DNA of 32,469 bases from a virus, in IMG/VR virus record IMGVR_UViG_3300005747_001283, positions 1-32,469 of that record; one strand, written 5' to 3'. Below are positions 1-32,469 of this stretch, one piece after another. Both the position numbers and the translations under genes were made by a program. The first letter of the stretch is position 1. Every line of letters begins with the position of its first letter. The notes beneath the pieces are model-generated. The model was not told the origin of the DNA and did not search any database. It was given only the letters and a program-made list of their open reading frames with translations.

Positions 1-464
1 GGATTGCCCACATCATTTTTGACTTCGATCTCAGGCAGGGTGCCTATGTTGACTGTGCCGTCTACCGTCTGTGTTGCTGGGAAGTTATCTACACTCACAG
101 TTCCATCTACTGTTAAACTACCATTGTTATCTGTAACTGCTATAGGTTGATTAAGAGTTACATTAGGCATAGTTCCTATATTAACTGTTCCATCAATAGT
201 AAGCGGATTAGACGCTGTGTATTCAGCATCGTTTTCATCGTAAAGATGAGTGTGAGTGAATAAGGGATCGTCATCAGTGTTATGTACTGTGACTATACCT
301 GGAATATTAACATCACCATCGATAGTAATGTCGCCTTGAATGTTTGACAGCACACGAAGAGCAGGCTTGCCCTCACCGGTGTAGTCCATAGCCATAGTCA
401 AGTCATTTGTGTTTGGCTCCGAACTATGAACATAACTTGTGCTGTTAGGGTTTAGATTTCCCAT
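1..464 (-). CDS. Virion-type structural protein, C-terminus cut by window edge
   Basis: The frame is open from an ATG at 464 down to base 1, so at least 154 residues are seen and the C-terminus lies outside the window. The N-terminus reads MGNLNPNSTSYVHSSEPNTN. The rest is built from short beta-type repeats such as DGTVNIGT, DGTVSVDNFP and DGDVNIPG. This repeated Asp-Gly-x-Val pattern is common in tail or fibre-associated virion proteins of marine T4-like phages. It is followed by a run of other virion-type genes in the same direction. The exact role (fibre, whisker or baseplate decoration) cannot be told from this piece. Confidence 0.7.
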   Translation of the reverse strand, partial: MGNLNPNSTSYVHSSEPNTNDLTMAMDYTGEGKPALRVLSNIQGDITIDGDVNIPGIVTVHNTDDDPLFTHTHLYDENDAEYTASNPLTIDGTVNIGTMPNVTLNQPIAVTDNNGSLTVDGTVSVDNFPATQTVDGTVNIGTLPEIEVKNDVGN

Positions 465-469
465 TTAGA

Positions 470-925
470 TTAACTCCATGGTCTTTGTGCTACAAGAGGT
501 CCTGTGTTTTCATCATCGTCAGCGTTGGAGTCATTGCCTTCATATGGATTGGGCAATCTGTTCTTGTTCCAAGTGTATTGTGCTTTGCCTTCACGCTGAC
601 GTTTCACACTGGCAATTCTGCCTTTGCGTTCCTGTCTTTCTTCTTTGGTCCCACCGGGTTCGTCAATACAGATGATGGTGTCACCATCCACAAGTCCCAA
701 GTTGCCTTCTCCCACAGCAATGGGATCGTTACCATTAGCACCATCTGTGATACTGGTATTTCTTTTCAGCACAATGTCATAGTCGTTGCTTGTGAGAACT
801 CCAACAGTTGGATCTTCGTCGGCAAGAATAAGATTGATAAGACTCACAAATGTTGCTGTGTCAGCCGCAGTGATTGTCCCTACCTTGCCTGTTAGGCCTT
901 TGTAATTTAATGTTAAGTTTGCCAT
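470..925 (-). CDS. Small virion-type protein of unknown function (151 aa)
   Basis: The protein starts MANLTLNYKGLTGKVGTITA. Its first ~90 residues look like a compact beta domain; the last ~60 are charged and rich in Lys, Arg, Asn and Asp, with a likely disordered tail. The start codon overlaps the stop of the upstream gene as TAATG at 923-927, which argues for translational coupling. The gene ends 5 bases before the start of the repeat-rich structural gene. Its position in a run of virion-type genes suggests a structural or assembly role, but I do not recognise the family. Confidence 0.65.
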   Translation of the reverse strand: MANLTLNYKGLTGKVGTITAADTATFVSLINLILADEDPTVGVLTSNDYDIVLKRNTSITDGANGNDPIAVGEGNLGLVDGDTIICIDEPGGTKEERQERKGRIASVKRQREGKAQYTWNKNRLPNPYEGNDSNADDDENTGPLVAQRPWS

Positions 926-1287
926 TATTCACTCTCCTTGTTCATCACGTCAATCATGTCCGCATGTGGGTCTGCTTGACGCTGTTGCAAATCATTGTAA
1001 TAGTCTCTAAAACCTTTGAACTCTGGATACATGCTGACCGAATCTGCTCTTATGTCTGCTGGATGTTTTGCATAATTTATTCCACCGCCTGCTTTGGTTG
1101 TGACCGAATCAACATCAGCATATTTTTCATCCGGCGAGTTTGAATACTGAGTGGCACTCTTTTTATCTAAATCATCAATCTGTCTAAATCTGTTGGCGTC
1201 CGTAAATCCTGGTGACTGTTCTTTGTCAGCCACTTTATCTTGCTGTATCACTTTTAAAATTTTTTTAATTAACTCTATTGCATCCAT
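925..1287 (-). CDS. Small phage protein of unknown function (120 aa)
   Basis: The protein begins MDAIELIKKILKVIQQDKV, a short amphipathic helix. A hydrophilic stretch rich in Asp, Ser, Lys and Gln follows, with no hydrophobic core I can point to. TAATG overlaps link it to both neighbours (stop of the 475-aa gene at 1287-1289, start of the 151-aa gene at 923-925), so the three genes are one translationally coupled unit. No motif identifies it. A structural accessory or chaperone role would fit the context, but that is inference. Confidence 0.6.
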   Translation of the reverse strand: MDAIELIKKILKVIQQDKVADKEQSPGFTDANRFRQIDDLDKKSATQYSNSPDEKYADVDSVTTKAGGGINYAKHPADIRADSVSMYPEFKGFRDYYNDLQQRQADPHADMIDVMNKESE

Positions 1288-2714
1288 TATGCTACCTCTA
1301 TTGATATATTACCTGATGGTGGTTGTGTCATTGATGCTTTACTTTTTATCACCACACCACCTGTTTTAAGTTCTCTGTTTGGCCACGTAATATTGGTAAA
1401 CCAGTCGCCCGCCTTGTTAATTGAATTTCCTACTTTTATAAAGTTTTGTTGTAAACATTCTCTGATAAACGGTTCAAAGTTGGGCATTGCTTGTTTATCT
1501 TTGTTAATTTCTTTAGCAATTATCTGATTCAAAAGATAATTCAAAATATATGCCACAGGGTAACCTTTATTTAAATTTTCTTCTGCTTTACCACTCACAT
1601 ATATTTTACGCACATTATCCAATATTTTTTTGAATTTAGGAAACTTGTTTATGTCTTTTGCTGTTGGATTTGTTTTGAAGAATTCTAGTATTTCTTGAGA
1701 TGTAACATTTACTCCTACAGAATTACAATCAGTACTACCGTTGTCACCTAAATATTTTACAACACGATATGGATTTGTCTTGGTTTGACTGCCAGTTTTT
1801 TCTGTAACAATATTCATAAAGCCGGTCTCGACTCTGTTTTTAGAATTATTTTTTAGGCTGTTTGGTATCTCAACATTGGCTATGCTGAATGCCGCACCTT
1901 TACCACCTTTACCACCTTTGGTTGATATCATAACAGAATTTCCAGATGATTCATTTTTAAAAGTTGCCACTACTCCCAGCGTGTCTGCCAGTCCAAATGT
2001 TTTTCCTGCTGGAAAATTAACTTTCATCTGATCAATTGGAGATCCTATGTGTTCAACAAATGCTTCTTTGGCTCCACTTACCCAATTTGCTTTGCCATAC
2101 AACATCATCAATATTCCAATGTACTCTCCTGCATTGTCTCGGAAGTTTTCTATACCACCTTTGTAGGCCGAAAAGTCTGGCACTTTGGGTGCATCACTAG
2201 TTGTAGGTATAGTTTTTATAAATTCAATTATTTTTTGTCCAAACTCATCATTTTTAAGAGTTGAATTTAAGACTGTTTTGAAAAGTTGTTCTTTTGTAAA
2301 ATCTTTACCTTCCAAACCCAAATCCGATGGTTGTGTTTTGTACGAAATTTTTCCACCACCTTGTCCTTGATAATCGGGCTGTTGTCCGCCAAACTCATTG
2401 GTTTTCATCAGAGGTCCTGATGATTGTGTGAACGTTAAAGGTCCTTGATCTGATTGTAAGGTCAGTGTTGGTTTGTTTCCTTTTGGAGTTTCTAGATATT
2501 GTTTTATCCAGGCATCAAATTTTTGAGTTGCTTGGGGATCTGTGATTTTTACAGGTTTGCCGTTTTCGTGTGTAAAAATACCACCAGTTTCCAGTTTGTT
2601 TCTAAAAATGGGTATTCTATTTTTTTTTGGATCATTAACATATGCAGTAATTGTGTTACCACTTAAAAAAGCCTTTGTCGATCCTTCCACTATATTAAAT
2701 TCTCTGTAACGCAT
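1287..2714 (-). CDS. Large virion-type protein of unknown function (475 aa)
   Basis: I chose the ATG at 2714 (MRYREFNIVEG). The frame stays open upstream to a GTG at 2789, but that extension would overlap the divergent plus gene and its promoter box. The protein has a Gly/Gln-rich linker near residues 95-115 and a Gly/Lys-rich motif ISTKGGKGGKGAA near residue 260. The C-terminal half is helical and charged. There is no signal peptide and no membrane segment. It heads the coupled gene trio ending at 470. A CTAAATAC box on the minus strand (2719-2726) sits just upstream of the start. Function unknown; a virion or packaged internal protein is plausible. Confidence 0.65.
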   Translation of the reverse strand: MRYREFNIVEGSTKAFLSGNTITAYVNDPKKNRIPIFRNKLETGGIFTHENGKPVKITDPQATQKFDAWIKQYLETPKGNKPTLTLQSDQGPLTFTQSSGPLMKTNEFGGQQPDYQGQGGGKISYKTQPSDLGLEGKDFTKEQLFKTVLNSTLKNDEFGQKIIEFIKTIPTTSDAPKVPDFSAYKGGIENFRDNAGEYIGILMMLYGKANWVSGAKEAFVEHIGSPIDQMKVNFPAGKTFGLADTLGVVATFKNESSGNSVMISTKGGKGGKGAAFSIANVEIPNSLKNNSKNRVETGFMNIVTEKTGSQTKTNPYRVVKYLGDNGSTDCNSVGVNVTSQEILEFFKTNPTAKDINKFPKFKKILDNVRKIYVSGKAEENLNKGYPVAYILNYLLNQIIAKEINKDKQAMPNFEPFIRECLQQNFIKVGNSINKAGDWFTNITWPNRELKTGGVVIKSKASMTQPPSGNISIEVA

Positions 2715-2718
2715 AGGA

Positions 2719-2740
2719 GTATTTAGCGGTAGGATAAATA
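2719..2740. promoter_or_regulatory. Divergent pair of late-type promoter boxes
   Basis: On the plus strand ATAAATA occupies 2734-2740, 10 bases before the ATG at 2751. On the minus strand CTAAATAC occupies 2726-2719, 5 bases before the ATG at 2714. T4-like phages use TATAAATA as the late -10 element. Both boxes are so close to the start codons that the mRNA leaders would be a few bases or absent. The plus box is the better match; the minus box could be chance. Confidence 0.45.
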
Positions 2741-2750
2741 TACTTTTAGT

Positions 2751-3014
2751 ATGCGATCCTCTCGACACACTAAAAAAATCATCCGACACACCCTAGAAGG
2801 AGAATCTGCTTTTGCTGAAGTTGATTTAGTGCGATTCATGGATGAGGCACTGAAATCACCCAACAAAAGATATATTATAAAAATTCAATTAGATCGTTGG
2901 ACAGATCAAGCCTGTAAACATTGGGAAGGCATAATACACAAAGAGCCCCATTGGAAAAATTTACAATTTAGATATTTTACGAAAAGTAAAACTTTTAGAT
3001 TTGAGATGTGTTGA
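2751..3014 (+). CDS. Small plus-strand protein of unknown function (87 aa)
   Basis: The protein begins MRSSRHTKKIIRHTLEGES and is rich in Lys, Arg and aromatic residues, with a C-terminal stretch likely to form beta strands (NLQFRYFTKSKTFRFEM). It fills a stretch (2790-2994) with no minus-strand gene and has a late-type box 10 bases upstream. It overlaps the convergent 101-aa gene by 20 bases. No ribosome binding site is visible before the ATG, so the start is uncertain; a later Met at 2838 is possible. No family recognised. Confidence 0.5.
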   Translation: MRSSRHTKKIIRHTLEGESAFAEVDLVRFMDEALKSPNKRYIIKIQLDRWTDQACKHWEGIIHKEPHWKNLQFRYFTKSKTFRFEMC

Positions 3015-3300
3015 AACCTTTTATGTCTCTTTCGACATAGGACTCGCCTTCTATTCTAAAATCAATATTTTTTGGAACCCATTCAGTAGGCGGTGTTTCA
3101 AAGTCATCAGGATCGATTTTGTTCCACAGTATTTCAAATATTGCTTCTGCTGGATCTTCATCATCTGAAAATTTTTCAGCATCTATCCATACTTTTTCTC
3201 TGTTGTATTCCAACAGTCTTTGATAATCCCAATACTCTTTGAGATCGTCATAATTTGCTTTTGATATCATGCTTTTATTTAGACTCTTGGTCAACTTCAT
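2995..3300 (-). CDS. Acidic protein of unknown function (101 aa)
   Basis: The protein is rich in Asp and Glu, with several Trp and Tyr residues (for example KEYWDYQRLLEYNREKVW). It is probably mainly helical in its first half. It is the last gene of the minus operon that starts at the sigma70-type promoter near 4424. The start at 3300 lies inside the 3' end of the previous gene (26-base overlap). No motif or membrane segment is seen. Unknown function. Confidence 0.55.
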   Translation of the reverse strand: MKLTKSLNKSMISKANYDDLKEYWDYQRLLEYNREKVWIDAEKFSDDEDPAEAIFEILWNKIDPDDFETPPTEWVPKNIDFRIEGESYVERDIKGFNTSQI

Positions 3301-3616
3301 TGTCTGATTGTTTAACTATGTTGTTGGGTTTTGGGATAGGCAAACCAACTCTGTTGAACCATCTATTATCGTCTGTTTCGTATACATAACTGAAGAAATT
3401 ATTACCGTCTAAGCCTTTGACAACAGTTCTTCTTTTGAAGATTTTTCCTCTATAGGTAGAACCATCAGCATTGACCAAATGCACTTTGCCATTTATATCT
3501 CCGTATATTCTGTCGTTGCCTAAATTACTTGCTATAGGACCTGTAACAGTTTCTTCAGGTTCTTTCTGTGTGATTGCTTTTAAATTTTCTAATATTTGTT
3601 TTGATTTTTCGCTCAT
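3275..3616 (-). CDS. Protein of unknown function (113 aa)
   Basis: The preferred start is the ATG at 3616 (MSEKSKQILENLKAITQ), one base after the stop of the oxygenase gene. A longer reading from 3646 would overlap that gene. The N-terminus is a charged helix. The middle (RIYGDINGKVHLVNADGSTY) looks like paired beta strands. It is part of the four-gene minus operon downstream of the promoter at 4424-4452. I do not recognise the family. Confidence 0.55.
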   Translation of the reverse strand: MSEKSKQILENLKAITQKEPEETVTGPIASNLGNDRIYGDINGKVHLVNADGSTYRGKIFKRRTVVKGLDGNNFFSYVYETDDNRWFNRVGLPIPKPNNIVKQSDNEVDQESK

Positions 3617-3617
3617 T

Positions 3618-4157
3618 CTAATACCACATATCCGCCGCCACAACATAACGATCTTGTTTTGATTTTAATATTCCAGGTCGGTGCCAATAGTGACTCGGGT
3701 AAATTACCCATTGACCGATCCTTGGAGGTTCCATGTGCCTGTCTTTGCCTTCTGGTCCTTGCATGGCAAATTCTGTGCCACACTCATCCAACACTTCAGG
3801 TAGATGCACATAGTACACGCCACTTAAAGATTCTACCTGTTTGTTGTGATGGTGATGATGCCATAGATCATCTCTGGCTTCCTCGAATTTTAGTGAAGTC
3901 TGGTAACTCCAACTTTGCACATTTTTGATTTGAAGTTCTTTGCCTGCATACATGAAACAGCTCATAATAAAACTCATTTTAAGTTTCATCCAGTGTGCAC
4001 CAGGCTCACCCAATATATTCACATTGGTTTGATATTTTGGTGAGTTAGTAAAATATTTTCCTTGTTGTATGAGATTGGACACATCAGCACACATATGATT
4101 TCTGTCAGCATCGCTGATGTGTTGATTCCAATCATACCATTTTAAATCTGGTTTCAT
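3618..4157 (-). CDS. 2OG-Fe(II) oxygenase family protein
   Basis: This 179-aa protein resembles the phage and bacterial putative 2OG-Fe(II) oxygenase family that carries a histidine-rich stretch followed by LSGVYYV. Here five His at residues 100-104 precede LSGVYYVHLP (111-120). A distal WHRPG (His159) and an Arg (Arg170) in DRYVVAADM match the C-terminal iron and 2-oxoglutarate binding elements. Such enzymes use 2-oxoglutarate, O2 and Fe(II) to hydroxylate or oxidise proteins or small molecules; the substrate is unknown. The canonical HxD is not obvious: the His run is followed by Asn, so the iron ligands are inferred. It is cotranscribed with a small membrane protein and two short unknowns. 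Confidence 0.75.
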   Translation of the reverse strand: MKPDLKWYDWNQHISDADRNHMCADVSNLIQQGKYFTNSPKYQTNVNILGEPGAHWMKLKMSFIMSCFMYAGKELQIKNVQSWSYQTSLKFEEARDDLWHHHHHNKQVESLSGVYYVHLPEVLDECGTEFAMQGPEGKDRHMEPPRIGQWVIYPSHYWHRPGILKSKQDRYVVAADMWY

Positions 4158-4400
4158 CTATTTCTTTATGCTTAAATCTTCCAGCATTCTTTGTTTTTTT
4201 CTATTGTATGAATCATTTGCCATGGTGACCATCATGGATATCAAAAACCAAAATCCCAGTGTGGTCAAGTACAAGTATATGTTAGATTTAACCAACAATA
4301 CAGGGCTAGCCAACACAGAGCTGATCAATATCTGTTTCCAAAACAGCAGGATTGGGCTCACAAACATTTCATGCAATATAAACTTAATTCTGTAATACAT
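4158..4400 (-). CDS. Small membrane protein with two transmembrane segments (80 aa)
   Basis: Two hydrophobic stretches are visible, roughly residues 13-36 (including PILLFWKQILISSVLASPVL) and 42-60 (YLYLTTLGFWFLISMMV). A positively charged cytoplasmic-type tail follows (NRKKQRM). A strong ribosome binding site, AAGGAGG, lies at 4408-4414 and a consensus promoter further upstream, so it is the first gene of an early-type operon. It abuts the oxygenase gene with no gap. It could modify the host inner membrane, but nothing identifies a specific role. Confidence 0.7.
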   Translation of the reverse strand: MYYRIKFILHEMFVSPILLFWKQILISSVLASPVLLVKSNIYLYLTTLGFWFLISMMVTMANDSYNRKKQRMLEDLSIKK

Positions 4401-4423
4401 ATTGCGTCCTCCTTAACAACATC

Positions 4424-4452
4424 AGTATAGCAGAATCAAATGCATTTGTCAA
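4424..4452 (-). promoter_or_regulatory. Consensus sigma70-type promoter for the 4400-2995 operon
   Basis: On the minus strand the -35 box TTGACA (4452-4447) and the -10 box TATACT (4429-4424) are separated by exactly 17 bases. The predicted start is near 4417, giving a leader of about 16 bases that holds the AAGGAGG ribosome binding site. The near-perfect consensus implies early transcription by the host polymerase. Confidence 0.8.
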
Positions 4453-4475
4453 TGCCAGAATTATAGTACCATTTA

Positions 4476-4482
4476 ATAAATA
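4476..4482 (+). promoter_or_regulatory. Late-type promoter box before the hemC island
   Basis: ATAAATA followed by C matches the T4-like late -10 element. It lies 20 bases before the ATG at 4503, and an AAGGAG ribosome binding site sits at 4492-4497 between them. It would start the plus-strand island with hemC. Confidence 0.65.
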
Positions 4483-4502
4483 CTTCAAAACAAGGAGACT
4501 TT

Positions 4503-4754
4503 ATGGCTAAAATGAGAACATTCCATTTTTGGAATGAAGCAGGTGATGAAAAGGACACAGAACAATTGAGTTTATCAAGAGCAGTAAAATCTGTTCAAGG
4601 AGATTTTAAAGATTCAGTCATTGGCGTCAAGTACATCACTAAAAGAGGCAAAGAAATTGAAGACGCAATCAAATTACCCTGGGGTAGAAAAGTTAGACAA
4701 GCAATTGAATCTGAAAAGAAAAGAGCCGCATTGAAGGCCAAACAAAAGAGATAA
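4503..4754 (+). CDS. Small basic protein of unknown function (83 aa)
   Basis: It begins MAKMRTFHFWNEAGDEKDTE and ends in a strongly basic helix with many Lys and Arg (ESEKKRAALKAKQKR). A clear AAGGAG at 4492-4497 and a late-type box support the start. It is the first gene of the plus-strand island and is followed after 3 bases by another basic mini-protein. The basic tail suggests nucleic acid or acidic protein binding; this is inference. No family recognised. Confidence 0.7.
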   Translation: MAKMRTFHFWNEAGDEKDTEQLSLSRAVKSVQGDFKDSVIGVKYITKRGKEIEDAIKLPWGRKVRQAIESEKKRAALKAKQKR

Positions 4755-4757
4755 AAC

Positions 4758-4904
4758 ATGGCAAAACTAGCGAAATCGTACATAGCTCACATCAGCACAC
4801 CTAAGAAAACCAGCCAGGCTGGAAAAAAAAGCAAGTGCAAATTGAGTTCTATGAATAAATCGAAAAAACGTAGTCTTAAATTTAAAGTGGGACAAGGAAA
4901 ATAA
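4758..4904 (+). CDS. 48-aa basic mini-protein
   Basis: A 49-codon frame starts at the ATG at 4758, 3 bases after the previous stop. The product is about one third Lys/Arg, with the pattern STPKKTSQAG, then SSMNKSKKRSLKF and a final GQGK. Tiny basic proteins ending in a GQG-type tail occur in marine T4-like phages as far as I recall, which supports it being a gene and not noise. It may bind DNA or RNA, or be packaged; function unknown. No ribosome binding site is obvious, so it may be translated by coupling to the gene before it. Confidence 0.6.
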   Translation: MAKLAKSYIAHISTPKKTSQAGKKSKCKLSSMNKSKKRSLKFKVGQGK

Positions 4905-4929
4905 AACATTAACCAAATGTTCACAAAAT

Positions 4930-5790
4930 ATGTCTGACACTATCAGAGTTGGATCAAGACAATCACCCTTAGCCATCATTCAGGCCCAAGATGCTGTATC
5001 CAAGATAGATTATCCTGCAGACATTGTGACCATGTTGGAAATTGCTGACCAAGACCTCAGCAGACCCGTGCATGAAATGGGAGGCAAAGGCATGTTCTGT
5101 ACCAAACTGGAACAGGCACTGCTGAACAATCAAATTGACTGTGCTGTACACAGTGCAAAAGATTGTGCCACTCAAGAAACTGCTGGCACTGATCTGTTAG
5201 GAGTGATCTACACAGGCGATGCAAGAGACTGTGTGATAGGAGATCATGCTCTTGAAGATTTACCACCAGGTTCAATCATAGGAACTTCTGCACCCAGGAG
5301 AACCGAAGCCATCAAAATTATCAGACCCGATTGTGTGGTGATGCCAGTGAGAGGCAACATCAACACCAGACTGAACAAAATCAAAACAGGCGAAGTGGAT
5401 GCACTGATTCTGGGACACAGTGTGGTCGACAGAATGAAATTGGATGTGCCACATCATGTGATCGAAGAACACACAATCCTGCCAGCCGCCGGAGCAGGCA
5501 AGGTGGTGATACAGATTAGATCCAACAGTGACATGGCCAAAGCCACATGGTATCCTGCTGTGGATTTTTCTTCCACTCAGGAGTTGTGGATTGAGAGGGG
5601 AGTGTTGCGAGCCATAAATGGTGACTGTCACACGGCTGTGGGAGTGAGAGCTCGAGTCACACAACACAATGAACTTCAACTGCAAGCCATGTGTGTGCAG
5701 GACAATGAACTTAAATTTTTTCGATTGATTGGCAATCTATCAGATGCTCCTGCCATGATAGAAGAAATGGCTATCAAAATACTGCCTTGA
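4930..5790 (+). CDS. hemC: Hydroxymethylbilane synthase (porphobilinogen deaminase)
   Basis: HemC joins four porphobilinogen units into hydroxymethylbilane, the linear precursor of all tetrapyrroles. Family signatures are in order: RVGSRQSPLA (6-15), GGKGMF (51-56), AVHSAKD with the catalytic Asp78, GTSAPRR with substrate-binding Arg123/124, RGNINTRL (141-148), and GDC with Cys233 as the predicted attachment site of the dipyrromethane cofactor. At 286 aa it is slightly shorter than the usual 300-320, mainly after the cofactor Cys. The usual TRGD before the mobile loop reads EIAD. All key residues appear kept, so it is probably active. It lies on the plus strand between small phage genes, near 48% GC in a sampled stretch, well above its AT-rich surroundings. 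No ribosome binding site is seen; a 6-base inverted repeat (4905-4921) precedes the ATG. Confidence 0.95.
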   Translation: MSDTIRVGSRQSPLAIIQAQDAVSKIDYPADIVTMLEIADQDLSRPVHEMGGKGMFCTKLEQALLNNQIDCAVHSAKDCATQETAGTDLLGVIYTGDARDCVIGDHALEDLPPGSIIGTSAPRRTEAIKIIRPDCVVMPVRGNINTRLNKIKTGEVDALILGHSVVDRMKLDVPHHVIEEHTILPAAGAGKVVIQIRSNSDMAKATWYPAVDFSSTQELWIERGVLRAINGDCHTAVGVRARVTQHNELQLQAMCVQDNELKFFRLIGNLSDAPAMIEEMAIKILP

Positions 5791-5815
5791 CAGTTGGGTA
5801 AATTCATTGTAATAT
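5787..5815 (+). promoter_or_regulatory. Sigma70-type promoter overlapping the hemC stop
   Basis: TTGACA (5787-5792, sharing bases with the hemC stop codon) and TAATAT (5810-5815) are 17 bases apart on the plus strand. Transcription would begin near 5822 and serve the 64-aa gene at 5928. The same gene also has a late-type box at 5847-5854, so it may be read both early and late. Confidence 0.65.
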
Positions 5816-5846
5816 ATAGATATGTGTTTGTTGCATACAAGGTATG

Positions 5847-5927
5847 CTAAATACATATACGTTCAGGCATCAGCCCGGAAGTAGGTTTTACCGAAGGAAC
5901 GCACCTAACTTTAACAAGGAGGGTGAT
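5847..5927 (+). promoter_or_regulatory. Late-type box and structured mRNA leader
   Basis: CTAAATAC (5847-5854) matches a late -10 element. The following ~70 bases are GC-richer than most spacers and contain complementary segments: TAGGT near 5882 with ACCTA near 5903. They end in an AAGGAGG ribosome binding site before the ATG at 5928. The leader could fold and regulate translation; the fold is a by-eye inference. Confidence 0.45.
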
Positions 5928-6122
5928 ATGAGCAGATTCACTCATTTATTCAAAAAGCGAGCTGAGGAGAGTAATCTCAAGGCAAAGATCAAAGCACTGT
6001 TTGGTGCCAGAAGCGAAGTTGATATAAATGCAAACGGCACTGGTGGATATGTGGTCAAACATGGAGCCAACAAAGGCAAAGTTTTAGCACATCAACCAAA
6101 AAAATCTACCAACAATTGGTAG
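5928..6122 (+). CDS. Small basic protein of unknown function (64 aa)
   Basis: The start at 5928 (MSRFTHLFKKRAEESN) is chosen because AAGGAGG lies 6-12 bases upstream. The frame is open to another ATG at 5844, but that one sits directly before the late-type box and would be missing from the late transcript. The protein has a basic amphipathic N-terminal helix and a short Gly-rich beta-type segment (GTGGYVVKHGANKGKVL). It is followed by a strong hairpin. Strong expression signals suggest an abundant small protein; the role is unknown. Confidence 0.7.
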   Translation: MSRFTHLFKKRAEESNLKAKIKALFGARSEVDINANGTGGYVVKHGANKGKVLAHQPKKSTNNW

Positions 6123-6136
6123 ACACAAAATCAGCA

Positions 6137-6162
6137 TATTGGGGGTGTAAAACCCCCCAATA
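6137..6162 (+). terminator. Hairpin terminator after the 64-aa gene
   Basis: A perfect 9-base stem, TATTGGGGG (6137-6145) with CCCCCAATA (6154-6162), closes an 8-base loop. No long T run follows, so it may act as a weak or processing terminator. The stem is symmetric and could also work on the opposite strand. Confidence 0.65.
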
Positions 6163-6257
6163 ACACATCATTTAATGCGTCATATCTGCCCATACACGGG
6201 CCTACAACACAAATTGCACTCACAGTACTCTGAGCACTTTATGGAGTCCAATATGCG

Positions 6258-6264
6258 ATAAATA
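6258..6264 (+). promoter_or_regulatory. Late-type promoter box before the 39-aa gene
   Basis: ATAAATA lies 34 bases before the ATG at 6299, with a ribosome binding site (AAAGGGAG) near 6285 in between. The rest of the spacer from 6163 holds a short GCCC...GGGC inverted repeat near 6188-6201 and no gene that I can support. Confidence 0.6.
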
Positions 6265-6298
6265 TCAATCTTAACAACTCAACAAAGGGAGATAGGCT

Positions 6299-6418
6299 AT
6301 GAAGGCAATACTAACCAAAATCACATCCGTGATTGAAAAAATTAAATCGTTTTTTGTCGGAATGTACAACAGATTGGAAAAATTTGTTGACAGAATCGTC
6401 GGCGGTTTAAAACACTAA
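6299..6418 (+). CDS. 39-aa amphipathic peptide
   Basis: A 40-codon frame begins MKAILTKITSVIEKIKSFF and ends IVGGLKH. Hydrophobic and charged residues alternate with a helical period across the whole length, so it is likely one amphipathic helix that could lie on a membrane or pack in a coiled assembly. It has its own late-type box and a good ribosome binding site, which is stronger support than most peptides of this size. It ends 10 bases before the convergent oxygenase gene. No family recognised. Confidence 0.6.
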   Translation: MKAILTKITSVIEKIKSFFVGMYNRLEKFVDRIVGGLKH

Positions 6419-6428
6419 TCTACAGCAA

Positions 6429-7070
6429 CTAAAACTCAATCCAAGTATTGATGATGTACTTGGCACTGCTTCGGGGCGGATTGCCTCGGTGCAGGTGAGT
6501 GTAGTTGCCAGGATAAATCAACAAGGTTCCTTGCACTGCTGGTTCTAGACGCGAGTAGTACAAAAATTCTGTACCACCGCCCTGCTCCACAGTGTTGAGG
6601 AACAGTTGAACATTCAACAGTCTACTGCTGTTTTGGCGACCTTCCTGTTCCCAATGCCACACATGATATCCTGAACCCACATCTGTCTTTTGTATTTTAA
6701 GTTCATTGATGGACAATGGTGACTGTGTGCGTAAGGATGAAAATTTTTCTGAATATATTTCGAAATACTGCCATGCACGTTGTAAAAAATAATCCTGTAT
6801 CATGGGCACCCCTATAAGGTTCATATCCATCACACCCGAAGTGACCAAGCGTGTGGTGTTGACATTTATAGTGTCCTGTATGTGTGCCAGTGATCCATTC
6901 AATTGCTGTCTGCTGAAACCAAAACCCATCTGGTCCATCTTTTCAAAATAGTTAATGGCTTTTTGGCACCACTCCGGTTCGAATGCATTTTCAAATTTGC
7001 CCACAAAGTTGTCCAACGAGACCTTGAGGTTTTGTGGTAGCGGTAGGTTTTCTTTGGTGTTTTCAGACAT
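6429..7070 (-). CDS. 2OG-Fe(II) oxygenase, prolyl-4-hydroxylase-like
   Basis: This 213-aa protein has the C-terminal pattern of the 2OG-Fe(II) oxygenase superfamily. GYHVWHWE holds a likely HxE iron motif (His139, Glu141), then LLNVQLFLNTVEQGGGTEFL, then GTLLIYPGNYTHLHRG with the distal His (182 or 184), and finally Lys194 in AKYIINTW to hold 2-oxoglutarate. HxE in place of HxD is less common but known in this superfamily. It likely hydroxylates an amino-acid side chain or a sugar; the substrate is unknown. It is different from the oxygenase at 3618-4157. A TATATA lies 7 bases upstream of the ATG, the same spacing as other promoters here. Confidence 0.8.
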   Translation of the reverse strand: MSENTKENLPLPQNLKVSLDNFVGKFENAFEPEWCQKAINYFEKMDQMGFGFSRQQLNGSLAHIQDTINVNTTRLVTSGVMDMNLIGVPMIQDYFLQRAWQYFEIYSEKFSSLRTQSPLSINELKIQKTDVGSGYHVWHWEQEGRQNSSRLLNVQLFLNTVEQGGGTEFLYYSRLEPAVQGTLLIYPGNYTHLHRGNPPRSSAKYIINTWIEF

Positions 7071-7100
7071 GCTGTTGTATATATGGGACTCATCAGGCGT

Positions 7101-7195
7101 CCGCTAAAAAAATGGTTTTACGCTGTCGCGTTTCCGCTTCGCGGAATTGAATTTTCGGCGCTACCGCATTGCGGCTTTTTGGCTTCCGCTCTGCC
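7101..7195. repeat. GC-rich block of short inverted repeats
   Basis: In the 182-base gene-free spacer 7071-7252 four CCGC units recur near 7101, 7134, 7164 and 7186. Three form small perfect hairpins: TTCCGC-TTC-GCGGAA (7132-7146), CCGC-ATT-GCGG (7164-7174) and GGC...GCC (7181-7195). The composition is unlike the AT-rich surroundings. It could be a compound terminator after the helicase gene, a structured RNA, or a small mobile hairpin element. No protein frame here is convincing. Confidence 0.55.
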
Positions 7196-7252
7196 TAAAA
7201 CAATGTTTATTTTGTTCAGAAGTTTTGACTGTGTATTTTGGTAAAATGAGTT

Positions 7253-8713
7253 CTACTGATCGTTATCATCCAAGTTGGTTAAAAATTCTCTCAACTTGGT
7301 TGAATCTGTTTTGGGCTGTATTCTTCCTATGCTGTCACCTTTTGTAGGGTCTGGCGGAGTTATTGGTTTTCCTGCTTCTACACTGTTGTCTGTGTTTTCG
7401 GGTGTAACTTTTGATCCTTGTTTGATAGATTGGAATATTGTGCTCTTGCGTTTGTCAAATTCCTGGTACTCGGAATCATCTGCAAGATCTCTTATTCTTA
7501 AACTATCTAAATCAAATTCTAAATCAATTTTCATTCCTACTCCACTAGATGATCTTGTTTTCATAAGTTGTATTTGATATCTTCCACGTTCTCTCATTGC
7601 TCTAGATGTGAATATACCAAACACATTATCAGCAGTTTGTATTTTACTTAATCCTCCCGATATGTGCGAATGATCAAACTCTATTTCTTCAACAGCACCT
7701 CTGTTTAATTGTGCGGCTGTGACAAACACTGTGTTCAATTCCATTGCTAGATTACGCAGTTCCTCAGATACAAATTTGTCTTTGATAAACAAATCACTTG
7801 GAGAAACTTTTCTACTGTTGGGCATCATAAGATCCAAATAATCTACAAGCAATACATCAACCTTGCTGTTTGTTTTTATTTCATATTCTTTGATATATGA
7901 TCTGATATCGTTTGCGTTTTTACCACTTGGCATGTATTTGATCTGAAACTTTCCTGCTTTTTTACCAATCATTTTAACTTTCATCTCTACACCATCTAAG
8001 TCTTTAAAAATCTCTTTAGTAGGAATATCAGTTAGCATTGAATCTATTCTCATACTGACCAATGGTTCACTTAATTCGAATGTTAGATAAACCACATTCA
8101 AACCTTCTAATGCCCAATTGCAACCTAAGTTAGCAAGGAATAAACTTTTACCTGCACCAGATCCACCTGCAAAAATATTCAATTCTCCTTTGTTGAATCC
8201 ACCAAATAATCTTTTGTCTAAACTTTCCCAGCCTGTTTTTACTTGACCATTTTGATCTTTTAATCCTAGCAGTCTACCTTTAGGATCTTCAAAGTAATCT
8301 GTTCCTATGTCTTTGTGTAATCCAATCTGTACAGCGTCTTTGACCAACACTTCAACAGGACCATATTCACCTTTTTCTAACATGTCTGCTGATTTTAGTA
8401 TTGCTCTTTCTAAACTTTTGTGTCTAACAAATGTTTCAAAATCATCTAACAACCAATCAAAGTGTTGTTCGTTTAGTCCTGTGGGAATTTCTAAGTCTGA
8501 TTTACAACTAGAATTTACAATGTCTTGTGTAGGAAGTGCATTGTGTTTAGTCACATATTCATTTACGAATTGTGCGGCATCTTGTAATCTTCTATCAAAC
8601 AATGTGTGATCAAATATAGATTGACAACGCACAAATGTTTCTGCATTGCTCAACATCATTTCAAGATATACTTTTTGTATATCGTATCCGTATTCTTTGT
8701 TTTGTTTAGACAT
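7253..8713 (-). CDS. 41: Replicative DNA helicase, T4 gp41-like
   Basis: DnaB-family 5'-3' hexameric helicase that unwinds DNA at the phage fork together with primase. From the ATG at 8713 it is 486 aa. Residues 1-150 are an N-terminal helical domain. The RecA-like core follows, with Walker A GGSGAGKS (183-190), Walker B LLVDYLD (288-294) and a Gln-rich motif (TAAQLNRGAVEE) typical of DnaB motif H4. The C-terminus is a charged tail with Pro/Thr/Asp. A longer frame to 8779 would overlap the carbamoyltransferase gene and its own promoter, so 8713 is preferred. The start lies 7 bases from a consensus -10 box, so the mRNA is probably leaderless. Confidence 0.93.
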   Translation of the reverse strand: MSKQNKEYGYDIQKVYLEMMLSNAETFVRCQSIFDHTLFDRRLQDAAQFVNEYVTKHNALPTQDIVNSSCKSDLEIPTGLNEQHFDWLLDDFETFVRHKSLERAILKSADMLEKGEYGPVEVLVKDAVQIGLHKDIGTDYFEDPKGRLLGLKDQNGQVKTGWESLDKRLFGGFNKGELNIFAGGSGAGKSLFLANLGCNWALEGLNVVYLTFELSEPLVSMRIDSMLTDIPTKEIFKDLDGVEMKVKMIGKKAGKFQIKYMPSGKNANDIRSYIKEYEIKTNSKVDVLLVDYLDLMMPNSRKVSPSDLFIKDKFVSEELRNLAMELNTVFVTAAQLNRGAVEEIEFDHSHISGGLSKIQTADNVFGIFTSRAMRERGRYQIQLMKTRSSSGVGMKIDLEFDLDSLRIRDLADDSEYQEFDKRKSTIFQSIKQGSKVTPENTDNSVEAGKPITPPDPTKGDSIGRIQPKTDSTKLREFLTNLDDNDQ

Positions 8714-9704
8714 TGTTGTTATTATACCACATTTTGTCAGAGTTGTCAATGTGCTTGTTGTATTTGGCACACACAGCACCTATGCATGACCCAGGATCTC
8801 CTGGATTCTTTGGCACCCATATATCATCCCAAACTGATTCCAATTTGGTTCTAGCAGTTCTATTCAACGCACAACCTCCTACTAGAATAATGTTCTGTGT
8901 TGGTATGTTCATTTGTACCCAAGAACTGGCACACATCAAAGTTTGTTCAAAAATGTGTTGGGTTGTTGCCGCCAAGTCTGCCAAATCTTCTTCAGAATTT
9001 AATTCTGGTCTCCACCAATTACAACCTCTGTGTAAATTTTCTCTTGTTTTAAAAGGCATTCTGGTTTTAATAATTTCTTCCATCATTATTCTATGATATT
9101 TTCTCCAGTTGCCCTTTTGTGCTAACTGTTCTAGTTTGTATTCTTCTGCGTTGGCTTTGAATCCACATCTTTGAGTCATTGCTGAATAAAATAAACCAAT
9201 ACTGTGCGGATATCGTTGACTGTATTTCTTTTCCAGTTTATCACCATGACCATGCCATATTGTGTATGTTTCAAACTCACCAATTGAATCTAGCACAATC
9301 ACTGCGGCATTTTTGTAAGGAGATGAATAATATCCATAAGCCGCATGACTGTGATGATGATCCATATATTCTATAGGCACGTGTATACCTTGTCTTTGTA
9401 AAAACTTCTTAACATTGTTTTCTTTAAATGTCCAACCTTGTCCTGCTGTCAATTGACGCACTGATTTTTTGAAAGGTTTTTCATACCAAATAATTTTTGC
9501 CGGATGAGCCCATCTGGCATTGGATCTCACATGGGCCAGCATTTCTGGACATAGATTTGGATCACCAGGTACTCCACTAAAGTCTGAACTCTTACCTGCC
9601 CAGTGTAGGTATAATCCGTATTTGTCTGTCAGACCTTTTACGTGATATTCCATGACTGCCAAACTGGCATCATGATTATTTCCTGTTATTCCCCAAACTA
9701 TCAT
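8706..9704 (-). CDS. Short NodU/CmcH-type carbamoyltransferase (N-terminal domain only)
   Basis: The fold is the Kae1-like ATP-grasping domain of O-carbamoyltransferases such as NodU and TobZ, which move a carbamoyl group from carbamoyl phosphate to a sugar or antibiotic hydroxyl. Visible motifs are WGITGNNHDASLAV (4-17), the metal-binding DHHHSHAAYG (115-124), LDSIGEFET (138-146), GFKANAEEYKL (181-191) and LVGGCALN (274-281), then PGDPGSCIGA. At 332 aa it lacks the ~200-residue C-terminal domain of full-length family members, so it could be a stand-alone adenylation module or depend on a partner. It overlaps its upstream neighbour (ATGA at 9701-9704) and ends 8 bases inside the helicase gene. 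A sugar substrate would fit the glycan genes elsewhere in the window. Confidence 0.8.
   Translation of the reverse strand: MIVWGITGNNHDASLAVMEYHVKGLTDKYGLYLHWAGKSSDFSGVPGDPNLCPEMLAHVRSNARWAHPAKIIWYEKPFKKSVRQLTAGQGWTFKENNVKKFLQRQGIHVPIEYMDHHHSHAAYGYYSSPYKNAAVIVLDSIGEFETYTIWHGHGDKLEKKYSQRYPHSIGLFYSAMTQRCGFKANAEEYKLEQLAQKGNWRKYHRIMMEEIIKTRMPFKTRENLHRGCNWWRPELNSEEDLADLAATTQHIFEQTLMCASSWVQMNIPTQNIILVGGCALNRTARTKLESVWDDIWVPKNPGDPGSCIGAVCAKYNKHIDNSDKMWYNNNNV
8721..8749 (-). promoter_or_regulatory. Consensus sigma70-type promoter of the helicase gene
   Basis: Minus-strand TTGACA (8749-8744) and TATAAT (8726-8721) are 17 bases apart. Only 7 bases separate the -10 box from the helicase ATG at 8713, so transcription should begin at or within a base or two of the start codon. 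The promoter lies inside the 3' end of the carbamoyltransferase coding sequence. Confidence 0.8.
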
Positions 9705-9877
9705 CTCTCAATTACCCATGCTCTGTGATAGAAGTCGTCTATATTTTTTTGAATCAGCGACTTGGCTAAATCATTGGCTTCTAGTTTAGGCATAGGCCCA
9801 TGCTCCTTTTTTGTCGAAGGATCTAACGTTTTAATATTGTTAGGATCCTTGTGTATTCCTTCTATTACGTAGTACAT
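9701..9877 (-). CDS. 58-aa protein of unknown function
   Basis: A 59-codon frame begins MYYVIEGIHKDPNNIKTLD and ends FYHRAWVIER. The stop overlaps the start of the carbamoyltransferase as ATGA (9701-9704), a strong sign that it is translated. The start follows one base after the stop of the next small gene. The product has a beta-type N-terminus and a helical C-terminal half with Trp and Tyr. I do not recognise it. Confidence 0.65.
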   Translation of the reverse strand: MYYVIEGIHKDPNNIKTLDPSTKKEHGPMPKLEANDLAKSLIQKNIDDFYHRAWVIER

Positions 9878-9878
9878 C

Positions 9879-10001
9879 CTACTTGTAAATAAAAGGATCT
9901 CTCTTTTGTAACTCTTTTATTCTTTTTCTGTATTTCCATTTTTGAATTATTTTTCTAAATGGGGATAACAAAATTTGAATAACTTTTCTTATGAAAACCA
10001 T
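9879..10001 (-). CDS. 40-aa basic helical peptide ending RDPFIYK
   Basis: A 41-codon frame starts within the 3' end of the primase gene (13-base overlap) and reads MVFIRKVIQILLSPFRKI, then KWKYRKRIKELQKRDPFIYK. It is highly basic and amphipathic, and the Phe-Ile-Tyr end looks like a conserved tail. I recall similar short proteins with this ending in marine T4-like phages but cannot check. Placement between primase and helicase genes suggests a link to replication, as an inference only. Confidence 0.6.
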   Translation of the reverse strand: MVFIRKVIQILLSPFRKIIQKWKYRKRIKELQKRDPFIYK

Positions 10002-10993
10002 TTTTTCATCCTCAGTTTGATTTTTAATGTTGATTGCTCAGCAAATTTAACTATTGAATAAAGTGTGTGCAATCTCCCATATTTAAGCACAGCATCATTC
10101 ACATCTTTAACATCTTGATGCCAATCAGGCATACTCACACTCCATCCAGACTCGATAGCCTGTTCAACCAATTTTATTCCTGCGTCATCTCTGTCGGGCA
10201 TCACAATTACGTGTTTTCCCATGCTGTTTAGCAATATCTCTTGTTGCTGTTTTACTTCACTGCCCAACAATCCTACACCATCTATGCTCATTGCATCTAT
10301 TGGACCTTCCACAGCAATAATAAATTCTCTATCATCATTTTGATTATCTAAATTAAAAACATATCCCGGCTGTTGTTCGGAAATATATTTTACCTTACTA
10401 TCGACAACTTTTCTTGCAGTATAGCCTACTATGTCTGATCTATAATAAAAAGGAATAATCAATCTATCACTGTATGCAGAGTTAGGAGTCCAATAAAATT
10501 TAAAATCTAAATCTGCTAATTTTCTTTGTTCTAAATATTGTAAAACTTTGACAAAGTTTTTATCTAGCCCTGATGGCTCCAGTGCTTTGTAGTCAGCCCA
10601 CTCTTGCAACTGTTTAGCACCTTCCGGCAATTCTTTTTTTTCAAATTTTGGTAACTGAAGTATTGGTGCATTACCTGTTTGCTCTTCTTTTAGTTTTAAA
10701 ACTTGCAGTGCTAATTTTGTAATTGTGTCATCTGGTGTGTTTAACCATTTCAACAGTTTACGTAGTTTGTATGAAAGATTTCTACCAGGTTGCCAACTTG
10801 CTGTGTACCCACAATTAAAACAGTGATAACTGATCCCGCCATCTGCATTATTAATCAATCCGCCTCTCTGTCTAGAATCTGTTGTGGTGCCATTATGTTC
10901 GCAACAAGGTGCATTGAAAGAAAGCCATCCGCTAGGAGTTTTCTTTCTTTTAAAAGGCAAATATGCAAGTAGTGTATCGTAAACAGAGATCAT
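9989..10993 (-). CDS. 61: DNA primase, T4 gp61-like
   Basis: Makes the RNA primers for lagging-strand synthesis with the gp41-like helicase. The N-terminal zinc-binding motif has Cys30/Cys31, His33, Cys58 and Cys61 (FNAPCCEHN, then HCFNCG). The Toprim domain carries VEGPIDAMS with Glu229 and PDRDDAG with Asp267/Asp269, the metal-binding catalytic acids. Length (334 aa) is close to T4 gp61. The gene sits 7 bases from a consensus -10 box, so translation likely starts on a leaderless mRNA. The downstream order (small peptide, 58-aa protein, carbamoyltransferase, helicase) keeps the two primosome genes close. Confidence 0.92.
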   Translation of the reverse strand: MISVYDTLLAYLPFKRKKTPSGWLSFNAPCCEHNGTTTDSRQRGGLINNADGGISYHCFNCGYTASWQPGRNLSYKLRKLLKWLNTPDDTITKLALQVLKLKEEQTGNAPILQLPKFEKKELPEGAKQLQEWADYKALEPSGLDKNFVKVLQYLEQRKLADLDFKFYWTPNSAYSDRLIIPFYYRSDIVGYTARKVVDSKVKYISEQQPGYVFNLDNQNDDREFIIAVEGPIDAMSIDGVGLLGSEVKQQQEILLNSMGKHVIVMPDRDDAGIKLVEQAIESGWSVSMPDWHQDVKDVNDAVLKYGRLHTLYSIVKFAEQSTLKIKLRMKKWFS

Positions 10994-11000
10994 TTACGAT

Positions 11001-11029
11001 ATTATATTTTATTTTTTGGTAAAAGTCAA
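11001..11029 (-). promoter_or_regulatory. Consensus sigma70-type promoter of the primase unit
   Basis: Minus-strand TTGACT (11029-11024) and TATAAT (11006-11001) are 17 bases apart. The primase ATG at 10993 lies 7 bases beyond the -10 box. The -35 box directly abuts the stop codon of the structural gene upstream (11030). Confidence 0.8.
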
Positions 11030-11839
11030 TTAGTTTCTAATTAATATTTTGGTAATATCATTGTTGTAGTCTTCTTCTATGTCAACTTTATTGGTAGTGT
11101 GTTTTATTCTAATGTTAGTATACACACCATTGAAATTTACATATTTCAATTTGTCCGAAGAAGTTACGTCTATTTTAGCAACATCTGACCAATATGTTGA
11201 CTCAGATACTTGTGAGTCAAGTGTTGCCTGCACAGTGATACTGCCATCCGCACTGTTTAGATAAAATGCCGCTGTGTGAAGTGCTTCATTGCCATTAATG
11301 GCAGGTTCGGCTGTGATTGCTTCTGATAAAAACACATCGCTACCGTCTGATTCTTGGCTTAAAGATGTAACACTGTAAGATCCTAATGGTCCTGGAATTT
11401 CGCTGGCATCTAAATACACCGATCCTTTACTTTCAAAATGAGAATTGCTATATGTTAATACTCTTTCATTATTAGTGTTGTCAATTAATTCAATGGTGTA
11501 ATTTAAAAATTGTGATTGTAAATTTAATAAGTCATTTTCGCTGATCATCACAGTAAACATGCCAACCTTGCTTGGTGTTGCTGTTTCTAATATAGTAACA
11601 TCTTTCTCCACCACCATTCGTGTGTTTTCATCAAACATTTTAAATTTAGGTGTGTAAGAATTAAGAATAGACACCGGTTTCTGATCTGCATTAATGATCT
11701 TGAACTGGATTTTGTTGTCTATTCCTCTAAAAATATTTAATCTTCTCTGATACAATGATTTATACTCCGTTACTTGTCCTGCCACATTTGCGGTAAGCAG
11801 TACACTGTTATTTAATAAATATCTCTGAACTAATTGCAT
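11030..11839 (-). CDS. Virion-type structural protein (269 aa)
   Basis: The protein begins MQLVQRYLLNNSVLLTANVAG and is a mostly beta, Ser/Thr/Asn-rich sequence with no catalytic motif. It has two apparent beta domains, about 1-130 (QFKIINADQKPVSILNSY) and 150-269 (GSYSVTSLSQESDGSDVFLS). This composition is typical of tail-tube, baseplate or fibre proteins of marine T4-like phages. A late-type ATAAATA box on the minus strand (11858-11852) lies 12 bases upstream, consistent with late expression. It stands apart from the other virion genes, between replication genes. Confidence 0.65.
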   Translation of the reverse strand: MQLVQRYLLNNSVLLTANVAGQVTEYKSLYQRRLNIFRGIDNKIQFKIINADQKPVSILNSYTPKFKMFDENTRMVVEKDVTILETATPSKVGMFTVMISENDLLNLQSQFLNYTIELIDNTNNERVLTYSNSHFESKGSVYLDASEIPGPLGSYSVTSLSQESDGSDVFLSEAITAEPAINGNEALHTAAFYLNSADGSITVQATLDSQVSESTYWSDVAKIDVTSSDKLKYVNFNGVYTNIRIKHTTNKVDIEEDYNNDITKILIRN

Positions 11840-11851
11840 AACTTTTATTAA

Positions 11852-11858
11852 TATTTAT
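11852..11858 (-). promoter_or_regulatory. Late-type promoter box for the 269-aa virion gene
   Basis: The minus strand reads GATAAATATT, matching the T4-like late -10 element, 12 bases before the ATG at 11839. It occupies the 22-base gap between two divergent genes (11840-11861). No matching late box is seen on the plus strand for the gene at 11862. Confidence 0.55.
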
Positions 11859-11861
11859 CAC

Positions 11862-12230
11862 ATGCTAAGAAACGAAATAGAAACCAAGTTTCCCTACATA
11901 AGTGTAGTAGAATACGGCGGAAAAGAGTATGTAGGAGTGATCAACAATCAAGATAACTCTGTAACAAGTGTGTATGTTTACACCGATTTACTCACAGAAA
12001 TAGAGAAAAAAGACTTTTTAGAAACTTGTGAAGCATGGTGGTGGGAGTCTAATCGCATGATACCTATTGGAATTTTTATGCGTAAAGAAATGCAAAGATA
12101 CAAACATGTAGTGATGATAATGGCAACCAAAGATGTCAGAGTATTGATAGGTCCATGCACAAATCTTAATAAGTTAGCAATCAAACGCACCAAACGTAAA
12201 TCAGTTCAGTTAGTCAGACAGCCTAAATAA
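11862..12230 (+). CDS. Protein of unknown function (122 aa)
   Basis: It begins MLRNEIETKFPYISVVEYGG and has a small alpha/beta look: repeated hydrophobic strands (EYVGVINNQDNSVTSVYVYT), a Trp-rich helix (CEAWWWESNR) and a very basic C-terminus (KLAIKRTKRKSVQLVRQPK). It runs opposite to its neighbours and ends one base before the convergent stop of the DnaE-like gene. The basic tail suggests contact with nucleic acid, as inference. Family not recognised. Confidence 0.6.
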   Translation: MLRNEIETKFPYISVVEYGGKEYVGVINNQDNSVTSVYVYTDLLTEIEKKDFLETCEAWWWESNRMIPIGIFMRKEMQRYKHVVMIMATKDVRVLIGPCTNLNKLAIKRTKRKSVQLVRQPK

Positions 12231-12231
12231 A

Positions 12232-12798
12232 TTATTTTTTATCTTTTTGAATTTGTTCACAGATAAGATTCATGTGAACCACTACTGCTACTGCATATGA
12301 AACTGCATGAGCTTTTTTAAAATAATAACCTTCAGATGGTTTAGTCCATACTTCATTCATTATGGTGTCCCAGTCTTTGTTTAGCAAATATCTTTTGCTT
12401 GGTCTTATTATTGCCAATACTGCCGCTAATTGTTTGATATTTTTTGGTTTTAGTGTTTTTAATATTTCGTTGTGTCCGTTTAAATGAAACACTTGATCGC
12501 TGAAATCTTTCGCTTCTAATAATTCCCACACAGGTTCGATATTCATTAAAGTCTCAAGATGTTTTTCGTCACGCACTTTGTCATAGATACTTACATTCAA
12601 TAAATCAATTTTAAAATATCCACGTTCCTCTGCTTGTTTATAATTGAGTGTACTCACATTGTCTAACGGGTTGTGGGGAACTTCTGTGAAGTACACACCA
12701 GTATTGTGTTTTTTACCTGTGTCTAGTTTGGCAATTCTGTGCTTTAACTTTTCTAACAATATATTTCTGTCTGCAAAATCTATATCTATATCAAACAT
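12232..12798 (-). CDS. Miniature DNA polymerase III alpha (DnaE)-like protein
   Basis: At 188 aa it lines up in order with scattered core segments of bacterial DnaE (over 1,100 aa). FDIDIDFADR (2-11) matches the PDxDxDF catalytic strand. KKHNTGVYF (29-37) matches the KHAGGVV segment. YFKIDLLNVSIYD (61-73) matches KFDFLGL with the third catalytic Asp (Asp65). VFHLNGHNEILKTLKP (103-118) matches VFQLESRGMKDLIKRLQP, and VLAIIRP (127-133) matches VALFRPG. KKAHAVSYAV (161-170) matches NKSHSAAYAL. The three acidic catalytic residues are present, but the PHP, thumb, most of the fingers, and the beta-binding and OB domains are absent. It overlaps rpiB by 8 bases. It may be a small nucleotidyltransferase, a non-catalytic subunit, or a decoy; activity is not shown. 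Confidence 0.7.
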   Translation of the reverse strand: MFDIDIDFADRNILLEKLKHRIAKLDTGKKHNTGVYFTEVPHNPLDNVSTLNYKQAEERGYFKIDLLNVSIYDKVRDEKHLETLMNIEPVWELLEAKDFSDQVFHLNGHNEILKTLKPKNIKQLAAVLAIIRPSKRYLLNKDWDTIMNEVWTKPSEGYYFKKAHAVSYAVAVVVHMNLICEQIQKDKK

Positions 12799-13255
12799 TT
12801 CTAATCAGTCCTAATTTTTTTACTCTTCTTGTGTGTCTACCTTTTTCAAAATTGGTTTTAAAAAATGCTTCTATCATATGTTTTGCATGATTGAAATCTG
12901 TGTAGTCTGCACCAATACATAATACATTCATATCGTTGTGTTGTCTAGCCTGTTCCACATCAAAGACGTCAAAACATACTACCGCTCTTGCTTTTGAAAA
13001 TCTGTTTGCCTGGATAGCCATACCAAAACCGCTTCCACATATCAAAATACCTTGATCAAATACACTCATATTTTCACCAACTTTTACAGCAATGTCATTG
13101 TAATCAATTCTTTTTGGCTTGTATGTACCAGCATCTTGAAATACTGCAATGTCAAATTTACTATCACATTCTGAGTCAATCGGACACAACCATGTTGATA
13201 TTTTTTCTTTTAATTCGAAACCTCTATGATCCGATCCTATTATTACATCACGCAT
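12791..13255 (-). CDS. rpiB: Ribose-5-phosphate isomerase B
   Basis: RpiB interconverts ribose-5-phosphate and ribulose-5-phosphate in the pentose phosphate pathway, which could supply nucleotide precursors during phage growth. The family signature is clear: GSDHRGFELKEKI with Asp9/His10, ILICGSGFGMAIQANRF with the catalytic Cys73, ARQHNDMNVLCIGA with His96, and FEKGRHTRRV near the C-terminus for phosphate binding. Length (154 aa) is normal for the family (about 145-155). It overlaps nth by 8 bases and the DnaE-like gene by 8 bases, so it is in a tight operon. It could alternatively act on a related sugar phosphate (LacA/LacB family). Confidence 0.92.
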   Translation of the reverse strand: MRDVIIGSDHRGFELKEKISTWLCPIDSECDSKFDIAVFQDAGTYKPKRIDYNDIAVKVGENMSVFDQGILICGSGFGMAIQANRFSKARAVVCFDVFDVEQARQHNDMNVLCIGADYTDFNHAKHMIEAFFKTNFEKGRHTRRVKKLGLIRNV

Positions 13256-13928
13256 TTATGACCTCTCTTAATTTTGATTTTGGAGTATTAATATTTCTTT
13301 TTTCACAAATAGATTCAAGCACACACAAATCGCATCTAGGAGATTTCGATGTACACACTCTTTTGGCATGAGTAATCAACTGCATGTGTGCGGCGTATTT
13401 GTATTTGTCAGGTGTAGTGTCATTTACAATCACAGCACTTTTGCTTTCATCTAAACTGTCAGTCCAACCCAGTCTCCAAAGTAACCTAAACACGTGAGTA
13501 TCAACTGCTATGTTAGGCGCTCCCCAAACGAATCTCATCACTATGTCAGAACTTTTTCTTCCTACGCCCGGCAATGACATTAATTCTTTTTGTGTTTGTG
13601 GCACTTTGCCTTTGAAAGTTTCTAGAAGCATTTTACTGGTTGCGAGTATATTTTTACTTTTTGCTTGAAATAATCCTGCTGGTCTTATTGCTTCTATTAT
13701 TTTTTCTTGTGATAATTTTAACATTTTTTCTGGTGTGTCGGCTAATGCGAATAATTGTTTGCAGGCAACAGCAGTTCTGGCATCTTGACTTTGTGCTGAT
13801 AACATAACTCCTATTAGACTGGTATAAGCCTTTTTGTGTATTTTTGCCGCAGGTTTTTTATTTGCATATTTGGGCCAATATTGACCTAGTTGTTCATATA
13901 GAAAAGTAATTTGTTCTTGAGTTTTCAT
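13248..13928 (-). CDS. nth: Endonuclease III, DNA glycosylase/AP lyase
   Basis: Removes oxidised pyrimidines and nicks the abasic site. The helix-hairpin-helix LPGVGRKSSDIVM holds the catalytic Lys125, and VDTHVFRLLWRLGW holds Asp143. The four cysteines of the [4Fe-4S] loop are at 192, 199, 202 and 208 in the spacing C-x6-C-x2-C-x5-C. Full length (226 aa) is normal for Nth. It overlaps its neighbours on both sides by 4-8 bases. Known T4-like repair uses DenV; an Nth homologue instead suggests acquisition from a bacterium. The basic C-terminus lies beyond the Fe-S loop. Confidence 0.93.
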   Translation of the reverse strand: MKTQEQITFLYEQLGQYWPKYANKKPAAKIHKKAYTSLIGVMLSAQSQDARTAVACKQLFALADTPEKMLKLSQEKIIEAIRPAGLFQAKSKNILATSKMLLETFKGKVPQTQKELMSLPGVGRKSSDIVMRFVWGAPNIAVDTHVFRLLWRLGWTDSLDESKSAVIVNDTTPDKYKYAAHMQLITHAKRVCTSKSPRCDLCVLESICEKRNINTPKSKLREVINA

Positions 13929-14608
13929 AGAGATGATTGTTTAACTATTTCTTTCACAAGTTCCACATCTGCCGGAGCCCGTCTAAATCTTAATGCCCAG
14001 TGTTGAGGATCCAACACATAAGACACAATTTGTAATTGTTCTTCGTTGAATCTTTTTAACATATCCTTGCCTGTGGTGCAATTCAAAACCAACCACGGAG
14101 ATATTTTGCCGTCTTTTATATCTTGGGTAGCTCTGTTTGAACTTGCATACTTAAAATAATGATCCCAAGGTGCTCCTTTTTCATCTGACCATTCCATTAG
14201 ATTTTTAATGGATCTTTTCACAGCATCTTCGACTCTTTCTTTTAGGATAATATCTAGTGCATAAGTTTGATACAGTTCTTCCCTACACCAATGATCCAAC
14301 TTCACTCCAGATGTAACAACGTAGTCTATAAATTTTTCAGGATACAAAGGCTTTACGTTACTGAGAAAACTGCCAAATTTTACAAATGCTGTGTAGTAAG
14401 GACTTTTACAAAATTGTTGATAAGTTTTGGGTTCATCTTGATTCTGACACAATTCATAGAATCTAATATATGTCTGATAGCCCAGTTGTACTCTGCGTTC
14501 ATCTTTTTGTGTAAATCTTCTTTTTTGTTCACACATATGAACAGTTAATGTTTTTTCTCGTGTAAATTTTGCATTACAGTGTTGACATGAATATGCTGGT
14601 TGTGTCAT
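13925..14608 (-). CDS. Zinc-finger protein of unknown function (227 aa)
   Basis: The N-terminus has a C2HC-type zinc finger: Cys8, Cys11, His24 and Cys26 (YSCQHCNAKF, then LTVHMCEQKRR). The rest is helical with many aromatic residues, including WCREELYQ and WALRFRRAP, and no enzyme motif I know. Small zinc fingers in phages often bind DNA or RNA, so a regulatory or replication role is plausible. Its start is 3 bases inside the previous gene, and it overlaps nth by 4 bases. I believe related proteins exist in marine T4-like phages, but their function is unknown to me. Confidence 0.65.
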   Translation of the reverse strand: MTQPAYSCQHCNAKFTREKTLTVHMCEQKRRFTQKDERRVQLGYQTYIRFYELCQNQDEPKTYQQFCKSPYYTAFVKFGSFLSNVKPLYPEKFIDYVVTSGVKLDHWCREELYQTYALDIILKERVEDAVKRSIKNLMEWSDEKGAPWDHYFKYASSNRATQDIKDGKISPWLVLNCTTGKDMLKRFNEEQLQIVSYVLDPQHWALRFRRAPADVELVKEIVKQSSL

Positions 14609-15087
14609 TTTAATGTTTTCTTAATTTGTTCTTTGGTCAATCCTAAATCTTCAGCGTATTTTTTTATATCTTTAGGATCATTAATATTGCATAATAATTC
14701 AATTTCATCTTCTTTTAAATTTTGATAAATCTCTTTTAAAAACTTTGCTGTTTTATTCTTTCCAGCAGAATCTTTAAATTTATATCCAATCCATTCGTGC
14801 CATTTAATTTGTTTGTCATCGTCTTGTGTGGCGCACAGTAATTGCCATAAAAGTTTTTTGTGTTTGCTGAGTGTAAAAAAATGTTTGTTATAGTATTCAT
14901 TTGTTTTTAAAATTGTTAGTTCTTGTTTGGCTCTAGGACCTTTTATAGCACTTGCGTATCGGTTAAGCAAATAAAAACTTACTTGTTTTCTCTCGTCGTC
15001 GGACAAGTCGTCCCACACAGTTGTGGCTTTCATGTCGATAGCCGCAAGTATATCTTTTATTGGTAGTTTATTAGTCTTCGTAGCCAT
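14605..15087 (-). CDS. Helical protein of unknown function (160 aa)
   Basis: The preferred start is the ATG at 15087 (MATKTNKLPIKDILAAI). A TTG three codons upstream is possible. The protein is charged and helical, with FYLLNRYASAIKG near residue 40 and a C-terminal helix of alternating acidic and basic residues. The order of segments loosely recalls T4-type clamp-loader small subunits (gp62), but the similarity is too weak to claim. It overlaps its upstream neighbour by 17 bases and its downstream one by 4. Confidence 0.55.
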   Translation of the reverse strand: MATKTNKLPIKDILAAIDMKATTVWDDLSDDERKQVSFYLLNRYASAIKGPRAKQELTILKTNEYYNKHFFTLSKHKKLLWQLLCATQDDDKQIKWHEWIGYKFKDSAGKNKTAKFLKEIYQNLKEDEIELLCNINDPKDIKKYAEDLGLTKEQIKKTLK

Positions 15088-15340
15088 ATAATTCAAGTAA
15101 TACTATATACTTCTCCCATGCTTTTTGCAAGCCTTTATGTTTCCAACACATTTCGACTGCTCTTTCAGTCATGTAATATTGTCTGCGTTGATGTTCTTCT
15201 TCAATGTATGCTTTGTTTGATTTAGAAATTAAAACTTTAGGTCCTTTTCCGTTTATAGGTGCCCCATAGATGGTATTACCACCATCTGGTGAAGTAAAAA
15301 TCATTTCAGTGTCTTTTTTCTTTTTTCTTTTGTTTGGCAT
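15071..15340 (-). CDS. Basic protein of unknown function (89 aa)
   Basis: It begins MPNKRKKKKDTEMIFTSPDGG, a lysine-rich N-terminus, followed by a Gly-rich beta segment and a helical, Tyr/Trp-rich C-terminus. The lysines suggest nucleic acid contact. Its ATG shares one base with the stop of the previous gene (TAATG at 15338-15342), so it is translationally coupled. Family not recognised. Confidence 0.55.
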   Translation of the reverse strand: MPNKRKKKKDTEMIFTSPDGGNTIYGAPINGKGPKVLISKSNKAYIEEEHQRRQYYMTERAVEMCWKHKGLQKAWEKYIVLLELYGYED

Positions 15341-15846
15341 TACAACAACTCTGTGTAATCAATACTTTCACACTGTCTACTGATATCTTTGACAAAGAAA
15401 GCACACAGCGGTGATTTTCCCAGAGTGATCGGAACACTTAACAATTGATTATTTTTTATTTTTGGAAAGTGCCATTTAACGTCATTGTAAAAATTAATTA
15501 CTTTGATATTTCCAAACTCTGCTTTGAAACCATGCAAGGGATTGAATAAAAAAGCATCAAAACCTCTTTCGCCTAAACTTGTGAGTGGTACCACATCAAC
15601 TGTGTGGCTGTTTTCTTTATCACCCACTGCTATGTTCCAGTCCAACGGCATAGTTATTTCTTGTCCTGCTATTTCTAATACTATTGCTGGACAACTGAAT
15701 GACTCTACGTATATCATTGGCAAGAAAAAGAAATCAGGTTGTTTTGGATCACTATTGTCCAAAACTGAAAAACGCATGTCTTCGTTTACATGTTCCGGCA
15801 ATTTGTTCATCTCGTATGCTGTGTCATCTAATGTTAAAATTCTCAT
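15340..15846 (-). CDS. Phage protein of unknown function (168 aa)
   Basis: It is mostly beta, starting MRILTLDDTAYEMNKLPEH, with a hydrophobic core such as FFFLPMIYVESFSCPAIVLE and MPLDWNIAVGD. The second half (GFDAFLFNPLHGFKAEFGN) is also beta-rich. There is no signal sequence or membrane helix. The ATG overlaps the UvsW stop (ATGA at 15843-15846). Being coupled to uvsW hints at a role in DNA metabolism or its control, but the sequence shows no motif. Confidence 0.55.
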   Translation of the reverse strand: MRILTLDDTAYEMNKLPEHVNEDMRFSVLDNSDPKQPDFFFLPMIYVESFSCPAIVLEIAGQEITMPLDWNIAVGDKENSHTVDVVPLTSLGERGFDAFLFNPLHGFKAEFGNIKVINFYNDVKWHFPKIKNNQLLSVPITLGKSPLCAFFVKDISRQCESIDYTELL

Positions 15847-17300
15847 TTTGTGTAATCAACCTTTTCTATTGTAAAAGGATAGTTTGCTTCTTTGTAAAAC
15901 TTCTTCCTTTGAGTTAAATGTCTTTTTGCAAATTTACAAGTGGATGTAATATCCCATATTTGCACAAAGTCTTTGTCTTTTGCCTTTCTTATGCCTCTTC
16001 CTATACTTTGTATCACTCTCACAAATGATTTGCCAGGCTCGATCAATATTAGATTGAAAATTCTTGGTATGTTTATACCTACACTGGCTACGCCATACGT
16101 TGCAATCAACACTTTATTTGTTGCGTCGCTGATCTCATCATATTGCTCTTTCCTGTCTGCTAATTTTGTTTCTCCTCTTACAAAGACACTGTCTTTAATT
16201 AACTCTTGTAATTTTTCACCTGCTGTAATTCTATCTACTAAAACTAAAGTGTTTCCGCCAGTGGATATTTTATCAACTAGTTTAGAAACATATGTAACTC
16301 TTGCATCATCTGTAACAAGAAATTTTAATTCTTCTTGATAATTTTTGTGTGCAACTGTGTCAATCATCTGCACAACATTAACATGACAATTACTGAGTAC
16401 TCCTTTTTCCTGTAATTCTTTTGCACTTATTTGATTTATTACTGGACCTATGCCTGCCAGTATTGCTTGAAATTCAAATTGTTCTTTGGGCACAGTTCCA
16501 GTAAGTCCCCATCTTATAGGTGCATGATTTAGATGCTGAGTCAGGAGTTTTTTTAAAACTTCTGCTTTCGCTTGGTGTACTTCATCAATGATTACTGTTT
16601 TTACATCATGTAAAAACTCAGCAAGTGTCACTACTGCATCACCGTTTTTACTTTTCTTATCTAATATGTTTAATGATTGCCAAGTGCATATGGTATGGGT
16701 TTTGCCTAGTTCTTTTCTATCTCCAAAGTAAACACCGACATCTAGTCCAATGTTTACATAATCTTCTTCTGTTTGTGTAACAAGACTTTTATTAGGCACT
16801 ATCACTAGAGTTCTTCCTAACGGTTCGCATAACTTGGATAAACATGCTGTGATAATTGTTTTACCTGCACCAGTGGCAACTTCTTGTAGACTTTGTGGAT
16901 TCTTTAAAAAGTTATTGATTACTTCCACCTGATAATCTCTTAATTCAATATTCTGTCCTTCAGCGATGTGTCCTTTGGGCCATGATTTATCAGACACATA
17001 GTTTTTGTCAATGGTTGCAAATTTCAAATCAACTTTTTCTCTTAAGTCTTCCACTTCATCTATTTCAACACCGTTTTCGTGTAATAATTTTATTATTGTA
17101 TCAAGGTGATTTACAAATCCATTACCACCTAAACCAAAGAAACCAACCTTACCATCCCAGCGTCCTAATTTATACTGAGGAAGATATCTTGCGTACGGCA
17201 CTTGAAATTTTAATTTATTGGCAATTTTTCTACGTACATCCACAGGAAGATTGTGTATCTTAACATTTACTTCATCCGATATTGTTATTCTACATTTCAT
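15843..17300 (-). CDS. uvsW: DNA/RNA helicase, T4 UvsW-like
   Basis: UvsW is a superfamily 2 helicase that unwinds R-loops and branched DNA, moving T4-like phages from origin-dependent to recombination-dependent replication. From the ATG at 17300 it is 485 aa. The N-terminal ~110 residues match the small UvsW substrate domain (PQYKLGRWDGKVGFF). Q-motif-like RDYQ (121-124), Walker A ATGAGKT (142-148), DEVH (239-242), LTGT, and motif VI QSIGRGIRKAKD follow. The ATG overlaps the stop of the previous gene as ATGA (17297-17300), which supports this start over one 18 bases upstream. Confidence 0.93.
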   Translation of the reverse strand: MKCRITISDEVNVKIHNLPVDVRRKIANKLKFQVPYARYLPQYKLGRWDGKVGFFGLGGNGFVNHLDTIIKLLHENGVEIDEVEDLREKVDLKFATIDKNYVSDKSWPKGHIAEGQNIELRDYQVEVINNFLKNPQSLQEVATGAGKTIITACLSKLCEPLGRTLVIVPNKSLVTQTEEDYVNIGLDVGVYFGDRKELGKTHTICTWQSLNILDKKSKNGDAVVTLAEFLHDVKTVIIDEVHQAKAEVLKKLLTQHLNHAPIRWGLTGTVPKEQFEFQAILAGIGPVINQISAKELQEKGVLSNCHVNVVQMIDTVAHKNYQEELKFLVTDDARVTYVSKLVDKISTGGNTLVLVDRITAGEKLQELIKDSVFVRGETKLADRKEQYDEISDATNKVLIATYGVASVGINIPRIFNLILIEPGKSFVRVIQSIGRGIRKAKDKDFVQIWDITSTCKFAKRHLTQRKKFYKEANYPFTIEKVDYTK

Positions 17301-18568
17301 ATTTTTTCTATTCCCCATACATGATCATTCCACTGAGCATCTGCATTATCGTAATGAATGGTGAGATCATACTGATGTATTAAGTTGTCTATTTTAGCAA
17401 AGTGCCTAACAGATCCTAAACTTAACACACATTCAGGCTCCCAAATCTCTTTCATCACGTCTTTAGGAATCTTCTTATTATTAATATAAACTATTTTTGT
17501 TGATAAATCAAGTTTATTGTTTATCTTTTGTGATTTAACATAATCATTAAATTTCGCACCTTCTTTTTTGTTTTCTTTTCTAAATAAAACCGAAATTTCA
17601 TTATCAGAAAAAATATTTTTGGTAATGTTGTGGAAGTTTACCAATTGATCCAAAGGGTTCTTGTCATCTAAAATTACCAGCAGTGGAAATCGATGCAACT
17701 GTATTAGGCTGTCTACAATATTAATTAGTGAATGTTCTTTTTGATCTATTTGTATTAAACTGCTTGTTCTATCCATTATTTTTTTCGACAACGGACTTAA
17801 AGAACTTTGTGAGGCATGTAGATGTGCTTCGTCAACATGATCAAGTCCAATCTGGACTCTTTTGTCATAATACAGATATAAATTTTCTAGATTAGGTTGT
17901 CCTAATTTATCTATTAAAGGTTGTGCTATAATAGGTGTAATGTTTTTAATTTTAAAGTTGTAGATCCCTGGCACATAATCTTCTTTGTGTAGATTGAAGT
18001 TTTCAATTTCATTATATATTTTTAGTACATCAGAATCAATATTCTGAATTAAATTTTTAAAAAGACTGACTGTTTTGTAAATTATTTTTTCGGTAAAAGG
18101 CAGTATATGTTTGTAATTGTCTGACTTGTAGTGTTCTGAAGGAAACAAAATTAATTTTTTAATTTCTCCAATAAGTTTACTATACTTCATATTGAATGGG
18201 AACCTCACAACTAAACATTTGCCTGCATTTTGATGGTATTTCCATCCTGCACCGTCTGTGTTATCGGAATAATTTTCTATTGCAATATACTCACTTCTGT
18301 CTATTTTTCTCAATGGCAATCTTAAATTGTTGACACTGCTTTCAATGTCCACATCTTTTTCAATAAAGTCTTGTTTATATCCTGTTAGTAATATTTTTTT
18401 GATTACTTCATATTGTCTATCAGACAATGCCTTACCTTTAAAAGTTGAATAAGCAATGCTGGTCAAAATTCTATGGTCTTTTTCGGCAATAGTAAAGTTT
18501 TCAAAGTCCTTGCTTTTTAGCAAGCCGCTCATTAACTCTATACAGTCTTCTATTTTGAAAATACGCAT
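17297..18568 (-). CDS. Large protein of unknown function beside UvsW (423 aa)
   Basis: The sequence is Lys/Ile/Asn-rich and mixed alpha/beta. Around 100-170 a segment (VRFPFNMKYSKLIGEIKKL, then PFTEKIIYKTV) has the look of accessory domains found in some SWI/SNF-type helicases. The C-terminal half has alternating strands and helices (PLLVILDDKNPL) and ends NDHVWGIEKI, but there is no Walker motif. It is coupled to uvsW by ATGA, so it may assist or restrain it. Its start is 6 bases from a consensus -10 box, predicting a leaderless mRNA. Unrecognised otherwise. Confidence 0.6.
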   Translation of the reverse strand: MRIFKIEDCIELMSGLLKSKDFENFTIAEKDHRILTSIAYSTFKGKALSDRQYEVIKKILLTGYKQDFIEKDVDIESSVNNLRLPLRKIDRSEYIAIENYSDNTDGAGWKYHQNAGKCLVVRFPFNMKYSKLIGEIKKLILFPSEHYKSDNYKHILPFTEKIIYKTVSLFKNLIQNIDSDVLKIYNEIENFNLHKEDYVPGIYNFKIKNITPIIAQPLIDKLGQPNLENLYLYYDKRVQIGLDHVDEAHLHASQSSLSPLSKKIMDRTSSLIQIDQKEHSLINIVDSLIQLHRFPLLVILDDKNPLDQLVNFHNITKNIFSDNEISVLFRKENKKEGAKFNDYVKSQKINNKLDLSTKIVYINNKKIPKDVMKEIWEPECVLSLGSVRHFAKIDNLIHQYDLTIHYDNADAQWNDHVWGIEKI

Positions 18569-18574
18569 TCCATT

Positions 18575-18603
18575 ATTATAATGGATTTTGGTTAAAAAGT
18601 CAA
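18575..18603 (-). promoter_or_regulatory. Consensus sigma70-type promoter of the UvsW unit
   Basis: Minus-strand TTGACT (18603-18598) and TATAAT (18580-18575) are 17 bases apart. The ATG at 18568 lies 6 bases beyond the -10 box. The -35 box is in the last codons of the upstream glycan gene. The tightly overlapping genes from 18568 down to 12232 would all be read from here. Confidence 0.8.
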
Positions 18604-19425
18604 TCGTGAAAAAGGAATGCCTTGTGCTATTTCTTCAATAGTCCACTCTGTATGTGTGTAATCGTTGAGCCATTGCTGTCTATCAGGGGTCTTTGGGCTG
18701 TTAATGGTGCTGAAATCTGTGTTTCCAACATCGTATGCTAGACTTTGTTCACCCACAAACGCAGGTACGCCATTCAATACAGCATGTATGCCTGGGTTAC
18801 TGCTGTGGCTGACAACTGCCCAAGCATTGGAAAAATTTAAGTCAAAATCATCATATGTGTTTGCAATTTGTTTTGGAACTTCGTAACTGACATTTTCTAA
18901 TATAGGTGGATTTTGTAATGGACATCTTGGATGAGATCTCACAATTATTTTTCTATCTGTGTGTTGTCTTATTTCTTGCACAGTGTTTTCGACGTATCTA
19001 GGTAGTGCAGGCATATTGGCCCACTGTTCACTTTTGTCGTGTTGTAGACACAGTAATATGTGTTCGCCTTGATTGCGCCAAGGACGCAAAGTTACATCTA
19101 ATTTTTTTGCTCTTGCATCATCATTATTTTTAGGACCAAAGTCTCCTGATCTATTGATACCGTTTATACCCACTTTCCATGTGTGATTTCTTTTGATTCC
19201 GCCCACTTCTAAAACTAAGACATTTTTATTTTGTTGTCTGAAATGACTCCATATGGATTTGTTGCCAGACATTCTGCCATGCCAAAGCAATGACCAAATG
19301 ACAGGAATGTCACAGTGATCATCAATAACCACAGTGTGTCCTAATGCAGTTAGTCCTTTTTGTACAGCATCAAACACAGGTTTGCTGTTTAATGATCCAT
19401 GTTTGCGGTAAAGTCCAAATTTCAT
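18592..19425 (-). CDS. Capsule-synthesis/Kdo-transferase-like protein, paralogue A
   Basis: From the ATG at 19425 (MKFGLYRKHGSL) the product is 277 aa; the open frame extends upstream, but this start is preferred because the extension overlaps the divergent gene. It shares segments with two other genes here: ILLCLQ, HTDRKIIVRSHP, NPGIHAVLNGVPAFV and TEWTIEEIAQG. The pattern of R-x-HP followed by an HSSNPG-x-x-A-x-x-GVPAF motif resembles GT-B-like capsule enzymes such as KpsC/KpsS. It probably transfers a sugar or modifies surface glycan. No signal peptide or membrane segment is seen, so it is cytoplasmic. Donor and acceptor are unknown. Confidence 0.65.
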   Translation of the reverse strand: MKFGLYRKHGSLNSKPVFDAVQKGLTALGHTVVIDDHCDIPVIWSLLWHGRMSGNKSIWSHFRQQNKNVLVLEVGGIKRNHTWKVGINGINRSGDFGPKNNDDARAKKLDVTLRPWRNQGEHILLCLQHDKSEQWANMPALPRYVENTVQEIRQHTDRKIIVRSHPRCPLQNPPILENVSYEVPKQIANTYDDFDLNFSNAWAVVSHSSNPGIHAVLNGVPAFVGEQSLAYDVGNTDFSTINSPKTPDRQQWLNDYTHTEWTIEEIAQGIPFSRLTF

Positions 19426-19426
19426 T

Positions 19427-19440
19427 GTAAATACATTTAT
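19427..19440. promoter_or_regulatory. Overlapping late-type boxes between divergent genes
   Basis: The 16-base gap 19426-19441 between genes starting at 19425 (minus) and 19442 (plus) holds GTAAATAC on the plus strand (19427-19434) and ATAAATG on the minus strand (19440-19434). Each is 8 bases from its start codon. Both are imperfect matches to the late -10 element, so the call is tentative. Confidence 0.35.
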
Positions 19441-19441
19441 T

Positions 19442-20269
19442 ATGACCAAATATTCTGTTGTTACCACATTTAACCAAAAAGGTTATGATGTGTACGCAAA
19501 TAAATTTATCAAAAGTTTCAACGACAAAGTGGATAATAGAATTCCCCTCACAGTGTATGCAGAAGATTGTTCTCCCACAGGAGATTCAAGAACACTGATT
19601 TTTGATGCAAAACAATCACTGGATAAATTGAACACATTCAAGCAAAAGTGGGGTTCGATACCAAAAGCCAATGGCAAGTGTCCACCAGAAATCAAAGCCA
19701 GAAGACCCAAAGATTGGCACAAAGAATTCAAATGGGACGCAATTAGATTTTCAAACAAAGTGTATGCCATATTTCACGAAGCCCGACGCACAGATGCTGA
19801 CATACTGATATGGATGGATGCCGACAGCATTGTTCACAGCACAGTCACGCAGAAAGATTTTGAAAGAATGCTACCTTCATCTTTTGATATTCATTATCTA
19901 GGAAGAGGAAAAAAATGGCCAGAGTGTGGATTTTATGGAATGAATTTACGTTCTTCAATGTGTCAAGATTTTCTAAAACAATTCGAACAAATGTACGATG
20001 ATGCAGAAAAAGGAATATTTACATTAGATGAATGGCATGATTCTTTCGTGTTTGATGCTGTATTAAAAAGACACAAACAAAAATTTCCTACCAGTGCTAT
20101 TAAAGATTTTAGTGGACATCTTATAAGTGGAGAAGGACATCCATTAATAAATTGTGAATTAGGAGCATACTTCGATCATCTAAAAGGCGACAGTAGAAAA
20201 GCAAAAGGAAAAAGTTTGTCTACTGATTTAAAAATTACTCGGGTTGAGAACTACTGGAAGCAGGTTTAG
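19442..20269 (+). CDS. Glycosyltransferase, GT-A type with DxD motif
   Basis: This 275-aa protein starts with a strand typical of GT-A enzymes (MTKYSVVTTFNQKGYDVYA). It has the metal-binding ILIWMDADSIVH with DxD at Asp126/Asp128, then GFYGMNL and DEWHDSFVFD, which could bind the acceptor and donor phosphate. It transfers a sugar from a nucleotide sugar, with unknown specificity. It is the only plus-strand gene in the glycan region, and its 3' end overlaps the convergent paralogue B by 35 bases. Confidence 0.8.
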   Translation: MTKYSVVTTFNQKGYDVYANKFIKSFNDKVDNRIPLTVYAEDCSPTGDSRTLIFDAKQSLDKLNTFKQKWGSIPKANGKCPPEIKARRPKDWHKEFKWDAIRFSNKVYAIFHEARRTDADILIWMDADSIVHSTVTQKDFERMLPSSFDIHYLGRGKKWPECGFYGMNLRSSMCQDFLKQFEQMYDDAEKGIFTLDEWHDSFVFDAVLKRHKQKFPTSAIKDFSGHLISGEGHPLINCELGAYFDHLKGDSRKAKGKSLSTDLKITRVENYWKQV

Positions 20270-21215
20270 TGGCCCATTTTCTCATGTGAAGCCAACATTT
20301 TCCTCGTTTCACTTCATCCAAAGTCCAATGCATCTGAGCCAGTCTTTCTACAAATAGTTGCCTATCGAAATCTTTATGATCTTCAATTTCATTGAAAGAA
20401 TGATGAGAAACTGTGCTGGATTGAGCATTGACGGGATCTGTTAGGAAAGTAGGAATACCTTCAATCACGCTGGCACAAGTCGGACTGCTGTTATGTCCTA
20501 CTAAAGAGTGTGCTGTATAAAAATCTTCTTCCAGTCCTCTAGTGGCACTTATAAAAATATCTTTGAACACTCCAGGATCTCTTTTTGACCAATTGGCAAT
20601 GGCTTGTCTGTGTTGGGCTGTATTTTTATCACCGGGATGAAATCTAATCAATATTGATCTGTCAGTTCTCATTCTTAATTCTGTGATAACGTATTGTAGC
20701 CAGTCTTGCACTGATCTTCCGTCCATGCTCCAACCGCCGTCACGTTGACAGCAAACCAATATGTGTCCGTCTTTTTGATTCAATCTCCAAGGTTTTAATT
20801 CAATGTTTAAATCTTTGCTTATAATTTTCCATCTTTCTGGACTAGGAGTATTGTTACAGTATTCTGCTGTGTGTGGAAAAATGCCATCATATCCATATCT
20901 TAGATAGCCTCTAGTCTGTGCAGGATCTTTCCACAGAAACAAACTGCTGTCCACTATGATACAACGTTTATTTTTCCGTATTTGATTTTCATAAATTTCT
21001 TTACGCAGATTTAAATGAGTACTGTTTTTACTGTTTTTATGAACAAACCCTTGTATAACTGCCACATCTGCATCAATCACAGATCGTGAACTTGTTACCA
21101 TGCCTTTGTCACCGCAACGATTGACACCTTCGATAAAATTTCTAATGATCATAGGCTTTTGTGGATTTTTATTTCCAGGAGGTATCACTTTCATGTATGC
21201 AATTACTGAAATCAT
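20235..21215 (-). CDS. Capsule-synthesis-like protein, paralogue B
   Basis: At 326 aa this is the longest of the three paralogues. It begins MISVIAYMKVIPPGNKNP. Shared blocks include DGHILVCCQRDGGW, RTDRSILIRFHPGD, LVGHNSSPTCASVIEGIPTF and MHWTLDEVKRGK, in the same order as in paralogue A. The RFHPGD and SS-x-x-x-A-x-x-EGIPTF elements match the nucleotide-sugar side of KpsC/KpsS-like and other GT-B enzymes. Its ATG overlaps the stop of paralogue C as ATGA (21212-21215). The Ser-rich C-terminus (KPASSSSQPE) is unusual. Likely a cytoplasmic glycan-modifying enzyme. Confidence 0.65.
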   Translation of the reverse strand: MISVIAYMKVIPPGNKNPQKPMIIRNFIEGVNRCGDKGMVTSSRSVIDADVAVIQGFVHKNSKNSTHLNLRKEIYENQIRKNKRCIIVDSSLFLWKDPAQTRGYLRYGYDGIFPHTAEYCNNTPSPERWKIISKDLNIELKPWRLNQKDGHILVCCQRDGGWSMDGRSVQDWLQYVITELRMRTDRSILIRFHPGDKNTAQHRQAIANWSKRDPGVFKDIFISATRGLEEDFYTAHSLVGHNSSPTCASVIEGIPTFLTDPVNAQSSTVSHHSFNEIEDHKDFDRQLFVERLAQMHWTLDEVKRGKCWLHMRKWATKPASSSSQPE

Positions 21216-22006
21216 TTTAAATCATATTCCTTCATAATCTTCATTGCGATACCGTGTTCCAATTCAAAAGGAGTGTATTGACAATAGGATAACCATTTTA
21301 ACCAATGTCTCACTTGATCTGGATTTGGTCTGTAAGGCTGTTCTATTCTTGACAAATCCTTCAATGTAACATGATCTGCGGCTGTGGGTGCAGTAGCAAA
21401 TGCTGGAACACCGTGGCACACTGATTCAATTGCCGCGATAGACTGATAGGTCACCACAGCGTAGACATTGTCATTATCCAATTGTGCAAATAAATTGTTA
21501 CCGCCCACACGCTCTCTCCTTAATCCTTTATCTCGGATTATGATCGGTCTATCTGTGTGTTGTTTTAATTTTGCAGTGGTTTCATCAATCCATTGTTGTC
21601 TTGTGATACCATAAAACTTGCAAGGTTTTTCTGATGGTGTTACTAACAGAATACTTCTTCCTGCTGGTTTCCAACCATTAAAATTAATTTCTGGATGACG
21701 CTGAGAAAATCTAAGAAACCTGTCTTCTGGAACTTCTCTTATCTGAGTGTGTTGCACATTGTTTTTTACTAATCTATGATAATGTTTTCTTTTCACAAGA
21801 TTACCAACATATCCAGTGTCTATGTAATAAAAATCTCTATGTGTCCGCCAACATTCATGTATTATTTTTCCTTTGGTCATGCCTCGCAATACAACTGGAT
21901 TATTAATGGGAGACTGTTTGACTGTGTTCCAGACACCATATTCTGATTGGGTGCCTTTCATAAAATCTCCTATGATAGCGTCTTCGTGATCAAGTGCGTA
22001 GATCAT
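21212..22006 (-). CDS. Capsule-synthesis-like protein, paralogue C
   Basis: At 264 aa it keeps GRSILLVTPSEKPC, HTDRPIIIRDKG, YQSIAAIESVCHGVPAF and QYTPFELEHGIA in the order seen in paralogues A and B, but it has lost the His-Pro after the Arg (RDKG in place of RSHP/RFHP). That may mean altered or lost catalysis. It is coupled to paralogue B by ATGA. A TATAAA lies 7 bases upstream of the ATG, the same spacing as the leaderless promoters elsewhere, but with no convincing -35 box. Confidence 0.6.
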   Translation of the reverse strand: MIYALDHEDAIIGDFMKGTQSEYGVWNTVKQSPINNPVVLRGMTKGKIIHECWRTHRDFYYIDTGYVGNLVKRKHYHRLVKNNVQHTQIREVPEDRFLRFSQRHPEINFNGWKPAGRSILLVTPSEKPCKFYGITRQQWIDETTAKLKQHTDRPIIIRDKGLRRERVGGNNLFAQLDNDNVYAVVTYQSIAAIESVCHGVPAFATAPTAADHVTLKDLSRIEQPYRPNPDQVRHWLKWLSYCQYTPFELEHGIAMKIMKEYDLK

Positions 22007-22014
22007 TTTAATTT

Positions 22015-22194
22015 TTATACTGTCCAGTCTTTCAATTGCTGTTTAGTAGGTTTGTGTGCTTTGACTTTTTCTACCTTGCCACCTTTTGCTAAAAATTCTT
22101 TCATCTTAGCATCCAGTTCTTTTTGTTTTTCTTGTGGAGTTTTTTCTATTTCTCCTGCAACGTAGGGTCTATTGATACCGCTGTATTTTGGCAT
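22015..22194 (-). CDS. 59-aa lysine-rich protein of unknown function
   Basis: A 60-codon frame begins MPKYSGINRPYVAGEIEKTP, is very rich in Lys and Gln, and ends QQLKDWTV. Its ATG directly follows the stop of the glycosyltransferase gene (TAAATG), with a strong ribosome binding site AAAGGAGAA just upstream, inside that gene's end. A central charged helix (QEKQKELDAKMKEFLAKGG) could form a coiled coil. No family recognised. Its place in the glycan cluster may be incidental. Confidence 0.65.
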   Translation of the reverse strand: MPKYSGINRPYVAGEIEKTPQEKQKELDAKMKEFLAKGGKVEKVKAHKPTKQQLKDWTV

Positions 22195-22890
22195 TTATTC
22201 TCCTTTCTTTTTGTTATTCATCATTGAGTTTAAGTAATCTTTCCAAACATCACCGTATTCACAGTTACGATAATTTTTGAACCAAGGGCCGCCTTCTGTG
22301 TAGTGCAAGGCTTTTGGCTCACCATCTTGTGGAGACTGATACCATCCCACAAGCCAATTCCAAGTGTGATCCAGCGAACCTATTTCTTCGTCTTTCAGCC
22401 AACTGAATCGATGAAAGTATGCTCCATCATAATTGGGATTGTTTACTAAATCCACTGTTAATTTTTCGTTTGATTTATGTCCACAGTTGTACAGCACAAC
22501 AGAACTCCAATTTTTTCTTGGATACACAGTTTGTTTTTGTCCATCCATTTTTATTCCCGGCTTAGGAGTATAATCGTGTTTGACGCACATCACAGCATAC
22601 TTGTCATCTGCTTGATCAAATAATTTTTTTATATCTTCTATGAAAACAATATCCGAATCGCAAAACAGTGCCCAACCTTTATAATTTTCTAATGCTGGTA
22701 TTAAGAATCTTGTGAATGTAAATTCTGTTGATCCTAGGTTGTCCAAACCTCTCCAGTACCATTTATCCTGGCGTAATTTTTGTTGGTTTAATGGCACAAT
22801 TTCTGCGTCAGTGTTTTTAGAAAGGATTGAGTGCTCACACACTTGATAAGTGATATCTTCTCTTGTATCATATCCTATAAAAATCTTCAT
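22195..22890 (-). CDS. Glycosyltransferase, GT8-like
   Basis: The N-terminus MKIFIGYDTREDITYQVCEH is typical of phage and bacterial GT8-like enzymes. The metal-binding WALFCDSDIVF carries DxD at Asp78/Asp80. A later His in ALHYTEGGPWF fits the family's C-terminal metal ligand. It transfers a hexose from a nucleotide sugar with retention of configuration; donor unknown. Its ATG shares one base with the stop of the epimerase gene (TAATG at 22888-22892). It ends in a lysine-rich tail. Confidence 0.85.
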   Translation of the reverse strand: MKIFIGYDTREDITYQVCEHSILSKNTDAEIVPLNQQKLRQDKWYWRGLDNLGSTEFTFTRFLIPALENYKGWALFCDSDIVFIEDIKKLFDQADDKYAVMCVKHDYTPKPGIKMDGQKQTVYPRKNWSSVVLYNCGHKSNEKLTVDLVNNPNYDGAYFHRFSWLKDEEIGSLDHTWNWLVGWYQSPQDGEPKALHYTEGGPWFKNYRNCEYGDVWKDYLNSMMNNKKKGE

Positions 22891-23612
22891 TATACTTGTA
22901 ATTTAACCTCAAATCCGTTTTCATCTAGGAACTTCTGAACCGTCCATTTAGGTTTCCATCCTAATTTTTTCATTGCCGTGGGATCTGCTTGGGAGTGTTG
23001 TCTCTCTAAAATAGATCCTTTTTTCATTGGCAAATTGGGTGCTATATCTTTAACATAGACTGATTCTCCTGTACCTATATCAATTGATCCTGTAAACGTG
23101 CTGTCCATTAAAATTGTTATTGCTTCGCAAACATCTTCTATGTGTACAAAATCTCTGCTGTGGTCTGTTACGTACTCTAAAGTCCCCATGAGCAGTCTAT
23201 CAAAGAACATGCCTTTTCTATTTGTTGCACCATACACTGTGTGAAATCTCATTGCCACACTGTTGTTGTGAGGGATTTTTTCTATTATGTGTTTAGATGC
23301 GGCATAAGGATTTAGCCACGGTTCATATTGTGTGCTTGAACTTGCAAACAATACTCTTTGATTTTTATAATGTTTTAAAATTTTTTGTGTGGCAATAACG
23401 TTGTTATCCCAATATTGTTTTGGATTTTCCATTGATTGTCTTACCCCACCTATGCCTGCGAGATGAATCACAAGGTCAACGTCTGGTAGCGGAGAAGTTA
23501 AAATATTTTTTTTGTCTAAGAGATCGATGCCAATCACTAGGTGATCAATTGACAGCATTTTTAACAAGTGCTGTCCTATAAATCCTCTATGTCCTGTGAG
23601 CAAAATTTTCAT
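22890..23612 (-). CDS. NAD-dependent sugar epimerase/dehydratase (extended SDR)
   Basis: The Rossmann motif TGHRGFIG (6-13) binds NAD(P). LVIHLAGIGG is the usual second strand, then SSS (91-93) and the catalytic YAASK with Tyr103 and Lys107. DFVHIEDV follows, as in UDP-glucose 4-epimerase and GDP-sugar relatives. At 240 aa it is shorter than the usual 300-330, mainly in the substrate domain, so substrate range may be narrow. It provides a nucleotide sugar for the neighbouring glycosyltransferase. It is the first gene downstream of a consensus promoter, 10 bases from the -10 box. Confidence 0.88.
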   Translation of the reverse strand: MKILLTGHRGFIGQHLLKMLSIDHLVIGIDLLDKKNILTSPLPDVDLVIHLAGIGGVRQSMENPKQYWDNNVIATQKILKHYKNQRVLFASSSTQYEPWLNPYAASKHIIEKIPHNNSVAMRFHTVYGATNRKGMFFDRLLMGTLEYVTDHSRDFVHIEDVCEAITILMDSTFTGSIDIGTGESVYVKDIAPNLPMKKGSILERQHSQADPTAMKKLGWKPKWTVQKFLDENGFEVKLQV

Positions 23613-23622
23613 TATGCTTTTT

Positions 23623-23651
23623 AGTATAAACTAAATGGTCTAATTTGTCAA
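23623..23651 (-). promoter_or_regulatory. Consensus sigma70-type promoter of the epimerase unit
   Basis: Minus-strand TTGACA (23651-23646) and TATACT (23628-23623) are 17 bases apart. The epimerase ATG at 23612 lies 10 bases past the -10 box, so the leader would be about 3-4 bases. It lies in the 42-base gap after the cupin gene. Confidence 0.8.
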
Positions 23652-23654
23652 CAA

Positions 23655-24005
23655 TTAGGATTTCGTTCCAATTGTTCGACGTTGAATGTCATCGTGATTG
23701 AACTCTGCCCAATACAGTTCAAAAGCCACACCGTCTTCTACACCTTCAAACTGATGAAATTTTCCCGGCTTAACTGTGGTATAATCTCCTGCTTCTAACA
23801 CAGTTTCATCAACCAATCCAGTTTGTTCTGCATCTTGCCATACTCTAACGATCATTTTACCAGACTCAACAAAAAATCCATTCCACTTGTATTTGTGTTG
23901 ATGTTCTGAGCATTTGTATCCTGCTTTAAACTCAATACGATGGAATTCCAAAACACCGTTGGCATGTATCAATTCTGTTTTGCCCCAAACTTTTCCTGCT
24001 TTCAT
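23655..24005 (-). CDS. Cupin-domain protein
   Basis: The ATG at 24005 is chosen because it overlaps the methyltransferase stop as ATGA (24002-24005). The 116-aa product is one cupin barrel, with the metal motif SEHQHKYKWNGFFVESGK (His35, His37) and the second motif VKPGKFHQF with His84. It resembles the C-terminal cupin half of mannose-6-phosphate isomerase/GDP-mannose pyrophosphorylase proteins and small sugar isomerases. It could isomerise or bind a sugar phosphate for the cluster. The substrate is not determined by the sequence. Confidence 0.75.
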   Translation of the reverse strand: MKAGKVWGKTELIHANGVLEFHRIEFKAGYKCSEHQHKYKWNGFFVESGKMIVRVWQDAEQTGLVDETVLEAGDYTTVKPGKFHQFEGVEDGVAFELYWAEFNHDDIQRRTIGTKS

Positions 24006-24616
24006 TTCTTGCTTCTTCCACAAAAGTAAAATTGTTTTGTGTCAAATTCACTTTCTATTTCATCTGGATAAACTCTATCAATTGATTCTACAATAAAGTG
24101 TTTTTCTAAAGTTTTTAGCACATTAGAAACCGTTCTGTATTTGGAACTGTAATTAGATTTTAGTTTATCTGAATACACATTCACATATTCGTCTTCATTT
24201 TTAAGCGTACAAGGTGTTCGTAAAAACAATTTTTTTGTGTTTAAAGATGCATAAATTTTTTCTATAACTTCGTCTTCGAAAATAAATGGCAACATTCCGG
24301 CACAAATTATATTATCTACTGCTGGCAGTGTGTTTAAATTATCTTCATATACATTAAAGTTTCGTGTTTGTACTTTATTATTTAAATTTTTTATTAAATG
24401 TGTTGCGAAATCATATCCGTGATATTGATTGAAGTCCGTAAGTTCGACCAAACAATTTAGCAATGCTCCGTCACCACAGCCTAAATCAAGTAAAGAATCT
24501 CCTGAAAGTCTAGGAACAAGGTACTGTAATTCATGTAAACGTCTTTGTTTTATTGTACCGTACTCTGGATATGATTTTTGTGCGGTCCAGAATTCTTTAG
24601 CAACACTCTTACTCAT
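24002..24616 (-). CDS. SAM-dependent methyltransferase, class I
   Basis: The SAM-binding motif SLLDLGCGDGALL lies at residues 41-53 of 204. The N-terminus (EFWTAQKSYPEYGTIKQRRL) resembles small-molecule and sugar methyltransferases. The remaining motifs are present but weak. It overlaps the FkbM gene by 8 bases and the cupin by 4. In a glycan cluster the likely target is a sugar hydroxyl or amine; protein targets cannot be excluded. Confidence 0.78.
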   Translation of the reverse strand: MSKSVAKEFWTAQKSYPEYGTIKQRRLHELQYLVPRLSGDSLLDLGCGDGALLNCLVELTDFNQYHGYDFATHLIKNLNNKVQTRNFNVYEDNLNTLPAVDNIICAGMLPFIFEDEVIEKIYASLNTKKLFLRTPCTLKNEDEYVNVYSDKLKSNYSSKYRTVSNVLKTLEKHFIVESIDRVYPDEIESEFDTKQFYFCGRSKK

Positions 24617-25367
24617 ACGAAACGTCCTTGTGTTTGTATGCTCTATCTCTGTGAAATTCTTTGTATACTTCGTAGCCTAAGTCTGTCATAAGGGTAGCAA
24701 TTTTATCATCAGTCCACCCGTATTTTCCACCAGACTGATTCCATTCAACAACTATAAGAGGTTTTGCTCTTTTTATTGTTTCTGTTGCACCAACGATTGT
24801 TTCCCACTCAGAGCCTTCTATATCTAAATGAATACAATCTGGATCAACTCCTAATGAATCTAGTTTAATTTTAGGTATATCACCGTTTGGTTCTATATAG
24901 TTTGCTCCTAAATTTTTACGTCCTTTAAAATCAGGTGCAACCATTTTTACAGGATCGTTATCATTGCCTAATGCAGTTTGAAATTTAAACACATTTGTTT
25001 CAGGACAGTTATTGATTAGGCACACAAACCATCTGTGGTCTGGTTCAAATGTAATTACTTTTTCAAACATTGTGCTGTAAAGTTTTGGATAAAGTCCTGC
25101 ATTACCACCTGCTTGAATTATTAATTTTCTTTTGTTTTGTGGTAACATTTTTATTATTTCATTTGGAAAATGAATAATGTTTGGAGAGCCGTCACTCCAA
25201 GCCGCTCTTTCATTTTTATGGAAAAATTCCCAAGTTAATATATCTTCTCTGGGCCATAACCATTCTCCTTGCATGTATGGTCCTGCTCTATATTCTAAAT
25301 TGTTTGCATTTAAAAAATCGTTTGTTCTTTTAATCGAATCTACTGGGTATATAAATTTATTTTTCAT
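24609..25367 (-). CDS. FkbM-family methyltransferase
   Basis: FkbM-type enzymes O-methylate sugars and polyketides. Visible motifs: LIIQAGGNAGLYP (82-94) for SAM binding, VITFEPDHRWF (104-114), ALGNDND (132-138) and the characteristic HLDIEGSEWETIVGA (180-194). Length (252 aa) suits the family. It overlaps the next methyltransferase by 4 bases (ATGA at 25364-25367). It likely methylates a sugar of the phage-directed glycan. Confidence 0.88.
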   Translation of the reverse strand: MKNKFIYPVDSIKRTNDFLNANNLEYRAGPYMQGEWLWPREDILTWEFFHKNERAAWSDGSPNIIHFPNEIIKMLPQNKRKLIIQAGGNAGLYPKLYSTMFEKVITFEPDHRWFVCLINNCPETNVFKFQTALGNDNDPVKMVAPDFKGRKNLGANYIEPNGDIPKIKLDSLGVDPDCIHLDIEGSEWETIVGATETIKRAKPLIVVEWNQSGGKYGWTDDKIATLMTDLGYEVYKEFHRDRAYKHKDVSYE

Positions 25368-25951
25368 TTTGAATCTATTGTGTTAGTTCCTGCGTTCCAA
25401 ATCTGTGTTACTGGTTCAATATTGTCTTTGTGTTCTATTTTTTTAGCCGCAAACCAAAGTAAAACATCGTTTGTTGCCCACTTTCCTTTATTTGCGTCTG
25501 CAACATTATTTATGGCCCAACCTTTTTTATGACTTAGATATGAATCCAATAATTCAAAACCATTTTTTTTAATAAATGTTGTAATTGCAACAGGATCTGT
25601 AACGTGTATACCGTGTCGCCAATAACCATGTACAGGACTTACACCTATGAAGTGTCCACCAACTTTTACTAATTTAAGTGCGTTACTCCAAGCCGTGTGG
25701 GCGTCCCATATATGTTCTATTGTGCCAAGGTTAAAAACGGTTTCAAATTTTTGATGTAAGTGAGTCAAGTTTCCAGTTAAATCTGAATAGTCTCCACCAT
25801 CTGGATCTATAGTTTTATAATCGTCAACTTTAAAATATTCTTTAGGACTAATTGTCATGTTAGTTGCTTGATTCCCTAACATCAAAAAAGGACTTTTGTA
25901 ATACGCTCTGTACTTTTCATAATTTTTAAGATGTTTGTTTATTATTGTCAT
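25364..25951 (-). CDS. Methyltransferase-like protein, type 11
   Basis: From the ATG at 25951 (ATGA overlap with the previous gene; a TTG two codons upstream is less likely) the product is 195 aa. FETVFNLGTIEHIWD and ALKLVKVGGHFIGVSPVHGY are the later core motifs of class I methyltransferases. The N-terminal glycine-rich SAM motif is degenerate (FLMLGNQATNM). It may use another mode of SAM binding, or be inactive. The following HGIHV resembles sugar-acting relatives. It is embedded in the glycan operon. Confidence 0.65.
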   Translation of the reverse strand: MTIINKHLKNYEKYRAYYKSPFLMLGNQATNMTISPKEYFKVDDYKTIDPDGGDYSDLTGNLTHLHQKFETVFNLGTIEHIWDAHTAWSNALKLVKVGGHFIGVSPVHGYWRHGIHVTDPVAITTFIKKNGFELLDSYLSHKKGWAINNVADANKGKWATNDVLLWFAAKKIEHKDNIEPVTQIWNAGTNTIDSK

Positions 25952-26595
25952 ATCCAATATTTTTTTACTAACGGGTTATCTTTTTGCAAATGAGGTTTCT
26001 TAGATCTGCCTGCGTATATGGTAAACACAGGTGAAGGAAGAGGATCTTTTTGTTCAATCATGTGATGTTGCCAATTGATAAATTGTCCGACTTCGTCGTC
26101 CATAAATTTCATATTTGTTAAAGATGCCTGTGTGTATGCTTGGTCTCCTATTAAGTTTCCTTTGTGATATTTAGACATTATTGCTTGAGTATTACGTTGA
26201 AAATTTTCGTAGACAAAAGAATAATCACCTTGCCAACTCATTATACTGCTATTTGCATTACCGCTTGTTGGATTTACACTCTTAATCATATAAAAATTTT
26301 TGTAATCTAATTTGTCTAAAATATGTTCAAAATTATTACAAATAATAATATCTAAATCCAAATAAAATACAGGACCATTAAACAAATTAGGCCTGAACAA
26401 TTCAACTTTACTCCACCATCCTAACCAATTATGTTTTAATGGAATTGTTGCAATAGGAAGATTTACATTTGATAAGCAACTAAACTGATGCGGCTTTTTG
26501 TAGTTTCTTGCGATCATATTTTTTAATTTTAAAACGTAATCGTGTGAATATGTAGTTCTTTTGTTTCGTTGATACACACATACAAAATTAATCAT
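25948..26595 (-). CDS. Glycosyltransferase with DxD motif
   Basis: The ATG at 26595 (MINFVCVYQRNKRTTYS) is chosen; one 15 bases upstream is possible. GPVFYLDLDIII holds DxD at Asp80/Asp82 on a GT-A strand, preceded by HNWLGWWSKVELFRP, a pattern frequent in phage-encoded GT-A enzymes. The C-terminus (FTIYAGRSKKPHL) lacks a second clear motif. It overlaps the cytidylyltransferase fusion by 8 bases. The donor sugar is unknown. Confidence 0.75.
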   Translation of the reverse strand: MINFVCVYQRNKRTTYSHDYVLKLKNMIARNYKKPHQFSCLSNVNLPIATIPLKHNWLGWWSKVELFRPNLFNGPVFYLDLDIIICNNFEHILDKLDYKNFYMIKSVNPTSGNANSSIMSWQGDYSFVYENFQRNTQAIMSKYHKGNLIGDQAYTQASLTNMKFMDDEVGQFINWQHHMIEQKDPLPSPVFTIYAGRSKKPHLQKDNPLVKKYWI

Positions 26596-27577
26596 CGGAG
26601 TTCCATTCATTACAACTGTATACTGAATTAGGATAGAACCTAATATTATTTTTGTTCACTAAATTTTTTATAAAACTTTGCAAGTCAAAGTTTTCATTAA
26701 TATCATTTATTGAAATAGGCAAGTTTACGATATAATATGGAGGCTTATGCCAAGTTTCACCACTTGGTATTTTTATATTATTTTTTACAGCATTAATAAT
26801 ATCTGTGTGAGTATATTTTTTAAATTCTATACGTTCACCATCAGGAATAGAAAATTCACTTAAACGTGTGATTTGATTATTCTTTTTGAAATGGACATTG
26901 TTTGTTAAAAATATATCTTTGTATGGTATACACAAACAAGGAATAAATTTAAATCCTAATTCTTTCATTGCTTGTAATCTATTGTTTCCATCTACAACAA
27001 TTTGTAAATCTTCATGAATACCTATTGTGATAGGGTTGAAAAATATTTTTTCTTTTACTATTTTTTCTTTAAGTTTGGTTACTTTTTCATCATCAAAATC
27101 TTCATAAATTTTAAGTTTTTCAATTGGCAATATCTTTAAATTGTTAATGTGTTCTAAATCTTTTCTATCATCATGAATAATTCTTTGTTTTATTTCCGTG
27201 CTAGAAATTCCATCTGTTCTTGGAAATAGCATTAGTCTTATATTTTGTTCTTTTAAGTATAATAATGCGTTTGTACGGTCTCCACTGTGTACATAATCGT
27301 CTCCTTGTACAACTACGTTTGGTTTAATTTTAGACCACAACTCTCTTTGATCAACATCACTGTACTTGACTATTTCATCTACAAAAGGTAATGCTTTTAC
27401 CTGTTTTTCTCTTTCTTCAAAATTTAGTGTAGGATAATTTCCTTTAGACTTCTTAACTGATTCGTCATCTTGTATGCCAACAATTAAATAATCACCTTGT
27501 TGTTTTGCTCTTGTTAAAATGTTAATGTGTCCTAGGTGGAGTGTGTCAAAAACTCCTGATGTCATTACTTTAATCAT
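26588..27577 (-). CDS. Cytidylyltransferase fused to a ParB/SerK-like domain
   Basis: Residues 1-140 are a TagD-type cytidylyltransferase: TSGVFDTLHLGHINIL with HLGH (14-17) and RTDGISSTEI (120-129), the CTP-binding signatures. Residues 145-329 look like a ParB/sulfiredoxin-fold domain: LKILPIEKLKIYEDFDDEKV (147-166), IVVDGNNRLQAMKELG (193-208), then YTHTDIINAV and PSGETWH near 255-277. That second set of motifs recalls the free-serine kinases SerK/SbnI more than DNA-partition ParB. Inference: one polypeptide could phosphorylate a small alcohol or amino acid and activate it as a CDP derivative. The ATG at 27577 (MIKVMTSG) is chosen over one 69 bases upstream because it overlaps the preceding gene by only 8 bases. 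Confidence 0.75.
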   Translation of the reverse strand: MIKVMTSGVFDTLHLGHINILTRAKQQGDYLIVGIQDDESVKKSKGNYPTLNFEEREKQVKALPFVDEIVKYSDVDQRELWSKIKPNVVVQGDDYVHSGDRTNALLYLKEQNIRLMLFPRTDGISSTEIKQRIIHDDRKDLEHINNLKILPIEKLKIYEDFDDEKVTKLKEKIVKEKIFFNPITIGIHEDLQIVVDGNNRLQAMKELGFKFIPCLCIPYKDIFLTNNVHFKKNNQITRLSEFSIPDGERIEFKKYTHTDIINAVKNNIKIPSGETWHKPPYYIVNLPISINDINENFDLQSFIKNLVNKNNIRFYPNSVYSCNEWNSDD

Positions 27578-28196
27578 TTTTCTTCCAATAAGTTTTCCAT
27601 TTTTGCACTTCATCGGGTTTGTCGAAATCATCTGTTTCGTCATCAATATTGGTCCAATTTGTGTTGCAAATGTATTGAGTTCTTTTGACAGTTTTACGTT
27701 GTGGCGGTGAATTCAAATTCCATTTTCCCGAATGATATGCGTATAGGTCCCAAGACCAACATCGATTTATTTTCTTGTCCCAAAAGGCTTTGCACACTAA
27801 TTTTAACCAGTGCCAAAACGTGTCATCGCTTTTAAATGCCCAAAATTCTCCATATTTTTTCAATGCATTTCCTTTCGCACGTCCATAATAGTTTGTTGTG
27901 CCATTAAGAATTGTTTTAATTGCATTTTCAGAATAATAAACATCTCCATATAACCATATATTACCTTTTAGTTCTTCACAACCTAACAAGCAACCTAAAT
28001 CGTTGCCTTTCATAGTGTTTACAAATTCATTATATTGAGGATACATTCCTTTTTGGGCCACAGTTACCCAAATATCATTTTGCCCATTTTCTTTTAGAAG
28101 TCGCACAGTTCTATCAACTAACTTTTCACCTTGTACAGTGATAGAGTGTCTATTAAAACTTTTTGCAGTTCCCCCAGCCATAATGATTATTCTCAT
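27570..28196 (-). CDS. Nucleotidyltransferase, MobA-like NTP transferase fold
   Basis: The N-terminus MRIIIMAGGTAKSF carries the GG-x nucleotide-binding loop, though the usual Gly-x-Gly-x-Arg is partly replaced. NIWLYGDVYYSE (79-90) holds the metal-binding Asp85. At 208 aa it is close to MobA-like enzymes and to sugar-phosphate or amino-acid cytidylyltransferases. In front of a cytidylyltransferase fusion and behind a glycosyltransferase, it may activate a sugar phosphate. It overlaps the downstream gene by 8 bases and the upstream one by 4. Confidence 0.7.
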   Translation of the reverse strand: MRIIIMAGGTAKSFNRHSITVQGEKLVDRTVRLLKENGQNDIWVTVAQKGMYPQYNEFVNTMKGNDLGCLLGCEELKGNIWLYGDVYYSENAIKTILNGTTNYYGRAKGNALKKYGEFWAFKSDDTFWHWLKLVCKAFWDKKINRCWSWDLYAYHSGKWNLNSPPQRKTVKRTQYICNTNWTNIDDETDDFDKPDEVQKWKTYWKKND

Positions 28197-28903
28197 ACAT
28201 CTATCCTTGTGTAACTGTTCATACTTTTTTTACTTTTGTCTAACCAGTACTTTGGATTGATTCTGCACAAACTGTATTTGGTTTTAGTTAGTGCTACAGA
28301 CTGTACATTAACATGAACATCTGCCGGAAGTACACCTTTGTTTTTAGCAAAGTCTATTAATGATTTTGCACCTTGTGGTTTTATTATGTAGGCATGAAGA
28401 CCTTTTATACACTCTTTGTCGTAATAATGAAATCCACTTTTAAAAGTGTGTGCTTGTGTTTTGGGTTGATGTGCGATAACATCATAATTTTCAAACAGTT
28501 TTAAATGATCTTCGTAAACTTTAGAAGTTCTGCTGTAAGCATCAAGATTGCACAGTTCTGAAAATTTGTTCACAATGTCTTTAGGTATAGGACGTATGAA
28601 TAATGCATCATGTTCTAGTATCATTATTGGTTCATTCAGTTCAATACATTTTAACCATAGTAAATAGTGTGAACAGAAACAACCTCTTACACCTTTTGTG
28701 TCTCTAGATTTTTTTAGTTTGGGAAATGGTCGCAAATTTAATTTTTTATAGACAGGAGCAACATCGTCTAGATGTACAGCATCAAATTTTTCAATATTGA
28801 TGTTAAATTTTTTTCCAGATGCAATACAATCCTTGGACAGTTCTTCCGAAAAAGATCTGCCTTTCATTGTTATTACATAGGCTTTATGATCATAATGTTG
28901 CAT
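28193..28903 (-). CDS. Glycosyltransferase, GT25-like (LPS type)
   Basis: The signature KGVRGCFCSHYLLWLKCIE (70-88) followed by EPIMILEHDALF (91-102) is typical of GT25 lipooligosaccharide glycosyltransferases. The N-terminus HKAYVITMKGR fits the first GT25 strand. A later HAYIIKPQGAKSLI segment is also usual. The protein is 236 aa, a common length. It overlaps the UvsY-like gene by 14 bases, tying the glycan cluster to the recombination genes. It probably extends a surface glycan. Confidence 0.85.
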   Translation of the reverse strand: MQHYDHKAYVITMKGRSFSEELSKDCIASGKKFNINIEKFDAVHLDDVAPVYKKLNLRPFPKLKKSRDTKGVRGCFCSHYLLWLKCIELNEPIMILEHDALFIRPIPKDIVNKFSELCNLDAYSRTSKVYEDHLKLFENYDVIAHQPKTQAHTFKSGFHYYDKECIKGLHAYIIKPQGAKSLIDFAKNKGVLPADVHVNVQSVALTKTKYSLCRINPKYWLDKSKKSMNSYTRIDV

Positions 28904-29348
28904 CTTCCATTCCTGCGACTCTTAACTTGGTAATATTAGTTATCTGCCATTGCTTTTGGTCGAGGGCTTTAGTGATGCCGAGCCATTTGTTTCGCAACAG
29001 TGCAAACTCGTTGATGATTTTTTCATAATCAACTACGTCTGCTTCACCGTCTACATATTTCTCTACATCACGACTGGATAATGCACGTTGATAGTTTTCA
29101 AGATATTTTTTGAAATGTTTACTTCGCAGTCTTCTCAATTCAATGTTGAGATACTGAAGAATTGCTTCTATTTCTTGTAATTGGTTGAATCTTTGTTCAA
29201 CTATACCAGGCATAGCGGCTGAATTTTTTTCAAGATTACCTTTTATTCTACATTCAAGTCTTGCTTGATCCAATTCTTGTTCATAATGTTGAATAGCCAT
29301 TGGAATCTGACTAATGTCTCTAGCAATCTTTTGATACCAGCCGCTCAT
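28890..29348 (-). CDS. UvsY-like recombination mediator (tentative)
   Basis: A 152-aa, nearly all-helical protein with coiled-coil character (residues 50-100). The C-terminal third (LRNKWLGITKALDQKQWQIT, then NITKLRVAGMEDA) resembles the end of T4 UvsY, where a KS-type helix is followed by a short tail. UvsY loads UvsX onto gp32-coated single strands. Position supports it: T4-like order is uvsX close to uvsY, and here one small acidic gene lies between. Sequence similarity is low, so the call rests mainly on length, fold type and context. Confidence 0.6.
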   Translation of the reverse strand: MSGWYQKIARDISQIPMAIQHYEQELDQARLECRIKGNLEKNSAAMPGIVEQRFNQLQEIEAILQYLNIELRRLRSKHFKKYLENYQRALSSRDVEKYVDGEADVVDYEKIINEFALLRNKWLGITKALDQKQWQITNITKLRVAGMEDATL

Positions 29349-29350
29349 TA

Positions 29351-29566
29351 TTAATAGTCTTCGTCTTTATCGTCAAGATCCAGATAATAATTAATTGCTT
29401 TGTCCAAATCTTCATCTGAACCCAGTGATTCTTGCAAAGCCTCATCTTCGATTCCGTGATCAGCCATTATGTCTATGTACTTTTCAGCCAATACGTCTAT
29501 CTGTTTCTTATCTGCGTGTGCTTTGAAAAACTCCCAAAGTTCAGTAAACAATCTACTTTCGATCAT
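29351..29566 (-). CDS. Small acidic protein of unknown function (71 aa)
   Basis: It begins MIESRLFTELWEFFKAHADK and ends in an acidic run (AINYYLDLDDKDEDY). It is helical with many Asp and Glu. The ATG overlaps the uvsX stop (ATGA at 29563-29566), and the gene ends 2 bases before the UvsY-like gene. Placement between uvsX and uvsY suggests a small regulator or DNA mimic acting on recombination, as inference. Confidence 0.65.
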   Translation of the reverse strand: MIESRLFTELWEFFKAHADKKQIDVLAEKYIDIMADHGIEDEALQESLGSDEDLDKAINYYLDLDDKDEDY

Positions 29567-30636
29567 TCAGTAGTCTCCTTTGTATCTTTGTTTTCCGTTT
29601 CTTTTTCTTCTTCTTTAGAAACAATACTGTCGAAATCTTTCATAATATTGTCCAATAGTTCTCCACCACTTTCCCATACTTTACGATATTCTTTAGTTTC
29701 TGTTCCTTTTGAATCAATGTATTTTAGTCTATTTCCGTCTTTAATTAAAATACCTTTCTTTTCGAAAAGATCAACCAGTCCTGAGTAAGGATTCATTCCA
29801 GTTTCATATGGAATCTTGACTTGCACACCTTCAAAAGGTTTAGCATATCTAGTTTTCATTACTTTACAGCCGGCTCTAATACCACGTACATCTGTAACTT
29901 TGTTACCTTCTTCGTCTTCTTTCAGTTTCAACTTCTTCATTGCAACCACAATAGATGATGCATAGATAAAACCTTGTCCGCCTGATATTTTATCATCTGG
30001 ATCAAACATGTCTTGTGATGCATATGTGTGGTTAGTTGCCACAAGTCCTACATTGTGTGAACCAATCATATTAACAGTGTTTCTTACAAGTGATGTAAGT
30101 GCTTTAGGTTTTCTACCCATGTCACCCTTCATATCACCTTTGTTAAACTGATCAACATCAGTTGGAGTCAACAACATACCCAACGAATCAATCACAAACA
30201 ATACTTTTGGTCTGTCTTCATCGTTCATTGCTCTGTAGTCTTCCATAAATGTTGAGATTGTTTTTGCAACATCATCAATCATGCTCATGTTAAGTTTTAA
30301 TAATTTTTTTTCATCAGTGTCTACATCTAATGCTTTCAACCATGTTTCGTCAAGTGCATTCTCTGAATCAATTAATACCACAAAAATACCTTGATCTTGT
30401 GCCGCTTTCACAATGTTACCTGAACATATGTACGACTTACCTGCTCCAGATTCTCCTGCAAACACAGTCACTTTTCCCAACGGAACACCTTTATTGAAAT
30501 CACCACTCACCAAATAGTTCAATGCGTAGTTACCTGTAGAGATCCAATCTGTTGGATCATTAAATCCACTGCTCATTCCTGTGATGGATTTTGTTAAAGT
30601 TTTTCTAAACTTACTTACGTCAAATGCTTTTACCAT
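29563..30636 (-). CDS. uvsX: RecA-like recombinase UvsX
   Basis: UvsX forms filaments on single-stranded DNA and drives strand exchange for recombination-dependent replication. Walker A is GESGAGKS (61-68) and Walker B LFVIDSLGML (146-155). The L2-type DNA-binding region (around SGGQGFIYASSI) and the L1 region (FNKGDMKGDMGRKPK) are in place. At 357 aa it is slightly shorter than T4 UvsX (about 390). The C-terminal Glu/Lys/Asp/Thr-rich tail fits the acidic tails of RecA-like proteins. The ATG follows an AAGGAA ribosome binding site. It lies directly downstream of gp32, separated by a hairpin. Confidence 0.95.
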   Translation of the reverse strand: MVKAFDVSKFRKTLTKSITGMSSGFNDPTDWISTGNYALNYLVSGDFNKGVPLGKVTVFAGESGAGKSYICSGNIVKAAQDQGIFVVLIDSENALDETWLKALDVDTDEKKLLKLNMSMIDDVAKTISTFMEDYRAMNDEDRPKVLFVIDSLGMLLTPTDVDQFNKGDMKGDMGRKPKALTSLVRNTVNMIGSHNVGLVATNHTYASQDMFDPDDKISGGQGFIYASSIVVAMKKLKLKEDEEGNKVTDVRGIRAGCKVMKTRYAKPFEGVQVKIPYETGMNPYSGLVDLFEKKGILIKDGNRLKYIDSKGTETKEYRKVWESGGELLDNIMKDFDSIVSKEEEKETENKDTKETTE

Positions 30637-30655
30637 AATTTATTTCCTTAATTTA

Positions 30656-30679
30656 TGTGGGAGCCTTGCGACTCCCACA
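30656..30679 (-). terminator. Hairpin between gp32 and uvsX
   Basis: TGTGGGAG (30656-30663) pairs perfectly with CTCCCACA (30672-30679) around an 8-base loop. In the minus direction it follows gp32 and is followed by an AT-rich stretch without a clean T run. It may reduce read-through so that gp32 is made in excess over UvsX, or protect the gp32 mRNA end. Confidence 0.65.
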
Positions 30680-30685
30680 GTATTA

Positions 30686-31651
30686 TTATTTGCCTTGTCT
30701 TGCACGGATCATCGCAAGGATGTCTTCCGCACTGTTGTTTGTGTCTGATGCTACAGGTTTCTCTGCAGGTGCTGTTTCAACCTTTGGAGTTTCTGTTGCT
30801 GTCGATTGTGCCATTGGAGCAGGTGTTTCTGCTTTTGGCGTTACAGGGTCACCAGTTTTTGCTGATACTCCTGCTGGTCTAAAGTACTGACCAAACTTTT
30901 CTTGGTCATACGGTTCACCATCAACCGATGCTTGGAACATTTCCTGCATCACTTTTACATCAACATCTGATGGTTTCTTTGGAAGAAACTCAGACAAGTT
31001 GTATAATTGAAATTGATTTATAGCATTATTTTCTTCATCTGTCAATGCTCTAGATTTTCTAGACCATGTAGATGTTGAGTAATCAGCATATCCGCCTTTG
31101 GATGTTTTGATTATTCTAAAGTCTACACCGTTTAATAGATCAGTTGGAAGGTCTTCCATGTCTGGATCCATTAATGCACCTTTAATGATTTGGAAAATTT
31201 GCGGACCAATTATAAATCTTCTAATTGGGTTTGCTGGTGTTGATTCCTCATTTAGAGGATCTTCTTTGACGAAGCCTTGGAAAATATAACTTCTTTTTTT
31301 CCAATATTTTCTGCCCATGTCCTCTAACTTAGGATCTTTGAACCATGCTCTAACTTCTGTCAGAATAGGACAAGTTTCTCCATACATTTCCATACATGGA
31401 ACTTGAACTTGCACAGGTCTTGAATCAGTATCACCTTTAATTCCTGCGAAAGGTAATTTAATCATCAATCTTTCTTTCCAGAAGAATGTGTTTTCTTTGT
31501 CACCGTCTGGTAGAAATCTAACTGTTGCTTGTTCTGACTCTTTAAGATTCCAGAATGGATAGATAGCATTGTCGCCACCTGATCTGGTTGAGCCTGTTGA
31601 TCGTGTTTCTTGTTCTTTTAGTTTTGCACGTATTTCTGCAAGTGTTGCCAT
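30686..31651 (-). CDS. 32: Single-stranded DNA-binding protein gp32
   Basis: T4-type SSB that coats DNA at forks and during recombination. The start MATLAEIRAKLKEQE resembles the cooperative-binding N-terminal helix. AIYPFWNLKESEQATVRFLP begins the OB-fold core. T4 gp32 binds zinc through one His and three Cys; here only Cys86 and Cys94 (VPCMEMYGETCPIL) are present and there is no His in the entire protein, so the zinc site seems lost or altered. The C-terminal ~60 residues are a Pro/Ala/Thr/Glu linker ending SAEDILAMIRARQGK, a likely partner-binding tail. Ribosome binding site AAAGGAGG lies just upstream. Confidence 0.93.
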   Translation of the reverse strand: MATLAEIRAKLKEQETRSTGSTRSGGDNAIYPFWNLKESEQATVRFLPDGDKENTFFWKERLMIKLPFAGIKGDTDSRPVQVQVPCMEMYGETCPILTEVRAWFKDPKLEDMGRKYWKKRSYIFQGFVKEDPLNEESTPANPIRRFIIGPQIFQIIKGALMDPDMEDLPTDLLNGVDFRIIKTSKGGYADYSTSTWSRKSRALTDEENNAINQFQLYNLSEFLPKKPSDVDVKVMQEMFQASVDGEPYDQEKFGQYFRPAGVSAKTGDPVTPKAETPAPMAQSTATETPKVETAPAEKPVASDTNNSAEDILAMIRARQGK

Positions 31652-31723
31652 AATATTAGCCTCCTTTATATTTTGCCTTTATAGCGTTTGTGCCTTTAAT
31701 GTTTTTGTAGCACATAGTATCAT

Positions 31724-31752
31724 ATACTACAATAACTTGAGTATTTAGTCAA
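31724..31752 (-). promoter_or_regulatory. Sigma70-type promoter of gp32
   Basis: Minus-strand TTGACT (31752-31747) and TAGTAT (31729-31724) are 17 bases apart. A late-type CTAAATAC sits across the spacer (31749-31742), so it may serve both early and late. The leader of about 65 bases contains an AAAGGAGG ribosome binding site, in contrast to the nearly leaderless promoters of other units. The spacer 31652-31785 holds no other gene. Confidence 0.7.
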
Positions 31753-31785
31753 CAAGTAATTATCTGGGTGTTTTACCGAATTATA

Positions 31786-32460
31786 TTAGATGCCTGCTAG
31801 TTTTTTGATTTTGGCAATTTCTGGATCTTTGTTTGCCATTAAGTTTTGGATTGTTTCCTGTGCAGTTCTAACAGCATTGTCGCCGAACTTCTTCTCTACT
31901 GAAGTCAGCACTGCTGTTTCACCTTTTGGAAATTGGTTAGATGTGTAGTCAAAGAAACTTTTCACAAAGTCTTCCACAGTTTGCTCTTTGTCTTTGAATG
32001 ATTTTTCTTCTTGATCTTCCATGCCAAATTTAGAACGCATTCTGTCTGATTCGTAATCGTAATCTTCTTGTGCGGCTTTCAATGCTTCTTCGTGTTCTGG
32101 ACCGCCTGGTTTAATCATCTCGTTGGCAAAGTCATCGTCTACTTTGTGATTTCCATCGTATGTGTATTCACCTCTCAAAGAGTTAGGATCAACTTTACCA
32201 TTGATGGCCTTGTAATGAATTTTACCATATGCCATTTCGCCATCATCACCTGGCAGTTCGTATTCAAATGAACCTTCGTAATCTGTATCTAGATCGTGTG
32301 CTGTTGTTTTTTCTTTCACGTCTTTGTTTCTTAATTTGTCGAAATTTTTGCTTAAGAAATCTATTGCCTCTTTGGCATTGTTAAACGTTGTTACACTTTT
32401 GCCGTCTTTGTCTAATATATCATGCACAATCTTTCCATCTTTGCCCTTGTACATAGACAC
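31786..32460 (-). CDS. Acidic phage protein of unknown function (start near the window edge)
   Basis: The product is up to 224 aa and very rich in Asp, Glu and Lys (for example DYEGSFEYELPGDDGEMAYG). The start is a GTG at 32460 or an ATG at 32454. The frame continues open to the window edge, so a longer N-terminus is possible. It probably forms a beta-rich middle (KIHYKAINGKVDP) and a helical C-terminus. No catalytic motif is visible. It is followed by the gp32 promoter region. Confidence 0.55.
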   Translation of the reverse strand: MSMYKGKDGKIVHDILDKDGKSVTTFNNAKEAIDFLSKNFDKLRNKDVKEKTTAHDLDTDYEGSFEYELPGDDGEMAYGKIHYKAINGKVDPNSLRGEYTYDGNHKVDDDFANEMIKPGGPEHEEALKAAQEDYDYESDRMRSKFGMEDQEEKSFKDKEQTVEDFVKSFFDYTSNQFPKGETAVLTSVEKKFGDNAVRTAQETIQNLMANKDPEIAKIKKLAGI

Positions 32461-32469
32461 ATAAGGTTT

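Follow-up and report, generated by a model that had tools for sequence, protein, structure and literature searches.

The window (the whole stretch of DNA that we analysed, an entire linear viral record of 32,469 bases) contains a plus-strand gene island that we read, with a probability of roughly 60%, as an accessory cassette, transcribed late, of a T4-like phage of jumbo type, probably with a SAR11-like host, in which hemC would sustain heme supply and a separate glutamine-gated late gene stands beside it; in this reading we infer the enzyme activity, the late timing, the host, the direction of the switch and heme as the end product, while the genes themselves, their constraint and predicted fold, the motifs with their conservation, and the repeated occurrence of the unit of box, riboswitch and tiny gene in many viral contigs are observed. 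The island comprises five plus-strand genes, encoding in order an 83-aa protein, a 48-aa protein, HemC, a 64-aa protein and a 39-aa protein, and its neighbours on either side lie on the minus strand; TIGR00212, Pfam and the ORF map thus confirm the picture, drawn in a preliminary description, of a plus-strand hemC with four small genes amid minus-strand genes. The same order is kept in three lineages, namely the window, L002 and L003-L006 (HemC 100, 80 and 70% identical, respectively), with extra sequence holding small ORFs between the 48-aa gene and hemC in L003. The island has the following parts:

4475..4482, plus strand: late-type promoter box AATAAATA, with no other candidate late box upstream of hemC; same sequence in both L002 and L003
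4503..4754, plus strand: gene for the 83-aa protein, with Shine-Dalgarno AAGGAG; phage matches in pelagimyophages
4758..4904, plus strand: gene for the 48-aa basic protein (phrog_17967), found beside the 83-aa homologue in HTVC008M
4930..5790, plus strand: hemC, hydroxymethylbilane synthase (porphobilinogen deaminase), 286 aa, without a Shine-Dalgarno
5787..5815, plus strand: TTGACA-17-TAATAT, a sigma70-like promoter that overlaps the stop codon of hemC; shared with L002 but not with L003
5846..5853, plus strand: late-type box GCTAAATA, with TAAATA at 5848, starting 13 bases before the aptamer's GTTCA
5858..5905, plus strand: glutamine riboswitch aptamer RF01739, 49.1 bits (gathering 35)
5902..5925, plus strand: hairpin CACCU/GGGUG, the proposed expression platform, overlapping the Shine-Dalgarno at 5917-5922
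5928..6122, plus strand: gene for the 64-aa protein behind the riboswitch (phrog_32989), C-terminus KSTNNW, preceded by AAGGAGG
6137..6162, plus strand: G5-C5 hairpin 3' of the 64-aa gene, kept in three lineages
6257..6264, plus strand: late-type box GATAAATA ahead of the 39-aa gene; GATAAATA in L002, GGTAAATA in L003
6299..6418, plus strand: gene for the 39-aa protein, with 97% and 85% identity to its counterparts in the two further lineages

We placed the start of the 64-aa gene at 5928 and not at the mechanically called 5844, since the riboswitch (5858-5905) and AAGGAGG stand before 5928. Compared with L209, a contig of the L002 lineage, the window is 98-100% identical over nearly all of 6250-13000 and 72-84% identical over 4750-6250, a drop indicating that the hemC-riboswitch segment has been exchanged between near-identical phages.

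The hemC product matches Pfam families PF01379 (6.5e-54) and PF03900 (1.6e-7) and scores 229.6 bits against the NCBIfam hemC equivalog TIGR00212, above its cut-off of 164. The best match in a PDB sequence search was 5h6o (1.5e-38), with E. coli 1ah5 at 1.1e-35, and when an AlphaFold2 model of the protein (pLDDT 92.6) was searched with Foldseek, the best 32 matches were all HMBS structures, topped by 1ah5 at a TM score of 0.88. Catalytic and cofactor roles are ascribed to a set of HemC residues, all of which the preliminary description had considered retained. This largely stands, as K77, D78, C233, R10, R123, R124, R141, R147 and K53 are kept (D78 and C233 corresponding to the catalytic Asp84 and cofactor Cys242 of E. 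coli), but E. coli Q198 is replaced by alanine (A189). Across an 18-sequence viral HemC alignment R10, K53, S75, K77, D78, R123, R124, R141, R147 and C233 are invariant, and the substitutions at Asp78 or Cys233 in relatives that had been named as grounds for refutation did not appear: among the matches listed, D78 occurs in 92/92 and C233 in 86/86 readable other viral HemC proteins (the residue table leaves out the window clade and the partial L255, giving 92 of 97 viral proteins).

Two residues that are usual in HemC, although not strictly defining, differ, with A189 standing for Gln198 and GDC for G-[GSA]-C, the PROSITE pattern usual for HemC before the cofactor cysteine. Alanine at the first position is confined to the window clade and L296, while glutamine is found in 24/24 cell HemC and, among the matches listed, in 86/87 readable other viral HemC. 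At the second, corresponding to E. coli G241, aspartate is present in 80/86 readable other viral HemC among the matches listed, and cell HemC has G or S (24/24); the GDC motif is also present in 29/30 HemC from the SAR11-like order (that of G612), and therefore does not disqualify the protein as HemC. "SAR11-like" here denotes the order of G612 (147 sampled genomes of 0.7-1.5 Mb), a label that rests on size and GC.

Values of dN/dS for hemC in the three lineage pairs were 0.147, 0.175 and 0.137 (a helicase comparison of the window with L003 was left out, being out of frame). Together with the invariant catalytic residues, these values (0.14-0.18) support constraint, in line with the earlier view of an intact HemC that is not decaying, and suggest that the window hemC is an intact gene under purifying selection which probably encodes a genuine, enzymatically active hydroxymethylbilane synthase. 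We consider it rather unlikely that catalysis has been lost or altered and that the protein serves another role, for example as an enzyme of reduced rate or in binding the tetrapyrrole chain. Such a role would fit the replacement of Q198 by alanine throughout the window clade and L296, the long branch of the window HemC and a weak translation start, given that no Shine-Dalgarno was found ahead of hemC (16/36 window genes tested have one); the low dN/dS, the TIGR00212 equivalog match, the intact predicted fold and the invariance of the catalytic residues in the 18-sequence alignment speak against it.

A fixed DNA pattern for GGKGxF...HSxKD was more productive for distant viral HemC than an alignment-based query, which returned the same six contigs only; a contig search of genomes gave two loci of one MAG. 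The pattern matched at least 119 viral stretches, corresponding to at least 97 distinct viral HemC proteins after removal of duplicates and cell loci. Trees were built from viral proteins of at least 230 aa clustered at 90%; for a 69-row tree we sampled the large viral clade one in three and kept one half each of the cell and the SAR11-like sets. In this tree 18 viral HemC proteins grouped with the SAR11-like ones (98/88), the viral L250 fell among gammaproteobacterial-type HemC, and the window clade stood separate with L296 on a long branch (100/99). The phylogeny that had been proposed as a check thus separates the window clade but does not settle its deeper placement, as AU tests gave p 0.085 both for grouping it with SAR11 and for grouping it with the large viral clade, where long branches meet.

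Recent transfer of hemC from a sampled cell was rejected, with identity to cell HemC of at most 38% among the matches listed (398 genomes and 147 SAR11-like genomes compared). All 83 matching plasmid records were below 60% identity to the window HemC, those listed being 26-37% identical. Ten deposited phage records also matched, all below 60% identity, and were not counted as phage HemC because several are bacterial assemblies or unannotated pieces. We conclude that HemC is a widespread virus gene with clades of its own, of which the window carries a divergent variant in a jumbo-type lineage.

Within that lineage hemC is evidently accessory. None of the 80 helicase-related loci has it within the available flanks, which span at most 10 kb and are often truncated, nor does any of five longer relatives searched over the whole record (89-357 kb), and in L148 the small genes, the riboswitch gene and the oxygenase are present without it. 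With phage neighbours, an intact and constrained sequence and absence from the five longer relatives, the gene has the features of an auxiliary metabolic gene. Its GC content of 46.5%, compared with 35.6% for the window, is the highest of 47 tabulated genes (the entry for the 64-aa gene was taken from 5930 and so lies out of frame with its start at 5928); the two row counts given previously (29 and 9 G/C of 60) are exact, and make a poor test, as 31/541 rows have at least 29. Both this elevated GC and the absence from the 80 helicase-related loci could be taken to mean that hemC is a passenger in the course of being lost, or that host DNA contaminates the contig, an explanation already disfavoured and in our view highly improbable in light of the purifying selection and of the island and phage neighbours shared by three lineages.

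The minus-strand genes of the window include a DnaB-like helicase, a primase, a UvsW-like helicase, UvsX, UvsY and a gp32-like protein. The closest relatives of UvsX are in jumbo phages (e.g. Phosso, 68%, and Atu_ph07, 67%), those of the helicase are in Pseudomonas phages of ~285 kb (51-52% identity), and contigs bearing viral relatives reach 357,559 bases, which together identify the window as part of the genome of a marine T4-like phage of jumbo type. The closest kin of the core replication genes are in jumbo phages that infect Rhizobiales and Pseudomonas, and not in pelagiphages, which counts against our main reading.

The small genes of the island have other kin. Across 50,697 phage records, the 83-aa and 48-aa proteins matched pelagiphages only (3/3 records each), with all phage-record matches of the 83-aa protein in pelagimyophages (Mosig, HTVC008M); in HTVC008M the two homologues are adjacent and lie ahead of baseplate genes. 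The 64-aa protein matched 18 pelagiphage records and one uncultured phage, at weak E-values of 0.002-0.6. This pelagiphage kinship, combined with the GDC motif, suggests that the host of the window lineage is probably a SAR11-like alphaproteobacterium.

T4-type late promoters have a -10 box similar to TATAAATA, lack a -35 box and are used late in infection. Three plus-strand late-type boxes had been proposed for the island, and they are indeed present, at 4475, 5846 (TAAATA at 5848) and 6257, and conserved, in their cores at the least, in three lineages. The plus strand of 4401-6430 contains only three TAAATA, all within the 415 non-coding bases, whereas first-order simulations of this region gave a mean of 0.75 and reached three in 39/1000 cases. 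Exact TATAAATA is absent from both strands of the window, where one-mismatch copies are about as common as chance would give (77 against an expected 71.8), so that conservation is the better evidence for the boxes. Both other lineages retain the box at 4475 and the TAAATA core at 5848 and 6259. By conservation and position, we regard all three as candidate late promoters.

The sigma70 promoter proposed at 5787 exists as TTGACA-17-TAATAT, but its conservation extends to L002 and not to L003, and we rejected it as a driver of hemC by its position, as it overlaps the hemC stop and points to the riboswitch gene. The suggested layering of early and late promoters over hemC accordingly does not hold: only the box at 4475 lies upstream, and hemC, if expressed from its own island, would come from this box, on a transcript that would also carry the two small genes ahead of it.

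An Rfam scan of the window returned a single family, the glutamine riboswitch RF01739, at 5858-5905, with a full-length aptamer match (model positions 1-53 of 53) that scores 49.1 against a gathering threshold of 35. It lies within the stretch that the preliminary description covered, where it was overlooked. The riboswitch was found in all related viral loci with hemC (6/6) and in all helicase-related loci with a relative of the 64-aa gene but no hemC (7/7), and near none of the 64-aa relatives in five cultured pelagiphage regions (0/5). One could propose from the neighbourhood being fixed in 6/6 hemC loci that hemC and the riboswitch belong to a single nitrogen-dependent programme, in which the switch affects hemC (e.g. 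the 3' end of its transcript) or both answer glutamine/glutamate status. We find this improbable, since the riboswitch comes after hemC and has boxes and a leader of its own, and its gene occurs without hemC in seven relatives.

The arrangement extends well beyond the window. A pattern scan detected at least 120 viral stretches with a glutamine riboswitch, and behind 135 riboswitch occurrences on 127 loci, duplicates included, we found an ORF of 26-81 aa in 120 cases, a longer ORF in 6 and none in 9, the script-called tiny ORFs belonging to many unrelated sequence families. Among the matches listed, 68/120 distinct viral riboswitches have TAAATA at -25 to -8 from the aptamer's GTTCA (the exact hexamer is missing there in 52/120), most commonly starting at -13 (28 of the 120), as in the window, compared with 0-12 of 117 in each of 17 control windows further upstream. 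By T4 geometry, a box at -13 would put the transcript start at the aptamer's first bases. A CACCU-type arm after the aptamer can pair with the Shine-Dalgarno region, with stems of at least 5 in 70/95 viral riboswitch leaders; when 5' arms were dealt to other leaders, 0/500 shuffles reached the observed mean, a result that holds when each of the 32 distinct arms is counted once. In phage Melnitz, where the riboswitch spans 682-730 of L449, an ATG at 753 behind it opens a 32-aa frame that is unannotated in the record, and which the mechanical ORF list starts earlier, at 714.

The order of late box, riboswitch and tiny gene thus recurs in many marine viral contigs, and this unit, which generalises beyond the window, is the more surprising part of the island. 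In the window, the late-type box at 5846 would yield a separate transcript starting about at the riboswitch, the aptamer and the hairpin overlapping the Shine-Dalgarno would gate translation of the 64-aa protein, and plentiful glutamine would turn this translation on. Extending this, we tentatively propose, at somewhat short of even odds, that many marine T4-like phages share a common module of late promoter, glutamine riboswitch at the transcript start, Shine-Dalgarno-covering hairpin and interchangeable tiny protein, by which the host's glutamine (nitrogen) state may be read late in infection and small effectors added or withheld, and that in the window this module is parked beside a virus-evolved HemC.

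HemC lies upstream of heme, cobalamin and siroheme. In our model of the cassette, it would join four host porphobilinogens into hydroxymethylbilane, which would keep up the tetrapyrrole supply, most likely of heme, late in infection. We examined 27 virus records, 4 of the window lineage and 23 other HemC carriers, and found AlaS in 5, coproporphyrinogen oxidase in 8, ferrochelatase in 2 and the T4-type capsid gp23 in 3; none of the four genes occurs in the 4 window-lineage records, all fragments of 22-32 kb, and the lack of the three heme-pathway genes there counts against our main reading. These co-occurring heme-pathway genes lead us to read hemC as part of a viral heme-supply habit, with heme the most likely end product. 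Cobalamin or siroheme as the target instead, also named in the preliminary description and compatible with the position of HemC above all three products, carries little probability in our estimation, as the genes found in the 23 other HemC viruses, among the heme-side genes searched, point to heme and nothing here points to the other two.

Tetrapyrrole boosting had further been put forward as a new kind of host takeover, a novelty not supported in view of HemC in at least 119 viral stretches and of published phage tetrapyrrole genes: porphobilinogen deaminase and coproporphyrinogen oxidase have been described in the genome of a pelagimyophage (PMC7029224), as has a functional phage 5-ALA synthase (PMC11480375). 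Pelagiphages have been reported with ferrochelatase beside a 2OG-Fe(II) oxygenase (PMC9599517), a viral ahbD is known (PMC9301287), and heme biosynthesis figures among viral gene categories (PMC13184970), with heme-pathway terms absent from the main text of an ocean survey of viral metabolic genes (PMC11360552). Glutamine riboswitches have been listed in cyanophages (PMC9602691, PMC9964418), and in the open-licence texts examined we found no report placing phage glutamine riboswitches at late promoters before tiny genes. Phage heme genes, HemC included, are thus already known in kind, and the box-riboswitch-tiny gene arrangement seems little described.

These observations imply that one viral HemC lineage has evolved without an otherwise conserved glutamine, and that viral heme supply is open to a simple complementation assay. 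The order of box, riboswitch and tiny gene offers a testable idea of how phages of the nutrient-poor ocean may read host nitrogen status, and the Melnitz case is a reason to look for small ORFs skipped by annotators.

Among known systems, the E. coli enzyme (PDB 1ah5, 1pda) shares its fold (TM 0.88, with the predicted model) and catalytic residues with the window HemC, from which it differs in sequence (29% identity; Q198A, G241D) and length (313 vs 286 aa). The pelagimyophage 'deep ecotype' (PMC7029224) likewise carries HemC in a marine T4-like metagenomic genome and is ascribed to SAR11 hosts. It represents a different phage lineage, HemC takes up one sentence there, without sequence analysis of the enzyme, and its authors report finding no riboswitches, whereas the window has one; the window's HemC clade also forms a long branch separate from most viral HemC. 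vAlaS (PMC11480375) is, like the window HemC, a tetrapyrrole-pathway gene of aquatic phages, with closest cell relatives in Pelagibacteraceae and demonstrated activity, but it is another enzyme acting at an earlier step, and occurs in 0/4 window-lineage fragments.

The cyanobacterial Downstream-peptide RNAs (PMC2864571) precede short ORFs of 17-100 aa, as the window's switch does. In contrast to these and to the glnA RF01739 RNAs of the same source, the window's switch belongs to a T4-like phage with pelagiphage-type small genes and is fixed behind a late-type box. Phage Melnitz (PMC9004378) and cyanophage S-CREM1 (PMC9964418) also bear RF01739; the Melnitz paper assigns the riboswitch to the tmRNA (PMC9004378), whereas we find a tiny unannotated ORF directly behind it.

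Alignment of the window with L209, a contig from a second lineage with the same island order, gave an identity of 72-84% over 4750-6250, a level reached by an abrupt drop from 98-100% at ~6250, close to the late-type box at 6257. The segment holding hemC and the glutamine riboswitch (4750-6250) was swapped by recombination. The non-coding sequence at 6165-6250, which separates the 64-aa gene from the late-type box, is strongly conserved in all three lineages and contains two possible hairpins, and a search of Rfam returned no match to it. Palindromic GC-rich words also occur at 7100-7200, between oxygenase and helicase.

Elsewhere in the window, a 188-aa protein (12232-12798) matches the DNA polymerase PHROG phrog_11778; its length falls short of a complete polymerase, and the gene may be split or a remnant. 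An RpiB/LacAB-type sugar-phosphate isomerase (12791-13255; PF02502, 2.6e-42) is located amid replication genes, and a single ORF at 26588-27646, in the lowest-GC stretch, joins a heptose-kinase/adenylyltransferase-like part to a ParB-like part.

In phage Melnitz, a small frame lies 3' of the published tmRNA-associated glutamine riboswitch:

682-851 of L449 (where L449 is MZ577097.1 45717-47171): glutamine riboswitch and downstream 32-aa frame

This frame (ATG at 753; ribosome site GGGGAGAG) is absent from the record annotation, which instead places an ORF on the opposite strand.

The HemC-carrying virus record of L250 (IMGVR_UViG_3300036770_003657; 399,796 bases, with gp23 capsid) encodes AlaS, HemC, of gammaproteobacterial type in the tree, coproporphyrinogen oxidase and ferrochelatase, which together constitute a large part of a heme pathway.

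Oxygenases flank the hemC island itself:

3618-4157: 2OG-Fe(II) oxygenase, one side
6429-7070: 2OG-Fe(II) oxygenase, other side

The 6429-7070 protein has a further match to PHROG 3531 'ferrochelatase', over the C-terminal half of that family; in pelagiphages, according to PMC9599517, ferrochelatase is paired with 2OG-Fe(II) oxygenases.

Follow-up and report, generated by a model that had tools for sequence, protein, structure and literature searches.

A phage open reading frame that joins a HIGH-type nucleotidyltransferase domain to a SerK/SbnI-like kinase domain within a glycan cluster

The window analyzed here is a stretch of 32,469 nucleotides (positions 1 to 32,469 of IMG/VR virus record IMGVR_UViG_3300005747_001283), and its source virus is a marine jumbo-type phage. 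T4-type replication genes, including those for UvsY and a UvsX/RecA-like protein, lie around a cluster of glycan genes. Jumbo phages, among them Sinorhizobium phage Phosso, Agrobacterium phage Atu_ph07 and Vibrio phage 2.275.O, carry the closest relatives of the UvsX/RecA-like protein. Elsewhere in the window, positions 4930-5790 (plus strand) encode a phage hydroxymethylbilane synthase (HemC, porphobilinogen deaminase; PF01379, E = 6.5e-54), and positions 8706-9704 (minus strand) encode a protein with a carbamoyltransferase N-terminal domain (PF02543, E = 7.7e-32) that is possibly a further modification enzyme. A gene for a ribose-5-phosphate isomerase B-like protein (12791-13255, minus strand; PF02502, E = 2.6e-42) adjoins one whose product reads like endonuclease III (13248-13928, minus strand). 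The glycan cluster, the fusion gene within it and the parts of that gene are as follows:

22195-28903, minus strand: glycan cluster, with genes for GT25, an NTP transferase-like protein, the fusion, a glycosyltransferase, three methyltransferase-like proteins (one FkbM), a cupin, an NAD epimerase and GT8
27570-28196, minus strand: upstream neighbor, MobA-like and NTP-transferase-like (weak PF12804 match, E = 0.036), co-conserved
26588-27577, minus strand: fusion gene, cytidylyltransferase plus SerK-like kinase
25948-26610, minus strand: downstream neighbor, phage glycosyltransferase phrog_1962, co-conserved
27176-27577, minus strand: domain 1 (residues 1-134), HIGH-superfamily nucleotidyl(cytidylyl)transferase by PF01467 and PDB matches
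27527-27538, minus strand: HLGH (residues 14-17), an HxGH nucleotide-binding motif that aligns with H14 and H17 of TagD
27197-27220, minus strand: RTDGISST (residues 120-127), from alignment with TagD, ethanolamine-phosphate cytidylyltransferase (ECT) and HldE
27140-27175, minus strand: short linker (residues 135-146), the gap between the two family matches
26591-27139, minus strand: domain 2 (residues 147-329), SerK/SbnI-like kinase domain of ParB/Srx fold by profiles, PDB, hhalign, AF2 and Foldseek
27101-27103, minus strand: E159, putative catalytic base, aligned with SerK E30 and SbnI E20
26978-26992, minus strand: DGNNR (residues 196-200), matching SerK DGHHR and SbnI DGVHR
26747-26767, minus strand: PSGETWH (residues 271-277), matching SerK PKTTRH and SbnI PAGVTRF, with R replaced by W

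The four motifs in this list, as well as TH at residues 256-257, lie where the first-pass annotation had put them. The fusion gene is intact, with a frame of 329 amino acids open from ATG to stop, and the plus strand of the same interval contains many stops. It overlaps its upstream neighbor by 8 bases and its downstream neighbor by 23 bases, as in a tightly packed operon. Full-length copies occur in 6 further IMG/VR contigs (81-92% identity), which fall into two sub-lineages of one phage group, and the cluster is syntenic as a whole block in five contigs. The ratio dN/dS is about 0.02-0.2 for each domain, reflecting purifying selection. These ratios, together with the six full-length copies, exclude both a frameshift and an assembly artefact as explanations of the open reading frame. 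Taken as sequence evidence, the family matches of both domains exceed chance.

A search for the same fusion in other phages, as the first-pass annotation had proposed, thus reveals one lineage among IMG/VR contigs but no isolated phage: tblastn of domain 2 against INPHARED (E<=1) did not recover the fusion. Plasmids and GTDB contigs contain relatives of the kinase domain, and a fusion to CTP_transf was not found there. The same pattern was seen, among the candidates scored and the matches read, in 385 alphaproteobacterial, 369 gammaproteobacterial and 200 Thermoproteota genomes; this survey, which took in about 950 genomes of bacteria and archaea, scored part of the candidates and read a sample of the matches, and absence from it is no proof.

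Domain 1 is readily placed in its superfamily. Residues 6-132 pass the CTP_transf_like profile PF01467 (E = 2.9e-19; 70 bits, cut-off 21), and the closest solved structures in a PDB search are those of ECT and the glycerol-3-phosphate cytidylyltransferase TagD. The HLGH motif is invariant across the phage copies, and RTxGIS is found in domain 1, TagD and ECT and is absent from HldE, which lacks the RT. An earlier description of residues 1-140 as a TagD-type CTP transferase is borne out by the Pfam match and by both motifs, but not at the level of the TagD equivalog (TIGR01518, NCBIfam), where domain 1 scores 78 bits against a cut-off of 165. The top NCBIfam score, 91 bits, goes to the heptose-1-phosphate adenylyltransferase domain of HldE (TIGR02199, rfaE_dom_II), and this too is below its cut-off of 181. 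Because both equivalog cut-offs are failed, the substrate of domain 1 is not readable from its family. The residues of the domain suggest CTP as the likelier nucleotide; they do not prove glycerol-3-phosphate, nor even CTP.

The higher score for the HldE domain bears on an alternative in which the two domains are both active but do not catalyze consecutive steps, with domain 1 making an NDP-sugar from a sugar-1-phosphate, as in HldE, and domain 2 making a separate phospho-metabolite. Also in favor of such a division of labor, related phage genes adjoin heptose enzymes in cyanophages, and a second NTP-transferase-like gene lies next to the fusion. However, the RTxGIS sequence of domain 1 is a TagD/ECT motif, a heptose kinase or isomerase was not found among the window genes searched, and consecutive steps are what a fusion normally joins; we regard non-sequential action as quite unlikely.

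The assignment of domain 2 depends on several kinds of comparison. When the domain alone is searched against NCBIfam, SbnI (E = 2.3e-9) and SerK (E = 2.8e-9) are the best matches, compared to 4e-4 for Noc (TIGR04285) and 0.014 for ParB (TIGR00180, parB_part). The SerK/SbnI equivalog cut-offs (NF053625 and NF033589) are failed, at 37 bits versus 380 and 350. Among PDB sequences, SbnI matches with E = 3e-6 and SerK with E = 0.003, and hhalign pairs domain 2 with short stand-alone SerK-like proteins up to the C-terminal motif (probability 98%, E = 1.7e-13, 123 columns). An AF2 model from a deeper alignment has a pLDDT of 84 and a pTM of 0.79; its input alignment (A6) included SerK relatives, without SbnI itself, and the model is thus partly dependent on SerK relatives. 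In Foldseek searches with this model, SbnI ranks first (E = 3.8e-12, TMq 0.73-0.78) and SerK also matches over the whole domain (E = 7.7e-9, TMq 0.61-0.67), whereas ParB, Noc and Srx structures match a core of only ~78 residues (E of at least 2.5e-4, TMq about 0.33). Near the top of a search of a viral structure library there were ParB-core matches only.

These results point to membership of domain 2 in the SerK/SbnI family in the broad sense, with a predicted whole-domain fold that includes the C-terminal subdomain. The earlier proposal of a SerK/SbnI-like kinase fold rather than a classical ParB domain is upheld, since SbnI and SerK align with the whole length of the predicted structure and the catalytic Glu is kept; neither a ParB-only match nor an unrelated fold emerged from the profiles, hhalign or Foldseek. 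ParB-fold proteins are encoded by many phages, and domain 2 does have a weak match to Pfam ParB_N (E = 0.003-0.004; 17.5 bits, failing the cut-off of 26.3), so one might suppose that the fusion simply carried along a DNA-binding or nuclease domain of the classical ParB type. This is highly improbable. The ParB-type profile and fold matches are confined to the core and fall many orders of magnitude below those to SbnI and SerK. In addition, the canonical QPR and GERR of ParB are replaced by YED and DGNNR, and Pfam and NCBIfam profile searches of domain 2 found no HTH family. The DNA-binding reading was rejected on the strength of both fold and residues.

The putative active site is preserved, with one exception. 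E159 is invariant in the 7 phage copies, and E30A and E30Q mutants of SerK are PDB entries. A reading that equated SerK W102 with N227 was dropped, because a deeper alignment sets W102 near F230, and ambiguously so. The correspondence of the C-terminal motif was set by hhalign and split-piece alignment. Here the expected basic residue of T-R-H is missing: every phage copy has T-W-H. Nearly all relatives have R in this middle position, as do the sampled archaea apart from one K. Loss of this R could mean that the transfer chemistry has been lost, in which case domain 2 might act as a nucleotide-binding switch or regulator of domain 1 (for example, sensing CTP or ADP) and phosphorylate no metabolite. 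A CTP-sensing or regulatory role is conceivable because a binding assay on one archaeal SerK-like protein detected binding of CTP but not of ATP (PMC12704722). Nonetheless, no phage copy departs from the catalytic Glu, DGxxR or T-x-H, and domain 2 keeps the SerK/SbnI-specific C-terminal subdomain, which ParB switches do without, and so a purely regulatory domain seems unlikely.

The substrate of the kinase domain can be approached through its relatives. The closest bacterial ones are stand-alone proteins of about 140 residues. A CysK/SbnA (cysteine synthase) homologue lies near the relative in 34 of 43 GTDB loci, most of which were covered for about 6 kb on each side, and in annotated plasmid loci the relatives adjoin genes for ornithine cyclodeaminase and cysteine synthase. 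By eye, one 458-residue frame of an alphaproteobacterium (L097, minus strand, genome G244) contains both a SerK-like kinase and a cysteine-synthase-like PLP domain. The cysteine synthase neighbors and this fusion argue that the relatives look like O-phosphoserine-type kinases. On an Agrobacterium vitis plasmid (L019), a SerK-like gene and its SbnA/SbnB-type neighbors lie next to genes for PEP mutase, a cytidylyltransferase and a CDP-alcohol phosphotransferase, a phosphonate set.

The tryptophan leads in another direction. Apart from the phage copies, W was seen in just four proteins, all from Thermoproteota, whose kinase domain lies behind a MobA/CobY-like nucleotidyltransferase (L146, positions 4165-5025, L147, L148 and L149, from genomes G826, G956, G890 and G819). 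A cobA-type adenosyltransferase gene and cbiS adjoin the fusions in L146, L148 and L149, part of cbiS does so in L147, and the threonine-phosphate decarboxylase CobD is encoded near the fusion in L146. The cobamide pathway requires that L-threonine be phosphorylated by a kinase, which in bacteria is PduX or BluE (PMC7242693). The archaeal fusion is a candidate L-threonine kinase of the ParB/Srx fold, serving the cobamide nucleotide loop. Because TWH is otherwise found in these archaeal fusions, where L-threonine is expected, serine is not a safe guess for the phage protein. The motif may mark a non-serine substrate, perhaps threonine, but this is a lead only, as all four archaeal cases belong to one clade.

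Based on these comparisons, we lean toward the view that the phage fusion is a bifunctional small-molecule kinase and cytidylyltransferase. Phosphorylation followed by CDP activation within a glycan cluster would fit the domain anatomy. The C-terminal domain would bind a nucleotide (ADP or ATP) in its ParB/sulfiredoxin fold. Its substrate would be a small hydroxy compound, either an amino acid or an amino alcohol (threonine, serine or a derivative, for example); E159 would deprotonate the hydroxyl, and the compound would receive the phosphate. The N-terminal domain, perhaps receiving the phosphomonoester by channelling, would then react it with CTP to form a CDP-linked unit, releasing pyrophosphate, and a transferase of the cluster could set the unit on a glycan of the phage or host surface. 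A more specific version, in which the one enzyme phosphorylates a non-serine hydroxy amino acid or amino alcohol (of the threonine type, in keeping with TWH) and yields a CDP-linked unit for glycan decoration, is put forward tentatively as a possibility. The analogy drawn in the first-pass annotation with Campylobacter, where phospho-glutamine is cytidylylated, holds for the logic of the pathway and for nothing beyond it.

A Pfam search of the cluster genes revealed no clear user of a CDP-linked unit (LicD, a TagF-type protein or a CDP-alcohol phosphotransferase), which is the chief weakness of the sequential reading, and several cluster genes are without a family. Judged by eye, the three proteins encoded on the minus strand at 18592-19467, 20235-21215 and 21212-22006 look related to one another and similar to GT-B or Kdo/capsule transferases. 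None has a Pfam or PHROGs match, and they are candidates for this role.

Among the auxiliary genes of phages, those for glycerol-3-phosphate cytidylyltransferases are already known (PMC6918029, PMC11515562). The 2025 survey of the ParB fold names no cytidylyltransferase fusion in its main text, and a limited literature search found nothing on a phosphoserine cytidylyltransferase with CDP-serine. As far as the searches reach, the combination of a cytidylyltransferase with a SerK/SbnI-type kinase is new, each component being known. SerK-fold kinases are a young enzyme class, mainly of cysteine and siderophore synthesis. If the sequential reading is true, the phage fusion extends this class to glycan precursor chemistry and constitutes a one-protein phage route to a phospho-decorated surface, in which a single protein may supply the coating sugars with an activated building block of an unusual kind. 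Should the more specific, non-serine version be true, the kinase-cytidylyltransferase architecture, and possibly the activated metabolite, would be without a described precedent in any organism. The phage and archaeal CobY fusions together provide a testable substrate rule for the SerK-fold class, TRH versus TWH.

Among known systems, SbnI, the O-phospho-L-serine synthase of Staphylococcus (PDB 5ujd, 5uje and 6nr6), is closest to domain 2 in both sequence and fold along the entire domain, and its Glu20, DGxHR and PxGxT correspond to E159, DGNNR and PSGET. Unlike the phage protein, SbnI has no nucleotidyltransferase fusion, retains R after T, has a longer chain and acts in staphyloferrin B synthesis. 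SerK of Thermococcus, an ADP-dependent free serine kinase (PDB 5x0b; PMC5120207), shares with domain 2 the fold, the catalytic Glu (E30), DGHHR and P-x-x-T-x-H with its final H; it differs in having KTTRH where the phage has GETWH, in standing alone, and in its role in cysteine synthesis, and its serine specificity may not carry over to the phage protein. TagD and ECT share HxGH and RTxGIS with domain 1 (35-41% identity) but have no kinase domain, and R63 of TagD is replaced by P64 at the matching place in the phage domain. HldE (heptose-7-phosphate kinase plus heptose-1-phosphate adenylyltransferase) likewise serves glycan precursor synthesis with a kinase and a HIGH-type nucleotidyltransferase united in a single chain. 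Its kinase is N-terminal and of ribokinase fold, whereas the phage kinase domain is C-terminal and of ParB/Srx fold, and its product is an ADP-sugar. The archaeal CobY-SerK fusion resembles the phage fusion in its N-terminal nucleotidyltransferase, C-terminal SerK-like kinase and TWH, but its nucleotidyltransferase has a different fold, being of MobA/CobY type, and its context is the cobamide nucleotide loop rather than glycan.
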